This document shows, piece after piece, positions 1 through 64,000 of a stretch of DNA of 64,000 nt. The notes beneath the pieces were generated by a model. It was not told the DNA's origin and did no database searches. It saw only the letters and a program-made list of their open reading frames with translations. The translations under genes and the position numbers were made by a program. Origin of the DNA: Peptoniphilus asaccharolyticus DSM 20463 (GTDB lineage: Bacteria > Bacillota > Clostridia > Tissierellales > Peptoniphilaceae); the NCBI RefSeq assembly GCF_900176115.1, contig NZ_FWWR01000011.1, positions 1 to 64,000 on the forward strand, written 5' to 3'. How positions within the stretch are numbered: position 1 is the stretch's first letter; each line of letters starts with the position of its first letter.

Positions 1-36
1 TGTCTACCATTTTTTTAAGTTAAAAGCTATTAGCAG

Positions 37-69
37 ATTAACGTTAAATTAACATAGAGCGTATAAAAT
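37..69 (+). promoter_or_regulatory. Candidate SARP-type promoter with 11-bp direct repeats
   Basis: ATTAAC occurs at 37-42 and again at 48-53, an 11-bp pitch, followed by a possible -10 TAAAAT at 64-69. The layout matches the hutU promoter (repeats at 5604 and 5615, -10 at 5628), including 10 bases between ATTAAC and the -10. No good -35 is visible, as expected for an activator-dependent promoter. That a local SARP regulator binds here is inference. Confidence 0.45.
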
Positions 70-102
70 TAACGGTAACAATAAATGTTAGAAGGTGAAT
101 TT

Positions 103-1041
103 ATGGGGAATGTGTTAGTTTATATTAAGGAAGAAAGTGTTTATCTACAAGAAGAGGATAAGGTAACTAAGTTAATATCTTTAGATGAGTACAATTTAGC
201 TTTAGAAAACAATAGAAAAGAATTAACAGAAAAGTTTAAGTCAGTGAATGTAGATAATTATTTGTATCTTTGGAATTTTGTGCTATTTAATAATCTAAGT
301 AACTATTTGATAGATTTATATAAAAGTAATAAAATAACACAAATATCATTTGAACAGAAATTAAAAAAGGAAGGCAAACAAATTATAAGACTGATAGGTT
401 CTATAGAAGTTGAAGACATATTAGGAAATATTATTACTTGCTTAATCAATTCAGAAGAATATTTAAGCGGAAATATTAAAATCGACTATACTGCAGAAGA
501 ACCTAAGGAAACAGAATACATAGAAAAAATAGAACTAAGTGAATTATTTAATTACATGCCAAATGATTTAAAAGAGGTTGTTGAAAAGTTAAAAGTTGAT
601 TTAATGGCTTTCAAATATTTCGGCAAATCTCAAATTAACGAAGAAGGTAAATTTATTTTACCTATCTATGTTAATGAAGAAACTTTACTTAAAAAAGGAA
701 TAGATTATAGAGAATATTTGGTTAACTGGACATCTCTAGCGTACTTAAAAATGTTGACGAAGATACATGACTTTTTTGTGGAATACTATAATTGCGGCGG
801 ACAAACTGGGCTAGTGAATGACGACATAATGCTTGCTTTAGTATATTTAACAGATTACGAAGTAAAGGATTATCCAAAGGGATTGGAAAAATCTATAGAA
901 GTTGGAAGATCAACTAAAGGAAAGTGTTATTTTATAGATTCTATAGTGACTCCAATGGCAATAAGTCAAGATTTAGCGATAGTATTTCAAGCAAAGGACA
1001 TTTATTCAGTAGTTACAAAGACATTGAGATTTCTCCAATAA
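103..1041 (+). CDS. Hypothetical protein upstream of SARP regulator
   Basis: I do not recognise this protein of about 312 residues. It is acidic, without a signal peptide, membrane segment or cofactor motif that I can see. The chosen start is ATG 103, which has GAAGGTG at 91-97; an upstream in-frame ATG at 85 has no ribosome binding site. The gene ends 16 bases before a STAND-type regulator and is probably co-transcribed with it and the GlmL-like gene. It lies behind a promoter resembling that of hutU, so a role linked to histidine use or its sensing is possible, but only by context. Confidence 0.75.
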   Translation: MGNVLVYIKEESVYLQEEDKVTKLISLDEYNLALENNRKELTEKFKSVNVDNYLYLWNFVLFNNLSNYLIDLYKSNKITQISFEQKLKKEGKQIIRLIGSIEVEDILGNIITCLINSEEYLSGNIKIDYTAEEPKETEYIEKIELSELFNYMPNDLKEVVEKLKVDLMAFKYFGKSQINEEGKFILPIYVNEETLLKKGIDYREYLVNWTSLAYLKMLTKIHDFFVEYYNCGGQTGLVNDDIMLALVYLTDYEVKDYPKGLEKSIEVGRSTKGKCYFIDSIVTPMAISQDLAIVFQAKDIYSVVTKTLRFLQ

Positions 1042-1057
1042 AATTTAGGAGGTCAAA

Positions 1058-4000
1058 TTGATAGATTGTAATTTTTTTGGGTTGCCAATTGTATATGAAG
1101 ATGGAGAGGAAATAATTCTTCCTATAAATAAGGTAAGCGCTCTACTATATTATGTATTGATTAAAAAGGCTGTTAGTAGAGAAGAACTAAGTGGTATGCT
1201 TTGGTGTGATTCTAGTGAACAAAAAGCTAGAACCAGCCTTAGAAATGCGCTGCATAAAATAAGACATTTGTTTAAAAATGAAATATTGGTGTCTAAAAAT
1301 AAATCTATCATTACTATTAATGAAGATTTAGACATAAACATTGACGTTGAATTATTTGAAAAGGACCCTGTAGGCAATATTGATAAGTATAAAGGTGAGT
1401 TTTTAAAGGGGTTTTATTTAAAAGAAGTAATAGAATTTGAAAACTGGATGACTGAGTCAAGAGATTACTACAGAGAGACTTTTATAGAAGTAATCATCAA
1501 AAAAATGGAAGAAGATTTTGAAAACGAAAAGTTTGAAGAATTGGAACAAGATGCCAAAAAGTTATTGAAAATTGATAAATATAATGAAGAAGCATATTTA
1601 TATTTATTCAAATACTATCAATTAAATGAAAGAATTGACAAGATTATAAACGGATATTATGAGCTACAGGAATTGTTAGAAAATGACTTAGGTGTTTCAC
1701 CATCGGAAGAGCTTACTAAAATATATAAGGATTCATTGAGTTTAATTAACGAGAAAAAAATGGACAAGAAGACTAATGAGTCTGCATTTTTTGGTAGAAA
1801 CTATGATAAGGAAGTAATTCAAAAGCAAATAGATGCATTTAAACGAGGTGATGATTTTAAATCTGTATTGGTTTGTGGAGAAGCAGGAATAGGAAAGAGT
1901 GTACTGAAAAAAGAAATAATGAATGCCAATTCAGATATAAAATTTTTTGGAGCTGATTGTCTTAAGGTGGAACAAGTTTTTGCATACTCGCCATGGGTTA
2001 AGATAATTTCATCTATAGAGCAAGAATTCCATGCAAATGGAGTTGAAAGACCTTTGCTCTGGGAAGATCTTATAAATAATTTTTTCTTCCTTGGGAAAAA
2101 CGCCTATCAGCCTAAGTCTAAAATTTTAGAAAACAGAGAGAACTTTAGCACTAATCTAATTTACAATGCAATTATTAACGCAATTGATAAATTATCAGAA
2201 AGTGGTCCTGTAATATTAACTATAGAAGATATTCAATGGGCAGATAGTTTGAGCATAAAGCTTTTGACTAATTTATTGCTTAAAAAGAATAAAGGTGTGT
2301 TCTTATTACTTACTAAATCTAGTGAGTATACTATTTGCGAAGAAAATATAATCTTTACATTAAAAGATATAAATAAAATTGAATATATAGAACTGTCCAA
2401 ATTCAGTAGAAAAGAAGTTGGATTGATTTGTAAAAAGCTTATAAATAAAAAAATAGATGAGGCTGAAATTGACGATATATATTTTAAGTCAAAAGGAAAT
2501 GCATTTTTCTTAAATGAATATATACAACTCTATAACAACAAACAAAAAGGTGTGTTGGAAAATTCAAAAATTCAAGCAATTCTTTTTGAAAAATTTTCTA
2601 TGCTTAAAGACACTGAACGAAAGGTTTTAGAAATAGCATCAGTATTATATGAAAATGTAAATGTAGATTTAATATTAAAAGTTTTAAATCTAAACGCTTT
2701 TGAGGTAATAGATTGTATAAATTCACTCATAAAATTAAATATATTGGAACAGAGAGAGGGGAATGGCACAACTCAAATAAGTTTCGCTTATTCTGCATAT
2801 AAAGACTACGTATATAATAGTATAAATGATTACTCAAAAGAGATTATGCACAATGAAATAGGCCAGATGTTAGAAAAAGATTTGGTAACAGGTAATAACA
2901 CTATAACTACATATGTAAGGCTTAAATATCATTTTGAAAGAGCTAAAAATCAAGCTAAAAAAGTAAAATATGAAATATATATGCTAAGTTATTACCTAAA
3001 CTTCACTCATGAAATATTTCCGAGCTTGAATGATAGTGAATTGAGTAAACAAGTTAAACTATATATAGACAATGCAAAAGTTACAGAGTTGATAGAGCGA
3101 ATAGAGTTAGAAATAAATGAGATAAAGGCAAAGGAAAATAGCAAAGAGGATTTGAAAGATATTTTAAAATCTGAGCTGTTGTTTTTGTACTGTAAAGGAA
3201 GATATTTTATCAGAGAAGGAAACTATGTAAATGGTGTAAAAATCATGAACAGAGTTATCCAGTTTGCAGAACAGATGAAGGATTATAAAATAGCCCTTAA
3301 CGGACATAAGCAAATGGCGATTTATTCAATCCAGATAATAAATCAAGAGCTTATGTTAAAGCACCTTATTGCCGGAATAGAAGTTGCAAAAGCTATAGGT
3401 GATAATTTAGAACTTGGGATATTTTATAGATTGTATGGTGTCTATCACATGAACAATGGAGATTTTGAAAAAGCAGAAGAATTGTTTATGCATTCAATAG
3501 ACACATTTGAATATGAAGGAATATTGGAAGGAACAAATTCTATCAGTACAGCTGCAAATTACAATTACATTGGAGAAATAAGACGTACTCAAGGAAAATT
3601 GGATGAGGCACTGGAATATTTTGAAAAATCAATTGAATTGTGTGAAAATACTGAAGCATCTTGCCTATCAATCTTCTATATAAATGCAGGCAAAACACTT
3701 TTCTTAAAGGGAGAAGTGTTTGCAATGAAAGATTTATTCTACAAAGCTGAGAGTATAATAAAGAGATTTGACTCATATTGGAAAAAACCTGTTTTAGAGG
3801 CATACTTGGCATTAGTTAATTTCTTAGATGAAAGATTTAATGAATCAGCTAAATTATTGAAGAATGCATTGCAAGAAGTTAAAACTATAAACAATTCTAG
3901 AGATATCGGATACATATACTTTATACAGACAATAATATGCTACATAATAAAAAGAGATGAAGCAGGATTTGATAAAGATATGGAAAGTATATTAGTAGAG

Positions 4001-4099
4001 TCTTACGACATATACTATTATAATGCGATTAAATATTTGGATAAGTATAGAGATGCAGCGGAGATAGAATACTTAAAAGCTAACATTAAATTTGACTAA
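1058..4099 (+). CDS. SARP/AfsR-like STAND transcriptional regulator (copy 1)
   Basis: A 1013-residue multidomain regulator. Residues about 1-90 look like the winged-helix DNA-binding domain of SARP proteins. Residues about 95-240 resemble the bacterial transcriptional activation domain, ending near the typical LGVSPSEEL. A P-loop ATPase follows, with Walker A GEAGIGKS near 273 and Walker B ILTIEDIQWAD near 386. The C-terminal half is helical and TPR-like, for example YNYIGEIRRTQGKLDEALEYF. The start is TTG 1058, five bases after AGGAGG at 1047-1052. Its stop lies just before the GlmL-like gene. A paralog of the same length and layout is encoded at 17955-20963. By family knowledge it activates promoters with 11-bp direct repeats; the effector is unknown. 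Confidence 0.85.
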   Translation: MIDCNFFGLPIVYEDGEEIILPINKVSALLYYVLIKKAVSREELSGMLWCDSSEQKARTSLRNALHKIRHLFKNEILVSKNKSIITINEDLDINIDVELFEKDPVGNIDKYKGEFLKGFYLKEVIEFENWMTESRDYYRETFIEVIIKKMEEDFENEKFEELEQDAKKLLKIDKYNEEAYLYLFKYYQLNERIDKIINGYYELQELLENDLGVSPSEELTKIYKDSLSLINEKKMDKKTNESAFFGRNYDKEVIQKQIDAFKRGDDFKSVLVCGEAGIGKSVLKKEIMNANSDIKFFGADCLKVEQVFAYSPWVKIISSIEQEFHANGVERPLLWEDLINNFFFLGKNAYQPKSKILENRENFSTNLIYNAIINAIDKLSESGPVILTIEDIQWADSLSIKLLTNLLLKKNKGVFLLLTKSSEYTICEENIIFTLKDINKIEYIELSKFSRKEVGLICKKLINKKIDEAEIDDIYFKSKGNAFFLNEYIQLYNNKQKGVLENSKIQAILFEKFSMLKDTERKVLEIASVLYENVNVDLILKVLNLNAFEVIDCINSLIKLNILEQREGNGTTQISFAYSAYKDYVYNSINDYSKEIMHNEIGQMLEKDLVTGNNTITTYVRLKYHFERAKNQAKKVKYEIYMLSYYLNFTHEIFPSLNDSELSKQVKLYIDNAKVTELIERIELEINEIKAKENSKEDLKDILKSELLFLYCKGRYFIREGNYVNGVKIMNRVIQFAEQMKDYKIALNGHKQMAIYSIQIINQELMLKHLIAGIEVAKAIGDNLELGIFYRLYGVYHMNNGDFEKAEELFMHSIDTFEYEGILEGTNSISTAANYNYIGEIRRTQGKLDEALEYFEKSIELCENTEASCLSIFYINAGKTLFLKGEVFAMKDLFYKAESIIKRFDSYWKKPVLEAYLALVNFLDERFNESAKLLKNALQEVKTINNSRDIGYIYFIQTIICYIIKRDEAGFDKDMESILVESYDIYYYNAIKYLDKYRDAAEIEYLKANIKFD

Positions 4100-4109
4100 G
4101 GAGAGGAAA

Positions 4110-5468
4110 GTGGATTGTTATCTATTAGTGGACTTTGGTAGCACTTTTACAAAGTTGACGCTTGTATCTAAGAATAAAGCAGAAATAATAGCTAAATCAA
4201 AATCATATACAACTGTAGAAACTTCCGTAATAGAAGGTTATGAAAAAGCTAAAAGTGAAATGTTTAGAGATTTATCTTTCGAAGATATAAATATTGTAAA
4301 GACTTTATGCTGTTCTTCAGCAGGTGGAGGTCTTAAAATTGTAACAATAGGAATAACTCCAAGCTACACAGTAGAGGCTACAAAGAGAGTGGTCATGGGA
4401 GCAGGAGGAAGAATTGTAGGCAGTTTTAGTTACTATTTAACGGATGAAGATGTTGAGGAAATAAAAAAAATAAATCACGACATAATTTTACTTTCCGGAG
4501 GGACGGAAGGCGGAAACAAATCTTATATTTTAAAAAATGCACAGAAGCTAGCGCAGCACAAGGTTGAGAAACCTGTGATAGTGGCGGGGAACTCCTATGC
4601 AAGGGATGAAGTTGAAGCAATATTTAAAGAATATGGGTTAAAAGCTGTTTACACTGAAAACATTATGCCGGATACAGATAAGATAAATCCTTATGTAGCA
4701 AAAGAAGTAATTCGTGAAATTTTTATGGCTCTAATAATAAGAGCTAAGGGGATGGATTTGGTAGCTGAAAATATTGGCGAGATACTTATGCCAACTCCTA
4801 CGGCTGTATTAAAGGCAGCTAGTCTATTATCGTTGGGGACACAAGAGACTAAAGGGCTTGGGGAACTTATGGTAGTGGATGTTGGAGGAGCGACTACTGA
4901 TATACATTCTATTTCTGATCCTATAGTGGATAGGACTTATAAACAAGATGGACTTGAAGAGACGGTGGAGAAGAGAACTGTTGAAGGAGATCTTGGGATG
5001 AGATATTCTGCTGTTGGGGTTTACCAGTCTGCAAGTGAAAGATTATTAAGTCAACCTAATGCAGAAGAGAGATGCATAAAGAGATTCGCACAGACATCTT
5101 ATTTACCGGAGAGTGAAGATGAAAAGAAATTTGACGAATTAATTGCTTCTGAATGCGTTTCTATAGCTGTTAAAAGACATGCCGGAACTACTAGAAGAGG
5201 CTATATGAATGGTCAAGATATAACTATTCAAAACGGAAAAGATTTAAGAAATATAAAATATATTGTAGGTACAGGTGGAGTTATAATAAATTCTGTTAAC
5301 TATAAAAATATAATTTCGTCATGTATAATAGAGGAAAAAAATAAATTAACACCTAAAAATCCCGGTGTATTGATAGATAAAAGGTATATTTTATCTGCAA
5401 TGGGACTACTTAGTACAGTAGATAGTGAGTTAGCGTTAAAAATAATGCTTGAAAATATTAATGCTTAA
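4110..5468 (+). CDS. GlmL/MutL-type ASKHA ATPase (copy 1)
   Basis: This resembles GlmL/MutL, the actin-like ATPase found with B12-dependent glutamate mutase and presumed to act as its reactivating chaperone. The N-terminus carries the phosphate-1 loop LLVDFGSTFTKLTL. A second loop reads MVVDVGGATTDIHSI, and a glycine motif VGTGGVI lies near the C-terminus. Start GTG 4110 is preferred because AAGGAG sits at 4098-4103; an in-frame TTG at 4092 would overlap the upstream gene and lacks such a site. No glutamate mutase gene is in the window, so its client is unknown. A paralog is at 16580-17926. It probably forms a unit with the upstream regulator. Confidence 0.8.
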   Translation: MDCYLLVDFGSTFTKLTLVSKNKAEIIAKSKSYTTVETSVIEGYEKAKSEMFRDLSFEDINIVKTLCCSSAGGGLKIVTIGITPSYTVEATKRVVMGAGGRIVGSFSYYLTDEDVEEIKKINHDIILLSGGTEGGNKSYILKNAQKLAQHKVEKPVIVAGNSYARDEVEAIFKEYGLKAVYTENIMPDTDKINPYVAKEVIREIFMALIIRAKGMDLVAENIGEILMPTPTAVLKAASLLSLGTQETKGLGELMVVDVGGATTDIHSISDPIVDRTYKQDGLEETVEKRTVEGDLGMRYSAVGVYQSASERLLSQPNAEERCIKRFAQTSYLPESEDEKKFDELIASECVSIAVKRHAGTTRRGYMNGQDITIQNGKDLRNIKYIVGTGGVIINSVNYKNIISSCIIEEKNKLTPKNPGVLIDKRYILSAMGLLSTVDSELALKIMLENINA

Positions 5469-5494
5469 ATTAAAAACTATATATGCAATAACGC

Positions 5495-5535
5495 AAGAGA
5501 TAATGGCTTAAAACTGAGTTATTATCTCTTTTTAT
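5495..5535 (+). terminator. Rho-independent terminator after GlmL-like gene
   Basis: A perfect 10-bp stem (AAGAGATAAT at 5495-5504 with ATTATCTCTT at 5521-5530) is followed by a T-rich run. It separates the regulator unit from hutU. Confidence 0.8.
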
Positions 5536-5603
5536 TTGATATAAACTGTTATTTATTTTAAAGAAAAAATTTTTTAAAAATTTTTGAAATCGAAATTAAT
5601 GTA

Positions 5604-5633
5604 AACGTTATATTAACGTTGCGTCTATATAAT
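5604..5633 (+). promoter_or_regulatory. hutU promoter with SARP-like 11-bp repeats
   Basis: AACGTT occurs at 5604-5609 and 5615-5620, exactly 11 bp apart. The downstream repeat ends 7 bases before a TATAAT at 5628-5633. Repeats on one helix face placed about 8 bp upstream of the -10 are the arrangement described for SARP activators. No consensus -35 is present. The sites and spacing are seen directly; regulation by either local SARP protein is inferred. Confidence 0.6.
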
Positions 5634-5695
5634 ATGGTTACAAGCTAAAGCAAATTTGTAAAACAAATTAATTGAAATTTAAGGAGGATACAAAA

Positions 5696-7450
5696 ATGAA
5701 CGGAGAACACGGATTATATTACAGAGAAAACCCTGAGATACTTTACAAAGTAACTGCTCAAGGCGGTGGATTAAAAGATACTGACACTCTAAGATGTAAA
5801 GGATGGAGACAAGAAACAATTCTTAGAATGTTAGAGTTTAATATGGAAAATGCTGAAATTCCTGAACTACTTGTTATCTACGGTGGTAATGGTAAAGGAG
5901 CAAGAAACTGGGAATCTTACTGGGCAATAGTTGACGCACTAAAGAACTTAGAAGATGACGAAACTTTAGTTGTTCAATCAGGTATGCCTGTTGCAATATT
6001 TAAAACACATAAAGAATCTCCAACAGTAGTAATGGCAACTACAAACATCATGCAAGCTACTTGGGAAAGATTCTACGATTTACAAGACAAGAACTTAACT
6101 ATATTCGCTCAATACACAGCAGCTCCATGGGAATACATAGGAACACAAGGTGTTATCGAAGGAACATTCGAAACTCTATCAGCAATCGCAATCAAAGCTT
6201 TCAATGATGATTTATCAGGAAAGATTTACATGACAGCTGGTGTTGGTGGTATGGGAACAAACCAAACATGGGCTATGAAGATGCATGGCGGAGTTTGCTT
6301 AATAGTAGATGCTAATAAGAAAACTCTTGAAAAGAGAATTGAAAAAGACTATCTTGATGTAATTGCTCCATCAATGACAGAAGCTATCGAAATGGCAAAA
6401 GATTACGCAGCAAGAAAAGAACCTATCTCAATTGGATTTGTAGGCAATGCAGCAGATGCATACGAAGAAGTTCTAAAGAGCGACTTCAGACCTGACATAT
6501 GTTCAGAAATGTGTCCATGCCATGATCCTATCTCTTATATCCCATCAGGATATACTCCAGAAGAAGCTGACCAACTAAGAATTGATGACAGAGAAAAATA
6601 TCTTGAATTAGCAAGAGAAACAATGAAACGTCAATTAGCAGCAATGATCGCTTTAAAAGCAGATGGCGTAGAAGTATTTGAATATGGTACATCTATTAGA
6701 AAAGAATGTATGGATGCTGGATTCCCAAGAGAAGAAGCAATGAAGATCGAAGGATTCGTAGCTGCATACTTAAGACCACTATTCTGCGAAGGAAGAGGAC
6801 CTTTCAGATGGACTTGTCTATCTCGTGACCCTCAAGACTTAATTGAAACTGATGATATAGCACTTGAAATTTGCAAAGGCGATAAACTTGTTGAAAGATG
6901 GATTACACTTGCAAGAAAGAACTTACCAATAGAAGGTATGCCAGCAAGAGTTTGCTACATGGGATTTGGTGAAAGAAAGAAATTCGGTCTAGCAATTAAC
7001 CAAGCTATTAAAGAAGGAAGAATTAAAGGTACAGTTGCTTTCTCAAGAGATAACTTAGACTCTGGTTCAATCGTTAACCCAACATTTGAATCTGAAAACA
7101 TGCCAGATGGTGGAGATTACATCTCTGACTGGCCATATCTAAACGGTCTATTAAACTGTGCAGCAGGATGTGACTTGATAGCAATTCAAAGTAACTACTC
7201 AATGGGTGAAGCAGTTCACACTGGTGTTACTATGATAGCTGATGGTACTGAAGAAGCTGACAGAAGACTTGCAGCAGCTCTTACAGTTGACTCTGGTATT
7301 GGTGTAATACGTCACGCTCAAGCTGGATATGAAACAGCTAAAGCAGTTGCAAACGGAAAAGGTCTTTACACTACAGATTCAATTAAAGTGCCACTATGGT
7401 GGAAATCAGCTGACCAAGTAACATTTGGACCAGAAGGAATGTATAGATAA
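5696..7450 (+). CDS. hutU: Urocanate hydratase
   Basis: Urocanase adds water to urocanate to give imidazolone propionate, using tightly bound NAD+. The 584-residue protein carries the glycine-rich segment GVGGMGTNQTWAMK near 181 and family blocks SRDNLDSGSI near 450, SDWPYLNGLLN and IGVIRHAQAGYE. In the Pseudomonas enzyme the equivalent of DSGS is DCGS and a glycine/histidine loop follows; here that loop reads QSNYSMGEA, which I associate with the Firmicutes branch. Start ATG 5696 follows AAGGAGG at 5681-5687. It heads the long histidine unit and is followed by a hairpin that could damp downstream transcription. Confidence 0.95.
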   Translation: MNGEHGLYYRENPEILYKVTAQGGGLKDTDTLRCKGWRQETILRMLEFNMENAEIPELLVIYGGNGKGARNWESYWAIVDALKNLEDDETLVVQSGMPVAIFKTHKESPTVVMATTNIMQATWERFYDLQDKNLTIFAQYTAAPWEYIGTQGVIEGTFETLSAIAIKAFNDDLSGKIYMTAGVGGMGTNQTWAMKMHGGVCLIVDANKKTLEKRIEKDYLDVIAPSMTEAIEMAKDYAARKEPISIGFVGNAADAYEEVLKSDFRPDICSEMCPCHDPISYIPSGYTPEEADQLRIDDREKYLELARETMKRQLAAMIALKADGVEVFEYGTSIRKECMDAGFPREEAMKIEGFVAAYLRPLFCEGRGPFRWTCLSRDPQDLIETDDIALEICKGDKLVERWITLARKNLPIEGMPARVCYMGFGERKKFGLAINQAIKEGRIKGTVAFSRDNLDSGSIVNPTFESENMPDGGDYISDWPYLNGLLNCAAGCDLIAIQSNYSMGEAVHTGVTMIADGTEEADRRLAAALTVDSGIGVIRHAQAGYETAKAVANGKGLYTTDSIKVPLWWKSADQVTFGPEGMYR

Positions 7451-7463
7451 GACTGTAGCAAAA

Positions 7464-7495
7464 AGTAGAATAGCCTTTGGCTATTCTGCTTTATT
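7464..7495 (+). terminator. Hairpin terminator/attenuator after hutU
   Basis: A 12-bp stem with a 3-base loop and one T-G pair spans 7464-7490, followed by TTATTAT. The T run is short, so partial termination inside the operon is more likely than a full stop. Confidence 0.6.
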
Positions 7496-7553
7496 ATACT
7501 GTGAATAAATTAAAACAAATAAATCAAATCAAATTATAATAAGGAGGGTAAGT

Positions 7554-8858
7554 ATGGAAATTTTGTTGAATCCGGTAATCATATCGGTAATTGTACTATC
7601 TGTTTTGTGTTTACTTAAACTGCCAGTTTTATTGGCTCTATTGGTATCTGCATTAATTGCAGGATTGTCAGCGGGAATAAGTTTGACAGACTCTATTGGA
7701 ATATTTGTTGGTGGTATGGGTGGAAACGCTAACACAGCTCTTAGTTATATTCTACTTGGAGCATTAGCATACACAATAAATAAGACTGGAGCAGCTGATA
7801 TATTAGCTAGAAAGATCGCATCAGTAGTAAAGGGAAATAAATTCACATTGGCAATTATAATAACTCTAACAGCAATGGCTTCAGGGACTATTATACCTAT
7901 ACATATTGCCTTTATACCAATTTTAATTCCACCGCTACTATCTTTAATGAACAAGATGAAGATGGATAGAAGAATGCTTGCAATATGTTTTGGATTTGGA
8001 TTAAAAGCACCATACATAACTATTCCAATAGCATACGGAGCAATATTCCATGGAATTATTAAGGACTCAGTTAATGCAGCGGGACTTAATATTGGATTAT
8101 CTGACATTTGGAAATCAACTTGGATGGCAGGTTTAGCTATGTTTGTTGGATTGGTGCTAGGACTTATTTACTTCTCTAAAGACAGAACTTATGTAGACAA
8201 AGACGAAGAAAATAACGAAGGATTAGAAAAAGCGATAGTAGTAGAGACAAAACACTGGTTGACATTGGCAGCAGGAGTTGTTGCTTTAGTTGTTCAACTT
8301 ATGACAGAGTCTTTACCATTAGGAGCTTTAGCAGCACTTACACTTTTAATTGCTACTAGAGTTATAAAATGGAATGACATACAAGAAATGTTAGAAGGCG
8401 GAATTAAGTTAATGGGATTCATAGCCTTTGTAATGTTAATAGCATCAGGATATGCAACAGTAATCAGAGAGAGTGGAGCAGTAGACAGTTTAGTAGAAAG
8501 TGCATTTGCTCTATTAGGCGGTTCAAAATTAGCTGGTTCATTCACAATGATAACATTAGGTTTAATAATAACTATGGGTATAGGTACTTCTTTTGGTACA
8601 GTACCAGTTATAGCGGCTATATATGTACCTTTAGCTGTAAAACTCGGTTTCTCTCCAGCCGCTATAATATTTATGATAGCAGTTGCAGCAGCTTTAGGAG
8701 ATGCAGGATCTCCAGCTTCTGACACAACTCTTGGACCAACAGCCGGACTAAATGCTGACGGTCAACACGAACACATTTGGGATACATGCGTTCCACAATT
8801 TGTTTGCTACGATATTCCATTGTTAATTGTTGGTATAATTTGGCCATTATTTATTTAA
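7554..8858 (+). CDS. Na+/H+ antiporter-family permease (copy 1), likely histidine transport
   Basis: A 434-residue polytopic membrane protein of the Na+/H+ antiporter (YuiF-like) family. Family-typical blocks are GGMGGNANTALSYILLGA near the N-terminus, IPIHIAFIPILIPPLL, GIGTSFGTVPVIAAIYVPL, and GDAGSPASDTTLGPTAGL near the end. It starts at ATG 7554 behind AAGGAGG and ends 10 bases before hutI. Position between hutU and hutI suggests import of histidine or exchange of a pathway intermediate, but substrate cannot be read from sequence. Two paralogs occur in the window, at 21376 (intact) and 40270 (frameshifted). Confidence 0.88.
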   Translation: MEILLNPVIISVIVLSVLCLLKLPVLLALLVSALIAGLSAGISLTDSIGIFVGGMGGNANTALSYILLGALAYTINKTGAADILARKIASVVKGNKFTLAIIITLTAMASGTIIPIHIAFIPILIPPLLSLMNKMKMDRRMLAICFGFGLKAPYITIPIAYGAIFHGIIKDSVNAAGLNIGLSDIWKSTWMAGLAMFVGLVLGLIYFSKDRTYVDKDEENNEGLEKAIVVETKHWLTLAAGVVALVVQLMTESLPLGALAALTLLIATRVIKWNDIQEMLEGGIKLMGFIAFVMLIASGYATVIRESGAVDSLVESAFALLGGSKLAGSFTMITLGLIITMGIGTSFGTVPVIAAIYVPLAVKLGFSPAAIIFMIAVAAALGDAGSPASDTTLGPTAGLNADGQHEHIWDTCVPQFVCYDIPLLIVGIIWPLFI

Positions 8859-8868
8859 GGACTAGAAA

Positions 8869-10086
8869 ATGAAAAACTTACTTTTAAAAGACTGCAAAAG
8901 TATATTGACAATTAGGGAAGATGCCGATGATTTAATCGGCATCATCTCTAATAAGTCTATATTAATTGAAGACGAAAGAATAAAAAGAATAGCTGACTAC
9001 TCTAAATTAGACGTAGATTCTAAAATAGAAGTTATAGATTGTAGCAATAAAATAGTTATGCCGGGATATGTGGATAGTCATACACACTTGATATTTGGCA
9101 AGAGTAGAGTTGATGAGTATGCTGCATCTTTGACTATGTCTGCTGAAGATGTAAAAAAAGCAGTTGGTTTAGTTGGCTTAGCTTCATCAATGTACTCAAC
9201 AAAGAATGCTACAGATGAAGAGCTATTACAAACTTCATTAAAAAAACTTAATAGAATGCTTAAAACAGGTACAACTACAGTTGAAATAAAGTCTGGATAT
9301 GGCATAGATAAAGAAAATGAGCTAAGACAATTGAGGATTATAAAAGAAATAAAAAAACATACTCCTCAAACAATACTAAGTACATACCTTGGAGCTCATT
9401 ATTTTGACGTGGAAATGGGAAAAGAAAACTATATCCAATACATGATAGATGAGGTTATGCCTGTAGTAAAAGAAGAAAACTTAGCTGAGTTTTGTGACGT
9501 GTGGTGTGATGATGGATATTATACAGCGGAGGACTCAAGGAAGATTTTATCAGCAGGTCTAGAATTTGGAATGCTTCCTACACTACATACTGAATGCTAT
9601 TCTGCAATTGGTGGAGCGAGAGTTGGGGCAGAACTAAAGGCAGCTAATGTAGGACATTTAAATTATTTAGAAGATGAAGATATAGATGTTTTAAGAGATA
9701 ATGGAGTTGTTGGAATATTGATTCCGGGAACAGATTTTTCTGTTAAACACCACAGACCTTTTAATCCTAGACCTATGATAGATAAGGGACTAACAATTGC
9801 TATAGCTACAAATCTAAATCCGGGAAATTGGATAGAATCAATGCCTTTGGCAATGGCAATGGCTTGTAGAAATCATGGAATGACACCGGAAGAAGCCATA
9901 AGAGCGGCGACACTTGGTGGAGCTAAAGCTCTTAAGATAGAAAAAGATTATGGCTCAATTGAGGAAGGTAAATTTGCAGATATTCAAATACTTGAATCAG
10001 ATAGCTATAAAAATTGTATCTATAAGATAGGCGTAAATGAAGTTGATAAAGTAATTAAAAAAGGAAAAATTGTTTTTGAAAATTAG
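8869..10086 (+). CDS. hutI: Imidazolonepropionase
   Basis: This amidohydrolase opens imidazolone propionate to N-formimino-glutamate. The metal motif SHTHLIFG is near residue 68, and the family block TTTVEIKSGYG, the GAH motif (YLGAHYF), TLHTEC and VGHLNYL are all present. The usual metal-ligand aspartate of the TDFNPG block is replaced: residues around 315 read ATNLNPGN. That is an odd change at a key site, so this may be an unusual branch of the family or an altered enzyme. The gene is tightly packed between the permease and a cyclodeaminase, which supports the pathway assignment. Confidence 0.88.
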   Translation: MKNLLLKDCKSILTIREDADDLIGIISNKSILIEDERIKRIADYSKLDVDSKIEVIDCSNKIVMPGYVDSHTHLIFGKSRVDEYAASLTMSAEDVKKAVGLVGLASSMYSTKNATDEELLQTSLKKLNRMLKTGTTTVEIKSGYGIDKENELRQLRIIKEIKKHTPQTILSTYLGAHYFDVEMGKENYIQYMIDEVMPVVKEENLAEFCDVWCDDGYYTAEDSRKILSAGLEFGMLPTLHTECYSAIGGARVGAELKAANVGHLNYLEDEDIDVLRDNGVVGILIPGTDFSVKHHRPFNPRPMIDKGLTIAIATNLNPGNWIESMPLAMAMACRNHGMTPEEAIRAATLGGAKALKIEKDYGSIEEGKFADIQILESDSYKNCIYKIGVNEVDKVIKKGKIVFEN

Positions 10087-10097
10087 GAGGATATCAA

Positions 10098-10652
10098 ATG
10101 GACTATAAAGATATTATTGAACTTATTTTAGATGAAAATGACTTTACAGTAGGTGGGGGATCATCATCAGCTATAGCGGGGGCTTTTGGATGCGGTTTAA
10201 TGGGAATGGTAATAAATCTATCTAAAGGAAAAGATTATGGATATTCAGATGAAAAATATGACGAACTTGCAGCAGAACTAAAAGAATTAAAAGCTAAATT
10301 CTTACAGGGAGCAGTTAATGACAATGAAGCATATATGCTAATTGTAAATGCTTACAAGCTACCAAAAGCAACAGACGAAGAAAAAACTGCAAGAAAAGCA
10401 GCGATACAAAATGCAGGTATAAGAGCGGCTGAAGTTCCTATGTCAAATGCAAAACTAAATAAGAGACTTTTAGAAATAGGAGAAGGACTTCTTACAAACT
10501 CAAACCCAGCTTGTGGAACTGATTTAAACGCTGGCGTTGAATTTGCAAAGATGGGAATCAAAGCAGGTAAAGAAAATGTAGAAGTTAATTTACCACTTAT
10601 AAAAGACGAAGAAGTTATTGCAAGATTTAAAAAAGATTTAGAAAGTCTATAA
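10098..10652 (+). CDS. Formiminotetrahydrofolate cyclodeaminase-family protein (copy 1)
   Basis: A 184-residue protein of the FTCD_C/FchA family, which turns 5-formimino-tetrahydrofolate into methenyl-tetrahydrofolate plus ammonia, or acts as a cyclohydrolase. The glycine-serine segment GGGSSSAIAGAFGCGLMGMV at residues 19-38 is the family hallmark, and the C-terminal part has LLTNSNPACGTDLNAGV. The start follows AGGAGG at 10086-10091. It is shorter than the second copy at 15889 (208 residues). The two may differ in cyclodeaminase versus cyclohydrolase activity, which sequence alone does not settle. Confidence 0.88.
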   Translation: MDYKDIIELILDENDFTVGGGSSSAIAGAFGCGLMGMVINLSKGKDYGYSDEKYDELAAELKELKAKFLQGAVNDNEAYMLIVNAYKLPKATDEEKTARKAAIQNAGIRAAEVPMSNAKLNKRLLEIGEGLLTNSNPACGTDLNAGVEFAKMGIKAGKENVEVNLPLIKDEEVIARFKKDLESL

Positions 10653-10743
10653 AATATTATTTATATATTAAAAATTAGAAACGTAATATTATTTAATCGA
10701 ATTATAAATAATTAAAGATGCTTAATTTGAAGGAGGATTTAAA

Positions 10744-12279
10744 ATGGGAAAAGTAATAAAAATTAATGGGAATGATTTAACGATAGAAGATGTGGTTCAA
10801 ATTGCAAGATTCGGTGCAAAAGTTGAAATAGATGAAGCTCAAAAACAAGAAATATTAAAATCAAGAGAATATGTTGAAGCAGCTTTAGCAAGTGGACAAG
10901 CTATATACGGAATCAATACAGGATTTGGAAAATTCTCAACAGTGTCTATATCAGAAGAAGAATTAGATTTATTACAAAAGAACTTAATTTATTCAGATGC
11001 TTGTGGAGTTGGCGATCCATTCGACACAGAAATCGTAAGAGCTATGATGGTTTTAAGAGCTAACTCAATTTGTAAGGGATTCTCCGGAGTTTTAATGACA
11101 ACTGTAGAATGCTTGGTAAATATGTTGAATGAAGGAGTTCATCCAATAGTTAGATCTAAGGGTTCTGTAGGTTCTTCTGGAGACTTGTGTCCACTAGCTC
11201 ACATGGTTCTACCTATGATAGGTGAAGGCGAAGCAGAATATAAAGGTGAAGTTCTTAGCGGAGCGGAAGCTATGAGAAGAGCTGGATTAAAACCAATTAC
11301 TTTAAAAGCTAAAGAAGGTTTGGCTCTTATAAACGGAACTCAAGCTATAATGGGTAATGCAGTAATGGCTACATATGATGCTGAAAAATTACTTAAACAA
11401 GCGGACATCGTAAGTTCTCTAACTGTAGATGCATTGGGCGGAATAATAGATGTATTTGATGAAAGAATAAATTTAATCAGACCTCATCAAGGACAAATAG
11501 ACACAGCTGAAAATATGAGAAGACTTTTAGCAGAATCTAAAAACGTAACTAAACAAGGTGAAGTTAGAATGCAAGATTCTTATAGTTTAAGATGTATACC
11601 ACAAATTCACGGGGCATCTAGAATAGCTTTTGAATATGTAAAAAAAGCAGTTGAAGTTGAAATCAACTCAGTAACAGATAACCCACTAATTTTCCCAGGA
11701 GAAAATGGAGCTTGTATATCAGGTGGAAACTTCCACGGTCAACCAATAGCTATAGCAATGGATACTCTTGGAATATTAGTGTCTGAAATAGCTAACGTAT
11801 CTGAAAGAAGAATAGAAAAAATGGTAAACCCTGCACTTTCTCACGGACTACCAGCTTTCTTAGTAAAACACGGCGGAATAAATGATGGATTTATGATTCC
11901 TCAATATGTAGCAGCAGCTTTAGTTTCTGAAAACAAAGTATTAGCTCACCCTGCATCTGTTGACTCAATTCCAACTTCTGCAAACCAAGAAGACCACGTA
12001 AGTATGGGTACTATTGGAGCTAGAAAAGCAAGACAAATAGTAGACCATGCACAACATGTAATTAGCATCGAGCTTATGTGTGCAGCACAAGCAGCAGACT
12101 TTGGAGCAGCTGATAAGTTAGGTTTAGGAGCAAGAGAAGCTTACAAAGTGCTTAGAGAAAATGTAACATTTATGGAAAATGATAGAATATTCTATCCTGA
12201 CATGGACAAATCATTTGAAGTAGTTAAATCAGGCGAATTATTAGATAGAGTAGAAGCAGTTGTTGGAGAATTAAAGTAA
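10744..12279 (+). CDS. hutH: Histidine ammonia-lyase paralog 1 (variant active site)
   Basis: An aromatic amino acid lyase of 511 residues, expected to release ammonia from histidine to form urocanate. Family blocks YGINTGFG, SYSLRCIPQIHGA, GNFHGQP and NQEDHVSM are present. Two departures from textbook HutH are clear. The tripeptide that cyclises to the MIO cofactor is Ser144-Ser145-Gly146 (GSVGSSGDLCPL) rather than Ala-Ser-Gly. The histidine of the usual LSHAAG block is Asp85 (YSDACGVG). The second copy at 22810 keeps both usual residues. Start ATG 10744 follows AAGGAGG. The 91-base gap upstream is AT-rich and may hold a promoter. Confidence 0.88.
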   Translation: MGKVIKINGNDLTIEDVVQIARFGAKVEIDEAQKQEILKSREYVEAALASGQAIYGINTGFGKFSTVSISEEELDLLQKNLIYSDACGVGDPFDTEIVRAMMVLRANSICKGFSGVLMTTVECLVNMLNEGVHPIVRSKGSVGSSGDLCPLAHMVLPMIGEGEAEYKGEVLSGAEAMRRAGLKPITLKAKEGLALINGTQAIMGNAVMATYDAEKLLKQADIVSSLTVDALGGIIDVFDERINLIRPHQGQIDTAENMRRLLAESKNVTKQGEVRMQDSYSLRCIPQIHGASRIAFEYVKKAVEVEINSVTDNPLIFPGENGACISGGNFHGQPIAIAMDTLGILVSEIANVSERRIEKMVNPALSHGLPAFLVKHGGINDGFMIPQYVAAALVSENKVLAHPASVDSIPTSANQEDHVSMGTIGARKARQIVDHAQHVISIELMCAAQAADFGAADKLGLGAREAYKVLRENVTFMENDRIFYPDMDKSFEVVKSGELLDRVEAVVGELK

Positions 12280-12290
12280 AGGAGAGAATC

Positions 12291-13172
12291 ATGAGCAAAG
12301 TATTGATGGCAGAAGTAAATATAAGTGAAGGTACAGACCTTAGCGTTGTAGAAAAAGTAAAAGAAGCTTTTTTATCAGTTGATGGAATAGAAGTAATAGA
12401 TATAGATTCTAACGCAGACCACAACAGAACAGTTTTCACTTATAAAGGTGAACCGGAAAATGTTTTAGAAGCAACTAAAAAATTAGCTGCAAAAGCTGTT
12501 GAATTAATCGACATGACAAAACACAAGGGTTCACATCCAAGAATAGGTGCAGTAGACGTAGTTCCTTTTATTCCAGTAAGAGAAATCACAACAGAAGAAG
12601 CTGTAGTAATAGCTAAAGAATTTGGAAAATACTTAGGAAGCCTAGGAGTGCCAGTTTACTTCTATGAAGATGCTCAAGAAAGAGAATATAGAAAAGCTCT
12701 ACCAAAGATTAGAAAAGGACAATATGAAGCTTTAGAAGAAAGAATGAAAGATGAAGAATGGTATCCAGATGAAGGACCTAAAGAATTCAATCCAAAAGCT
12801 GGGGCAACTGTTACAGGAGCGAGATTCCCATTAGTTGCATTCAACATCAACTTAGATACTGAAGACCTTGAGATAGGAAAAGAAATAGTAAAATCTGTAA
12901 GAGCAGCTGCTGGTGGATACACTTATGTAAGAGCTATAGCACTTAGCCTTGAAGAAAAGAAGCAAGTTCAAGTTTCCATGAATATGATTAACTATGAAAA
13001 GACTCCTATCCACAGAGTGTTCGAAACCATTAAATCAGAAGCAAGCAGATACAATGTAAATATAGTAGATACAGAATTGGTAGGACCAGTGCCTGTTTAT
13101 GCGATAAGAGATGTGCTTGATTTCTATTTAAGAATCTCAAAAGAGTTCTCAGTTGACCAAATATATTCATAA
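12291..13172 (+). CDS. ftcD: Glutamate formimidoyltransferase (copy 1)
   Basis: This 293-residue protein matches the formiminotransferase half of FTCD, which moves the formimino group from formiminoglutamate to tetrahydrofolate, releasing glutamate. The conserved block [18 protein letters not shown] carries the catalytic histidine region, and the C-terminal subdomain starts near QVQVSMNMINYEKTPIHRVF. The separate cyclodeaminase genes provide the other half. It begins 11 bases after hutH and is probably the last gene of the hutU unit. About half of its residues appear identical to the copy at 13302. Confidence 0.92.
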   Translation: MSKVLMAEVNISEGTDLSVVEKVKEAFLSVDGIEVIDIDSNADHNRTVFTYKGEPENVLEATKKLAAKAVELIDMTKHKGSHPRIGAVDVVPFIPVREITTEEAVVIAKEFGKYLGSLGVPVYFYEDAQEREYRKALPKIRKGQYEALEERMKDEEWYPDEGPKEFNPKAGATVTGARFPLVAFNINLDTEDLEIGKEIVKSVRAAAGGYTYVRAIALSLEEKKQVQVSMNMINYEKTPIHRVFETIKSEASRYNVNIVDTELVGPVPVYAIRDVLDFYLRISKEFSVDQIYS

Positions 13173-13214
13173 TTAAAAAATAAGTCAAAATAAATTTTCA
13201 AAATAGAATATCTT

Positions 13215-13285
13215 TAGACGTTTTATAGATAGGAAAATGTTAGACTCGCATTGTAAAAGTCTAGAAGAAGTCTAGACAGGTCTAG
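13215..13285 (+). promoter_or_regulatory. Array of TAGAC-type repeats upstream of second ftcD
   Basis: TAGACG (13215-13220) and TAGATA (13226-13231) lie 11 bp apart. A TAGACT at 13241-13246 sits where a -10 box would be expected. GTCTAG then repeats at 13259, 13270 and 13280, with pitches of 11 and 10 bp. The last copy abuts the ribosome binding site GGAGG of ftcD. This is dense, phased repetition and very likely a regulator binding region. Confidence 0.5.
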
Positions 13286-13301
13286 GAGGTATGACTAAAT
13301 T

Positions 13302-14195
13302 ATGAAAAGAGTAATGTGTATTCCTAATTATTCAGAAGGAAGAGACTTAGAAAAAGTAGATAAAATCGTAGAATGTTTTAGAGCGAAAGAAAATGTAAAG
13401 CTAGTAGATTACCAAGCAGACAAGGATCACAACAGAACAGTTGTTGAAGTTATTGGTGAACCTGAAGCTGTAATCAAAGCAGTTATTGAATCTGTAAAAG
13501 TAGCTCAAGAAGTTATAGACATGACTCAACACGAAGGAGCTCACCCAAGAATGGGAGCTGTTGACGTTGTTCCTTTCGTTCCAATTACAGAAGTTACTAC
13601 AGAAGACTGTGTAGAATATGCTAAAGAAGTTGGTAAGGCAATAGGAGAACTAGGAATTCCAGTTTACCTATATGAAGATGCAGCTACAACTCCTGGAAGA
13701 CAAAACCTTGCAAAAGTTCGTAAAGGACAATATGAAGGATTCTTCGAAAAAATTAAAGAAGAAGAATGGAAACCTGATTTTGGACCACAAGAAATGAACG
13801 CAAAGAGTGGTGCTACTGCAGTTGGAGCAAGATTCCACCTTGTAGCATTTAACGTAAACTTAAATACAGATAAAGTAGAAATTGCTGATGCAATTGCTAA
13901 AAAAGTAAGACACATCGGTGGTGGACTTAGATTTGCTAAGGCAATAGGACTTCCACTTGAAGAAAGAGGACAAGTTCAAGTATCTATGAACCTTGTAAAC
14001 TTCGAAAAAACAAGAATTTACCAAGCGCTTGAAATGGTAAAATCTGAAGCTAAGAGATATGGCGTAACTGTATACGGAACAGAAATAATCGGTATGGTTC
14101 CACTACAAGCTCTAATAGATTCAGCAGCATACTACATGCAAGTTGAAGAATTTAGTGCTGAACAAGTTATAGAAACACTATTAATTGAGGAGTAA
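13302..14195 (+). CDS. ftcD: Glutamate formimidoyltransferase (copy 2)
   Basis: A 297-residue formiminotransferase-domain protein with the catalytic-region block [18 protein letters not shown] and the second-half block [20 protein letters not shown]. It heads the unit ftcD-fhs-cyclodeaminase and has its own phased repeat region upstream. Its codon use looks richer in optimal codons than copy 1, with many GAA, GTA and GCT codons, suggesting high expression. Pairing with formate-tetrahydrofolate ligase points to channelling the formimino carbon to formate for ATP. The stop at 14195 lies 7 bases before fhs. Confidence 0.92.
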
Positions 14196-14202
14196 TAAAA
14201 AG

Positions 14203-15879
14203 ATGACAGAATTTTTAACAGATATAGAGATAGCAAATTCCATTGAAATGGAACCAATAGTTGACGTAGCTGAAAGAGCTGGTCTTAAAGCTGATGATTT
14301 AGAACTTTATGGAAAATATAAAGCTAAAATATCTCTTGATGCTATTCACGAATTAGACAAAAAAGAAGATGGTAAATTAGTCCTTGTAACAGCTATAACT
14401 CCAACTCCAGCAGGAGAAGGAAAGTCAACTGTATCAATTGGTCTTTCTCAAGGACTTAACAAAATGGGTAAAAACTCAGTTGTAGCTCTAAGAGAACCAT
14501 CTCTAGGACCTGTATTTGGCGTTAAAGGTGGAGCAGCAGGTGGTGGATATTCACAAGTAGTTCCTATGGAAGATATCAACCTTCACTTCACTGGAGACCT
14601 TCACGCAATGACAGCTGCTAACAACTTATTATCAGCTCTTATTGACAACCACATTCACCAAGGTAATGCTCTAAGAATAGACGCTAGAAACATTACTTGG
14701 AAGAGAGTTATCGACATGAATGATAGATCTATCAGAAACATTGTAATCGGAATGGGTGGAAAAGCTTGCGGATTTACAAGAGAAGATCACTTCATGATTA
14801 CTGTAGCTTCTGAAATCATGGCAGCTCTTTGTTTAGCTAGTGGTTTAACTGACCTTAAAGAAAGACTTGCTAGAATGATCGTAGCTTACAACCTAGATGG
14901 AGAACCTGTAACAGCAGGACAATTAGAAGCTCAAGGAGCTATGGCTATGCTTCTTAAAGATGCTATTAAACCAAACATTGTTCAAACTCTTGAACATACT
15001 CCAGCTCTTATCCACGGTGGACCATTCGCTAACATCGCTCACGGATGTAACTCATTAATCGCTACAAAATTAGGACTTAAACTTTCTGATTACCTTGTAA
15101 CAGAAGCTGGTTTCGGTGCTGACCTTGGAGCAGAAAAATTCTTCGATATCAAATGTAGACTTGGTAACCTTAAACCAGATGCAGTAGTAATCGTAGCTAC
15201 TATCAAAGCACTTAAGATGCACGGTGGCGTAGATAAGAAGAACCTAAAAGAAGAAAATGTAGAAGCGTTAGAAGCAGGATTTGCAAATCTTGGACGTCAT
15301 ATTGAAAACGTAAAGAAATTCGGTCTTCCTGTAGTTGTTGCAGTTAACAAATTTGCATTCGATACAGAAGCTGAAGTTAATAAATTAATCGAAAAATGTG
15401 CTGAATACGGAGTAGAAGTTTCACTTTCTGACGGATGGGCAAAAGGTGGAGAAGGTACTTTAGACTTAGCTGAAAAAGTTGTTAGAGCTTGTGAACAAGA
15501 AAACAACTTCCACTACCTATATGATGTAGAAGCTTCAATCCCTGAAAAACTTAACACTATTGTTAAAGAAATCTACAGAGGAGCTAAAGTTACTCTTACA
15601 GCAGCAGCTAAAAAACAAGTTAAGAAATTAGAAGAACTTGGATTAGACAAAATGCCAATCTGTATGGCTAAAACTCAATTCTCATTCTCAGATGATAAGA
15701 ATGCAGTAAACGCACCAGAAGGATTTGAAATCACAGTTCAAAACGTAAGAGTTTCTGCAGGTGCAGGATTCATCGTTTGTGAAACTGGTGACATCATGGT
15801 TATGCCTGGTCTTCCAAAAGTTCCAGCAGCTAACAAGATGGACGTTGATGAAAACGGTAAAATGGAAGGTCTATTCTAA
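14203..15879 (+). CDS. fhs: Formate-tetrahydrofolate ligase
   Basis: This cytosolic ligase couples formate, tetrahydrofolate and ATP to formyl-tetrahydrofolate. In histidine fermenters it can run backward to gain ATP. The 558-residue length is typical. The P-loop [15 protein letters not shown] is near residue 65, followed by [20 protein letters not shown] and LHFTGDLHA. Start ATG 14203 is chosen because GAGGAG sits at 14187-14192; an upstream in-frame TTG at 14185 would place this site inside the gene. It overlaps nothing and is followed after 9 bases by a cyclodeaminase, a natural order for passing one-carbon units. Confidence 0.96.
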
Positions 15880-15888
15880 GGAGGAAAC

Positions 15889-16515
15889 ATGTTAAAAGAA
15901 CTAACAGTAGCAGGATTCGTAGCAGAAACATCTTCAGATTCTCCAGCTCCAGGCGGTGGATCAGTTTCAGCTCTTGCAGCAGCACAAGCAGCAGCTCTTC
16001 TAGGAATGGTTGCTAACTTAACTGTAAAGAGCAAAAAATATGAAGAAGTTCATGAAGAAATGCAAAAATACGCTGAAGAATTAAAAGAACTTGAATTAGA
16101 TTTTGTAGAAGACATTGACAGAGACTCAAATTCTTTCAACGGCGTTATGGCAGCATTCAAACTTCCAAAAGAAACTGAAGAAGAAAAAGCTATCAGATCA
16201 AAAACTATTCAAGAAGAATACAAAAAAGCAGCAAGTGTACCTCTAAACGTAGGTCTAAAAACTCTTAAAATATTAGACTATGCAGAAGTTTTAGTTGAAA
16301 AAGGAAACTCTAACGCAATCACTGACGTAGGAGTTGGTCTATTAAACTTAAAGCTTGCTATCAGAGGAGCTTTCTACAATGTAAAAATCAACCTTGGTTC
16401 AATCAAGGATGAAGAATTCATCGCAGAAACTAAAAAGCAAATGGCTGAAGCTCTTGAAAAAGTTGAAGTAGCTACAGCACCTCTACTTGAAAAAATAGAA
16501 GCTGCAATAGAATAA
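15889..16515 (+). CDS. Cyclodeaminase/cyclohydrolase-family protein (copy 2)
   Basis: A 208-residue FTCD_C/FchA-family protein with the hallmark SPAPGGGSVSALAAAQAAAL near residue 18 and a helical remainder. It would make methenyl- or formyl-tetrahydrofolate between the upstream formiminotransferase and formate-tetrahydrofolate ligase. It is longer and more alanine-rich than copy 1. A strong terminator follows, although the GlmL-like gene starts only 64 bases later in the same direction. Placement next to fhs recalls FchA, but the exact reaction is not certain. Confidence 0.9.
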   Translation: MLKELTVAGFVAETSSDSPAPGGGSVSALAAAQAAALLGMVANLTVKSKKYEEVHEEMQKYAEELKELELDFVEDIDRDSNSFNGVMAAFKLPKETEEEKAIRSKTIQEEYKKAASVPLNVGLKTLKILDYAEVLVEKGNSNAITDVGVGLLNLKLAIRGAFYNVKINLGSIKDEEFIAETKKQMAEALEKVEVATAPLLEKIEAAIE

Positions 16516-16531
16516 TAAAAAGCAATAAATA

Positions 16532-16556
16532 AGAGGGGTATATCCCCTCTTTTTGT
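16532..16556 (+). terminator. Terminator after one-carbon unit
   Basis: AGAGGGG at 16532-16538 pairs with CCCCTCT at 16544-16550 around a 5-base loop, followed by TTTTTG. Confidence 0.85.
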
Positions 16557-16579
16557 TTAAAGATTTTTAAAGGTGAAGT

Positions 16580-17926
16580 ATGAAATATTTACTTGTAGAT
16601 ATAGGTTCAACATATACAAAGCTAACACTCGTGGATGCAGAAAAAAGAGAAATAATAGCTAAAGAAAAAGACATAACCACTATAAAAACATCTGTGATGG
16701 ATGGATTTAAAAATGCTCTTGGCAAAATGGAAAATAAAATTGGCAAAGTGGAATACGATAAAGCCATAACTTGTTCATCAGCAGCCGGTGGTCTTAAGAT
16801 GGTGGCTGTAGGACTTGGGAAAAATTTGACAGCAGAAGCAGCTAAGAGATCAGCACTTGGGGCGGGAGCAAGAATGTTAAAAACTTTTTCTTATGAGTTG
16901 GACTTATCAAAAGTTAGAGAAATAGAAGAGTTAGACCCTGATATAATTTTGCTTTCAGGCGGGACTAACAATGGAAATAAATTTAACATAATCCACAATG
17001 CAAATATGCTTGCGAATTTAAATATAAAAGCGCCGATTGTAATAGCAGGAAATGAACAAGTTGCTGAAGAAGTAGCGGAAATTCTCTGTGATTTTGAAAC
17101 ATACACTACAGAAAATGTAATGCCAACGGTAAATGAATTAAATGCTGACCCAACAAGAAGAATTATCAGAGATATATTTATGCGTAGGATAATTTTAGCT
17201 AAGGGATTGTCTGAATATAGAGAAAAAGTTGGAGAAGTATTGATGCCAACTCCAGATTCAGTACTTCAAGCGGCAAGACTATTATCGGTTGGGACAGAAA
17301 ACGAAGCAGGTCTTGGAAATTTAATTTTAGTGGATGTTGGGGGAGCGACAACAGATGTCCATTCTATAGGACATGGTCTTCCAACCAACAATGAAGTTAG
17401 ATTTGAAGGACTTAAAGAAGCTTTTGACAAGAGAACTGTCGAGGGAGATCTTGGAATGAGATATTCTGCAATAAGTTTGTATGAGTCAGTTGGGGAAGAG
17501 GAACTCAGAGGATATTTTGAAGCAGATTACTTAGCTGAATGTAAAAAGAGAAGCGAAGACATAATGATGGTTCCAAAGACAGAAGAAGACAAGAAAATTG
17601 AAGCATCAATTGCCAAAGCATGTGTAAACCACTCAATAGAAAGACACGTTGGAAAACTTAGAAAAGAATATTCAAATGGAAGATATATATACTATCAAAG
17701 TGGCAAAGACTTATCTGAGTTCAACACAATTATAGGAACAGGTGGAGTATTAGTTCATTCAGAGGATCCAAAATTTATTTTGGAAACAAAAAAGGATTCT
17801 CTTTATCCGGAAAAGCCAATTCAATATTTAGATAGGGAATATATTTTATCAGCAATGGGACTTTTGGCAACACAGGACAAAGATTCGGCACTTAGCATAA
17901 TGAAAAATTGCATACAAAAATTATAA
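16580..17926 (+). CDS. GlmL/MutL-type ASKHA ATPase (copy 2)
   Basis: A 448-residue paralog of the protein at 4110. It shows the N-terminal loop LLVDIGSTYTKLTL, the central loop ILVDVGGATTDVHSI, the shared block TVEGDLGMRYSA and the terminal DREYILSAMGLL. By family it should act as an ATP-dependent reactivator of a B12 mutase or a related radical enzyme. No mutase gene is near. It lies between the formate unit and a convergent SARP regulator, so the pair regulator plus GlmL-like ATPase occurs twice in this island. A ribosome binding site AAAGGTG precedes ATG 16580. Confidence 0.8.
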   Translation: MKYLLVDIGSTYTKLTLVDAEKREIIAKEKDITTIKTSVMDGFKNALGKMENKIGKVEYDKAITCSSAAGGLKMVAVGLGKNLTAEAAKRSALGAGARMLKTFSYELDLSKVREIEELDPDIILLSGGTNNGNKFNIIHNANMLANLNIKAPIVIAGNEQVAEEVAEILCDFETYTTENVMPTVNELNADPTRRIIRDIFMRRIILAKGLSEYREKVGEVLMPTPDSVLQAARLLSVGTENEAGLGNLILVDVGGATTDVHSIGHGLPTNNEVRFEGLKEAFDKRTVEGDLGMRYSAISLYESVGEEELRGYFEADYLAECKKRSEDIMMVPKTEEDKKIEASIAKACVNHSIERHVGKLRKEYSNGRYIYYQSGKDLSEFNTIIGTGGVLVHSEDPKFILETKKDSLYPEKPIQYLDREYILSAMGLLATQDKDSALSIMKNCIQKL

Positions 17927-17927
17927 A

Positions 17928-17956
17928 GGGGCTATTTTACAACAGCCCCCTTTTTT
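17928..17956. terminator. Bidirectional terminator between convergent genes
   Basis: GGGGCT (17928-17933) pairs with AGCCCC (17944-17949), with a T run on the plus side and an A-rich flank giving Ts on the minus side. It ends both the GlmL-like gene and the convergent regulator. Confidence 0.8.
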
Positions 17957-20900
17957 ATAAATTACTTATTTCAAATTTATCACGATTTGCGTCTAAATTT
18001 TCAATAGCTTTTTCTCTATAAAATTCTTCTTTTTCAGTAAACAGTCCAACAAATTCATCGTTTAAGATATCTTGGTCAAGTTCTTTGAAAATTCTGTAGC
18101 CGGCAAAGTAAACTGTACCGAGAGCTCTTGGGTCTTCCATAGTGGCTGCGAATTCAAATGCATTTCTAAGGTGTGCTGAAGCATTTTTATAATTTTTATC
18201 TTCAACTTCGCAAAGTGCCATATATGAGTCGAGCACAGGTCTCTTCCAGAAGGAATCAAATTGGCCGTAAAGTGTGTAAGCTTTGTTGAATTCCTCTTTT
18301 GCAAGTTCCAGTTCGTTGTTTGCAAAGTGGGCTTTTCCCTTGTTTATATAGAATATAGATAGGGATGAAAGTGCACTTTTGTTTTTAGAAAGTTCAATCG
18401 CTTTTTCAAACTTGCCAATGGCTTCTTTGAATTCTAAATCTTGGAATCTAATTTCACCAATATAGTTGTAAGCCGCTGCTATATTGATTGCATATCTATT
18501 TGCGACTTCGTCTGTAACGGTGAATGTATTTATAGATTCGGTAAATAATTTTTCTGCAAGGAATGTGTTTCCTATCATCATATTGTAAAGACCTTTAAGT
18601 CTTAAAAGTATACCGATTTCTTTGTGGTAGTTGCATATTACAGCCAAATCTAAAGCTGATTCAATATATTCAAGCATATCTTTTGAGTTGTTTGTTTGAA
18701 TATTGTAGAAAATCATCTGTTTGTATCCATCTAAGATGTAATCTTTGTTTCCGATTTCTTTGGCTTTTTCTATGACGTATTTTATATCTTCAAGACCTTC
18801 TTGGTAAGAACCATCTCTTATCAAGTAGCGACCCTTCATATAATAGAATTCAATTTCAAGTTGTTTAGCGTCTTCTTCGCTTTCAGCTTTCTTAATGCTT
18901 GAAAAGTTTTCTTCTAATTTATCAAACATTTCTTGAATTTTATCTCTTGAAATATATATCTTGGCGTCTTCGTCTAATTCTGAAACGTTTAAGATAGGGA
19001 ACAATTCATGAGAGAAATTCAAATAGTAATTTAGAGTTTCTAACTTATATTTTATACTCTTTAAATTTTCTCCGGCACTTGAATAGTGGTAAACCAATTT
19101 TGAATAGGTGTATAGACTCTTGTCGTTTTTTAAATTAGCTTCTAAGAGTTGACCAATTCGCTTGTGTATAACTTTTTTCTTTGAATTAGCCTGAGTCATG
19201 TAGATATATTCTCTAAGTTTTGAGTGAGTAAACATAATGCCAGTATCGTCTTTATGTTCTCTTTCAGTTAGAATATTTGCATTTTCAAGATTTTCCAAAA
19301 GTCCTATGATGTCGAATTCACCTTGACCACTTATCTCTGTTACTTGAGAAAGAGGAGCTTCGTCATAGAAATAACTGACTATGTCCAGTAAATCTCTTTC
19401 CGGTTTTGAAAGATAGGCAAATCTTGATTTCATTGAGTCCATCATTTCGGGGGTCATAAGATTTGGCGCATCAGAAGATTTTAGCAGATTGATATATTCG
19501 GACAAGAAGAAAGAGTTTCCTTCAGTTTCGGAATATATTTTATCTATTAATTTATCTTCGAGAGATACTTCAGGCAGTGCTTTAGAAATGAACTCTGCAG
19601 TATCATCTCTTGAAAATCTATCTAACTCTATTTTTTCAAGTAGATCGTATTTTATCAAAGTGCTGACCATATCTTCGACATCTCTGTTGAATTGCCTTCT
19701 TGATGTCATAAAGAACATAGCTTCTTTGTTAAGTCTTAAGATAACAGAAGTCAATAATTTAATAGATGTTTGATCCATCCATTGAATATCTTCAAAGATT
19801 AGTATTAGATTTTGTTTTGCAGAAATTTTCTTTATTGCTTCTACTATGACTTGTGTAAGTAAATCAAAATTTAGCGGATGCTTGTTTTCTAATATAATTA
19901 TGTCTTTAGCTGAGTCTTCAAATGCTGGGAATAATTTTTTAATTGTAATATCCCAAAAAGTAGGCAAAGGAATTTTAAATTCTTTTAACAGTTTGCCTAT
20001 CTTTTCAATCATCACTCCGATAGGGCGGAGTGCATAATTTTCTTCAGCTTGATAACAAAAAGATTCTACTATAGTAGTATCTACGTCAATTTGTTCAAAA
20101 GCCTTTCGCTTAAGAGCGCTCTTTCCGATTCCGGCTTCACCATACAAGACTATGGACTTAGCTGTCTTGGTGTTTAAAGATTTTAAATTTTCTTGAATTG
20201 CAGCTAATTCATCAAATCTGCCGAAGAAATATTCGTCGTGTGATTTAGGTCTTTTATTATTCAAATTTATACGTTTAATTGACTCTTCATATATCTCTTT
20301 GGTTTCTAAATCTGGGCTAACACCAAGTTCATCTTGTAATAACTTGGTTAGGTTGTAATAGGTTTCTATAACTTTACCGTTTCGACCTGTTTTTTGATAG
20401 AACTTCATAAGAAGTCTAAAATTTCTCTCATCATATTCATCTATTTGAGTCAATTTGTTTATTTCTTTTTCGACATTTTCATATTTTTCTTCTGCAATGT
20501 CTTTTTCAAGTTTATCATAAGAAGTTGAAATGAACTTTTCTTCGAAATAGTTACGCATTTTAGTAACCCAGTATTCGTACGATTCAGCTTCTTTAATAAA
20601 AAAACCTTGTAGGAATTCACCTTTATATAAGTCTAAATTTTCTATTGGATTTTGGTTAAAGAGGTCTGCATCGCATTGAATATCTAAATTTTTATCTATT
20701 TCCAAAACGGATTTTTTAGGTGATATTATAAAATCAATTCCGACGCATTTCTTTGCTTGATAGATAGCATTTCTGAGATTCTTTTTTGCTGTTTTTTCGT
20801 TTTCATCCGGCCAAAGTAGATTTGCAATTTCATCTCTAGTAATAAATTTATTTAAAATTAAATAGTAAATTAGAGCGTTTATCTTACTATAAGGAAATAA

Positions 20901-20963
20901 TATTTGTTCTCCATTTAAATAAAACTGAGGAACTCCAAATAATTGTAAGTAGATTTTATCCAT
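17955..20963 (-). CDS. SARP/AfsR-like STAND transcriptional regulator (copy 2)
   Basis: A 1002-residue paralog of the regulator at 1058, with the same order: winged-helix region, activation domain ending at LGVSPDLETKEIYEESI, ATPase with Walker A GEAGIGKS near 270 and Walker B LILIFEDIQWMDQ near 386, then helical TPR-like repeats such as AYNYIGEIRFQDLEFKEAI. Start ATG 20963 has GAGGTG just upstream; a TTG 15 bases earlier is less likely. It is transcribed divergently from the second permease and hutH from its own promoter. It is the best candidate regulator for the AGACG repeats in that divergent region. Confidence 0.85.
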   Translation of the reverse strand: MDKIYLQLFGVPQFYLNGEQILFPYSKINALIYYLILNKFITRDEIANLLWPDENEKTAKKNLRNAIYQAKKCVGIDFIISPKKSVLEIDKNLDIQCDADLFNQNPIENLDLYKGEFLQGFFIKEAESYEYWVTKMRNYFEEKFISTSYDKLEKDIAEEKYENVEKEINKLTQIDEYDERNFRLLMKFYQKTGRNGKVIETYYNLTKLLQDELGVSPDLETKEIYEESIKRINLNNKRPKSHDEYFFGRFDELAAIQENLKSLNTKTAKSIVLYGEAGIGKSALKRKAFEQIDVDTTIVESFCYQAEENYALRPIGVMIEKIGKLLKEFKIPLPTFWDITIKKLFPAFEDSAKDIIILENKHPLNFDLLTQVIVEAIKKISAKQNLILIFEDIQWMDQTSIKLLTSVILRLNKEAMFFMTSRRQFNRDVEDMVSTLIKYDLLEKIELDRFSRDDTAEFISKALPEVSLEDKLIDKIYSETEGNSFFLSEYINLLKSSDAPNLMTPEMMDSMKSRFAYLSKPERDLLDIVSYFYDEAPLSQVTEISGQGEFDIIGLLENLENANILTEREHKDDTGIMFTHSKLREYIYMTQANSKKKVIHKRIGQLLEANLKNDKSLYTYSKLVYHYSSAGENLKSIKYKLETLNYYLNFSHELFPILNVSELDEDAKIYISRDKIQEMFDKLEENFSSIKKAESEEDAKQLEIEFYYMKGRYLIRDGSYQEGLEDIKYVIEKAKEIGNKDYILDGYKQMIFYNIQTNNSKDMLEYIESALDLAVICNYHKEIGILLRLKGLYNMMIGNTFLAEKLFTESINTFTVTDEVANRYAINIAAAYNYIGEIRFQDLEFKEAIGKFEKAIELSKNKSALSSLSIFYINKGKAHFANNELELAKEEFNKAYTLYGQFDSFWKRPVLDSYMALCEVEDKNYKNASAHLRNAFEFAATMEDPRALGTVYFAGYRIFKELDQDILNDEFVGLFTEKEEFYREKAIENLDANRDKFEISNL

Positions 20964-20982
20964 TTTTTCACCTCTCAAGTCA

Positions 20983-21011
20983 ATTTTATTCTATGAAAAC
21001 ATTTAAGTCAA
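20983..21011 (-). promoter_or_regulatory. Sigma-A promoter of SARP paralog 2
   Basis: On the minus strand a TTGACT (21006-21011) and TAAAAT (20983-20988) are separated by 17 bases, a short distance upstream of the regulator's GAGGTG and ATG. Confidence 0.65.
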
Positions 21012-21174
21012 ATAAATAACTAACAAAAAGTAATTTTTAGACGTAAAATGAAGTTAAACAAAAATTTAGCGTATAATATGAAGAAATTTGATGGATTAAA
21101 TAAATAAAAATAATTAGTAAAAATATAGAAAATTATAGTTTAACGAGAAAAATGGGTTTGGAAAATGTTTTTAC

Positions 21175-21192
21175 AGACGTTAATTAGACGAT
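21175..21192 (+). promoter_or_regulatory. AGACG direct repeats, 11-bp pitch
   Basis: AGACGTT at 21175-21181 and AGACGAT at 21186-21192 are one helical turn apart and echo the TAGACG repeats before ftcD copy 2. No clear -10 lies at the hutU-like distance, so they may be an upstream operator. Regulation by the adjacent SARP paralog is inferred. Confidence 0.4.
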
Positions 21193-21375
21193 TTAAACAA
21201 AAAATGCTTATTTTCATATAGATTGCATAAGAATATCTTATAACGTTATAACAGAATAAAACGAAAAGTGATAAAATATAAGTGGTCAAAGTTTATATCC
21301 GTTGACATCTAATTGATGGATATCAAGTATACTTACACCATGGGAAACGAGTAAATAAAAAAAGGAGGAACTTAT

Positions 21376-22695
21376 ATGATATTATTTAATCCCGTAGTTA
21401 TATCAGTTTTAGTAATGTGCGCTCTTTGCTTGCTAAAATTCAACGTACTTTTATCAATCATAGTAGCAGCAATGGTAGCAGGATTTTCTGCTGGAATGCC
21501 ACTAGTAAATGGCGACGAATCAATAATGAACTTATTGATCGGAGGAATGGGTGGTAACTCAGCCACAGCGCTTAGTTACATATTACTTGGATCTTTTGCA
21601 GTTGGTCTTGCAAGAAGTGGTTTAGGAAAGATTTTATCTCAAAAGATTGCAAAGGTTTTATCAGGTAAGAAGATGTTCTTAATTTTTGCATTAGCAGTTA
21701 TTTCATGTTTTTCACAAAACTTAGTACCTGTACACATTGCATTCATACCTATATTAATTCCACCACTACTAACTCTATTCAATAAACTTAAAATTGATAG
21801 ACGTGCAATAGCTTGTGCTCTTACATTTGGTCTTAAAGCACCATACATTACATTACCTCTTGGATTCGGTTTAATTTTCCACCAAAACTTAGTAGATAAT
21901 ATAACTCAAGCTGGTCTACCAATTGCTGTTTCAGATACAAAGAGAGTAATGTGGATAGGCGGTCTTTCAATGTTAGTTGGTCTTATATTCTGTGTTCTAT
22001 TCTTATACAGAAAAGAACGTGAATATGAAGATCTTCCAATAGTAGGAGCTGAAGAAGATACAGGAGAAGCTGTTATGTCTCGTGAATCTTGGGGAGCTCT
22101 TGCAGGATGTGTAGTTACAGCTGTTATATCAGCAGTTACAGAATCACTTCCACTTGGAGCACTTGGCGGACTTCTAGTAATGCTTTTAACTGGTTGTATC
22201 AAACTAAGAAACTTAGACGACATAATTAACGGTGGTATAGGCATGATGGGATTCATCGCATTCGTAATGTTAGTTGCATCTGGTTATGCAAACGTACTAA
22301 GAACAAGCGGTGCAGTTCAAGAACTTGTTGACGCAGCAGCAGTTTATATGTCAGGTTCAAAAGCAGTAGCAGCATTTATTATGTTACTTGTTGGTTTATT
22401 AATTACAATGGGTATAGGTACATCATTCGGAACTGTTCCGATTGTAACAGCTATATATGTTCCTTTGGGACTTCAAATAGGGCTATCAACTGGCTCAATT
22501 ATACTTTTAATTGGTATAGCAGCAGCTCTAGGAGATGCAGGTTCTCCAGCATCTGACTCAACTTTAGGACCTACATCAGGACTTAATGCAGATGGACAAC
22601 ACAATCACATTTGGGACACTTGTGTTCCTACATTCATAGCTTATGACATATTCCTAATCATAGGTGGGGTTATAGCTACAATTATACTTGGATAA
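21376..22695 (+). CDS. Na+/H+ antiporter-family permease (copy 2)
   Basis: A 439-residue polytopic membrane protein related to the permease at 7554. It keeps GGMGGNSATALSYILLGS, VPVHIAFIPILIPPLL, GIGTSFGTVPIVTAIYVPLG and GDAGSPASDSTLGPTSGL. It starts at ATG 21376 after AAAGGAGG and is followed by the second hutH, so it probably supplies that enzyme with histidine. It has a hydrophilic loop near 225-240 (EEDTGEAVMSRE) unlike copy 1. The substrate is inferred from the neighbour only. Confidence 0.88.
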   Translation: MILFNPVVISVLVMCALCLLKFNVLLSIIVAAMVAGFSAGMPLVNGDESIMNLLIGGMGGNSATALSYILLGSFAVGLARSGLGKILSQKIAKVLSGKKMFLIFALAVISCFSQNLVPVHIAFIPILIPPLLTLFNKLKIDRRAIACALTFGLKAPYITLPLGFGLIFHQNLVDNITQAGLPIAVSDTKRVMWIGGLSMLVGLIFCVLFLYRKEREYEDLPIVGAEEDTGEAVMSRESWGALAGCVVTAVISAVTESLPLGALGGLLVMLLTGCIKLRNLDDIINGGIGMMGFIAFVMLVASGYANVLRTSGAVQELVDAAAVYMSGSKAVAAFIMLLVGLLITMGIGTSFGTVPIVTAIYVPLGLQIGLSTGSIILLIGIAAALGDAGSPASDSTLGPTSGLNADGQHNHIWDTCVPTFIAYDIFLIIGGVIATIILG

Positions 22696-22700
22696 TTGAA

Positions 22701-22738
22701 ATTAAGATGTAGTTTTCAAAAGAGGACTGCATCTTAAT
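22701..22738 (+). other. Intercistronic hairpin before hutH copy 2
   Basis: A 13-bp stem with one T-G pair joins 22701-22713 with 22726-22738. The following sequence lacks a proper T run, so mRNA processing or weak attenuation is likelier than termination. Confidence 0.5.
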
Positions 22739-22809
22739 CAATTTATAAACAAATTTATCAAATTAAGAAAGTATTATTTTAATAAGATAAAGTATTTTAG
22801 GAGGAAAAA

Positions 22810-24348
22810 ATGGAAAAAGTAATTTTAAATGGTAGAGATTTAACTCTTGAAGAAGTAGTAGCAGTTGCAAGACACGGCGCTAAAGTTGAAATAGCACCTG
22901 AACAAGAAGAAGCTGTAAAAGCATCTCGTGCAATAGTTGACGGTATTGTAGAAGAAGAAAGAGTAGTTTACGGAGTTACAACTGGTTTCGGTTCTCTTTG
23001 TAAAGTAAGTATCTCTAAAGAAGATTCTTCTCAACTTCAAGAAAACTTAATCAGAACTCACTCAAGTGGTTTTGGTGAACCATTAAAAGAAGATGAAGTT
23101 AAAGCTATCATGCTTATCAGAATCAACTCACTAGTAAAGGGAGTTTCTGGAATCAGACTTGAAACAGTTCACACAATTCTTGATATGTTAAACAAGGGAG
23201 TAGTTCCTCATATTCCTGAAAAAGGTTCTTTAGGAGCAAGTGGAGACTTAGCACCTTTAGCTCACATGGTACTTCCTATGCTTGGACTTGGAAGAGCATA
23301 CTTCAATGGAGAACTTATGTCAGGTAAAGAAGCTATGGAAAAAGCTGGTGTTGAAGTTATAGCACTTCAAGCAAAAGAAGGTCTTGCACTAATCAATGGT
23401 ACAACAGTTCTTACAGCTATCGGAGCTCTTGCAACACATGATGCAATCCAACTTCTAAAATTATCAGACATCGCTGGAGCACTTTCATTAGAAGCTCACA
23501 GAGGTATTATAGATGCATTCTATGAAAAACTTCACACAATCAGACCTCACAATGGATGTTTAGCAACAGCTAAAAACATGAGAGCATTAACTGAGGGTTC
23601 AACTTACCTAACTCACACAGCTGATATAAGAGTACAAGACCCTTATACATTAAGATGTATCCCACAAATCCACGGAGCAAGTAAAGATACAATAGCTTAT
23701 GTAAAAGAAAAAGTTGAAATCGAAATCAATGCAGCAACTGACAACCCAATCATCATTTCTGACACAGAAGTAATTTCTGGTGGTAACTTCCACGGAGAAC
23801 CAATGGCACAACCATTTGATTTCCTAGGAATTGGAGCATCTGAAATTGGTAACGTATCTGAAAGAAGAGTTGAAAGATTAGTAAACGCACAACTATCTGA
23901 TTTCCCTTCATTCTTAGTAAAATACCCTGGTCTAAACTCAGGATTCATGATCACTCAATACGCAGCAGCAGCTCTTGCATCAGAAAACAAAGTATTAGCT
24001 CATCCAGCAAGTGTTGACTCAATCCCATCTTGTGAAAACCAAGAAGACTTCGTATCTATGGGAACAATAGCTGCAAGAAAAGCAAGAGATATCGTTGCTA
24101 ACTCAAGACGTATCGTTGCTACTGAAATCATGGCAGCAGTTCAAGCTATCGACTTCAGAAAAGAAGAAGGATTCAAACTTGGTGTTGGAACTCAAGCAGC
24201 TTATGATGCAGTAAGAAAAGCTGTAAGCTTTATTGAAAATGATAAAGACATCGAAATCTATGATGAACTTGAAAAAATGACAGAAGCTCTTGTAAATGAA
24301 TCTATAGTTAAAGCTGTAGAAGAAAAAGTAGCTCTTGACATTAAATAA
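22810..24348 (+). CDS. hutH: Histidine ammonia-lyase paralog 2 (canonical MIO)
   Basis: A 512-residue aromatic ammonia-lyase with the standard MIO-forming Ala143-Ser144-Gly145 (GSLGASGDLAPL) and the expected histidine at position 84 (RTHSSGFG). Other blocks are YGVTTGFG, PYTLRCIPQIHGA and GNFHGEP. It differs from most HutH in NQEDFVSM, where a histidine usually follows the aspartate. It probably forms urocanate from histidine delivered by the permease upstream. Codon choice is strongly optimised. A very regular terminator follows, and an ISL3 element begins 8 bases further on. Confidence 0.93.
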   Translation: MEKVILNGRDLTLEEVVAVARHGAKVEIAPEQEEAVKASRAIVDGIVEEERVVYGVTTGFGSLCKVSISKEDSSQLQENLIRTHSSGFGEPLKEDEVKAIMLIRINSLVKGVSGIRLETVHTILDMLNKGVVPHIPEKGSLGASGDLAPLAHMVLPMLGLGRAYFNGELMSGKEAMEKAGVEVIALQAKEGLALINGTTVLTAIGALATHDAIQLLKLSDIAGALSLEAHRGIIDAFYEKLHTIRPHNGCLATAKNMRALTEGSTYLTHTADIRVQDPYTLRCIPQIHGASKDTIAYVKEKVEIEINAATDNPIIISDTEVISGGNFHGEPMAQPFDFLGIGASEIGNVSERRVERLVNAQLSDFPSFLVKYPGLNSGFMITQYAAAALASENKVLAHPASVDSIPSCENQEDFVSMGTIAARKARDIVANSRRIVATEIMAAVQAIDFRKEEGFKLGVGTQAAYDAVRKAVSFIENDKDIEIYDELEKMTEALVNESIVKAVEEKVALDIK

Positions 24349-24363
24349 TTAAGTTTATAATTA

Positions 24364-24395
24364 TACTTCCTAGAATTCTAGGAAGTATTTTTTAT
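24364..24395 (+). terminator. Terminator after hutH copy 2
   Basis: A perfect 26-bp palindrome (24364-24389, centre AGAATTCT) is followed by a run of Ts. Confidence 0.85.
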
Positions 24396-24533
24396 GGCTC
24401 TATGTCAAATATTGGGGAGACTCGTTAACTCGAGTCTCTTTCTTTATGTAAAAATGGGCACATAGACGCTAATAAAGATATCAAAACTAAAATAGCAAAA
24501 AACAACTAAAAATAAGCATAGCAAATAAAACCC

Positions 24534-25766
24534 CTAGGGGTTTTGCAAATTTTCCCGTTTTCCTAATCTATACTTACATGAAAACATAATTCTTTTTCTA
24601 AACAAGTCAAAATTTCTCATACCAAAACAATTTCTTTTTAATGTTTTTATCTTTGCATGAGTTCCTTCAAGAGGTCCATTTGACCAAGAGTAATCAAATG
24701 AATTACATATTTCTTCAAACCAGTTATTAAAAGAAGTGATACAAGATTTAAATTCTTTTAATTTTGATTCATCTGCTCTTTTTATCCATTCTCTTAAAGC
24801 TTTTTTAGCTCTAGTTTTGTTTGGCTGACTAAGTACATACTGGTACCCACAGGGCACACAGTAGAACAATTCTTTTAACTTGTATGCTTCTTTTAATTCC
24901 TTGTTAAGTTCAATCATAAGTGATACTTCATTAGCTTGTTCTGAAGTTAGCTTAGAGGCAGGTTTTGTAATTAAACTCTTACTTCTTTTAAAATATTTCC
25001 TAAGCTTTGATGATACATCCTTTTGTATTCTCTTTCTAACATTTTCTAATGCCCAGGATACTTGTCTTATGAAGTGGTACCTATCTATGATATGTATTGC
25101 GTTTTTAAAGAATGATTTCTTAACTGATTTAAATGCTTTAGACATATCACTTACAAAAAATTTAACATTTCTCTTTTCTATACTAGGAATCCTTTTAAAA
25201 TATTCAGCTAAAGAACTTTTATCCCTTGAAGGTAAAATATCAATAATTTTATGAGTATCACCATTAAGAAGAGAAGTCTGATACCTGTTATTACCACTAT
25301 CACCTTTAAATTCGTCTATACATAATACTTCTGATAGCCTATCTCTAGAAGCACTTAAACAATTTAAAATTCTTAATACTGTGTTTGAAGAAACATTATA
25401 CCTATTAGCAATAGAAGATATAGAATACACCTCATCAAACTCAGAAACAATAGCAAAAACAAGTCTATTGGTCATAGTATGACCTTTGGCAATAAAATCA
25501 AGATTCCTCTCAAAACGAGAACCACAAGACTTACAATCATATCTAGTTTTCTTTAAGAAAATCAAAGATTTCTTACCTCGGATGTGAGTATCCCTAATCT
25601 TTTGAATTCTATGATCATGAACCCAAATCTTTTTAGAACCACAATGAGGACAAATAGACATCTTAGAAACAGAAGCGTGAACATTAACAAAATTATTACT
25701 CTCATCAACACTATCAAAAACTACATCTTTAAAACCAAACAAATTCATGATATTATTATTTTGCAC
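24534..25766 (-). CDS. ISL3-family transposase
   Basis: A 410-residue transposase. A zinc-finger region near the N-terminus has CPHCGSKKIWVHDH and CKSCGSRFER, followed by a helix-turn-helix and the DDE core with VLCIDEFKG and VSDMSKAFKS. The C-terminal block WSNGPLEGTHAKIKTLKR is typical of the family. The likely start is GTG 25766, preceded by GGAGGTG with a 7-base spacer. The coding frame appears intact. Its promoter region has been separated from the element's right end by the IS30 insertion. Confidence 0.9.
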   Translation of the reverse strand: MQNNNIMNLFGFKDVVFDSVDESNNFVNVHASVSKMSICPHCGSKKIWVHDHRIQKIRDTHIRGKKSLIFLKKTRYDCKSCGSRFERNLDFIAKGHTMTNRLVFAIVSEFDEVYSISSIANRYNVSSNTVLRILNCLSASRDRLSEVLCIDEFKGDSGNNRYQTSLLNGDTHKIIDILPSRDKSSLAEYFKRIPSIEKRNVKFFVSDMSKAFKSVKKSFFKNAIHIIDRYHFIRQVSWALENVRKRIQKDVSSKLRKYFKRSKSLITKPASKLTSEQANEVSLMIELNKELKEAYKLKELFYCVPCGYQYVLSQPNKTRAKKALREWIKRADESKLKEFKSCITSFNNWFEEICNSFDYSWSNGPLEGTHAKIKTLKRNCFGMRNFDLFRKRIMFSCKYRLGKRENLQNP

Positions 25767-25842
25767 TTATATGCACCTCCAAGCTTTGTTGTTGATTACT
25801 TAAAGTTTAGGACTAAAAGCGTATAAGTGCAATTTTTTTGCA

Positions 25843-26958
25843 GATAATTTATCATAACAAGTGCAACATAAATAAACTCATAGCTAATCAGCTGTGTTAA
25901 TATGTAAGTGACCAAACAAAACATATTAAAAGGAGTGATTAACTATGAGCTATAACCATCTTACCATAGAAGAAAGATCTTGTATTTACCAATTTTTAAA
26001 TTTAGGAATGAGTATAAGGAAAATTGCACAAGCACTTAAAAGGTCACCTAGTACAATATCTAGAGAAATTAAAAGAAATTCATCTAAGATAAAAGTTAGT
26101 AGGGGAAGTTACACTAAGTACTTTCCGATAAGGGCAAATGATAAATATATTGATAGAAGAAAAGACTGCCATAGAAAAAGTAAATTTTCTAAAGATGTTA
26201 TTGATTATTTAACTGTAAAGATTAACGAACATTGGTCCCCTGAACAAATATCAAATAGAAACACAAATGAGATTCATGAATTACCATCTACATCAACGAT
26301 ATATAGAATGATACACGCCAAAAAGCTGCCAAAAACTAGTATGAAAAATTTGAGAAGAAAAGCTAAATTTAAAAGGCCAGCAGAAAAAAGAGGAAAATTC
26401 AATGATAAAGGTAGAACAATTAAGAAAAGACCTAAAGAGATATACAGAAGGCAAGAATTAGGCCACTGGGAAGCAGATACAGTGGAATCAGGCAGATTAG
26501 ATCATAAAAGGAAAAGTAGATGTTGTTTCGTAACTTTAGCAGAAAGAAAATCTAGATATTATATAGCAATCCTAGTTGAAAATAGAAAGTCGGAAAGCGT
26601 AACACCAGCAATAATAAATGCATTAAAAGATTATCCAAAAGAATTAGTAAAAACAATAACCTTTGATAGAGGTAAAGAATTTTCAGAATTTGAGAAAATA
26701 GAAAAAGAATTAGGATGCAAAACTTATTTTTGTGATCCCTATTGTGCATGGCAAAAAGGTACAAATGAAAATAGTAACGGACTTTTGAGGGAGTTTTATC
26801 CTAAGGGTATGGATTTATCAGAAGTGAATATTGATGAATTAAATTATAACTTAAGTTTAATGAATAATAGACCTAGAAAATGTATAAAATATAAAACACC
26901 TAAAGAAGAACTTTTTGGTCTCTTACCATAGGTGTTGCATTTGATTTGACAATTCGTC
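25843..26958 (+). mobile_element. IS30-family element, copy 1
   Basis: A 1116-bp element bounded by imperfect 25-bp inverted repeats (left begins GATAATTTATC, complement of right begins GACGAATTGTC). It is flanked by a 4-bp direct repeat TGCA at 25839-25842 and 26959-26962, which marks a clean insertion into the ISL3 element. Confidence 0.92.
25945..26931 (+). CDS. IS30-family transposase (copy 1)
   Basis: A 328-residue transposase with the N-terminal IS30 helix-turn-helix HLTIEERSCIYQFLNLGMSI and KRSPSTISREIKRN. The DDE core follows: WEADTVE, ITFDRGKEFSEF and GTNENSNGLLREFYPKG. It differs from the other two copies in the window by one residue, Arg instead of Lys in the segment FPIRANDKY. 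Start ATG 25945 follows AAAAGGAGTG. The protein looks functional. Confidence 0.95.
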   Translation: MSYNHLTIEERSCIYQFLNLGMSIRKIAQALKRSPSTISREIKRNSSKIKVSRGSYTKYFPIRANDKYIDRRKDCHRKSKFSKDVIDYLTVKINEHWSPEQISNRNTNEIHELPSTSTIYRMIHAKKLPKTSMKNLRRKAKFKRPAEKRGKFNDKGRTIKKRPKEIYRRQELGHWEADTVESGRLDHKRKSRCCFVTLAERKSRYYIAILVENRKSESVTPAIINALKDYPKELVKTITFDRGKEFSEFEKIEKELGCKTYFCDPYCAWQKGTNENSNGLLREFYPKGMDLSEVNIDELNYNLSLMNNRPRKCIKYKTPKEELFGLLP

Positions 26959-27032
26959 TGCATAAAAATATCTGTTAGGGATTTACTCCCCAACAGATAT
27001 TATAGAGCCTATTAAAACCATTTTCCAAATCG

Positions 27033-27061
27033 TTGACTCGAAAAAAATAAAATGCTACCAT
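27033..27061 (+). promoter_or_regulatory. Promoter of the T-box leader
   Basis: TTGACT (27033-27038) and TACCAT (27056-27061) are separated by 17 bases, about 30 bases upstream of the T-box stem I. Confidence 0.55.
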
Positions 27062-27089
27062 ACTTAAAACAAATAATAAATTTAAACGA

Positions 27090-27326
27090 ATAAGAAGAAG
27101 AGTACCTTTTGAGAATGAGCAAAGAGAGCTTCGTTGTGGTGAAAGAAGTGGAGTTTGAAATCGGGAACATGGCCTTCTTATGGACTTGCTAAATAGTTAG
27201 GCAAGTACGGGATTGCCCGTTACAGCAAAGGGTATTGATAGATACCTATTGAGTTTATTAGTGTGAGCTAATAAAAAATTAAGGTGGTTACACGAGCTTT
27301 CGTCCTTATACGAGAGCTCTTTTTTA
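27090..27326 (+). promoter_or_regulatory. T-box riboswitch, probably methionine-specific
   Basis: Stem I starts near 27090 (TAAGAAG) and closes with CCTTCTTA near 27172. It contains AGAGAGC and GGTGAAAG features of the T-box class. The specifier loop reads GGGAACATGG, giving ATG (Met). The conserved T-box core AAGGTGGTTACACGAG lies at 27281-27296. The terminator stem 27294-27303/27310-27319 is followed by T7. Uncharged tRNA-Met should release transcription of the downstream MetA fusion gene. Confidence 0.85.
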
Positions 27327-27362
27327 TTATCTAAAGTAGAACTGAAATATTGGAGGGATAGT

Positions 27363-29156
27363 ATGCCGTTAATAATACCTAAAGATTTAATTGGAGAAGA
27401 TGTACTTAGCAGAGAAAAGATTTTTACGATGGATGAACAAAGAGCATCTACGCAAGATATAAGACCTCTAAAAGTTGCTATTGTAAATTTAATGCCAAAG
27501 AAAAAGGAAACTGAATTGCAACTTATAAAGATGTTGTCTAATACATCATTGCAAATAAATATAGATCTTATAAAAATGGGCTCTTATGAACCTAAGAATA
27601 CTGAAGCTGAACACTTAAATAAATTTTATAAAACATTTGATGAAATAAAAAATTCTAAATACGATGCGATGATTATAACCGGAGCTCCTGTAGAAAAGTT
27701 GGAGTATGAAAAGATTATCTATTGGGATGAGTTAAAACAAATTTTGGACTATGCAAAAGAAAATGTATTTTCAACTATGTTTATATGTTGGTCAGCTCAA
27801 GCTGCTCTTTATCATTACTATGGAATTAAACATAATGTGTCAGAAGAAAAAATATTTGGGGTTTTTGAATTTGAAAAGGAAATAGATGACAAAATTTTAA
27901 AGGGAATTGACGATGAATTCAGTGTGCCGACGTCAAGATATACCTATGTAAAACCTGAACAAGTAAAAGATATAAGTGAATTAAAAATTTTGGCAAAGAG
28001 AGAAGATGCTGGAGTGGGAATTATAGTTAGTGAGGACTATAGATTTATTTTTAATTTTGGGCATTGGGAATATGATAGAGAAACCTTAAATGATGAATAT
28101 GTTAGAGACTTAAACAAGAACTTGGATATAAAATTGCCTGTAAATTACTACCGAGGAGATGATGTAGCTAAGGGAATAAAGGTGAGCTGGAAAGCTGCTG
28201 GAAATTTATTCTTTTCAAATTGGTTGAATTACTGCGTGTATCAAGAGACACCATATAACATAGAGGAGATAAAAAATAAAAAAGTTGCTAAGTTTGGTGG
28301 CTCGTCACTTAGTGATGCAAGTCAATTTTCAAAAGTAAAAAATATAATTGAGTTAAAGAGTGAGAGTGATGTGGTTGTAGTTTCTGCTCCCGGTAAGAGG
28401 AACAGAGAGGACACAAAGGTTACGGATAGTCTAATAGACATTGCAAATTTAAATTTAGAGACAAGAGATTTATCTAATTTGATAAGGAAAATGGAAATAG
28501 AATTAGCAGAAAAGAGAAGTGAACTTAAAAGTAATTTAAATGATGTTAAGAAAAGATTTTATAATATAGCAAAAGAACTTAAAAGTGAAATCTGCTTTGA
28601 TGAAATAGATTGTGTTTTTAAATCTATAAAAGCCTCTGTATCGAAAGAATTTATAGTTAGTAGGGGTGAATATCTAAATGCAAAGTTAATGGCGGATTAT
28701 TTGAATTATGAGTTTGTAGACGCTAAGGATTTAATCGTATTTAATGCAGATGGAAATGTGGACTATGAAAAGAGCTATTCAAAGATAGTCGAGGTGATAA
28801 GTTGTAAGTCAAAAGTTGTGGTGCCAGGATTTTATGGAAGTGATGAGTTTGGAAACATAAGGACATTTAAGCGTGGGGGTTCTGACTATACAGGTTCTAT
28901 AATAGCTAGTGCATTAAATTCAGAAATTTATGAGAATTGGACGGACGTTGATGGTATAATGACAGGAGATCCTAAGTTAAATAAAGATGCAAAGACTATA
29001 AGGAACATGAACTATCAAGAGTTGGTGGATATAGTGAACTCCGGGGCACAAGTGTATCAGAAGGATGCAATAGAGCCGGTTAAGAGCAAGAATATAACTA
29101 TAAGAATACTAAATACAAACTCGCCAGATGATGAGGGAACGATAATAAAAAACTAA
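27363..29156 (+). CDS. metA: Fused homoserine O-acyltransferase (MetA) - aspartate kinase
   Basis: A 597-residue two-part protein. Residues 1 to about 300 match MetA: catalytic Cys142 in FICWSAQAALYHYYG, and His234 with Glu236 in FGHWEYD. From residue 307 an aspartokinase starts at KVAKFGGSSLSDASQF and continues through VVVSAPGKR, FKRGGSDYTGS and WTDVDGIMTGDP. The kinase part is about 290 residues, shorter than the usual 400-450, and lacks the C-terminal ACT domains that bind feedback inhibitors. The fusion joins the first step of the aspartate pathway to the first committed methionine step. Control is likely by the Met T-box upstream. Confidence 0.9.
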   Translation: MPLIIPKDLIGEDVLSREKIFTMDEQRASTQDIRPLKVAIVNLMPKKKETELQLIKMLSNTSLQINIDLIKMGSYEPKNTEAEHLNKFYKTFDEIKNSKYDAMIITGAPVEKLEYEKIIYWDELKQILDYAKENVFSTMFICWSAQAALYHYYGIKHNVSEEKIFGVFEFEKEIDDKILKGIDDEFSVPTSRYTYVKPEQVKDISELKILAKREDAGVGIIVSEDYRFIFNFGHWEYDRETLNDEYVRDLNKNLDIKLPVNYYRGDDVAKGIKVSWKAAGNLFFSNWLNYCVYQETPYNIEEIKNKKVAKFGGSSLSDASQFSKVKNIIELKSESDVVVVSAPGKRNREDTKVTDSLIDIANLNLETRDLSNLIRKMEIELAEKRSELKSNLNDVKKRFYNIAKELKSEICFDEIDCVFKSIKASVSKEFIVSRGEYLNAKLMADYLNYEFVDAKDLIVFNADGNVDYEKSYSKIVEVISCKSKVVVPGFYGSDEFGNIRTFKRGGSDYTGSIIASALNSEIYENWTDVDGIMTGDPKLNKDAKTIRNMNYQELVDIVNSGAQVYQKDAIEPVKSKNITIRILNTNSPDDEGTIIKN

Positions 29157-29180
29157 ATTAAAAAAAGTTTTGAAAAAGTG

Positions 29181-29209
29181 TTGACAAGGTAGGGGGTCTC
29201 CCTTATAAT
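29181..29209 (+). promoter_or_regulatory. Consensus sigma-A promoter of tRNA operon
   Basis: TTGACA (29181-29186) and TATAAT (29204-29209) are separated by 17 bases, a perfect consensus. It lies 31 bases upstream of tRNA-Ser. Confidence 0.92.
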
Positions 29210-29240
29210 AAATAAAGTAGTTCGTCGATAACGATGGATT

Positions 29241-29331
29241 GGAGAAGTACTCAAGTGGCTGAAGAGGCTCCCCTGCTAAGGGAGTAGGGTTCGAAAGGGC
29301 CGCGAGGGTTCAAATCCCTCCTTCTCCGCCA
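29241..29331 (+). tRNA. tRNA-Ser (GCT)
   Basis: A 91-nt class II tRNA with acceptor GGAGAAG/CTTCTCC, a long variable arm, anticodon GCT within the loop CTGCTAA, and an encoded CCA at 29329-29331. Confidence 0.95.
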
Positions 29332-29338
29332 ATGGTTT

Positions 29339-29415
29339 GGGCCTTTAGCTCAGTTGGTTAGAGCGCCCGGCTCATAACCGGTAGGTCCTGGGTTCGAGTC
29401 CCCGAAGGCCCACCA
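29339..29415 (+). tRNA. tRNA with CAT anticodon (elongator Met or Ile2)
   Basis: A 77-nt tRNA with acceptor GGGCCTT/AAGGCCC, anticodon loop CTCATAA, and encoded CCA. The anticodon CAT could be elongator methionine or the lysidine-modified isoleucine tRNA. Features such as CCTTTAGCTCAGTTGG and GGCTCATAACC resemble Ile2 genes, so the identity is open. Confidence 0.9.
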
Positions 29416-29450
29416 TTATATTTTTAAAATATAATATACCCAAACCATTT

Positions 29451-29526
<76 letters not shown>

Positions 29527-29527
29527 A

Positions 29528-29560
29528 AGAGACAATCTTTAAAGGTTGTCTCTTTTTTTG
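29528..29560 (+). terminator. Terminator of tRNA operon
   Basis: AGAGACAA (29528-29535) pairs with TTGTCTCT (29546-29553), with further pairing inside, then a run of seven Ts. Confidence 0.88.
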
Positions 29561-29626
29561 TGCTTGCAATTAGGTAAGAAAAGTATAAAGATAAGTATAA
29601 ATATTTTATGATAAGGGAGTTGTGTT

Positions 29627-30976
29627 ATGGGAACTTTATTGTTTAAAAATGTACATAAAATAGTAACTTGCAACAATAGCGATGCAGTTTTAGAAAATGT
29701 GAATATGTTTGTGGAAGATGGGGTTATAAAATCTTTAAATAGTGAAGAAAATAGTGCCGATGTGGTGGTAGATGGTAAAGATTTGATAGTTTATCCAGGA
29801 CTTATCAACACACATCACCATTTGTACCAAATTTTAACTAGAAATTTACCGCAGGTGCAAAATTTAGAGTTATTTGATTGGCTTAATGTACTATATGAAA
29901 TTTGGAAAAATCTAACAGAAGATTCAATATACTACAGTTCGATGTCAGGGCTTTCTGAACTTGCAAAATATGGTTGCACAACTGTATTTGATCACCACTA
30001 TGTTTTTCCGGAAAATAGCGAGAATTTTATAGAAAGACAATTTGAAGCTGCCGAGGATTTGGGAATACGTATGGTGTCTTCAAGGGGGAGCATGGATCTT
30101 AGCAAAAAAGATGGGGGGCTACCTCCGGATTCGGTAGTTCAAAGTATAGATGCAATAATGAGAGATTCGGAAAGAATAGTTAAAAAGTTCCACAATCCAG
30201 AGAAGTATTCTATGAATCAAGTTGTGTTGGCACCTTGTTCACCTTTTAGTGTAACAGCGGATTTGATGATAGAATCTGCAAAGTTGGCGAGGGATTTGGG
30301 AGTTAGACTTCATACTCACCTTGCTGAAACTAAGGATGAAGAGAATTTTACACTATCTCAAAGAGGGGTTAGACCTTTAGAATATATGAGACAGTTGGGC
30401 TGGCTTGGAGATGATGTTTGGTTTGCACATGGCATACACTTTAACAATGAAGAACTAAAAGTGTTGACGGAAACTAAGACAGGTGTGGCTCATTGCCCTT
30501 GTTCAAATATGAAATTGTCTTCAGGTGTGGCGCGTGTACCGGAAATGCTAAATTTAGATGTGCCACTTGGGCTTGCAGTAGATGGAAGTGCAAGCAATGA
30601 TGGTTCAAGTATGCTTGAAGAGATAAGAGTTGCATATTTATTACACAGATTGACATACCACGATAAAGCTCCAACAGGATATGATATTTTAAAAATGGCA
30701 ACTCGTGGAAGTGCAAGGCTACTTGGAAGAAAAGACATAGGCTATTTAGCAGAAGGTATGGCTGCAGACTTCTTTGCAGTAGATAAAAACAGATTGGAAA
30801 TAGCCGGAGCGACATTTGATGTAAAGAGTATGCTTGGAACTGTTGGAATAAAAGCTCCTGTGGATTACACAGTTGTAAATGGAAAGGTATTGGTAGACAA
30901 GGGAGAGCTTGTTGGAGTAGATGAAGAAGAACTTTCCATGAAAGTTTATCAAGAGTCAAAGAGAATGCAATTTTAA
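29627..30976 (+). CDS. 8-oxoguanine deaminase-like amidohydrolase
   Basis: A 449-residue metal-dependent deaminase of the AtzA/TrzA/SsnA group. Metal and active-site motifs are INTHHHLYQ near 63, HTHLAETKDEE near 226, VWFAHGIHF and LAVDGSASNDGS. The blocks RGSMDLSKKDGGLPPDSVVQ and APCSPFSVT are those I associate with 8-oxoguanine deaminase, which converts oxidised guanine to urate. S-adenosylhomocysteine or methylthioadenosine deaminase is a less likely alternative. It stands alone between the tRNA operon and a transposon remnant, with ribosome binding site AAGGGAG before ATG 29627. Confidence 0.82.
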   Translation: MGTLLFKNVHKIVTCNNSDAVLENVNMFVEDGVIKSLNSEENSADVVVDGKDLIVYPGLINTHHHLYQILTRNLPQVQNLELFDWLNVLYEIWKNLTEDSIYYSSMSGLSELAKYGCTTVFDHHYVFPENSENFIERQFEAAEDLGIRMVSSRGSMDLSKKDGGLPPDSVVQSIDAIMRDSERIVKKFHNPEKYSMNQVVLAPCSPFSVTADLMIESAKLARDLGVRLHTHLAETKDEENFTLSQRGVRPLEYMRQLGWLGDDVWFAHGIHFNNEELKVLTETKTGVAHCPCSNMKLSSGVARVPEMLNLDVPLGLAVDGSASNDGSSMLEEIRVAYLLHRLTYHDKAPTGYDILKMATRGSARLLGRKDIGYLAEGMAADFFAVDKNRLEIAGATFDVKSMLGTVGIKAPVDYTVVNGKVLVDKGELVGVDEEELSMKVYQESKRMQF

Positions 30977-31060
30977 ACAGAATCGTTTAAAGTAAGGTGG
31001 GTTGCATAATATTAACTGAACAGGAGTGATATATAGACACGAGAAAAGGAGGATAATACC

Positions 31061-32868
31061 ATGATAGAATATCATAACAAAATCACAGCACTATACTCCC
31101 GCCTTTCAGTTGGTGACGAAGATAGAGACGGTGGCGAGAGTAATAGTATTGTAAATCAAAAAGCATTTTTAGAAAGATATGCAAGAGATAAAAAGCTGAT
31201 AAACATTCGCCACTATATCGACGATGACGAAAGCGGTAGGTTCTTTGACCGTTCCGCTTACACACAGATGATAAGCGATGTAGAACAAGGTAAAATCGGT
31301 ATTGTCATCATGAAATACATGACAAGATGGGGAAGAGATTATCTTCAAGTAGGAAATGCGATGGAGATATTTAGAAGAAACAATGTACGCTTTATCGCTA
31401 TCAATAATGGAATAGATAGCATTGACCAAAACACATTGGAATTTGCCCCCTTTATCAACAGTCAGAGTGGTATGCAAGAGACATCAGCAAGAAAGTAAAG
31501 ACAGGAATAAAGACCAAAGGAGCAGACGGAAAGCCTGTCGCAACAGAAGCCCCATACGGCTATATAAAAGACCCTGAGAACAAAGATTATTGGATCGTCG
31601 ATAAAGAAGCTGCCGAAGTTGTAAAACTCATTTTTAGGCTATTTATGGAGGGGAAAAACAGAAATCAGATAGCTGTTTACCTGAAAGAAAAAGAAATACT
31701 AACTCCAACCTTTTATATGAAACAGCAAAACAGAGGAACAGCAAAAAACAAACCACTAAACCAAGAAAACAGATATAACTGGAACAAAGCAACCATAACA
31801 CGCATACTGAAAAGACAAGAGTATTGTGGTGATGTAGTCAACTTCAAGACCGAAAAGCATTACAGAGATAAGAGAAACCATTATGTAGATAAAAGCAAAT
31901 GGCAAATAACGGAAAATGTCCATGAGCCGATAATAGATAGAACTACCTTTGAAAATGTAGAGCGTATGTTAAAAAATGCACCTGTAAAAAGACCAAATGG
32001 AGATGGAGAAATTCACGCACTTTCAGGCTTGATGTACTGTAAAGATTGCGGAACAAAAATGCACATTCGCACCATACACAAAAATGGAAGAGTACAGCAT
32101 GTAACCTATTGCAGTGAATATGCCAAAGGGAAAGCAAAGCACCCCAAATGCAACTCCCCACACCGCATTGATGTTGATGAGGTTATGGAAAATATCGCAG
32201 AAGTCTTGCGAAAGATAGCACAGTATTCTTTGGAAAACAAAGCAGAATTTGAGAAACTTGTAAAAGAGAGTCTGTATAAAGAGCAGACCGAAGAAGTTAA
32301 GAAAAATCAAAAGCGTATGCCCCAAATCACAGACCGAATGGAACAGATAGAAAGAGTGATGAATAAGCTCTATGAGGATAATGCACTTGGAAATATGGAT
32401 ACAGAACGCTATGAACAGTTATCAAGAAAGTATGCAGAAGAATATTACACCTTAAAAGCAGAAAAAGAAGAAATCAAAGAACGCTTATCCGAATGTGAAA
32501 ATGCAAACAAAAGAGCAAAGAGATTTATCAGACTTGCAGAAAGCTATTCCAACTTTGAAGAACTTACCCCAACCATTATCAATGAGTTTATCAGTAAAAT
32601 CGTAGTCCATGAAAGAGATGTAAAAAGAGCAAAATATGTTGTTCAGCGAATAGAGGTTTATTTTAACTATATCGGAAAATTTGAAAATGAACTGACAAAA
32701 CAGATAGAGCCGACAAAAGAAGAAATGCTACAGATGAGGGAAGAAATAGAAGAAGCAAAGAAAGAAAAAGCACGAGCGTATCGTAGGGCATATGACTCCC
32801 CTACAACACTCTTACAAAAAAAGTTAAGACCTACACAGAGCAGTTACAGGGAAAAGAAAAAAGGATAA
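31061..32868 (+). pseudogene. TnpX-like large serine recombinase, frameshifted
   Basis: The N-terminal 130 or so residues form a serine resolvase domain (ALYSRLSVGDED with the catalytic serine, then DDDESGRFFDRSAY and MKYMTRWGRDY). After FAPFIN at about 31460 the frame breaks. The expected continuation SEWYARDISKKVK is read in another frame, consistent with loss of about 4 bases where related proteins have Ile-Met. The remainder to 32868 holds the recombinase and zinc-ribbon regions (KPYGY-like APYGYIKDP, CKDCGTKMH and CNSPHRI) and a coiled coil. It resembles Tn4451/Tn5397-type recombinases that cut at GA dinucleotides. The break should inactivate it unless ribosomes shift frame. Confidence 0.85.
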
Positions 32869-32972
32869 CAAAAAGAAAGAGTTCCTATTTAAAGCTGTGA
32901 GAAAGAGTATAAATATGGGATACTATTAGTAGTAATACAGATACATAAATTTGAAGTTAACGAGGTGATTTT

Positions 32973-33445
32973 ATGAAAGGATTATCTATAATTGTATTAA
33001 CGTTTGTTTGTGTTTTGTATCTTTTCGGTTGTATGAAAGATGATAAAAAAAATTTAGAATTGCCATTTGAATCTTCTGATATCAAAAATATTGAAATGTT
33101 TAATTATGAAGGTGTTCCACAAAATGCGAGAAAGAAAATTGTTACAAAGAAAAAAGATATACAGCATATACATGATGTATTCCAAGGATTAGAGTGTGAA
33201 AAAAAGAACTTGATAAAAATGCTGATGCTTCGGTTTTAAGTTTTCGTTTTAACCTCTCTGATGGAACAAGTTATGAACTGATTTATACAGAATCTAGTGT
33301 TAAAAACGGAACACTATGTTCAAACTTAGAGAAAGAAAATTACTTTACAAGAGCTAATATTGGATGGCTTTGGTCTAATCTAAATAAAGAACTTATTACA
33401 GAACAAGCAAATGAATCAGAATTACCTAAACTAAAAACTAATTAA
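32973..33445 (+). pseudogene. Frameshifted lipoprotein gene
   Basis: The first frame (ATG 32973) encodes a signal peptide with lipobox LFGC and 88 residues, stopping at 33239. A second frame continues from a run of seven As near 33200 with a plausible protein tail (DASVLSFRFNLSDGTSYELI and on to 33445). One base lost or gained in the A run explains both halves. I do not recognise the family. It lies directly after the recombinase in the transposon remnant. Confidence 0.6.
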
Positions 33446-33805
33446 ATAAATCTCTGTTTATCAAACGAACAATTTAATATATGTTGTTCAGTGAATAAAA
33501 AATACAACTGGAAGAAAAGTCAAAATGCCTAAAGCCTGATGGCATTCTTACCAAAAAATAAATGGGAAAACATTTGTAACAGTGATATCTCTTAACAAAC
33601 AGAACACGGAACCTTTTCAAGATAAAGTGTTTAATGTGACACATTCTAAAAAGAATTAATAAACAATAAATAGGTTGACCACTACTACAATATGAAAAAC
33701 GAAAAAATAATTGATGCCCGATAAAAAGTGATAGAAAAAATAACTAAAAAGTAGTACAATAAAATACAATTATATTCAAAAACAAAATGAACGGAGGAAC
33801 AAAAA
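33446..33805 (+). other. 360-bp gap holding TnpW remnant
   Basis: Besides the TnpW-like remnant listed separately at 33530-33659, this gap holds a CAATTTAATA segment near 33470 that recurs in later cassette borders, and AT-rich sequence with possible promoter boxes before the gene at 33806. No intact gene is visible. Confidence 0.5.
33530..33659 (+). pseudogene. TnpW-like remnant (copy 1)
   Basis: In one frame this reads KPDGILTKK, a stop, then MGKTFVTVIS and PFQDKVFNVTHSKKN, matching the intact TnpW-like protein at 34755 with a stop codon in the middle and no start. It is a decayed duplicate. Confidence 0.65.
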
Positions 33806-34321
33806 ATGGCGCTATTCGGACTGTTTGGAGGAAAAAAAGAAGTTGAACTAGATAAAGCAAAAAGTGATGGAAACAAGTCGTTGATGAGAGAAATCTTTGA
33901 TAGGAAAGTAGATAATGGCTCCGAATATAAAATAATCTATGCTTATTCAGAAGATATAGGTGGAGCTAATTTTGCGGTACTTCGTACTGTTTCCTATAAG
34001 TACAGAAGTTTTATACTTGGCTATAAAAAAAGCGATTTAAGTTTAGTTTTTCTTGAGGTAAGCCCTGATTTAACTCAGGTTGGTGAAGCGCTTCTTTATA
34101 GACCACAAGATGTAAAGAAAACTAATTTCACCAAGATGATAGGTTCCTATTATCTACAATACGGAAACTCATTCAAGAAAGAATTTTTCAACTTTTTTGT
34201 TCCTAAGACTATTGACGATATAGTAAATCACGATTGGTATGACGAAGAAACATTCACTTACATTGACCAAAGAGAAGAACACAGTGACTGGGTTGAGTTT
34301 TGGAATAAATTTTGCAAATAA
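33806..34321 (+). CDS. Hypothetical protein in transposon remnant
   Basis: A 171-residue protein I do not recognise. It starts MALFGLFGGKKEVEL and then has a mixed, soluble-looking sequence (EYKIIYAYSEDIGGANFAVL, LEVSPDLTQVGEAL). No signal peptide or transmembrane segment is evident. ATG 33806 follows CGGAGGA with good spacing. It is followed after 13 bases by a small membrane protein and is probably co-transcribed with it. Cargo of the mobile element is the best guess for its role. Confidence 0.72.
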   Translation: MALFGLFGGKKEVELDKAKSDGNKSLMREIFDRKVDNGSEYKIIYAYSEDIGGANFAVLRTVSYKYRSFILGYKKSDLSLVFLEVSPDLTQVGEALLYRPQDVKKTNFTKMIGSYYLQYGNSFKKEFFNFFVPKTIDDIVNHDWYDEETFTYIDQREEHSDWVEFWNKFCK

Positions 34322-34334
34322 AAGGTAAAGTATA

Positions 34335-34556
34335 ATGAGTATGTTACCAAATTATATTTTGACTTTTATGTTTACGGTGTTTCTCGTATATAGCTATATC
34401 AATATAAAAGTAAAAAAATCTAAAGTTAGTAACAAGTGTATTTATAAAATAGGCATAGTTGTTGCAATATTGCTACTTGGAATGTCTATTTACGGTATAA
34501 TATTTAATATCCCATTAGGACAAGTGCAATTTTTAATAGAAAATAGCTTCAAATAA
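34335..34556 (+). CDS. Small two-helix membrane protein
   Basis: A 73-residue protein with two hydrophobic segments, about residues 5-22 (ILTFMFTVFLVYSYINI) and 40-60 (IGIVVAILLLGMSIYGIIF), separated by a lysine-rich loop. It directly follows the hypothetical gene at 33806. Family not recognised. Confidence 0.6.
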   Translation: MSMLPNYILTFMFTVFLVYSYINIKVKKSKVSNKCIYKIGIVVAILLLGMSIYGIIFNIPLGQVQFLIENSFK

Positions 34557-34581
34557 AAAAACGATAAAAAAGACAAATGTA

Positions 34582-34620
34582 AAGAACAGTAAACCACAAA
34601 AGACTTACTGTTCTTTTCTT
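34582..34620 (+). terminator. Cassette-border hairpin 1
   Basis: AAGAACAGTAA (34582-34592) pairs with TTACTGTTCTT (34605-34615), followed by TTCTT. It is related to the hairpins at 35659, 36758 and 38107. Confidence 0.7.
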
Positions 34621-34754
34621 AGGTTCAAAATTAGCAAGAGAGTATAGAGCAAAAAAGAAACTACAATAACAACTAACATCAAATATCACCCAAGCAAAAG
34701 AGGTTTCCTAATCGCAGGAAATCTTTTTTTGTGCAAGTCGAGAGAAGGAACTAA

Positions 34755-34946
34755 ATGGCAGAAAATGAGAAAACAGATATTAAAGAAATACAGACAGAAG
34801 AACACCAAAAACCAGATGGGATTCTTACAAAGAAGATAAACGGAAAGACCTTTGTAACAGAGATATATTTTGACAAAAAGAGCAAGGAAACATTTCAAGA
34901 TAAGCTGTTTAAGGTAATACAATCTAAGGAAAATAATAGCGAGTAA
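34755..34946 (+). CDS. TnpW-like transposon-encoded protein (intact copy)
   Basis: A 63-residue protein with the block KPDGILTKKINGKTFVTEIY and a DKLFKVIQ tail, typical of the small protein named TnpW in Tn4451-like mobilizable transposons. Its function is unknown. Two decayed relatives lie at 33530 and 35722, so the gene was duplicated within this stretch. It has a modest ribosome binding site (AAGGA) 7-8 bases before the ATG. Confidence 0.75.
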   Translation: MAENEKTDIKEIQTEEHQKPDGILTKKINGKTFVTEIYFDKKSKETFQDKLFKVIQSKENNSE

Positions 34947-35036
34947 GTGGGAAATCTGGGGTAGAAAAAAAGCCTTAAAAAGGCTATTATATAAGTTAAT
35001 ATTAACAAACAGAATTAGAGTTTGTGGAGGATATAG

Positions 35037-35612
35037 ATGATTCACATTAAACATTATACTTTTATGATTGTAATAGTTTGTTTTGTGATGTTTCTTTCAG
35101 CTTGCAATAATTTGAATACCTCAAGCAATAATAAGGATGAAACTAAAACAGAAAATCATAATTCCATTAGTTTTGAAAAAAACTCAGAAGAACAAGAAGA
35201 GGTTGTTTGGATAGAAGTGAATAAAAATGGCGTGAATGAAGATTTGCTGATAAAAAACATAGATGAAGAGACTCTCACATATATAGCTCAACAATTACAA
35301 GATGTATGTAAAGAAATCGATGAAAAAGGGCAAAAGGATAAAAATTATTGGCTGACAGGACAATGGTATGACGATGTGATGAGTTCAAAACAATATAATA
35401 ATGTCATATCATTGGGTAAAAAGGCGATGAAACCATTGTTTCTAATAATATATAAAAGCGAAAAGGCTGGAATGTATGAATGGGTTTGTAGTAAAGCATT
35501 AACTGAAATATCTGGGTTTGATTTCTCTGGGGAAAATGATGGTGCTGGATGGAGAAATTCAAAAGAATTTTTAGAGATGTTTATCGCCAAAATTATTGAA
35601 CAACGAAATTAA
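35037..35612 (+). CDS. Putative lipoprotein
   Basis: A 191-residue protein with a signal peptide (TFMIVIVCFVMFLSACNN) and the lipobox LSAC, giving a lipid-anchored cysteine at about residue 23. The mature part starts with an Asn/Ser/Lys-rich linker and ends with a helical region (SLGKKAMKPLFLIIYKSEKA, CSKALTEISGFDFSGEND). I cannot name the family. It is likely cargo of the mobile element and sits between two TnpW-like copies. Confidence 0.7.
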   Translation: MIHIKHYTFMIVIVCFVMFLSACNNLNTSSNNKDETKTENHNSISFEKNSEEQEEVVWIEVNKNGVNEDLLIKNIDEETLTYIAQQLQDVCKEIDEKGQKDKNYWLTGQWYDDVMSSKQYNNVISLGKKAMKPLFLIIYKSEKAGMYEWVCSKALTEISGFDFSGENDGAGWRNSKEFLEMFIAKIIEQRN

Positions 35613-35658
35613 CCGCCCCAGTTTGTTGAACTAACAATTTAATAAAAACCAACACAGG

Positions 35659-35692
35659 AACAGTAAATCAAAAAAAGGTTTACTGTTTTTCT
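35659..35692 (+). terminator. Cassette-border hairpin 2
   Basis: AACAGTAAA (35659-35667) pairs with TTTACTGTT (35679-35687), then TTTCTTT. It is preceded by CAATTTAATAAAAAC, shared with the border at 36733. Confidence 0.75.
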
Positions 35693-35721
35693 TTACTCAA
35701 AATTAGAAAGGGAGGAAACGA

Positions 35722-35907
35722 GAAAATGAAAAAATAGATATTAAAGAAATACAGACAGAAGAACAACTACAACATCAAAAGCCCGATGGGATTCTTACAA
35801 AGAAGATAAATGGAAAGACTTTTGTAACAGAGATATATTTTGACAAAAAGAGCAAAAAAACTTTTCAAGATAAACTGTTTAAGGTAATTCATTCTAAGAG
35901 GAAATAG
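35722..35907 (+). pseudogene. TnpW-like copy lacking a start codon
   Basis: The frame ENEKIDIKEIQTEE...KPDGILTKKINGKTFVTEIY...FQDKLFKVIHSKRK is open to the stop at 35907 and nearly matches the copy at 34755. The ATG of the intact gene is replaced by ACG and no other canonical start is in frame near the GGAGG at 35710-35714, so it is probably silent. Confidence 0.65.
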
Positions 35908-35996
35908 TAGCGAGTGAGTAGGAAATTGGACAGTGGGAAAAATACTTAAAATATGCTATTATACTAAATAATATAGAAGTGGGAGGAGGACAAAAA

Positions 35997-36632
35997 TTGA
36001 AAAAATATATTAGAATAGTTTTAGTTTTGAGTTGTATATTAGCTTTAACTGCTTGTGGAAATAAAAAAGAAATAGTGTTACCAGAAGCTAAAAATATACC
36101 AGAAATTGAAATCATGGGTAATGCTTCTGAGACTGCTAACAAAATTATTGATGAAAAAGAAATATCAAAGCTGATTAGTGATATAAAAGATAATTCAAAA
36201 GGTACTAATGCTAAGAGTGTAAATGACCAACCTACGAACATTGAAAACTATATTATAGTAAAATTTTATCACAAAGGTGCAGAAAAAAGTCCAAGTGTAG
36301 CATATATATATCAGAAAAATGGTAATAGTTATGTTGAACAGCCATATCAGGGGATTTGGGATTTAAAAGAAGAAATCTTTAATAATATTATAGGGTTGAT
36401 TAGTGAAAGCGATAATATAAAAGCTGGAACAGAAGCAACTTATAAACCTATGGTTAAAATAAACGATGAAATTTATGGTTGGGTTAGAGATTTGGGAGCA
36501 GTTAAATTAGGTGATATGGAATTTTTAGGAGAAATCAAAGGCTCGAAAGGCTCTTTATCAAAAACTTTAAATGATGAAGATGAAAATTTCACGAGCAACA
36601 TTTATCCAATAGGGGCAAAAATATTTAAATAG
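35997..36632 (+). CDS. Putative lipoprotein, possibly truncated by amber stop
   Basis: A lipoprotein of about 211 residues with signal peptide and lipobox LTAC near residue 19. The start is TTG 35997, 7 bases after GGAGGAGG; a GTG further upstream contains this site and is rejected. The mature region has IEIMGNASETANKIIDEKEI and a final block MEFLGEIKGS. After the TAG stop at 36630-36632 the same frame stays open for 20 codons (DEKSILIESNDVFSVCEIIE) to a TAA at 36695, suggesting a recent amber mutation in a longer protein. Family not recognised with confidence. Confidence 0.68.
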   Translation: MKKYIRIVLVLSCILALTACGNKKEIVLPEAKNIPEIEIMGNASETANKIIDEKEISKLISDIKDNSKGTNAKSVNDQPTNIENYIIVKFYHKGAEKSPSVAYIYQKNGNSYVEQPYQGIWDLKEEIFNNIIGLISESDNIKAGTEATYKPMVKINDEIYGWVRDLGAVKLGDMEFLGEIKGSKGSLSKTLNDEDENFTSNIYPIGAKIFK

Positions 36633-36757
36633 GATGAAAAAAGTATATTGATTGAATCTAATGATGTTTTTAGCGTTTGTGAAATTATTGAATAAAAATA
36701 TTAAAGTAGACAAATCCTAACTTGCTGAATTAACAATTTAATAAAAACTAACACAGG

Positions 36758-36790
36758 AACAGTAAATCAAATCGGTTTACTGTTTTTTAT
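36758..36790 (+). terminator. Cassette-border hairpin 3
   Basis: AACAGTAAA (36758-36766) pairs with TTTACTGTT (36776-36784), then TTTTAT. The flanking sequence closely matches that of the border at 35659. Confidence 0.75.
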
Positions 36791-36823
36791 TTGCTCAAAT
36801 TTAGAAAGAGAGGAAAACGGAAT

Positions 36824-37186
36824 ATGAAAAATATAGATGAAAAAATTTTAGTGGCAGATGAAGAAATGAAGCAGTTACAAAACAAAAGAAAAAAGCTCAT
36901 CAGTCAGCAGAAACAGGAAGAAAGAAAAAAGAGAGATAAAAGGATATATGAAAAAGGAGCAGTCTTTGAAAGTATATTTACAGAAAGCAAGACCTTAGCC
37001 ATCAGCAAATGGAAATCAGAACTTGCTACTTTGAAGAAAGAGAAAAAGAACCTATACAGTCAAATATTAGAAATACGAGAAGAAGTAGAACAGGCAGAAA
37101 AAGTTAAGGTTTGTATAGAGCAATTACAGGTACAAGAAAAGCGACTATCGCAGATAAAACAGAATGAGTTAGAGATATACAACTAA
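36824..37186 (+). CDS. DUF3847-like mobilization-region protein
   Basis: A 120-residue, highly charged, coiled-coil protein. The block EERKKRDKRIYEKGAVFESI resembles DUF3847 proteins that lie next to relaxase genes in conjugative and mobilizable elements. ATG 36824 with GAGAGGAAAA upstream is preferred over an in-frame ATG at 36791 that has no ribosome binding site. No relaxase remains nearby, which fits a decayed element. Its role is unknown. Confidence 0.65.
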   Translation: MKNIDEKILVADEEMKQLQNKRKKLISQQKQEERKKRDKRIYEKGAVFESIFTESKTLAISKWKSELATLKKEKKNLYSQILEIREEVEQAEKVKVCIEQLQVQEKRLSQIKQNELEIYN

Positions 37187-37261
37187 GTGGGAAAGTGGTA
37201 TTATGAAAATAATTAGTTTCACATAACTTGCAAAATAAAATGAGAAAGGAGGAAAATGGAG

Positions 37262-38065
37262 ATGAACAAAAATGAGTTGCTTAGCGGTGTTGCAGATACT
37301 CTATATATTCCTCTTATAGCAAGAATTTATGCGTCTGAAAAATTTCCTGATTTTTTCTATGATGAAAAAGCATTATCCTTAAAACAACATATACCCACAA
37401 ACAGTATAGAAAGTAATACTACTGAATATTTTTATATGGCAAGTGTTTGCAGACAACAAACGATGGACAAAAAAATTATTAGTTTCATCGAAAAAAACAA
37501 TGAATGTAATATTGTCTTTTTAGGGGCAGGATTGGAAACAGCATATAATCGCATAAAAAATGTTAAAGTTAATTTCTATCAAATCGATTTGCCGGATGTC
37601 ATAATACTAAGAAAAAAAGTATTAGGAAATGCCGATAATGAAAGATTGATAGCAGTGGATATGTTTACTCTTGATTGGATAAAAGAAATAGATACTTCTT
37701 TGCCGACAATGATTGTAGTTGCAGGAGTATATCAATATTTTCATAAAGAAAAAATTGTAGATATGATTAAGGGCATGAAATCATTGATTCCTAACGGAGA
37801 ATTGATATTTGACGCAACAAATTACAAGGGATTAGAGCTTGCTAATAAATATGTAAAACAAACGGGAAATGAAGACGCACAAATGTATTTTAGCGTAGAT
37901 GACCCAAAAGAATTTGCAAGCTGCACGAATACAGGGTTAGTAGAAGTTACAGGCTTTTTTGATGGAGCATTAAAGCATTGTAAGGGATTGAAATTAAAAA
38001 CAAGAATATATATGTATTTTGCGGATAAGTTAAACAGAACAAAAATTATACATTTGAGTTTCTAA
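37262..38065 (+). CDS. SAM-dependent methyltransferase, leucine carboxyl methyltransferase-like
   Basis: A methyltransferase of about 267 residues resembling the LCM/TcmP group. The SAM-binding motif I is IVFLGAGLETAY near residue 85, followed by VNFYQIDLPDVI (acidic loop), RLIAVDMFTLDWI, and VAGVYQYFHKEK. The ATG at 37262 is 9 bases after AAAGGAGG; an ATG at 37256 is only 3 bases away. Members often methylate a carboxyl or hydroxyl group on small products. Here it is isolated cargo, so the substrate is unknown. Confidence 0.75.
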   Translation: MNKNELLSGVADTLYIPLIARIYASEKFPDFFYDEKALSLKQHIPTNSIESNTTEYFYMASVCRQQTMDKKIISFIEKNNECNIVFLGAGLETAYNRIKNVKVNFYQIDLPDVIILRKKVLGNADNERLIAVDMFTLDWIKEIDTSLPTMIVVAGVYQYFHKEKIVDMIKGMKSLIPNGELIFDATNYKGLELANKYVKQTGNEDAQMYFSVDDPKEFASCTNTGLVEVTGFFDGALKHCKGLKLKTRIYMYFADKLNRTKIIHLSF

Positions 38066-38106
38066 CCCAATAGCTAACTAATAAATTTTAATAAAGCTAA
38101 CAGGAA

Positions 38107-38140
38107 AACAGTAAATCAAAAAAGGTTTACTGTTTTTTTC
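38107..38140 (+). terminator. Cassette-border hairpin 4
   Basis: AACAGTAAA (38107-38115) pairs with TTTACTGTT (38126-38134), followed by TTTTTC. IS30 copy 2 begins 5 bases later. Confidence 0.75.
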
Positions 38141-38144
38141 TTGT

Positions 38145-39260
38145 GATAATTTATCATAACAAGTGCAACATAAATAAACTCATAGCTAATCAGCTGTGTT
38201 AATATGTAAGTGACCAAACAAAACATATTAAAAGGAGTGATTAACTATGAGCTATAACCATCTTACCATAGAAGAAAGATCTTGTATTTACCAATTTTTA
38301 AATTTAGGAATGAGTATAAGGAAAATTGCACAAGCACTTAAAAGGTCACCTAGTACAATATCTAGAGAAATTAAAAGAAATTCATCTAAGATAAAAGTTA
38401 GTAGGGGAAGTTACACTAAGTACTTTCCGATAAAGGCAAATGATAAATATATTGATAGAAGAAAAGACTGCCATAGAAAAAGTAAATTTTCTAAAGATGT
38501 TATTGATTATTTAACTGTAAAGATTAACGAACATTGGTCCCCTGAACAAATATCAAATAGAAACACAAATGAGATTCATGAATTACCATCTACATCAACG
38601 ATATATAGAATGATACACGCCAAAAAGCTGCCAAAAACTAGTATGAAAAATTTGAGAAGAAAAGCTAAATTTAAAAGGCCAGCAGAAAAAAGAGGAAAAT
38701 TCAATGATAAAGGTAGAACAATTAAGAAAAGACCTAAAGAGATATACAGAAGGCAAGAATTAGGCCACTGGGAAGCAGATACAGTGGAATCAGGCAGATT
38801 AGATCATAAAAGGAAAAGTAGATGTTGTTTCGTAACTTTAGCAGAAAGAAAATCTAGATATTATATAGCAATCCTAGTTGAAAATAGAAAGTCGGAAAGC
38901 GTAACACCAGCAATAATAAATGCATTAAAAGATTATCCAAAAGAATTAGTAAAAACAATAACCTTTGATAGAGGTAAAGAATTTTCAGAATTTGAGAAAA
39001 TAGAAAAAGAATTAGGATGCAAAACTTATTTTTGTGATCCCTATTGTGCATGGCAAAAAGGTACAAATGAAAATAGTAACGGACTTTTGAGGGAGTTTTA
39101 TCCTAAGGGTATGGATTTATCAGAAGTGAATATTGATGAATTAAATTATAACTTAAGTTTAATGAATAATAGACCTAGAAAATGTATAAAATATAAAACA
39201 CCTAAAGAAGAACTTTTTGGTCTCTTACCATAGGTGTTGCATTTGATTTGACAATTCGTC
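38145..39260 (+). mobile_element. IS30-family element, copy 2
   Basis: A 1116-bp element with the same ends as copy 1 and a 4-bp target duplication TTGT at 38141-38144 and 39261-39264. Confidence 0.93.
38247..39233 (+). CDS. IS30-family transposase (copy 2)
   Basis: A 328-residue transposase identical in protein sequence to copy 3, with the same helix-turn-helix and DDE blocks as copy 1 and Lys where copy 1 has Arg in the segment FPIKANDKY. It is intact. Confidence 0.95.
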   Translation: MSYNHLTIEERSCIYQFLNLGMSIRKIAQALKRSPSTISREIKRNSSKIKVSRGSYTKYFPIKANDKYIDRRKDCHRKSKFSKDVIDYLTVKINEHWSPEQISNRNTNEIHELPSTSTIYRMIHAKKLPKTSMKNLRRKAKFKRPAEKRGKFNDKGRTIKKRPKEIYRRQELGHWEADTVESGRLDHKRKSRCCFVTLAERKSRYYIAILVENRKSESVTPAIINALKDYPKELVKTITFDRGKEFSEFEKIEKELGCKTYFCDPYCAWQKGTNENSNGLLREFYPKGMDLSEVNIDELNYNLSLMNNRPRKCIKYKTPKEELFGLLP

Positions 39261-39340
39261 TTGTCTAAAAGTTAAAATTCTTTATAGAAAGAACGTCCAT
39301 AAATATAAAAAGATACTTGACAAAACGCTTCATGAAGTAA

Positions 39341-39556
39341 ATGAAGTTAAATAAATTTATTATAGAACTTTTTTTGCTCGCAATGTTAATTCCAATTCCA
39401 ATTAATCTTAAAGACGGAGGCAGCGTTAGATATAGAGCAGCTATCTATGAGGTGACGAGGCTTCATACTCTGGATTTAAATTCTAAAATAGGATATATAG
39501 ATGGACTGGAGATTAAAATTTTAGGACATACAATCTATATGAGTGTAAAAAATTAA
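39341..39556 (+). CDS. Small hypothetical exported protein
   Basis: A 71-residue protein with a hydrophobic N-terminus (IIELFLLAMLIPIPI) and the block LKDGGSVRYRAAIYEVTRLH, ending LEIKILGHTIYMS. Similar short exported proteins of unknown role occur in clostridia. No convincing ribosome binding site precedes ATG 39341. It may be a remnant cut by the nearby mobile element. Confidence 0.5.
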   Translation: MKLNKFIIELFLLAMLIPIPINLKDGGSVRYRAAIYEVTRLHTLDLNSKIGYIDGLEIKILGHTIYMSVKN

Positions 39557-39573
39557 ATAGATAAAAAGAAAGA

Positions 39574-39620
39574 TTTATTATAGAAACTTATTTCAAATCT
39601 ATAATAAAGCTTTTTAATTT
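39574..39620. terminator. Terminator between convergent genes
   Basis: An 11-bp perfect stem (TTTATTATAGA at 39574-39584 with TCTATAATAAA at 39598-39608) is followed by CTTTTTAATTT, before the convergent export protein gene. Confidence 0.7.
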
Positions 39621-40090
39621 ATAATCACATGGCTTAAAACGGCTATTAAAATGGTTGTTACACCATTACCCAATATAATGGTAGGGATTGCGTTTTTAAG
39701 GCGTAGATTCATCAGAGAAGCCATCAAACTGGCAGACCAAACGCCAGTGCCAGGAAGAGGTAAGGCTGTAAATATAAACAGCGCAAAAATTTCATATTTT
39801 TTAATTTGCTCCCATTTGTAATCTGATTTCATCTCCATTTTATGCACAAACTTTAAAAGTAAATTTTTCTTTTTTAACCAATTGAATAAAGGTCTTATAA
39901 ATTTTATCAAAAATGGCATTGGTATTATAGAACCAAAAAAAGTTATTGCAAGCACTTCAACTGGTGGAATTCCAAGTCCAACACCAATTGGAATAGCTCC
40001 TCTAACTTCGATAAATGGCACCATTGATATAAAAAATACGGCAAGCTCAATTGGAATTTGCTCAGTTAAAAAGTAAACTATATTTTCCAA
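39614..40090 (-). CDS. Small multidrug export-like membrane protein (COG2426)
   Basis: A 158-residue protein with about four hydrophobic segments. It has the family block PFIEVRGAIPIGVGLGIPP near residue 26 and ALPLPGTGVWSASLMASLMN in the second half. Family members are called small multidrug export proteins, but transport has not been well established. The start is a TTG at 40090 with AGGTGA upstream on the minus strand. It is a single gene convergent with the accessory region. Confidence 0.82.
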   Translation of the reverse strand: MENIVYFLTEQIPIELAVFFISMVPFIEVRGAIPIGVGLGIPPVEVLAITFFGSIIPMPFLIKFIRPLFNWLKKKNLLLKFVHKMEMKSDYKWEQIKKYEIFALFIFTALPLPGTGVWSASLMASLMNLRLKNAIPTIILGNGVTTILIAVLSHVIIN

Positions 40091-40219
40091 AACATCACCT
40101 TAGACTATGATAGCATATAAAAAATTAAAAAGTAAAACACATAAAGAACAATAAGAATAGAGTTTGTATAAAAAACTGGGTATAATAAAGATATAATAAA
40201 CATTAAACATATAGCGGTA

Positions 40220-40241
40220 TCGATTTATCTTGATAAATCGA
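40220..40241 (+). promoter_or_regulatory. 22-bp palindrome in leader of third permease
   Basis: TCGATTTATC and GATAAATCGA form a perfect 10-bp inverted repeat with a 2-base centre, between a TATAAT at 40181-40186 and the ribosome binding site. There is no T run, so a repressor operator is likelier than a terminator. Confidence 0.5.
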
Positions 40242-40269
40242 AGAACAGAAAAAGGAGAAAAGAAAGAAG

Positions 40270-41573
40270 ATGATTTTATTAAACCCAGTGGTACTATCTG
40301 TAATAGTACTTGCAGGACTCTGTCTTGTTAAGATTCCTGTATTTTTTCACTTATAGTAGCGGCTATAGTAGCCGGAGTAACCTCGGGTATACCGATTGGC
40401 GAAACTATGAAGCTTTTAGTTGGCGGTATGGGAGCGAATTCTGATACAGCCCTTAGTTACATTTTACTTGGAGCTCTTGCTTATTGTATTAATAAGAGTG
40501 GAGCAGCTGAAGTTATGGCTAGACAAATTGGTAAGTTAATAAGAGGGAATAAATTTATATTAGCAATAATAGTAATGTTGTTTGCAGTAGTGGCAGAAAC
40601 TTTTATACCTATACACATAGCGTTTATTCCTATATTAATTCCACCACTACTTGGTCTTATGAACAAGATGAAAGTTGATAGAAGAATGCTCGCCATAAGT
40701 TTTGGATTTGGACTTAAAGCACCATATATAACTCTTCCAATAGCATATGGAGCAATATTCCACGATCTTATAATAACTTCATTTAAAAAAGCAGGACTTG
40801 CAATAAATGGAAATATGATAATCTCAACTAACTGGATTATAGCCCTTATAATGGGAATAGGTGTAACAGTGGGTGTAATTATCTTCTCAAGAGACAGAGA
40901 GTATGCCACAGTTTCAGGAGTTGTAGTTGGAGCGGATGAATCCAAAGAAGTAAAGTCTGACAAAAACCATTGGCTTATTCTAATCGCTGGTGTGATTACA
41001 GTTGCTGTGCAAATCATGACTAATTCATTACCTTTAGGAGCTCTTTGCGGACTTGTATTTATAGTTGCAACAGGAGTTATTAAATTCAATGAAATTCAAG
41101 ACATGCTTGATGGCGGAATTCACATGATGGGATTCATAGCATTTGTAATGCTATTAGCAGCTGGATATGCAAATGTAATTACAAATTCGGGTGCAATAGA
41201 TAAGATAGTTGAATCAGCTGCGGGAGTGCTTGGCGGTTCAAAACTAGTGTCAGCGTATATAATGATATTACTTGGCTTATTAATTACTCTTGGAATTGGT
41301 ACATCATTTGGTACAGTTCCTATAATATCAGCAATTTACGTTCCGTTGGCAATGAAGTTAGGTTTCTCACCACAGGCAACTATACTTTTAGTTACAATAG
41401 CTGCAGTTTGTGGAGATGCGGGTTCACCAGCATCAGATACAACTTTAGGACCTACAGCCGGACTTGGTGTAGACAAGCAACATGACCACATCAGAGACAC
41501 TTGTATACCACAGATTATATTTATAGGATTACCTTTAATAGTGGTTGGTGGATTTGTAACACAATTACTATAA
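40270..41573 (+). pseudogene. Na+/H+ antiporter-family permease (copy 3), frameshifted
   Basis: The ATG at 40270 behind AAGGAG opens a frame reading MILLNPVVLSVIVLAGLCLV like the other two permeases. It stops after PVFFHL at about 40354. The rest continues in another frame from LIVAAIVAG to 41573 with all family blocks (GGMGANSDTALSYILLGA, GIGTSFGTVPIISAIY, GDAGSPASDTTLGPTAGL). One T missing from the run of six at 40342-40347 explains the break. It could be a true mutation, a phase-variable tract or an assembly error. A shorter product from an internal start would lack the first helix. Confidence 0.85.
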
Positions 41574-41618
41574 TTAACAAATAAAAAAGAACTTTTAAAA
41601 GTCCTTTAATAAAAAAAG

Positions 41619-41650
41619 CCCAGGGGAAAAATCTCCTGGGTTTTAATTTA
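41619..41650. terminator. Bidirectional terminator
   Basis: CCCAGG (41619-41624) pairs with CCTGGG (41635-41640), with Ts after it on the plus strand and seven As before it giving Ts on the minus strand. It separates the third permease from the convergent ATP-grasp gene. Confidence 0.8.
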
Positions 41651-42961
41651 ATTTTTTATAAACATATTTGGTGCTACATAGTGTTTGTCAGCTCCGCCAA
41701 CGGTAGAGTTTTGACCTATACGAGTGTAAGGGGCTATAAACTTTCCGTTGTATATGAACATACCAAGCACAGCTGTAAATCCTCCAACGCTAATTTCTCC
41801 AGAGTCGTCAAACTCCAAGAAAGGTAGCGGATCCATTTCATAATATTTTTGGTAAATATAGTCAGAAACTAAAGCTTCGTCTAAGAGTTTTTTCCATTCT
41901 TCAACAGGGAAACCTCTTCCAGCGTATACACCATGGCTAGCATAGTCATCTACAGGCTTTATAATATATTCATCTTTGTTGTTTAAAACTTCTGCATAGA
42001 CATCTTGGCTAAAATAATCTGTAAAAGGAATATGTTCCTCTAAAAATTTATTTTCATAATCAGTCAAGATATTTTGAGTGAATGGGTCAAGTAGGATTTT
42101 GAAAATTAATTTTGTGTGCATTATTTGGCTTCTAAAAGAACCTATCATCATAAAAGCATTGTCCATATAGGCATTAGTGAATTCTTTCATTTCAGAATAG
42201 TGCTTCATATATTCTACGGTCACGGCTCTTCTGTAGACCATATCAATTTCAAAATTGTCTCCCATCAACTTGCCATCTCGATAAGTTAAATCTCTTATAT
42301 CAAACATTTCACAATTGTAGCCAGCTTCTATGAATAGCTGTCTAAATTTTTTAAATTCATAAGTTGCACCGATGTCTAAGAAATCGACAATTGCAATGTT
42401 GGGTTTTCTATTGTGAATTTGTTCATAGATTTTAGTTGATTCTTCAATCCAAGGGCGGAACATATCTACACATTCGATATCATATTTTTTTCTAAACTCT
42501 TTCATGGCAAGAGTGTCGATTAAAATATCCCCAACAGTGTTATCCTTGTTCATGGCGCTTGAACCATCGGTATTGAATTCTATAAATTTAAACTTATCAG
42601 GGCCATTGTAAAACACATCATATCTTGCGATAGGAACTGTTATGTCATAGCCAGGGTCGTGTAAAATCAATTCCTCTAACTCTTTAGAGAAACCAAAGAG
42701 TTTTCTATACTCTGGATTTTTCAAATACTCTTTAGTTACTTTTTGAGTGATGTTCATCAGCACTGATGAGAGATGAGAAAAGCTTTCTCTATCAGCTTGG
42801 TCATAAAATAGACCTTGGTAAGTCACTGGCACAGGTTTTTCCTTGTATATTGCATTTGAATGAGCAACATCATCAAGGAGTTTTAAATAATCTTTATAAT
42901 ATTTTTCTCTATCTTTTTTTACAAGTGAGATATATTCTTCTGCATATTTTTTATTAAACAT
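41648..42961 (-). CDS. Glutathionylspermidine synthase-like ATP-grasp ligase
   Basis: A 437-residue protein of the glutathionylspermidine synthase/circularly permuted ATP-grasp group. Informative segments are FIEFNTDGSSAMNKDNTVGD, DEYIIKPVDDYASHGVYAGR (ATP and metal region) and GMFIYNGKFIAPYTRIGQ. ATG 42961 sits 8 bases into the end of the glutamate-cysteine ligase gene, with AGGA inside that gene, so the two are translationally coupled. Coupling suggests it extends gamma-glutamylcysteine, for example with glycine or an amine, as a non-homologous replacement for glutathione synthetase. The acceptor is inferred. Confidence 0.8.
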   Translation of the reverse strand: MFNKKYAEEYISLVKKDREKYYKDYLKLLDDVAHSNAIYKEKPVPVTYQGLFYDQADRESFSHLSSVLMNITQKVTKEYLKNPEYRKLFGFSKELEELILHDPGYDITVPIARYDVFYNGPDKFKFIEFNTDGSSAMNKDNTVGDILIDTLAMKEFRKKYDIECVDMFRPWIEESTKIYEQIHNRKPNIAIVDFLDIGATYEFKKFRQLFIEAGYNCEMFDIRDLTYRDGKLMGDNFEIDMVYRRAVTVEYMKHYSEMKEFTNAYMDNAFMMIGSFRSQIMHTKLIFKILLDPFTQNILTDYENKFLEEHIPFTDYFSQDVYAEVLNNKDEYIIKPVDDYASHGVYAGRGFPVEEWKKLLDEALVSDYIYQKYYEMDPLPFLEFDDSGEISVGGFTAVLGMFIYNGKFIAPYTRIGQNSTVGGADKHYVAPNMFIKN

Positions 42962-44255
42962 TTTTATCAATCCTATTGTATTCTATTGCACTTCTAAGGC
43001 CTTCAGATTTGTAAATATCTTCAAAGACATCCTTAGGAGATTTGCCACTATCTATGATTTCTTTTATAGGAGCGAGGAAGTGAGCCTCATCACCTAAAGC
43101 ATTGTAAGCTAATTCATATAGCTTTTTAAGATGGTCTAAAATAGTTATTCCCTTGTAATTGGCTTTTAAACCGTGTAGAAGAGTGTCTGATTTAGTTTGC
43201 ATAACTTCTTCATAAGTTGTACTTCTAAATATCTTTTCCAACTCACTCAAACTTTCTTCTGAATAGAAAAGACCTTTTATAAGTGAGATTATGGCAAAGT
43301 TAGTCGGATAGTTTACTCCATCCATCATTCTGAATTCTAAATAAGTTTTCAATCTCACATCAGGGAACACTATTGAGATTGCATGGAAGATTTCATCGTC
43401 AGTTCCGTTTTCAGGATCAAAAAGTTCCTTAAAGAGCTTTTTATTTACATTTATAATCTCGCCATTTTCTTCAACAAATATAGGAGTGGTGTCTAAAATG
43501 AATTTAGCATATCTTTCATAAGACATATCCTCAAAGGCAAAATCCAATAGCCCTGAACGAGACTTGTCGGTTTTCTCCCAAACTCTTTGTCTGACATTGT
43601 AGTTTGCATAAGGTTCTTTTTCAAAAATATATGCATTGTCAAAAGCCGCATACAAAATTGGAGCTATGGCACTTGCCAAGAAATATTTTCTTATGCAATC
43701 CGCTTCATCAGAATAGTCTATAGTAACTTGCACAGAAGAAGTACCTTTCATCATATTCCAACCCATATTGTTCTCTTTATTAAGTGAATTAAAATGTTCA
43801 AACATATGCTTATATCTAATTTTAGGAATTAATTTTATATCTTCAATCTTAGACACAGGGTTATATCCCAAAGGAACTAAAATTTGATTTCTCTTAGCGA
43901 AAATTGGCAAAATAAGATTTAGTGTTTCGATATAGTCTTGGTACAACTTTTCTATTGAAAGTTGAGACTTTATGCTGATTTCAAACTGAGCACCAGGTTC
44001 AATAGAAATGGAAAACTTATCCGTGTCGCAACCAAGTATGGATTCGTTGTTATAATAAGGTTTGGCATTTAAACTATCGCAGATTTCATGCATGGTTTCT
44101 CCTAAGCCATCTTCACCATAGTAAGAAATAGACTCAAGAGTATCTTTATTTAGAACAAAATGTTCAAATTCTAAACCAACAGTATAATCTTCATGCTTGG
44201 TTTCACCATTTTTAAAATAATTTATAATACGTTCTAATTGTTTATTGTAGTCCAT
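42954..44255 (-). CDS. gshA: Glutamate-cysteine ligase (GCS2 family)
   Basis: A 433-residue ligase that should join glutamate and cysteine to gamma-glutamylcysteine with ATP. It carries the family blocks TVGLEFEHFVLNKD near the N-terminus, ISIEPGAQFEISI, GTSSVQVTIDYSDEADCIRK and YLEFRMMDGVNYP. ATG 44255 follows AGGAGG at 44261-44266; an upstream start at 44288 is rejected. A sigma-A promoter lies about 50 bases upstream. The pair with the ATP-grasp gene, and two glutaredoxin-like genes 2 kb away, indicate a low-molecular-weight thiol system. Confidence 0.88.
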   Translation of the reverse strand: MDYNKQLERIINYFKNGETKHEDYTVGLEFEHFVLNKDTLESISYYGEDGLGETMHEICDSLNAKPYYNNESILGCDTDKFSISIEPGAQFEISIKSQLSIEKLYQDYIETLNLILPIFAKRNQILVPLGYNPVSKIEDIKLIPKIRYKHMFEHFNSLNKENNMGWNMMKGTSSVQVTIDYSDEADCIRKYFLASAIAPILYAAFDNAYIFEKEPYANYNVRQRVWEKTDKSRSGLLDFAFEDMSYERYAKFILDTTPIFVEENGEIINVNKKLFKELFDPENGTDDEIFHAISIVFPDVRLKTYLEFRMMDGVNYPTNFAIISLIKGLFYSEESLSELEKIFRSTTYEEVMQTKSDTLLHGLKANYKGITILDHLKKLYELAYNALGDEAHFLAPIKEIIDSGKSPKDVFEDIYKSEGLRSAIEYNRIDKNV

Positions 44256-44300
44256 TTGAACCTCCTTTTTACGATTACTTATACCCAAAAATAGAGATGG

Positions 44301-44329
44301 AATATATTAAGAAAAATAAATTTTATCAA
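44301..44329 (-). promoter_or_regulatory. Sigma-A promoter of thiol synthesis pair
   Basis: On the minus strand TTGATA (44324-44329) and TATATT (44301-44306) are 17 bases apart, upstream of the glutamate-cysteine ligase gene. Confidence 0.7.
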
Positions 44330-44388
44330 ACAATGTGTAGGTATTATTTAGTTGAGCTGAAGTTAGAAATAAGGCTAAAAATAAAAAT

Positions 44389-44411
44389 AAAAAAGACGAG
44401 AAATTCTCGCC
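44389..44411 (-). terminator. Terminator after mntP
   Basis: On the minus strand GGCGAG and CTCGTC form a hairpin (44395-44411) followed by a run of Ts, ending the mntP transcript before the thiol promoter. Confidence 0.7.
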
Positions 44412-44421
44412 TTTAAAGTAT

Positions 44422-44985
44422 TTATTTTAAGAAAAATAAATGCTCTATTAAGATTTTAATACCCATTGCAATCAATATAATTCCGCCGGCAAATTCCGCA
44501 GCTTGTTTATATTTAATTCCAAAAATATTCCCAAGAGTTACACCAAGCATAGATATTATAAAAGTTATAAGACCTATAAGTATAGATGCAGAATAGATTT
44601 CAACATTTAAAAATGCAAAACTTATTCCAACAGCCATTGCGTCAATGGAAGTTGCGATTCCAATTAAGGTTAAAGATTTAAAATCAAACCCAGATTCAAT
44701 ATCGCAAGTGACAATTCTTGACTCTTTAATCATATTGATACCTATATATGAAAGTAATAAGAATGCAATCCAGTGGTCTAAACTCTTTATTTTATCGGCG
44801 AATGTACTGGCCAAAAGAAAGCCTAGTACGGGCATTATAGCTTGGAAAAATCCAAAACACACTCCGACTTTAACTATCTTAGAAAAATCTCTTTTAGTAA
44901 GAGTAAGCCCCTTGCATATACTTGCTGCAAAAGCATCCATTGCAAGACCAACTCCAATTATAGAAATTGATAAAATAGATTCCAT
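44422..44985 (-). CDS. mntP: MntP-type manganese efflux pump
   Basis: A 187-residue, six-helix membrane protein. The two pseudo-symmetric motifs GLAMDAFAASICKGL (residues 13-27) and IGIATSIDAMAVGISF (near 108) carry the aspartates typical of MntP. These pumps export Mn2+. A GAGGTG ribosome binding site precedes ATG 44985. No manganese riboswitch is visible in the 84-base gap to the divergent hutD-like gene. Confidence 0.88.
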   Translation of the reverse strand: MESILSISIIGVGLAMDAFAASICKGLTLTKRDFSKIVKVGVCFGFFQAIMPVLGFLLASTFADKIKSLDHWIAFLLLSYIGINMIKESRIVTCDIESGFDFKSLTLIGIATSIDAMAVGISFAFLNVEIYSASILIGLITFIISMLGVTLGNIFGIKYKQAAEFAGGIILIAMGIKILIEHLFFLK

Positions 44986-45069
44986 AAAACACCTCGGTTG
45001 CTATTTTATCATAAAAGTATTTATTTGAGTATGATTATTGTGGTAATATGAAATTAATTAGGAGGTATT

Positions 45070-45585
45070 ATGAAACTAACAAAAGAAGAATTTAAAACTA
45101 CTAATTGGTCTGGAGGAGAAACTTCAGAAATTTTAATAACTCCAGTTACAGCAAGTGTTAAAGACAAGAATTTTGATTTAAGAATTTCAACGGCAACTTG
45201 TGAATTAGACAGCTCTAGTTTTACTCCATATAATGGCTTTACAAGATACATAACACCACTTGATGGAGATTTGAAGATGGTGGTAAATGGGAAAGAGGTT
45301 ATTTTAAAACCATTTGAAGTATATAAGTTTTCTGGTTCAGATGAGGTAATTTCATATTCTAAGGTAAGAGATTTTAATTTAATAGTGAGAGAAGATTTTA
45401 CTAATAAAATGTATTCTTTAGATGTAGATGGAACAGCGAGAATTGAAGATAGAAATTTAATATTTTTCTATGAAAGTGGAATGAGAGTAAATGGAGAGGA
45501 ATATTCTAAAATGAGTGCATACATAGGAGAGGAGGCGGAAGTAACAGGTAAGGGTAAAATTTTAGTCTGTGAATTATATGAGTAA
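45070..45585 (+). CDS. hutD: HutD/Ves-family protein
   Basis: A 171-residue bicupin-fold protein. The N-terminal TTNWSGGETSEILITP and FDLRISTATCELDSSSFTPY are characteristic of HutD, a protein linked to histidine utilisation in proteobacteria and proposed to limit urocanate build-up or bind pathway intermediates. Ends with a second cupin-like half (NLIVREDFTNKMYSLD). It lies 20 kb from the histidine island, behind AGGAGG, and is divergent from mntP. The role here is inferred from the family. Confidence 0.82.
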   Translation: MKLTKEEFKTTNWSGGETSEILITPVTASVKDKNFDLRISTATCELDSSSFTPYNGFTRYITPLDGDLKMVVNGKEVILKPFEVYKFSGSDEVISYSKVRDFNLIVREDFTNKMYSLDVDGTARIEDRNLIFFYESGMRVNGEEYSKMSAYIGEEAEVTGKGKILVCELYE

Positions 45586-45650
45586 AAAATTTTTTAAAGA
45601 GTGTTATATATAGTTTTTTGTGGGTATAAAAGGAAAAAGGAGTGATACCG

Positions 45651-45668
45651 ATGTACATGAATTACTAA
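45651..45668 (+). CDS. Five-codon minigene (MYMNY)
   Basis: ATG TAC ATG AAT TAC TAA is preceded by AAAAAGGAGTGATACCG, a strong ribosome binding site with ideal spacing. It sits 47 bases before a lipoprotein gene. It may be a leader peptide or a decayed gene start. Nothing else supports expression. Confidence 0.25.
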   Translation: MYMNY

Positions 45669-45714
45669 AGTAAGTATATTGTAAAATGGGAATATTTAAT
45701 GCGAAAGGCTAAAA

Positions 45715-46095
45715 ATGAAAAGATATAAACTAATATTGCTCATTAGTTGTTTTATATTTATCTATGGCTGTAAAAAGACAAGCAATACATTTGAAAAAGA
45801 GGATTTAAAACTTTTTTCAAATCCAATTTTAACCTACATAGAGAATGATAAGGTAGTTGGAGAGTATTTTGTAAATGGTAAAACTGAACTTGAAGAAGTT
45901 ACAATTGATGATTTTAAATCGTATATAGATGAAAATATGGATAAAATAAAATCTGGGGAAGTGGGCGTAACTGATGAGGGTAAGTTTTTAATAGATAAGT
46001 ACTTAAAAGAAGAGTCTGAACAGATAAAAAATATAGATACGAAAATAGAAATAACTACTGGAGAAGATGTAGTTAGAAGCGACAATAAAAATTAG
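45715..46095 (+). CDS. Putative small lipoprotein
   Basis: A 126-residue protein with a short signal peptide (ILLISCFIFIYGCKK) and lipobox IYGC, then an acidic, lysine-rich mature part (FVNGKTELEEVTIDDFKSYI). No family recognised. It ends at a perfect palindromic terminator shared with the convergent glutaredoxin gene. A ribosome binding site GCGAAAGG is weak. Confidence 0.6.
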   Translation: MKRYKLILLISCFIFIYGCKKTSNTFEKEDLKLFSNPILTYIENDKVVGEYFVNGKTELEEVTIDDFKSYIDENMDKIKSGEVGVTDEGKFLIDKYLKEESEQIKNIDTKIEITTGEDVVRSDNKN

Positions 46096-46120
46096 AAACA
46101 ATCAACAATAACAAAAAATT

Positions 46121-46150
46121 AAGAGAGTGTAATTACACTCTCTTAAAAAT
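46121..46150. terminator. Bidirectional palindromic terminator
   Basis: A perfect 24-bp palindrome (46121-46144, halves AAGAGAGTGTAA and TTACACTCTCTT) has As upstream and downstream, giving T runs on the minus strand and a weaker tail on the plus. Confidence 0.75.
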
Positions 46151-46379
46151 TTGCCTTTAAATATTCAACAATATCATCAGATTCATACATGATTTTGCCG
46201 TCAATATCAAGAGCGGGAACTTGAGTTTTGCCACCTCGTTCATTAAGTTCTGCACGAAGGCCATCAATTTCATCGACGTTTAAAAGTTCGATAGTTTCAA
46301 TGTTATTTTCGCCCATATAGTTTAATACTTTTACGCAATAAGGGCATGTTGGTTTATAATATAGTTTTAGATTTTTCAT
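46143..46379 (-). CDS. Glutaredoxin-like protein (CPYC)
   Basis: A 78-residue thioredoxin-fold protein with the redox motif CPYC at residues 13-16, the cis-proline block TQVPALDIDGKIMYESDDIV and length typical of glutaredoxins or isolated glutathione S-transferase N-domains. It probably reduces disulfides using a low-molecular-weight thiol. It starts 1 base before the end of the sister gene upstream (46381), so the two form a unit. Confidence 0.85.
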   Translation of the reverse strand: MKNLKLYYKPTCPYCVKVLNYMGENNIETIELLNVDEIDGLRAELNERGGKTQVPALDIDGKIMYESDDIVEYLKANF

Positions 46380-46380
46380 T

Positions 46381-46620
46381 TTACTCTCCTTTTGTTTTAA
46401 GGTAGTTCATTATGTCGAGAGATTCGTACATAATTTTATCACCTAAATCAAGAGCAGGTACTTGCTTTTTGCCACCTTTTTCAATAAGTTCGTCTCTTGC
46501 TTGAACATCTTCATCAATATTTACAAATTCAACGCCTTCAATTTTATTATCTTCTATAAATTTTTCAACCCTTTTACAAAAAGGACATATTGTTCCAACA
46601 AATAATCTTAAATTTTCCAT
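46381..46620 (-). CDS. Glutaredoxin-like protein (CPFC)
   Basis: A 79-residue paralog of the next gene, with the redox motif CPFC, the block KQVPALDLGDKIMYESLDIM and a short C-terminal helix. ATG 46620 is preferred, with AGAGG 11 bases upstream; a GTG at 46632 overlaps that site. The tandem pair, together with the gamma-glutamylcysteine genes at 42-44 kb, supports a thiol-redox function. Confidence 0.82.
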   Translation of the reverse strand: MENLRLFVGTICPFCKRVEKFIEDNKIEGVEFVNIDEDVQARDELIEKGGKKQVPALDLGDKIMYESLDIMNYLKTKGE

Positions 46621-46736
46621 TTTATAAGTCACCTCTTTTAATTTATTTACCCTGAGAAATAGATATTAAACAAAAAGTATTTAGAAGATAGATTAAATGA
46701 TTGAAATGGTATAATTGAATAAAGTTAGGAGAGATT

Positions 46737-46922
46737 ATGGACAGGACAAATATAATCATAAAAAACGTAATTATTCATATTGGAATATATATTTTTGCAA
46801 TGTTTTATTTTGAGTATTTTGGGATTGTTATAAATAGCATTATCAATTATTTAATAAGAAGGCTGCTAATTTTTTCAATTGCCATTGTGAGTTATTTGGA
46901 AATTAAGTACAGAGAGAAATAA
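46737..46922 (+). CDS. Small membrane protein
   Basis: A 61-residue protein with two hydrophobic segments (IIIKNVIIHIGIYIFAMFYF and LIRRLLIFSIAIVSYLEI). It has a TTAGGAGAG ribosome binding site before ATG 46737. Family not recognised. Confidence 0.55.
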   Translation: MDRTNIIIKNVIIHIGIYIFAMFYFEYFGIVINSIINYLIRRLLIFSIAIVSYLEIKYREK

Positions 46923-47048
46923 TTTTATAAATTTCAAAATTAAATCTGAATATTTAGTTATAAAAAGCTTATTTTTACATATTTTTAAGCATAGTTAAGT
47001 GCACAGTGTGTATTTTTTGGTATAATTAATCGAGTAGAGGTGAGAATC

Positions 47049-47408
47049 ATGTTATTTAATGATCTTAGCGAAAATGTTTCAGATTTAAAAGATAATCTAC
47101 AGAGAATAGTGAGTAAAATTGAAAAGAACTCAAAACAGCTAAAAGACCAAACTCAACTAAGAGTTGAACTTGCAAAGGAAGAGAACAAGTTAAATTCACT
47201 TTATAAAAAGTTGGGGGAGCAAAAGTATAGGGTTGAAAAGGGATATGATGCTGAATTTGCTTTTGAAGAGATTATAGAAGAAATTGATATGGTTTTAGCA
47301 AGGGTTGAGGCAATTAAGAGCAAATATGAGTATGTTAAGTCTTTTTCTGATTCTAATTCTGGAACGATAATAAAAGAAGATAAATTTTTAAGTAATGAGA
47401 AGGAATAA
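47049..47408 (+). CDS. Coiled-coil hypothetical protein
   Basis: A 119-residue soluble protein, almost wholly helical with heptad-like spacing (LKDNLQRIVSKIEKNSKQL, EENKLNSLYKKLGEQKY). ATG 47049 follows GAGGTGA; a GTG at 47040 overlaps that site. It is 2 bases from the alpha/beta hydrolase gene and probably in the operon leading to murF and ddl. The function is unknown; such proteins can be structural or regulatory. Confidence 0.7.
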   Translation: MLFNDLSENVSDLKDNLQRIVSKIEKNSKQLKDQTQLRVELAKEENKLNSLYKKLGEQKYRVEKGYDAEFAFEEIIEEIDMVLARVEAIKSKYEYVKSFSDSNSGTIIKEDKFLSNEKE

Positions 47409-47410
47409 TT

Positions 47411-48169
47411 TTGGAAAAAAAATATATAGATTTGGGAACTAGGGTGGCATATTTTGAAAGAGCAGGAGAAAAACCTTTAGTACTATTACATGGTTGGGGG
47501 GCTAATATAGAATCTGTAGTTCCGATAATAAATGCAGTAAGTCAACAGTACCATATATACGCTTATGATTCAGCCGGCTTTGGAAATTCAGAAGAGCCGA
47601 GGGAAGTTTGGGGCACTCATGACTATGAGGAGCTCTTGGTGCGTTTCTTAAAGGCTATGGATATAAAAAAAGCAACTTTTATAGGACATTCTTTTGGAGG
47701 GAAAACTCTTAGTATCTTCGCAGCTAAACATCCGGAGATGGTAGAAAAATTAGTTTTGATAGATGCTTCGGGAGTGCTACCTAAGAGAAGTTTAAAATAT
47801 TATTTTAAGGTATACTCTTTTAAACTTTTGAGAAAGATATATACTACTTTTTTAAGTGGAGATAAGGACGAGAGACTTGAAAAGTTCTATAAAAAATACG
47901 GTTCAGATGACTATCAAGCGTCTCAGGGAATAATGAGAAAGACTTTTGTGAAAGTTGTAAATGAGTCGACTGAAGAGTATTTTGAAAAGATAGAAGCTCC
48001 TACACTTTTAGTTTGGGGCGAGACAGATGATGCAACGCCACTTTATATGGCAAAGATATTTGAACAGAAGATAAAAGATTCTGGATTGGTTGTGTTGGAT
48101 GGCGGTCATTTTAGCTATATAGATGATTATGGAACGTTTAGCGCAGTTTTAAAATCATTTTTAGGATAG
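47411..48169 (+). CDS. Alpha/beta hydrolase
   Basis: A 252-residue hydrolase with oxyanion-hole block LLHGWGANIES, nucleophile elbow GHSFGGKT (serine near residue 94), acid region LVWGETDDATP and catalytic histidine in GGHFSYID. The start is TTG 47411 behind AAGGA. It is 7 bases upstream of murF. The substrate is unknown; the neighbours suggest a link to the cell envelope, which is only inference. Confidence 0.83.
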   Translation: MEKKYIDLGTRVAYFERAGEKPLVLLHGWGANIESVVPIINAVSQQYHIYAYDSAGFGNSEEPREVWGTHDYEELLVRFLKAMDIKKATFIGHSFGGKTLSIFAAKHPEMVEKLVLIDASGVLPKRSLKYYFKVYSFKLLRKIYTTFLSGDKDERLEKFYKKYGSDDYQASQGIMRKTFVKVVNESTEEYFEKIEAPTLLVWGETDDATPLYMAKIFEQKIKDSGLVVLDGGHFSYIDDYGTFSAVLKSFLG

Positions 48170-48176
48170 GAGAGTT

Positions 48177-49733
48177 ATGAATATTTTTGAAAATATGATG
48201 ATAGGGACGATTATATACTTTGTAATAGGGATAGTGGTTTCTGCATTAAATTATAAATTGATTACAAAGAGAAGTGAATTTCCAATTCACATGCTTCAAC
48301 TTGAAGGATATGAGACAGAAGAATATATAAAGTGGGTTGCTGAAAACAAAGCTAAGATGAATAAGTTTGTATATGAACAGGCAACAGAAGTTAAATCACC
48401 ACTTGTTTGGACTGATAGAGCTAAGAGACTTTTAAAGAGACACCAAGCTACAAATATAATATTTATAGCGGTTATATTAATTGTCGGGTTTGTTGCTTTT
48501 CTAATAAATCCAATATTAGGTTTTGCTTTCTTAGTTTTAGTTAATATTATTTTATATTACTACCAATACAAGGTGCTTGAAATTTCAAACAACAAGCAAG
48601 TTCCTGTGGAAGAAAAAATCAATATGGGATTTTATACCAATGCCCAAGGAAAGATAAGAGAATTGAAAAAAGACGGGCTAAAGGTCTTGGGGATAACAGG
48701 TTCTTTTGGAAAGACTTCTGTAAAGTTTATTTCTGATACAGTTCTTTCAGAGGGACTTAGAGTTAAAAACACTCCATCATCTTACAATACTCCTATGGGT
48801 CTTTCAAAAGTTATCAATAATGACTTAGACAAGAGCTACGAAGTGTTTATTGCGGAGCTTGGAGCGAAGAAAAAGGGCGAGATAGACGAGGTTGCAAAGC
48901 TTGTTCAACCTGATATTGGAATAATAACAGCAATCGGGCCTACTCACATGCACCTTTTTAAAACAATAGAGACAATACAAAAGACAAAGTATGAGTTGAT
49001 AGAAAATTTGCCTGAAGACGGAGTTGCTATATTCAATTATGACAACGACTATGTAAAGCCACTATCTGATAAGACAAAAATAAGAACTATCAACTATGGA
49101 ATAAAAGATATAGAAAAATTAGATGTCTATGCAAAGAATATAACAGTTGATGAAAATGGCTCTAAGTTTATACTTGGGATAAGAGAAGTCGGAGAGATAG
49201 AGTGCGAAAGTAAACTTTTGGGAGTTCACAACATATCAAATCTACTTGCTTCAGCTTGTGCGGGATATGTCCTTGGACTTAGCTTAGAACAACTTAGCAG
49301 AGGAATTAAAAAGGTTGAACCGGTTGAGCACAGACTAAACATAGTGGACAGCGGAACTGGTGTAATAGTAATTGACGATGCTTTTAACTCCAACCCTGTT
49401 GGGTTCAGAGCGGCGCTTGATGTTTTAAATGAATTTAAGAGCGGAAGAAAGATAATTATAACTCCGGGTATGGTCGAGCTTGGAGATATTGAAGAAGAAG
49501 AGAATGAAAAAGTGGCATCTGAAATTGCAAAAGTTTGTGACTATGTAATTTTAGTTGGGCCAAATAGAACTAAACCTATTCAAAGAGGTCTGGAAAAATC
49601 CGGGTTTAATAAAGAAAACACATTTGTAGTTGAATCGTTGACAAAAGCTACTGAAGTGCTGGGCAGATTAACTAAGCCAGGAGACATTGTATTATTTGAA
49701 AATGACTTACCGGACAATTATAGTGAAAGCTGA
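48177..49733 (+). CDS. murF: MurF-like Mur ligase with N-terminal membrane region
   Basis: A 518-residue Mur ligase. The ATP-binding P-loop GITGSFGKTS is near residue 171, with central-domain blocks NTPSSYNTPMGLS and ELGAKKKGEIDEVA and C-terminal block DDAFNSNPVGFRAALDVL. By those blocks and the ddl neighbour it should add D-Ala-D-Ala to UDP-MurNAc-tripeptide. In place of the usual first domain, residues 1-155 hold three likely membrane helices (IGTIIYFVIGIVVSALNY, IIFIAVILIVGFVAFLI, ILGFAFLVLVNIILYYY). So it appears membrane-anchored. A variant role in the same pathway is possible. Confidence 0.85.
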   Translation: MNIFENMMIGTIIYFVIGIVVSALNYKLITKRSEFPIHMLQLEGYETEEYIKWVAENKAKMNKFVYEQATEVKSPLVWTDRAKRLLKRHQATNIIFIAVILIVGFVAFLINPILGFAFLVLVNIILYYYQYKVLEISNNKQVPVEEKINMGFYTNAQGKIRELKKDGLKVLGITGSFGKTSVKFISDTVLSEGLRVKNTPSSYNTPMGLSKVINNDLDKSYEVFIAELGAKKKGEIDEVAKLVQPDIGIITAIGPTHMHLFKTIETIQKTKYELIENLPEDGVAIFNYDNDYVKPLSDKTKIRTINYGIKDIEKLDVYAKNITVDENGSKFILGIREVGEIECESKLLGVHNISNLLASACAGYVLGLSLEQLSRGIKKVEPVEHRLNIVDSGTGVIVIDDAFNSNPVGFRAALDVLNEFKSGRKIIITPGMVELGDIEEEENEKVASEIAKVCDYVILVGPNRTKPIQRGLEKSGFNKENTFVVESLTKATEVLGRLTKPGDIVLFENDLPDNYSES

Positions 49734-49746
49734 TTAGGAGGAAAAA

Positions 49747-50916
49747 ATGGAAAATATAGTAGTAGTTTTTGGTGGAAGATCTGTTGAACATGAAGTGTCA
49801 GTTATAACAGGAATGCAAGTTGTAGAAAATATGGATAAGAAGTACAATGCCGTACCTCTTTATGTTACAAAAGAAGGAAAATTCTTGTGCGGAGAGAGCT
49901 TAAAGAATTTCAAGACATTTAAACAAGGTGACTTTAGCGAAACTTTTGAAGTATTCTTTAAACCGAATGACCAATACTTATACAGAGAGGTAACTCAAAA
50001 GGGTGGATTGTTTGGAAAAGAAACTACATCTCTTGAAAGATACTTAAAAGTAGACTGTGTATTCCCGGCTCTACACGGCACTTATGGAGAAGATGGATGC
50101 TTCCAAGGTATGCTTGAAACAACAGCAGTTCCATACGTTGGCTGTGGAGTTATGAGTGCTGCAGTTGGAATGGACAAGGTAATCATGAAGAAAGTTTTCG
50201 AATCTGAGGGAATACCTATGACACCATACTTCTATTTCTACAGAGAGGATTTTGAAAATCAAGATGAGATAATTAGTAAAGCAGAAGAGATAGGGTATAA
50301 CTTATTTGTAAAGCCAGCTAATTTGGGTTCATCAATAGGAATTTCAAAAGTAAAGAACAGAGAAGAATTAATTGAAGCTATAAAAGTTGCAGCTTCATAC
50401 GACAGAAAGATAATAATTGAAAAAGCAGTGGACAATCCACGTGAGATAAATGCTGCAGTGCTTGGATATCAAAATGATTTACAAGTTTCAGAACTTGAAG
50501 AACCTATCGGTTGGAAAGACTTTTTGAAGTTTGATGAAAAATATATATCAGGTTCTAAAGGTGGTTCAAAAATGGATGGTATGGCAAATCAATCTAAAAA
50601 ACTACCTGCAGATGTAACAGAAGATATAAAAAATCAAATTCAAAACTATGCAAAAGTAGCTTTTAGAGCTATAGACGGTATGGGAGTTGCAAGAATAGAT
50701 TTCTTACTAGACAACGATAAAGTCTATGTAAACGAAATAAATACACTTCCAGGTTCAATTTCTTTTTACTTATTTGAAGTGAGCGGAATGAGCTTTACTG
50801 AAGAGATAAATAAATTAATTGAATTGGCATATAAGAGGTTTAATCAAAAGGCAAAGAATATAACTTCTTACGATTCAGATCTTCTAAAGAAGACGACATA
50901 TGGAGCAAAATTATAA
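49747..50916 (+). CDS. ddl: D-alanine-D-alanine ligase
   Basis: A 389-residue ATP-grasp ligase for D-Ala-D-Ala. Motifs are VVFGGRSVEHEVSVITG at the start, the nucleotide and substrate region FPALHGTYGEDGCFQGMLE, FVKPANLGSSIGISKVK, ARIDFLLDN and VNEINTLPGS. It follows murF by 13 bases with AGGAGG, giving the classic pair that makes and attaches the dipeptide. Its stop overlaps the start of rnr by one base. Confidence 0.96.
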   Translation: MENIVVVFGGRSVEHEVSVITGMQVVENMDKKYNAVPLYVTKEGKFLCGESLKNFKTFKQGDFSETFEVFFKPNDQYLYREVTQKGGLFGKETTSLERYLKVDCVFPALHGTYGEDGCFQGMLETTAVPYVGCGVMSAAVGMDKVIMKKVFESEGIPMTPYFYFYREDFENQDEIISKAEEIGYNLFVKPANLGSSIGISKVKNREELIEAIKVAASYDRKIIIEKAVDNPREINAAVLGYQNDLQVSELEEPIGWKDFLKFDEKYISGSKGGSKMDGMANQSKKLPADVTEDIKNQIQNYAKVAFRAIDGMGVARIDFLLDNDKVYVNEINTLPGSISFYLFEVSGMSFTEEINKLIELAYKRFNQKAKNITSYDSDLLKKTTYGAKL

Positions 50917-53048
50917 TGATAATTGATAAAGTATACGACAGGTTAAAAGACTCAAGTCCGATGACGAAGGACAAAATTTACAAGGTATTTGAAATAGGAA
51001 AGCAAGAGAGATCTGCATTTGACAAAATTTTGAAGACATTGGAAAAAGATGGAAGAGTGTTTTTTGACGGACAAAAATACATCCCTATAGATGGGCAAAA
51101 ATATAGAAGAGGTAAAATTCAAGGCAATGAAAGAGGATTTGGATTTTTACTTCAAGCTGACGAGGATGTATTCATATCTCAAAAGAATTTATCTTCAGCA
51201 TTAAATGGCGACGAGGTTTTGGTTAAAGTTTTAGAAGGTTCAACAGGACATTCTCTTGAAGGTAAAGTAATACAAATAATTGATAGAGGGAATAAGACTG
51301 TTGTCGGAACTTTTCAAAAGAAAGAAACATTTGGATTTGTTGTGCCTGATGATGACAAGATAGCTTTTGATATATACATTGCCAAAAAAGACACAGGCGG
51401 AGCTCAGGACAATCAAAAAGTAGTAGTTAAAATAAAAAAATGGCCTGAAGAAGGTAAAAAACCAGAGGGAATGATTGTAGAAATCTTAGGATATAAGGGC
51501 GAAAAAGGTGTGGATATACTAAGTATCGCACGTGATATGGAGATACCTACAGAATTTTCTAAAGCAGTCAAATCAGCAGCAAGAGAAATACCTCAAAAAG
51601 TTACTGTAAAAGATATGGCTGGAAGAAAAGACTTAAGAGAGTTGACTACTTTTACCATTGATGGAGCAGATTCAAAAGACTTTGACGATGCTATTTCAAT
51701 TGAAGAAATAGATGGTAAGTTGAGACTTTGGGTTCACATAGCTGACGTGAGCCACTATGTGAAAGAATCAGATGAAATAGATAAAGAAGCTTACAAGAGA
51801 GGAAACTCTTATTATTTAGTAGATAAAGTAATACCTATGCTTCCCGAAGAACTTTCAAACGGGATTTGTTCACTAAATGAAAATGTGGACAGATTAGCAT
51901 TTTCTGTATACATGGACTTTGATAAAAATGCAAAATTAGTAGGCCATAAAGTCATGAACACAGTTATAAATTCAAATAAGAGACTTGTATATACAAATGT
52001 AAGTGACTTTTTGGAAAATGGAGTAGTTCACGAATCTATTAAGGGCTTAGAAGAAGACTTAACTAAGATGAATGAGCTTGCTTTAAAACTTAGAAAAAAG
52101 AGAATGGAAAGAGGCTCAATTGATTTCGACTTCCCTGAAGCATATATCGACGTAGATGAAAATGGTAAACCAGTTGATGTGAGAAAGAGAGAGAGAAGAA
52201 CAGCAGATAAATTAATAGAAGAATTTATGCTGATAACAAACGAAGTTGTGGCAGAAGAATATTTCTGGATGGAGATTCCTTTCTTATACCGTATACATGA
52301 AAAACCAGATGCAGAGAGAGTTGAAAATTTAAACAAGATTTTGAGACACTTGGGATTAAAATTAAACACACAAAATATGGAATCTAAGGATTTCCAAAAT
52401 TTAATAGAGAGTGTTAAGGGAAAAGATGAAGAACTTTTCGTTTCAACAATAGCACTTAGAAGTCTTATGAAAGCTAAGTATTCAGAACTTAATGATATAC
52501 ACTTTGGACTTGCGGCTAAGTACTACTCACATTTCACATCGCCAATAAGACGTTATGCTGATTTGACAATTCACAGAATAATGAAAGACGTTATAAAGGG
52601 CAAGCTGACAGACGGCAGACTTAGATATTTAGAAGTTGTGTTGCCTGAAATAGCTGACCATGTATCTGCAATGGAAAGACTTGCTCAAGATGCAGAGAGA
52701 ACTGTAGAGTCTGTTAAATTTGCAGAGTATATGGAAGAGAGAATAGGCGAAGAATATCCGGCAATTATAACTTCAATCACAAGTTTTGGAATGTTTGCAC
52801 AACTTGAAAACACTATAGAAGGCTTGATTTCATACCAAGATATGGACGATTATTTTGAATATGATGCGGACAACTTTAAAGCCATAGGAAGAGATACGGG
52901 AAAAGTATACGACATAGGCGACAGAGTTATGATAAAAGTTGTGGGAGCTAACACTCTAAAGGGTACAGTTGATTTTATAGTGACAGAAGATATTAAAGAC
53001 ATTGACATAAATCTTCCTAAAGAAGATAGGAGTGGAGAAGATGAGTGA
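50916..53048 (+). CDS. rnr: Ribonuclease R
   Basis: A 710-residue 3'-5' exoribonuclease. An N-terminal helix-turn-helix (1-60) precedes two cold-shock domains (about 62-200), the RNB catalytic domain with the aspartate motif [13 protein letters not shown] near 245, and a C-terminal S1 domain ([20 protein letters not shown] near 610). It degrades structured RNA and helps clear stalled mRNAs, working with SmpB and tmRNA, whose smpB gene overlaps its 3' end by 8 bases. Start ATG 50916 overlaps the ddl stop. Confidence 0.96.
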
Positions 53049-53493
53049 TAACACAATTGCCAGCAATAGAAAGGCAAGGCATGATTATTTTATCCAAGAT
53101 ACTCTTGAAGTTGGAATAGTGCTTGTGGGAACTGAAGTCAAGTCTCTAAGACAAGGCAAGGCCAACTTAAAAGATTCCTATGCTTCTATATCTGGTGGAG
53201 AAGTGTTTGTTGAAGGTATGCATATATCACCTTATGAACAGGGAAATATTTTTAATGTAGACCCTATGAGAAAGAGAAAACTTCTTTTAAATAGAACTGA
53301 AATCAGAAAACTTGAAAAAGAATTGACTATAAAGGGTAATACATTAGTTCCATTAAAACTATATTTAAAAAATGGTAGAGTGAAGATGGAATTGGCAGTT
53401 GCCAAAGGTAAGAAACTTTATGATAAGAGAGATACCATGGCTAAAAAAGATGCAGATAGAAAAATTCAACAAGCGCTAAAAGAAAGATACTAA
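53041..53493 (+). CDS. smpB: SsrA-binding protein SmpB
   Basis: A 150-residue tmRNA-binding protein for trans-translation. It shows [20 protein letters not shown], the conserved [18 protein letters not shown], and the lysine-rich tail [22 protein letters not shown] 53041 is preferred over a GTG 9 bases upstream. It overlaps rnr, a common arrangement. No tmRNA gene is found next to it in the window. Confidence 0.96.
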
Positions 53494-53499
53494 ATTAAG

Positions 53500-53525
53500 T
53501 GGACAGTTTGACTGTCCATTTTTTG
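53500..53525 (+). terminator. Terminator after smpB
   Basis: TGGACAGT (53500-53507) pairs with TGTCC-side ACTGTCCA (53511-53518), followed by TTTTTTG. IS30 copy 3 inserted immediately downstream. Confidence 0.88.
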
Positions 53526-53529
53526 TTGA

Positions 53530-54645
53530 GACGAATTGTCAAATCAAATGCAACACCTATGGTAAGAGACCAAAAAGTTCTTCTTTAGGTGTTTTATATT
53601 TTATACATTTTCTAGGTCTATTATTCATTAAACTTAAGTTATAATTTAATTCATCAATATTCACTTCTGATAAATCCATACCCTTAGGATAAAACTCCCT
53701 CAAAAGTCCGTTACTATTTTCATTTGTACCTTTTTGCCATGCACAATAGGGATCACAAAAATAAGTTTTGCATCCTAATTCTTTTTCTATTTTCTCAAAT
53801 TCTGAAAATTCTTTACCTCTATCAAAGGTTATTGTTTTTACTAATTCTTTTGGATAATCTTTTAATGCATTTATTATTGCTGGTGTTACGCTTTCCGACT
53901 TTCTATTTTCAACTAGGATTGCTATATAATATCTAGATTTTCTTTCTGCTAAAGTTACGAAACAACATCTACTTTTCCTTTTATGATCTAATCTGCCTGA
54001 TTCCACTGTATCTGCTTCCCAGTGGCCTAATTCTTGCCTTCTGTATATCTCTTTAGGTCTTTTCTTAATTGTTCTACCTTTATCATTGAATTTTCCTCTT
54101 TTTTCTGCTGGCCTTTTAAATTTAGCTTTTCTTCTCAAATTTTTCATACTAGTTTTTGGCAGCTTTTTGGCGTGTATCATTCTATATATCGTTGATGTAG
54201 ATGGTAATTCATGAATCTCATTTGTGTTTCTATTTGATATTTGTTCAGGGGACCAATGTTCGTTAATCTTTACAGTTAAATAATCAATAACATCTTTAGA
54301 AAATTTACTTTTTCTATGGCAGTCTTTTCTTCTATCAATATATTTATCATTTGCCTTTATCGGAAAGTACTTAGTGTAACTTCCCCTACTAACTTTTATC
54401 TTAGATGAATTTCTTTTAATTTCTCTAGATATTGTACTAGGTGACCTTTTAAGTGCTTGTGCAATTTTCCTTATACTCATTCCTAAATTTAAAAATTGGT
54501 AAATACAAGATCTTTCTTCTATGGTAAGATGGTTATAGCTCATAGTTAATCACTCCTTTTAATATGTTTTGTTTGGTCACTTACATATTAACACAGCTGA
54601 TTAGCTATGAGTTTATTTATGTTGCACTTGTTATGATAAATTATC
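53530..54645 (-). mobile_element. IS30-family element, copy 3
   Basis: A 1116-bp element in the opposite orientation to the other two, with the same ends and a 4-bp target duplication TTGA at 53526-53529 and 54646-54649. Confidence 0.93.
53557..54543 (-). CDS. IS30-family transposase (copy 3)
   Basis: A 328-residue transposase identical in protein sequence to copy 2, with the IS30 helix-turn-helix and DDE blocks. It is intact and read toward smpB. Confidence 0.95.
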   Translation of the reverse strand: MSYNHLTIEERSCIYQFLNLGMSIRKIAQALKRSPSTISREIKRNSSKIKVSRGSYTKYFPIKANDKYIDRRKDCHRKSKFSKDVIDYLTVKINEHWSPEQISNRNTNEIHELPSTSTIYRMIHAKKLPKTSMKNLRRKAKFKRPAEKRGKFNDKGRTIKKRPKEIYRRQELGHWEADTVESGRLDHKRKSRCCFVTLAERKSRYYIAILVENRKSESVTPAIINALKDYPKELVKTITFDRGKEFSEFEKIEKELGCKTYFCDPYCAWQKGTNENSNGLLREFYPKGMDLSEVNIDELNYNLSLMNNRPRKCIKYKTPKEELFGLLP

Positions 54646-54673
54646 TTGAGAAAACTGTCTGAAAACGTATACT
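54646..54673 (+). promoter_or_regulatory. Promoter of SLH nucleotidase at IS30 junction
   Basis: TTGAGA (54646-54651) and TATACT (54668-54673) are 16 bases apart. The first four bases of the -35 are the IS30 target duplication, so the insertion left the promoter rebuilt at its edge. Confidence 0.6.
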
Positions 54674-54724
54674 TTATGAGATAATAATGATAATATATAA
54701 CTATAAAAACAAAGGAGGAGTTTT

Positions 54725-56872
54725 ATGAAAAATAGTAAAAAAGTGTTATTATCACTATTGCTGTCTGTTTTATTATTAACATCAAGTTTCCAAAGCGTTT
54801 TCGCAGCTGCAGCGCAACCAACAGATGTTGAAAAGCTTCAAAAAGTGGAATTACTTGATAAAGATAATACAGAAGCTAAATTAAAGGGTGATTTAACAAG
54901 AGCAGAAGGACTTACAATGGTTCTTAAAGCATTGGGATATTCTCAAAAGGTAGCTGAAACTGAAAAGAATGTAAAATTAAATCCTTTTACAGATGTTCCT
55001 GAATGGTTTAAAGGTTATGCGGGATTAGGTTATGATTTAAATTTAACTAAGGGTAAATCAGAAAAATCTTATGATCCAGATTCTAATTTAAGCAAGCAAG
55101 AATTTATCGCATTTATTTTAAGAGGCTTGTCTTATGATGCAAACAAGGCATATAAAGATGCTGACAAGATTTCAAAAGAAATTGGATTATTGGCAAAAGA
55201 CGATGATATAAACTCAAAGATAACAAAACAAGAAGCTGCTAAGTATATAATGGGAGCTTTAAACCAAAAGATGAATGACAACACTGGATATACTTTAGGG
55301 GAATACTTAGTAAAGACTAATGTAATTTCTGAAGAAAAAGCTAAGGAAATCGGAGTTGTATTCGGAACAGTTGATAAAGATGGAGTCCATATTCTATACT
55401 TTAATGACTTCCACGGAAATATAAGTGAAGAAGTTACAGGAAAGAAGAGAAATATGGGTATGGCTAAGATGGTAGGTTATGTTAATGAATTTAAAGAAAA
55501 ACACCCTAATACAATAGTATTATCAGGTGGAGATAACTACCAAGGAACTAGTGACTCAAACTTAACTATTGGTAAACCAGTTACTGCAATGATGAAAGGT
55601 ATGGGAATATCTGCATCAGCTGTAGGAAACCACGAATTTGACTGGGGAGCTGACAAGATAGGTAATTGGGGCAAGGAAGGTAACTTCACTTATCTTGCAT
55701 CAAACATCTATGATAAGAAAACAAATAAACCAGTTGATTGGGCTAAACCATATATGATTATTGAAAAGAATAATTTGAAAATTGGTGTGATTGGACTTGC
55801 TCACCCTGAAACTGCAACTCTTACTAAAGCAGAATATATCGCTGGATATGAATTTAGAGATCCAGTAAAATCAGCTCAGGAATGGGTTGACTATCTAAAA
55901 GCTGGTAAGGCAAAAGAAGGAACTCCTGATATAATAATCGCATTAACTCACTTGGATTCAGATCAAAATTCAGAATCTAAAGCTATAACAGGTAGTGCAG
56001 CTAAATTAGCTAACGAAGTTAAGGGACTTAATGCTGTTCTATCAGCTCACTCTCACAGAACAGTTAGCGGTAAAGTAAATGACGTAGCAATTCTACAAGC
56101 TTATTGCTATGGTAGAGCAATCGGACACGTTGACATTAAAGTTGAAGCTGATAAGAAAGTAAGCATCAACACTCAAGTATTAGAAGGAAATAGAATTAAG
56201 AGCAACATAATTAAAGATACAGCAACAGAAAAATTCTATACAGAACTTCAAGAAGAATTAAAACCTATCAAGGGAGAACTTCTTGGAGAAGCAACTGCCG
56301 AATTCACTCACGACAGAAAGACAAAAGGTTCAAACACACTTTTAGGATACTGGGCATGTGAAGTTATGGCAGAAAAAGGCAAAGCTCAAATAGCTATCCA
56401 AAATGGCGGCGGACTTAGAAGAACTATGGAAAAAGGTCAAATAACAATGGGTGATTTATATGAAATTATGCCATTTGACAACTATTTAGTTGTAATGGAT
56501 CTAAAGGGAGCAGACCTAATCAAGGCAATTGACCACGGAATTGATATGCCTAAGACAACTGATGGTGCATTCAGTGGTTTAGTTGTAGAATATGACCCAG
56601 CAAAACCTTATGGAGAAAAAATCACTAAGATAACTCTAACTGATGGAACCCCTATAGAAATGGAAAAAACTTATAGAGTAGTTACAAATGACTTCATGTT
56701 CACAGGTGGAGACGGATACGACTTTAGCAAAGCAACTAACGTAGATGAAACTTATGTGCCAATAAGAGATGTATTAGTTGAAAAGATTAAAGAATCTAAG
56801 AAGATAACTCCAAAGGCTATAGACTATATCAAAGCTGTAGGTCAAAATAGCGAAGTTAAAAAAGCAGCTTAA
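54725..56872 (+). CDS. SLH-domain 5'-nucleotidase/metallophosphatase
   Basis: A 715-residue exported enzyme. A signal peptide (LLSLLLSVLLLTSSFQSVFA) is followed by S-layer homology repeats at about 36-180 (LTRAEGLTMVLKALGY, DPDSNLSKQEFIAFILRG) that bind the cell wall. The metallophosphatase domain starts near 220 with FNDFHGN, then SGGDNYQGT and VGNHEFDWG. The C-terminal nucleotidase domain has NGGGLRRTMEKG and TGGDGYDF. It probably strips phosphate from extracellular nucleotides to release nucleosides. A strong ribosome binding site GGAGGAG precedes ATG 54725. Confidence 0.9.
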   Translation: MKNSKKVLLSLLLSVLLLTSSFQSVFAAAAQPTDVEKLQKVELLDKDNTEAKLKGDLTRAEGLTMVLKALGYSQKVAETEKNVKLNPFTDVPEWFKGYAGLGYDLNLTKGKSEKSYDPDSNLSKQEFIAFILRGLSYDANKAYKDADKISKEIGLLAKDDDINSKITKQEAAKYIMGALNQKMNDNTGYTLGEYLVKTNVISEEKAKEIGVVFGTVDKDGVHILYFNDFHGNISEEVTGKKRNMGMAKMVGYVNEFKEKHPNTIVLSGGDNYQGTSDSNLTIGKPVTAMMKGMGISASAVGNHEFDWGADKIGNWGKEGNFTYLASNIYDKKTNKPVDWAKPYMIIEKNNLKIGVIGLAHPETATLTKAEYIAGYEFRDPVKSAQEWVDYLKAGKAKEGTPDIIIALTHLDSDQNSESKAITGSAAKLANEVKGLNAVLSAHSHRTVSGKVNDVAILQAYCYGRAIGHVDIKVEADKKVSINTQVLEGNRIKSNIIKDTATEKFYTELQEELKPIKGELLGEATAEFTHDRKTKGSNTLLGYWACEVMAEKGKAQIAIQNGGGLRRTMEKGQITMGDLYEIMPFDNYLVVMDLKGADLIKAIDHGIDMPKTTDGAFSGLVVEYDPAKPYGEKITKITLTDGTPIEMEKTYRVVTNDFMFTGGDGYDFSKATNVDETYVPIRDVLVEKIKESKKITPKAIDYIKAVGQNSEVKKAA

Positions 56873-56895
56873 TTAAGTTTATAATTTATTTGAGG

Positions 56896-56925
56896 AAGGC
56901 CCTTAATGGGCTTTTCTCTTTTTAA
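56896..56925 (+). terminator. Terminator after nucleotidase
   Basis: A 7-bp stem (AAGGCCC at 56896-56902 with GGGCTTT at 56908-56914, one G-T pair) is followed by TCTCTTTTT. Confidence 0.7.
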
Positions 56926-56939
56926 ATAAAGAGGATTAT

Positions 56940-58091
56940 ATGAAAAAATTTATTTTAATTTTAATGATTTTAATGATTTCCCCAAATCTTGTGAGCGCAG
57001 AGAAATTGTCTTCTGATTCTGAAATGAGAAAGTACTATGAAGACAAGATAAACGAGACGGACTATCTGATTGTGAAAGCAAAGGTTGAAGAGATAGAGTA
57101 TGACGACACAAGGGAAAAGAGAGATATTCCACTAGAGGCGGATATAAGATATCAGCATTTAAGAGTTAGACTTCTAAATGGAAAATATAGCGGTGAAGAA
57201 CTCACTATAAAGCACACAATCGAAAGAATAATGCCTGGGAACTATATCTTTAAAGAAGGAGACAAGCTACTACTAAGAGTTACTGAAGAAGATGGCATAA
57301 TAGATACTGTTCAAATTCAAGAGAAAGTTAGAGACAGACAAGTCATAGCTATAGTAGCGCTATTTATAATTTTACTTTGTGTGTTCGGTGGGCTAAGTGG
57401 AATTAAAACTTTATTATCTTTGATTTTTACACTGGGGATGATACTTGGAGTTTACATACCACTAATTTTAAAAGGTTATCCACCGCTATTGACTTCGATA
57501 ATTATTTCGATAGTTTCAATAATAGGCACATTATACATAATAGTTGGAAAGAGCAGTAAGACAACAGTAGCTATAATAGGAACTTCAATTGGAGTTGTTT
57601 GTGCTGGGATATTGGCGGTTGCATTTGGAAAGTATGCGGGGCTCACAGGTCTTGCGGAAGACAGTGCAATCAGTTTGGCATATATACCTCAGTATAGAGA
57701 TATGAATTATGAGGGAATACTCTTCGGCACAATTTTAATTGGTGCGATAGGAGCAATAATGGACGTTGCGATTTCTATAGCGTCTTCGCTATATGAATTA
57801 AAATCTATAAACAACTCGATAAGTAAAAATGAAATGATTAAATCAGGGTTGAACATAGGAAAAGATATTTTGGGTTCAATGTCCAATACTCTAATTTTGG
57901 CTTACGTTGGTAGCACACTTCACTTGATAATTTTGTTTATAGTTTACAAGATAAGGCTTATTGAGATAATAAATTTGGATTCAATAGCAACTGAAATAAT
58001 AAGAGCCATGGCAGGTAGCATTGGTCTATTGTTGACCATACCTTTGACAGTGGTCATAGGTGCGCACTACTATTGCAAAAAAGAAAAATAG
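56940..58091 (+). CDS. YibE/F-family membrane protein
   Basis: A 383-residue membrane protein. After a signal-like N-terminus (ILILMILMISPNLVSA) comes an extracytoplasmic beta-rich part (residues 20-120) and then about seven transmembrane helices with family blocks FGGLSGIKTLLSLIFTLGMI and GTILIGAIGAIMDVAISIAS. YibE/F proteins are widespread and of unknown function. It follows the nucleotidase by 67 bases but after a terminator. An IS3-type element begins 14 bases after its stop. Confidence 0.87.
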   Translation: MKKFILILMILMISPNLVSAEKLSSDSEMRKYYEDKINETDYLIVKAKVEEIEYDDTREKRDIPLEADIRYQHLRVRLLNGKYSGEELTIKHTIERIMPGNYIFKEGDKLLLRVTEEDGIIDTVQIQEKVRDRQVIAIVALFIILLCVFGGLSGIKTLLSLIFTLGMILGVYIPLILKGYPPLLTSIIISIVSIIGTLYIIVGKSSKTTVAIIGTSIGVVCAGILAVAFGKYAGLTGLAEDSAISLAYIPQYRDMNYEGILFGTILIGAIGAIMDVAISIASSLYELKSINNSISKNEMIKSGLNIGKDILGSMSNTLILAYVGSTLHLIILFIVYKIRLIEIINLDSIATEIIRAMAGSIGLLLTIPLTVVIGAHYYCKKEK

Positions 58092-58147
58092 ACAAGTTTT
58101 GATATGTACCCTCTTTACTGGACAAACCAGTAAGGAGGGTATTTTTA

Positions 58148-58712
58148 TGAAATATAGTTATGAAATCAAAAAAGAAAGCGTGCAATTGTATAGAGATGGT
58201 AAATGGCCTGATACACCTGAAGGACCAACGAAAAAAACTTTCATGATTCAATTAGAATATGGGTTAGGTTAGAAGAACTTCATGGACCAGAAATTTTAAA
58301 ACATGGAAATAATATCAATTGGACACCTGATGAGAAATTAGAAATGGTATCTAAAGTGTTAGCTGGAAATTCCATAACATCTATAGCAGTTGAATATGGA
58401 ATTAATCATGGACAGCTTTATTCATGGGTTAACAAGTATAAAAATTATGGATATAATGGTCTTGTAAATAAAAAGAGAGGTCGTAAATCTAAAAATACAA
58501 GTATGAAAAATAAAAATATCCATAAAGCAAAAGAACTTAATGAATCTGAAAGAGAAGAACTAATAAAACTTAGAGCAGAAAATGAATATATAAAAGCAGA
58601 AAACGAAATAATAAAAAAAGAGATCGCCTTGAGAGAAGAACGTTACGCTGCGCAACTCAAGGCGAAAAAGCAGCGATTATCAAAGAACTCAAAGAAGAAG
58701 GATACAGACTAA
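58148..58712 (+). pseudogene. IS3-family orfA (helix-turn-helix), frameshifted
   Basis: ATG 58148 after AAGGAGGG opens a frame of 41 residues (MKYSYEIKKESVQLYRDG) that stops at 58272. The expected continuation RIWVRLEELHGPEI and the long tail with ITSIAVEYGINHGQLYSWVN and a coiled coil are read in another frame up to 58712. One base is missing near 58250. The element is probably not self-mobile. Confidence 0.75.
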
Positions 58713-58735
58713 AATATCTTTTAAAAGCTATTGAT

Positions 58736-59527
58736 ATGCCAAGATCAACATACTATTTTGAAATAAATAAAGTTGATAAGATAAAGATTAAGAATAGTCA
58801 CATTGCAGATAAAATAACTCAAATATTTAACTTCCACAAAGGAAGATATGGAGTAAGAAGAGTATATATGGAGTTGATAAATCAAGGTTATATCATAAAT
58901 CATAAAAGAGTTCAAAGAATAATGCATGAGCTAAAACTATTTGGAAAAAGATCTAAGGAAAAATATCACTCATATAAGGGGAAGGTAGGTAAAGTAGCTA
59001 ATAATATAATAAATAGATATTTCAAGGCAGATAAACCTCTACAAAAATGGACCACAGATGTGTCAGAATTTAAATTCTCTTGGGGTAAATGCTACATATC
59101 TCCAATACTTGATATGTATACCAATGAGATAATCTCTTACGACCTATCCTTAAGTCCTAACTTAAATCAGATATCAAATATGTTGAAAAAAGCATTTAAC
59201 AAATTTCCAAAACTAGATAACTTAATACTACATTCAGATCAAGGTTGGCAATACCAACATGAATATTATGTAAATGAGCTTAAAAAACATGGCATAAGAC
59301 AATCAATGTCAAGAAAAGGTAATTGCTATGATAACTCCATAATGGAGACATTCTTTGGAAGATTAAAAAATGAAATTTATTATGGTTATGAAAAGAGTTA
59401 TAGCTCTTTTGAAGAATTTTCAAAAGCAATAGAGGAATATATTTACTATTACAACAACGAAAGGATTCAATCAAAAACAAAATGGATGCCACCTACAAAA
59501 TATAGGTTAGCATCCACTAATAATTAA
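58736..59527 (+). CDS. IS3-family orfB transposase (DDE core)
   Basis: A 263-residue integrase-core protein with KGRYGVRRVYMELINQGYII, the catalytic blocks KWTTDVSEF, LHSDQGWQYQH and SRKGNCYDNSIMETFFGRLK. The frame extends upstream of ATG 58736 into orfA (KAAIIKELKEEGYRLKYLL), consistent with production of a fusion by -1 frameshifting near GCGAAAAAG at about 58669, as in other IS3 elements. The core is intact but its partner is broken. Confidence 0.88.
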   Translation: MPRSTYYFEINKVDKIKIKNSHIADKITQIFNFHKGRYGVRRVYMELINQGYIINHKRVQRIMHELKLFGKRSKEKYHSYKGKVGKVANNIINRYFKADKPLQKWTTDVSEFKFSWGKCYISPILDMYTNEIISYDLSLSPNLNQISNMLKKAFNKFPKLDNLILHSDQGWQYQHEYYVNELKKHGIRQSMSRKGNCYDNSIMETFFGRLKNEIYYGYEKSYSSFEEFSKAIEEYIYYYNNERIQSKTKWMPPTKYRLASTNN

Positions 59528-59579
59528 TTAAATATTGTGTCCAGTTTTATGGGTACACATCATTTTTGCAGTACTATTT

Positions 59580-59768
59580 TTAAAGTTTTTTTAATTTTTC
59601 TTCGATTAAATTTTGCAGTTCTTTCAGATTCTCAACGTTAGCATGTTCATTAATGAACAATTTGGCATTGCTGAAATATGTTTGTATTTTTAGCCTCTCT
59701 CTGTTCTTTTTTTTATAACGTCTGCTAGCTTCTCTCTGTGCTTCCGTGGTTTTGTATTCTTTTTCTAT
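59580..59768 (-). CDS. KTTEAQR small protein, copy 1
   Basis: A charged protein of about 62 residues (EKEYKTTEAQREASRRYKKK, ending LKELQNLIEEKLKKL) of a type seen in phages and integrative elements, role unknown. Two relatives lie at 60811 and 61288. As in those, AAAGGAGG (59778-59785) sits above an ATA codon at 59768. Here an in-frame ATG at 59798 also exists but has no good ribosome binding site. Confidence 0.6.
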   Translation of the reverse strand: MEKEYKTTEAQREASRRYKKKNRERLKIQTYFSNAKLFINEHANVENLKELQNLIEEKLKKL

Positions 59769-59867
59769 TGTGTTCACCTCCTTTGCTATAATATTCATAT
59801 CTTCTTTTTGGAAGATTTTGTTTTGTTTCGTCCCCTGGTTTAATTACCGGGGGGGGCTTTCTGTTTT

Positions 59868-60010
59868 ATTTAAAACTCTGATACTTCCCAAGTGTCGAAA
59901 TATTCTACTGCTTCGCCACTTCGCCACTTCGTCAACTTCTACTTCTTCTATCCATCTTTCAGCAACTAAAGTATATTAGCCTTGTTTGTAAGCTTCTGAT
60001 ATTTATTCAT
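59868..60010 (-). pseudogene. Broken small phage-like gene
   Basis: ATG 60010 behind AAAAGGAGAAT opens MNKYQKLTNKANIL and then meets a stop. A plausible C-terminal part (KWRSGEAVEYFDTWEVSEF) is read in another frame down to a stop at 59868. It resembles short phage proteins starting MNKYQ. A GAAGTGGC repeat in the middle may have caused the break. Confidence 0.45.
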
Positions 60011-60245
60011 TTTTATTCTCCTTTTTGATGTTAAATATATCATTAAAAATGCGACATAGTCCAGTGTTTTCCTTTTCATATCTTAGTAACTCTTGGGCTT
60101 GCAGTAGAGTTTTTAAAAACTCTACTGTATACCCTTTTGTGTATCTTTGCCTATAAATTTTATCTCTATAAGCTTTGTTGAATTTTAGTTTTCTGTAGAC
60201 CTTATAAGCCTCTCGGCTTAATTGGTCGGGTTTATTAATATTCAT
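60003..60245 (-). CDS. Small hypothetical protein, phage-like
   Basis: An 80-residue basic protein (SREAYKVYRKLKFNKAYRDK, YTVEFLKTLLQAQELLRYEK). Its start overlaps the end of the gene at 60235 by 11 bases and its stop overlaps the next start, so it belongs to one minus-strand operon. Family not recognised. Confidence 0.65.
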   Translation of the reverse strand: MNINKPDQLSREAYKVYRKLKFNKAYRDKIYRQRYTKGYTVEFLKTLLQAQELLRYEKENTGLCRIFNDIFNIKKENKNE

Positions 60246-60654
60246 ATTCTTTTAAATTAAAAGCCACGGTATTAAGTTGTCTTTTTATTTTTTTAATAAT
60301 ACTTTTAGTTAGTGTTATTTCTTCGTCCCAATTTTCATCGATGTATTTACATCTATACAATAGCTCCTCAGCTATCGCAATATAGGCGATTACGTCAAAC
60401 TTTTCAGGCTCTTTAAAAGGGTTAACCTCAATACCCCAGTTGTCTCTAGTATATTCGTATACGCTAGAATATTCATACCAATATTCCCTAATTTTTTCTA
60501 TAGTTCTATGTGTGTCGCATTCCACATCTCCATCACGGTTTATGTCTTCTGTTAATGTACTCGCTAAGTCACAACTATAGCATATAATATCTTCTCTACC
60601 TTCTAAGCTTTCAATTAAATAATCCCTAACTTCAGTTAACAATGTTCTTTCCAT
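60235..60654 (-). CDS. Hypothetical protein, phage-like
   Basis: A 139-residue acidic soluble protein (CYSCDLASTLTEDINRDGDV, YEYSSVYEYTRDNWGIEVNP). ATG 60654 follows GAAAGGGGA. It is the first gene of the minus-strand operon, about 150 bases after a consensus promoter at 60810-60839. Small proteins with a YSSVYEY-like core occur in prophage early regions, but I cannot name it. Confidence 0.65.
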   Translation of the reverse strand: MERTLLTEVRDYLIESLEGREDIICYSCDLASTLTEDINRDGDVECDTHRTIEKIREYWYEYSSVYEYTRDNWGIEVNPFKEPEKFDVIAYIAIAEELLYRCKYIDENWDEEITLTKSIIKKIKRQLNTVAFNLKEYEY

Positions 60655-60741
60655 ATTAAATATTCCCCTTTCTTTTCTTTACACCAAAAGGGAAATAATG
60701 TATAATATGTATACAAACGCCCCTTTCGGTGTTTTGTTTGT

Positions 60742-60790
60742 GTATCCGTTACAGTCGCCAAACTAGGTACGGGTACACTTTTTTTATTTG
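60742..60790. other. Large hairpin in leader of phage-like operon
   Basis: GTGTATCCGT pairs with ACGGGTACAC (stem of 10 with one T-G pair) around a 17-20 base loop. A T run follows on the plus strand only, so it would terminate plus-strand reads. On the minus strand it lies in the 5' leader of the 60654 gene. Confidence 0.45.
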
Positions 60791-60809
60791 TTTCTTACTT
60801 TCTATAGGC

Positions 60810-60839
60810 ATTATATGTCCAATGGACAAATATTGTCAA
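60810..60839 (-). promoter_or_regulatory. Consensus promoter with embedded operator
   Basis: On the minus strand TTGACA (60834-60839) and TATAAT (60810-60815) are 18 bases apart. The palindrome TGTCCATTGGACA (60816-60828) fills the spacer next to the -10, a typical repressor site. It should drive the 60654-59580 genes. Confidence 0.75.
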
Positions 60840-61014
60840 GCCTTTTTTTTAATTTTTTTTCTAAAGTTTTCAAATCGTCTAAATTTCCCAATTTTTCAAC
60901 AAAAACATTGGCGTTGCTTTTGTATCTCAGATATTTTTTTTTATCTTTGTTTTCACGGCTCCATCTGGCGGAAGCTTTTCTTTGAGCTTCTGTGGTTTTG
61001 TATTCTTTTTCTAT
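60811..61014 (-). CDS. KTTEAQR small protein, copy 2 (ATA start likely)
   Basis: A protein of about 67 residues (EKEYKTTEAQRKASARWSRE, RYKSNANVFVEKLG). AAAGGAGG at 61023-61030 is 8 bases from ATA at 61012-61014. Between the in-frame TAA upstream and that codon there is no ATG, GTG or TTG, and there is no internal ATG. The reading frame runs through the next promoter to a TAA at 60811, because an A run is one base shorter than in copy 3. Role unknown. Confidence 0.5.
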   Translation of the reverse strand: MEKEYKTTEAQRKASARWSRENKDKKKYLRYKSNANVFVEKLGNLDDLKTLEKKLKKRLDNICPLDI

Positions 61015-61071
61015 TGCGTTTACCTCCTTTGTCTGTTAATATATAAAATATAGATAAGAATTAGGGAGGGC

Positions 61072-61194
61072 TTAAAGCCCAACCCAAAAGATTTTGAATA
61101 GTCCTACAAGTGTTGTAAGTAGGTTAATAACTGCGATTATTAACTCTAAATACTCAGCCTTGTAGGGCTTTTCTTTTTCTTCTTTCTTATCCAA
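61072..61194 (-). CDS. Short hydrophobic peptide, copy 1
   Basis: A 40-residue peptide starting at TTG 61194 behind GGGGGTGG. It has a charged N-terminus (MDKKEEKEKPYKAEYLE) and one membrane helix (LIIAVINLLTTLVGLFKIFW). It lies between its own promoter (61263-61291) and the KTTEAQR copy 2. A single-helix peptide of this sort could be a small membrane toxin or holin-like peptide; this is inference. Confidence 0.5.
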   Translation of the reverse strand: MDKKEEKEKPYKAEYLELIIAVINLLTTLVGLFKIFWVGL

Positions 61195-61262
61195 TTTTAC
61201 CACCCCCTTTAAGCCAAGAGGGCTACAAGGCTTTTACTTTACTTTGTCAACCTTGTAAACAG

Positions 61263-61291
61263 GGTATAGGCTACGACTTAAATGTTGTCAA
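61263..61291 (-). promoter_or_regulatory. Promoter of tandem unit 1
   Basis: On the minus strand TTGACA (61286-61291) and TATACC (61263-61268) are 17 bases apart. The TGA stop of the upstream KTTEAQR copy 3 lies inside this -35 box. Confidence 0.7.
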
Positions 61292-61467
61292 GCCTTTTTT
61301 TTTAATTTTTTTTCTAATTCTTTTAAATCGTCTAAACTTCCCAATTTTTCAACAAAAACATTGGCGTTGCTTTTGTATCTCATGTATTTCCTTTTATCTT
61401 TGTTTTCACTATTCCATTTAGCGGAGGCTCTACGTTGCGCCTCCGTGGTTTTGTATTCTTTTTCTAT
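61288..61467 (-). CDS. KTTEAQR small protein, copy 3 (ATA start likely)
   Basis: A 59-residue protein (EKEYKTTEAQRRASAKWNSE, YKSNANVFVEKLGSLDDL, tail KKLKKKA). AAAGGAGG at 61476-61483 lies 8 bases before ATA at 61465-61467. The in-frame stop upstream leaves no ATG, GTG or TTG between; the only internal Met is far downstream. Its TGA overlaps the next -35 box. Closely related to copy 2, so the unit was duplicated in tandem. Confidence 0.55.
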   Translation of the reverse strand: MEKEYKTTEAQRRASAKWNSENKDKRKYMRYKSNANVFVEKLGSLDDLKELEKKLKKKA

Positions 61468-61524
61468 TGTGTTTACCTCCTTTATTTGTTAAAATATAAA
61501 ATATAGATAAGAGTTAGGGAAAGG

Positions 61525-61650
61525 CTAAAAGCCTAACCCTTTGAAGTTTTTGAATAGTCCCACAAGTGTTGTAAGTAGGTTAATAACTGCGATTATTAAC
61601 TCTAAATGCTCAGCCTTGCGGGGCTTTTCTTTTTCTTCTTTCTTATCCAA
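61525..61650 (-). CDS. Short hydrophobic peptide, copy 2
   Basis: A 41-residue peptide from TTG 61650 behind GGGGGTGG, nearly identical to the one at 61072 (MDKKEEKEKPRKAEHLE, then LIIAVINLLTTLVGLFKNF). A small hairpin (AGGCTTTTAGCCT) overlaps its stop, before the ribosome binding site of KTTEAQR copy 3. Confidence 0.5.
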   Translation of the reverse strand: MDKKEEKEKPRKAEHLELIIAVINLLTTLVGLFKNFKGLGF

Positions 61651-61719
61651 TTTTACCACCCCCTTTAAGCCAAGAGGGCTACAAGGCTTTTATTTAACTT
61701 TCGTCAACCTTGTAAACAG

Positions 61720-61748
61720 GGTATAGGCTACGACTTAAATGTTGTCAA
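61720..61748 (-). promoter_or_regulatory. Promoter of tandem unit 2
   Basis: On the minus strand TTGACA (61743-61748) and TATACC (61720-61725) are 17 bases apart, matching the promoter at 61263-61291 base for base in the spacer. Confidence 0.7.
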
Positions 61749-61775
61749 GCCTTTTTTTAATAAAAAATTATAAAA

Positions 61776-61796
61776 TTGGCAATATATATTTACCAA
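61776..61796 (+). promoter_or_regulatory. Operator-like inverted repeat before repressor gene
   Basis: TTGGCAATAT and ATATTTACCAA form an imperfect inverted repeat with TTGG/CCAA ends, overlapping where the repressor promoter should lie. A related ACCAAAAGGGAAAT segment occurs near 60683. Autoregulation is inferred. Confidence 0.45.
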
Positions 61797-61839
61797 AAGG
61801 AAATTATATATATAATAAATACTAAGAGAGGTGAAACGA

Positions 61840-62448
61840 ATGGCAAGTACAGGAAGAATAATAAAAAACTTGTTAGATATGAAAGGTATTAATCAAAAAG
61901 ATTTAGCTGATATGACTGGAATAACTGAAGCGACTATTAGTAGATATATAAATGGCACAAGAGAACCCAAAGGAAGTTTATTAAGATTAATAGCGGATAA
62001 ATTAAATGTGTCAGTGGATTATTTAATGGGTATGGAGGGTGTAAATAATGGAAAATACATAATACCTGTATTTAGTCAGGTTGCTGCTGGTAATCCTATT
62101 TTTTCTAGTGATGAAATAATTGATTATGAGGAAATTCCTATTGAGTGGAAGGACAAGGGGGAATTTTTTGCTGTTCGCTTAAAGGGGGATAGTATGTTAC
62201 CTCGTTTTGCTGAGGGTGATGTTGTGATTGTTAGAAAGCAGGATAGTGTTGATAGTGGTGATTTAGCTATTGTGCTTGTTAATGGTGATGAAGCAACTTT
62301 TAAAAAGGTGGAGTTATTAGATAATGGGATAGTTTTGATTGCTTTAAATAGTGCTGTTTATACTCCTAAGGTTTACACTAATGATGACATTGAAAGGTTG
62401 CTGGTTAGAATTATTGGCAAGGTTGTGGAGGCGAGGATAAAGTTATGA
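61840..62448 (+). CDS. LexA/CI-like repressor with S24 peptidase domain
   Basis: A 202-residue phage-type repressor. An N-terminal helix-turn-helix (INQKDLADMTGITEATISRY) is followed by the self-cleavage domain: cleavage site Ala-Gly in VAAGNPIF, catalytic serine in KGDSMLP, and lysine in EATFKKVE. ATG 61840 follows AGAGAGGTG. It likely represses the minus-strand small genes until DNA damage triggers cleavage. The integrase follows 34 bases later. Confidence 0.92.
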   Translation: MASTGRIIKNLLDMKGINQKDLADMTGITEATISRYINGTREPKGSLLRLIADKLNVSVDYLMGMEGVNNGKYIIPVFSQVAAGNPIFSSDEIIDYEEIPIEWKDKGEFFAVRLKGDSMLPRFAEGDVVIVRKQDSVDSGDLAIVLVNGDEATFKKVELLDNGIVLIALNSAVYTPKVYTNDDIERLLVRIIGKVVEARIKL

Positions 62449-62482
62449 GGAAAGTTTTGGCTTGGATTGCTGGGGGTATAGA

Positions 62483-63571
62483 ATGGCAAAAAGGAGAAGA
62501 AAAAAACCTAATGGCAGTGGCTCTATTACTAAGTTAAGTGGAAATAGGGCTAAACCTTATTTGGCAAGGTCGCCAATGACTGAGGTAGCTCCTAATGTGT
62601 TTAAGCGTATTAGTTTAGGCACTTTTGCAACTGTGAGAGAGGCTGAACAAGCTTTGTTTGGTTGGAAAGAACTTTACAATAAAAAGATGGAGAAAAATTA
62701 TTCTCTTGATGATGTTTATAATTTTTGGATTGATGAGGTAGAAAAGTATGATAAAGTTAGTCCTAAAACTATTGAAAATTATAAGATAGCTTATAGACGT
62801 TATGAGGGTTTAAAGGATAGATATATTAAAGATTTAAATATTGATGTATTACAGCCTTTTTTTGACGGACTTGTTAATAATAGAAATGGTAAGGATTTAG
62901 CTTATTCTTCTAAAAAATATATTCTGACTGTTTTGAGTTTGATTTTTGAGTATGCTATAAAGCATGATATTATCGAAAAAGATTATACTAAGTTTGTTAT
63001 TTTAACTAGCAAAAAAGATAAGAGGTATTATGGCACTTTTTCTAGCAGTGATATTAACTTGATGTTTAGTTTCGTGGGCAAAGGAATTCATGTTGAAGAG
63101 GCTCTAATAATGATTTATACCGCTTTAAGACCTGCTGAATTTTTTAACATGTCTGTTGATAATGTGGATATTGATAAACGTTTAGCTTATGGTTTAGGTG
63201 TTAAGACTAAAAAGGGTAAGGCTCGTATCACTCCTTTAAGTTTAAAGATTATTGATATTGTAAAGTCTTTGTATGATGAGGCTTTAAAAAATGATATAAA
63301 ATACTTGTTTTTTACTGAATTTGATAATAAAATGAGTGTATCTAATTATTCTAAAAAATACTTTCCTAATATGTTAAAGTCTTTAGGTATTTACAGGGAC
63401 AATTTAAAGCCTTATTCTTGTAGATATACTGGGGCGGATTTAATGCGTTTAAAGGGTGTTGACGCTGAAACCCAAACGGAAATTATGGGGCATGAAAGTT
63501 ATTCTACTACAGCCGATAATTACCATTCTATTCAGGAAGATATTTTGTTAAATGATGTTGATAGCTTGTAA
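62483..63571 (+). CDS. Tyrosine recombinase/integrase
   Basis: A 362-residue phage-type integrase. The N-terminal arm-binding part is basic (KRRRKKPNGSGSITKLSG), followed by a SAM-like core domain (YSLDDVYNFWIDEVEKYDKV). The catalytic domain has arginine in TALRPAEF, lysine in KTKKGKARITPL, YSCRYTGADLMR where HxxR is usual, and GHESYSTTADNYHS with the tyrosine nucleophile. The first catalytic histidine is thus replaced by Tyr. ATG 62483 is preferred over a TTG at 62462. It lies 75 bases upstream of tRNA-Thr. Confidence 0.9.
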   Translation: MAKRRRKKPNGSGSITKLSGNRAKPYLARSPMTEVAPNVFKRISLGTFATVREAEQALFGWKELYNKKMEKNYSLDDVYNFWIDEVEKYDKVSPKTIENYKIAYRRYEGLKDRYIKDLNIDVLQPFFDGLVNNRNGKDLAYSSKKYILTVLSLIFEYAIKHDIIEKDYTKFVILTSKKDKRYYGTFSSSDINLMFSFVGKGIHVEEALIMIYTALRPAEFFNMSVDNVDIDKRLAYGLGVKTKKGKARITPLSLKIIDIVKSLYDEALKNDIKYLFFTEFDNKMSVSNYSKKYFPNMLKSLGIYRDNLKPYSCRYTGADLMRLKGVDAETQTEIMGHESYSTTADNYHSIQEDILLNDVDSL

Positions 63572-63646
63572 TTGTTGCCAATAAGTTGCCAATTTGTTAC
63601 CAACTGTTACCGTTTTTCATAGTTTTGAAACGCCTATAATTAGTTT

Positions 63647-63722
63647 GCTATCGTAGCTCAGTAGGTAGAGCACTACATTGGTAATGTAGAGGTCACGGGT
63701 TCAAATCCCGTCGTTAGCTCCA
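63647..63722 (+). tRNA. tRNA-Thr (GGT)
   Basis: A 76-nt tRNA with anticodon GGT in the loop TTGGTAA, a T loop TTCAAAT and encoded CCA at 63720-63722. The acceptor stem GCTATCG/CGTTAGC has one T-T mismatch at its fifth pair, which may reflect replacement of the 3' end by an integrating element. Confidence 0.9.
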
Positions 63723-63770
63723 TATTTACGACGATTAGAAAAAAGTAATCGTACCAAAATCGTACTAAAA

Positions 63771-63801
63771 AAAGACATCCTAAAAAATGGATGTCTTTTT
63801 T
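63771..63801. terminator. Terminator between tRNA-Thr and convergent integrase
   Basis: AAAGACATCC (63771-63780) pairs with GGATGTCTTT (63789-63798), with Ts after it. It ends the tRNA transcript and overlaps the 3' end of the minus-strand integrase. Confidence 0.8.
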
Positions 63802-64000
63802 GCTGCCTCTTCTTCCAGGGCTTTTATTAAATTATCATCACTTGAATTAAATAGATGGGCGTATATGTTTAATGTAGTTGATACTTTCTCATGACCTAGC
63901 CTATTACTTATAGATACGATATTAATACCGTTATGGATTAATAGGGATGCGTGGGAGTGTCTTAAGTCGTGTACCCTTATAGTTTTTATTTTAGCTAATT
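63780..64000 (-). CDS. Tyrosine integrase, C-terminal part (cut by window edge)
   Basis: Only the last 73 codons are in view. They read IRVHDLRHSHASLLIHNGIN, then RLGHEKVSTTLNIYAHLF, giving the catalytic HxxR, the GH motif and the tyrosine of a phage integrase. It points at the 3' end of tRNA-Thr, the usual position of an integrase next to its attachment site. A second mobile element therefore extends beyond the window. Confidence 0.88.
   Translation of the reverse strand, partial: LAKIKTIRVHDLRHSHASLLIHNGINIVSISNRLGHEKVSTTLNIYAHLFNSSDDNLIKALEEEAAKKTSIF

Follow-up and report, generated by a model that had tools for sequence, protein, structure and literature searches.

A conserved direct-repeat box at the hutU promoter of Peptoniphilus asaccharolyticus, a candidate operator for an AfsR-like regulator

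The promoter of hutU, the urocanate hydratase gene of Peptoniphilus asaccharolyticus, carries two direct repeats located in the place of the -35 element and followed at a fixed distance by a -10 element. This box, TAAACG-N5-TTAACG-N9-TATAAT when read in the units that are conserved (positions 5602-5633, + strand), recurs in relatives that harbor the same regulator gene. It is highly probable that this element serves REG1, an AfsR-like regulator of the "large SARP" type, as operator-promoter at the hut operon; REG1 would act as an activator and would also regulate its own expression. Nutrient use thus seems to be controlled here by a type of activator whose best-known role is in antibiotic production. 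The window referred to below is the whole stretch of DNA that was analysed, i.e., 64,000 nucleotides at the start of a contig.

The gene island

The window opens with a second box, TTAACG-N5-TTAACA-N9-TAAAAT (38-69, + strand), which precedes the ORF85-REG1-GlmL1 operon; the same layout is found in four further genomes. The first gene of this operon, ORF85 (85-1041, +), encodes a conserved protein whose orthologues precede REG1 in 6/6 REG1 genomes and which may be a partner or sensor of REG1. It has no Pfam or NCBIfam match, and its model (pLDDT 68.4, modest) gave no Foldseek match at E <= 0.001; a weak RNase-H/ASKHA-like resemblance of the N-terminal part of the model is not used in the conclusions. 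REG1 (1058-4099, +) encodes an AfsR-like regulator (winged helix by predicted fold, BTAD, AAA/NOD and TPR), likely an activator, and the last gene is GlmL1, of the MutL/GlmL family (4116-5468, +). A terminator-like hairpin (5495-5530, +), found in a terminator scan, separates GlmL1 from the hutU promoter.

The hutU gene (5696-7450, +) is followed by the rest of the hut cluster (7554-17926, +), composed of genes for a transporter, hutI, a cyclodeaminase, hutH, two formiminotransferases, formate-THF ligase, a second cyclodeaminase and GlmL2, where the formiminotransferases, the ligase and the second cyclodeaminase were named by eye. The cluster, presumably read as one transcript, ends with GlmL2 (MutL family, mutase accessory; 16580-17926). 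The opposite strand then encodes REG2 (17955-20978, -), a second AfsR-like regulator and paralogue of REG1 (36% identity), beyond which are found a second transporter gene and then a second hutH. A REG2-type box, CAGACG-N5-TAGACG (21174-21190, +), is located between REG2 and the second transporter gene.

Several further observations concern the island and its relatives. The two GlmL genes (4116-5468 and 16580-17926) adjoin the regulators. The second transporter gene starts about 200 nt past the REG2-type box, which leaves a long leader (21174-21375); an Rfam scan of window positions 1-40000 returned three tRNAs only and nothing in this leader. Outside the island, the window genome also harbors another hutU, of the long type (34% identity; G000:C2:6119-7678). 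Broken frames are seen in the P. indolicus REG1 and REG2 genes (L033 6001-9038 and L160 11357-14362) and in GlmL1 of G136 (L158 6067-6944), and reflect either decay or errors of draft assembly.

Composition of the hutU promoter

A preliminary description of this promoter had reported two AACGTT copies at a pitch of 11 bp, the second ending 7 bases before TATAAT, and no -35 element. The copies are found at 5604-5609 and 5615-5620 (11 bp from start to start), TATAAT is found 7 bases past the second of them (5628-5633, +), and a promoter scan returned no two-hexamer sigma-70 promoter ending at 5633. The choice of AACGTT as the repeat unit had to be revised, i.e., relatives keep a direct repeat T(T/A)AACG (TWAACG) that is shifted by 2 bases. 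AACGTT as a palindromic operator was rejected because its final TT is not kept in relatives. In the revised units, the upstream repeat TAAACG (5602-5607, +), which can be aligned in relatives, occupies the -35 place, while the downstream repeat TTAACG (5613-5618, +), 11 bp from the first, is present in 5/5 aligned hutU promoters and is followed 9 bp later by the -10 element. The leader is about 60 nt long, and no terminator was found in it by the scan.

By count within the window, the AACGTT pair without the -10 element is not striking; with up to 2 mismatches it has 4 matches vs 2.97 expected, and 39/100 shuffles gave an equal number. With the -10 element included, this earlier-stated motif scores 18/18 at the window hutU promoter, and 0/1000 shuffles scored as well.

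Conservation at two sets of promoters

The earlier-stated motif (AACGTT pair plus -10; maximum score 18) was fixed before the relatives were scored. A search upstream of hut genes in relatives, as proposed in the preliminary description, revealed that the repeats, their pitch and their distance from the -10 element recur at five hutU promoters, i.e., those of the window, P. indolicus (G001), P. mikwangii (G098), Anaerosphaera multitolerans (G099) and G136. The lack of conservation that had been named as grounds for abandoning the idea was not observed, and the box was found also at REG1's own operon in five genomes (window, G098, G099, G100 and G136). All readable promoters, 5/5 for hutU and 5/5 for ORF85-REG1 with the window counted in each five, carry the box; left out were the P. 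indolicus REG1 operon promoter, which reads N, and the G100 hutU promoter, which is absent from the assembly (hutU is a fragment).

The scores (out of 18) at the hutU promoters were 18 in the window genome (G000), 16 in G001, 14 in G098, 15 in G099 and 14 in G136, and those at the ORF85 promoters were 15 (G000, where the scan covered only 102 bases as compared to 250 for the others), 16 (G098), 14 (G099), 16 (G100) and 14 (G136). For each of these ten promoters, 0 to 22 of 1000 shuffles scored equally well or better. The hutU promoter of G030, a genome without REG1, scored 10, which was equalled or exceeded by 935/1000 shuffles.

When pitches of 6-25 and spacers of 3-16 were compared, using a pattern that had been refined on these same ten sequences, a pitch of 11 with a spacer of 9 was the sole combination filled by 10/10 promoters; the runner-up, likewise at pitch 11, was filled by 6/10. 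The identity is 90-92% in the hexamers and the -10 element, 36-40% in the spacers and 34-56% in the flanks. The first repeat is degenerate in two genomes (TAAACT in G136, ATAACG in G099). The repeats are 11 bp apart in all ten promoters, as expected of SARP target promoters (11 or 22 bp), and the -10 element is placed 9 bp after the downstream hexamer in all ten, where the SARP rule is about 8 bp. On the level of sequence, this conservation is stronger proof of the box than are the statistics of the window.

Promoter register

In the complex of AfsR with the afs box, which covers the -35 element and extends from -40 to -19, the repeats are 11 bp long and a protomer touches the initial 8 bp of each; T-38 and T-27 are required (PMC10936776). 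In SARP promoters in general, the 3' repeat lies about 8 bp from the -10 element and the upstream repeat over the -35 element (PMC10936776). If TATAAT is taken as -12 to -7, the hutU hexamers start at -38 and -27, and the downstream hexamer ends at -22, i.e., where the 8 bp contacted by AfsR end (PMC10936776).

An overlap with the -35 region is also possible for repressor sites, and the repeats could bind a repressor that blocks RNA polymerase, such that REG1 would repress hut. This alternative is very unlikely, as hutU has no -35 element to support unaided transcription and the register of the box equals that of AfsR, which is described as an activator (PMC10936776).

The REG1 protein

The preliminary description had noted two SARP/AfsR-like proteins in the island. 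This assignment holds for the BTAD, which is found in both REG1 and REG2, the only two BTAD matches in the genome (E 0.001), but not for the Pfam winged helix, PF00486, which was matched in neither protein at E 0.001, nor in six REG1/REG2 N-termini at E 10. The BTAD of REG1 matches PF03704 with E 2.4e-9, above the cut-off, and a BTAD is found in 6/6 of the REG1/REG2 N-termini. C-terminal to the SARP-like part of REG1, AAA_16 and TPR_12 are found above the cut-off, as in large SARPs (AfsR type). According to the Pfam rule given in PMC10663231, a SARP is defined by PF00486 plus PF03704; because PF00486 is absent, REG1 is here called AfsR-like rather than filed as a SARP by that rule.

The REG1 N-terminus is predicted to have a SARP-like fold. 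A model of the first 245 residues, built from 6 sequences (mean pLDDT 78.5, pTM 0.51), gave AfsR (8k60, E 6.9e-8, TM 0.63, rmsd 8.3) and EmbR as the best structures in a Foldseek search. In VIA-align, AfsR reached Z 13.0 and 12.0 and EmbR 11.1, all three matches being longer than 210 residues; a Z of about 13 can, according to a warning of the tool, be attained by mostly helical models without kinship. The match with Z 13.0 spans 218 residues (model 1-232) and places a winged helix in the predicted fold. Unrelated TPR proteins reached Z up to 11.0, over the helical half of the model only, and VanR and CosR, both OmpR-type, reached 10.3 and 9.7 over REG1 residues 1-90.

In a profile search of the PDB with the REG1 N-terminus, AfsR was likewise the top match (E 5.3e-4), to which the BTAD part contributed most; the match in the winged-helix part was weak (4.4 bits). 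In our own reading of the alignments, W74, R87 and R94 of AfsR correspond to W49, R62 and R69 of REG1. In a tree of 25 regulators, from which R2_G001 (broken frame) and R3_G112 (only 131 residues without a stop) were left out, the six REG1 sequences form one group with a support of 0.992.

Co-occurrence of REG1, hutU type and box

Orthologues of REG1 were found in 6/130 family genomes (best segments 43-84%; search at E 1e-60). The one in P. indolicus, the nearest named relative found, is 84% identical to the window REG1 in the best segment. The hutU type of the window (74-100%) is found in the same six genomes and in G030, which harbors neither REG1 nor the box at this hutU. Upstream of the G030 hutU (L128), the sequence TGGCAC-N5-TTGCTT was seen by eye, and we take it to be sigma-54-like by its consensus. 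In G136, the box is present at both REG1 and hutU, which lie on two separate contigs and well away from the ends of these.

In the six REG1 genomes, the box was found 12 times with at most one mismatch, and 11 of these matches are at REG1 or hut-locus genes: five at hutU, five at REG1 operons and one at the G099 hut locus, the last of the twelve being in G001 outside hut loci. The additional G099 box follows hutH and precedes the start of an M20-peptidase-like gene, which matches an M20 gene of G100 at 70% over 40 residues. The stray box of G001 (C1:203600; L097 1501-1532) lies outside any hut locus, behind a gene that by eye is Crp/Fnr-like; some 430 nt beyond the box is the start of the next same-strand gene, which by eye is MATE-like. 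In 59 other genomes, the box was found 11 times with at most one mismatch. In G030:C4 (L188 5136-19728), a box with one mismatch lies before a Gate-domain transporter gene that is followed by a long-type hutU; the same same-strand run contains genes which by eye are CoA-transferase-like, acyl-CoA-dehydrogenase-like and ETF-like, and it ends in a BTAD gene.

The counts of loose matches are in themselves not informative. A scan of the window genome with 3 mismatches gave 8 matches vs 17 for the reversed pattern, and a one-mismatch scan of 61 genomes gave 15 vs about 79 (hand count). Because the reversed-pattern control exceeds the true count, the one-mismatch counts prove nothing alone and the evidence lies in the placement of the matches; we relied on exact patterns and on placement.

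Two half-sites across the order

A search of 249 genomes of the order for exact TTAACG boxes with a -10 element gave 6 matches (reversed pattern, 3), i.e., four at REG1 operons, one at the G099 hut-locus site and one in G156, where it is flanked by genes for an AfsR-like protein and an M20 peptidase. The two boxes of the window are not exact under this pattern and are hence not among the six. A second box is built from the half-site TAGACG. In its exact form, with TANNNT at spacer 9, it has 17 matches in 11/249 genomes, as compared to 0 for the reversed pattern. Ten of the 17 are located within about 1.5 kb of an AfsR-like gene, 4 of these with an intervening formate/nitrite-transporter gene; 9 of the ten precede formate-THF ligase and 1 is at a contig end. 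The remaining matches precede long-type hutU (6) or a formate/nitrite transporter (1). The gene families near exact matches were confirmed for a sample. By their placement, all 23 matches with either half-site lie by an AfsR-like gene or by a hut, formate or M20 gene. TTAACG boxes are seen before M20 peptidase genes in two families (L183 12741 and L207 7028), which suggests a peptide or amidohydrolase step in the regulon.

The narrow placement of these matches bears on the possibility that an OmpR/PhoB-type response regulator uses the box. Winged helices of the OmpR type also read hexamers at a pitch of about 11 bp, PhoP boxes are of the TTAACA kind with an 11-bp pitch, and the winged helices of VanR and CosR are among the fold matches of the REG1 N-terminus. 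A global response regulator should, however, have many sites, whereas there are only six exact ones in 249 genomes, confined to REG1 operons, the G099 hut locus and a single AfsR-like/M20 gap; on the basis of these sites, we regard this alternative as very unlikely.

In the window's family, the TAGACG box accompanies REG2-type genes: TAGACG-N5-TAGACG was sought in the shared upstream region at 14 family loci and fits at 11-12/12 positions in 6/14 (G000, G001, G002, G009, G098 and G099), at 10/12 in G124, G126, G024 and G007, and at 9/12 in G150, G151, G014 and G128, where 36-62 of 500 shuffles were as good as a 9-of-12 box. In G098, 531 nt separate the best box from the target gene downstream, and in G124, G126 and G024 the best box faces REG2. 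TATAAT is found 5 bases, not 9, after the box in G124 and G024, and the window REG2 box has a poor -10 element (AAAAAT) at spacer 9. For five more distant regulators (G046, G042, G058, G052 and G112), a scan of the stretch immediately upstream returned no box. With these off-spacings and weak boxes, the function of REG2 in the family is less certain than that in the order-level set. Because the family REG2 boxes have no exact repeats or no spaced -10 element, 0/17 of the exact TAGACG matches are in the window's family.

The recognition helices of the regulators differ in parallel with the half-sites. It reads S-L-R-N-(A/V)-(L/I)-H in six REG1 proteins, K-N-L-R-D-A-(L/I)-Y in ten regulators near TAGACG boxes and K-N-L-R-N-(A/V)-(L/I)-Y in 13 REG2 proteins, while the further TTAACG-linked regulators (G030 and G156) have S or F in place of the Y of the TAGACG group. 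This is a correlation between sequences, and the choice of half-site may be set by a few residues of the recognition helix.

It could be argued that REG2 rather than REG1 binds the hutU box, since the two are paralogues of the same domain composition and the island also contains the gene for REG2. This possibility is highly improbable given the pairing of REG2-type genes with TAGACG boxes at the six best-fitting family loci, the consistent difference between the REG1 and REG2 recognition helices, and the finding that genomes with REG2 but without REG1 (G002, G007, G009, G014 and G024) have no TTAACG box match. The likely partner of the hutU box is REG1. Taken across the order, we consider it rather probable that AfsR-like regulators constitute a dedicated system for histidine and formate/one-carbon catabolism in which two codes of the same geometry co-exist, i.e., TTAACG for REG1 and its kin and TAGACG for REG2 and its kin, with insulated paralogues in one island.

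Catabolite repression and chance

The CcpA cre consensus is TGWAARCGYTWNCW, and the window sequence TGTAAACGTTATAT fits 13/14 positions of this consensus; the genome also encodes a CcpA-like LacI protein (241 bits, cut-off 442). Nevertheless, a single cre palindrome would leave the second repeat and the fixed spacing to the -10 element unexplained, and in nine other promoters the cre match is at best 10-12/14 and away from the repeats. With TGWAARCGYTWNCW not being conserved at the promoter, a cre site for catabolite repression was rejected as the main explanation, and we find it exceedingly improbable. That the repeats arose by chance in AT-rich DNA, for which one may cite the AACGTT pair (up to 2 mismatches) being about as frequent in shuffles and the loose scans falling below the reversed pattern, is strongly disfavoured by the fixed-spacing conservation at two loci and by the order-wide placement of exact matches, and has a negligible probability.

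Proposed mechanism

With REG1 as the activator, two protomers would sit side by side on the two TWAACG direct repeats, one helical turn apart, so that the dimer occupies the place of the missing -35 element. From this position REG1 would keep RNA polymerase, together with sigma region 4, at TATAAT and thereby turn on hutU and the genes downstream. The same box before ORF85-REG1-GlmL1 would result in autoregulation. REG1 is probably kept inactive by the AAA(NOD)-TPR part as long as a signal is lacking, this signal being ATP plus an inducer, perhaps histidine or urocanate; histidine, urocanate and formate are candidate inducers on the basis of the identity of the target genes. The SARP-type switch for histidine fermentation suggested in the preliminary description is thus supported by conservation, predicted fold and register, with TWAACG replacing AACGTT as its unit.

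Relation to known systems

SARPs are known as actinobacterial antibiotic regulators, and both the promoter type and the protein type described here are already known from Streptomyces. In the literature searched, no report was found of their serving histidine fermentation and C1 genes within an order of Bacillota. In anaerobes of this phylum, the protein architecture and the promoter layout seem to control a primary fermentation route. Histidine, urocanate and formate are small metabolites with which one could probe what large SARPs did ancestrally and what induces their NOD-TPR part. The pair of paralogous half-sites allows shifts in SARP specificity to be studied in a comparison provided by nature, and regulon predictions are obtained for many poorly studied anaerobes.

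Control of hut in a member of Bacillota is known from Bacillus subtilis, where it is exerted by HutP and CcpA; here, the hutU leader is short and appears, from the scan, free of terminators. The nearest published histidine regulator in a Bacillota order is HisR, which controls histidine-related genes, including yuiF in Peptoniphilus (PMC9413887). Unlike REG1, HisR is a TrpR-family repressor with a 20-bp palindrome (PMC9413887). Its operator, cacTTTAnnnnnnTAAAgtg, was rejected for the hutU promoter, as the vicinity of hutU contains no match at 3 or fewer mismatches; at 3 mismatches, cacTTTAnnnnnnTAAAgtg has 5 matches in the window vs 8.56 expected from shuffles. The match closest to hutU lies at 22775-22794, just before the second hutH, and is not above chance.

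EmbR of Mycobacterium tuberculosis resembles REG1 by fold match only, i.e., in the winged helix and the BTAD, and its C-terminus is an FHA domain, where REG1 has AAA and TPR (PMC10936776). The closest likeness is to AfsR of Streptomyces coelicolor, which shares BTAD, NOD and TPR with REG1 and, by predicted fold, the winged helix, and whose afs box likewise consists of 11-bp direct repeats over the -35 element with T at -38 and -27 (PMC10936776). In contrast to AfsR, REG1 is found in a Bacillota anaerobe, where it would serve histidine catabolism instead of antibiotic regulation; its putative half-site is TWAACG, the box is found also at its own operon, and its winged helix is missed by Pfam.
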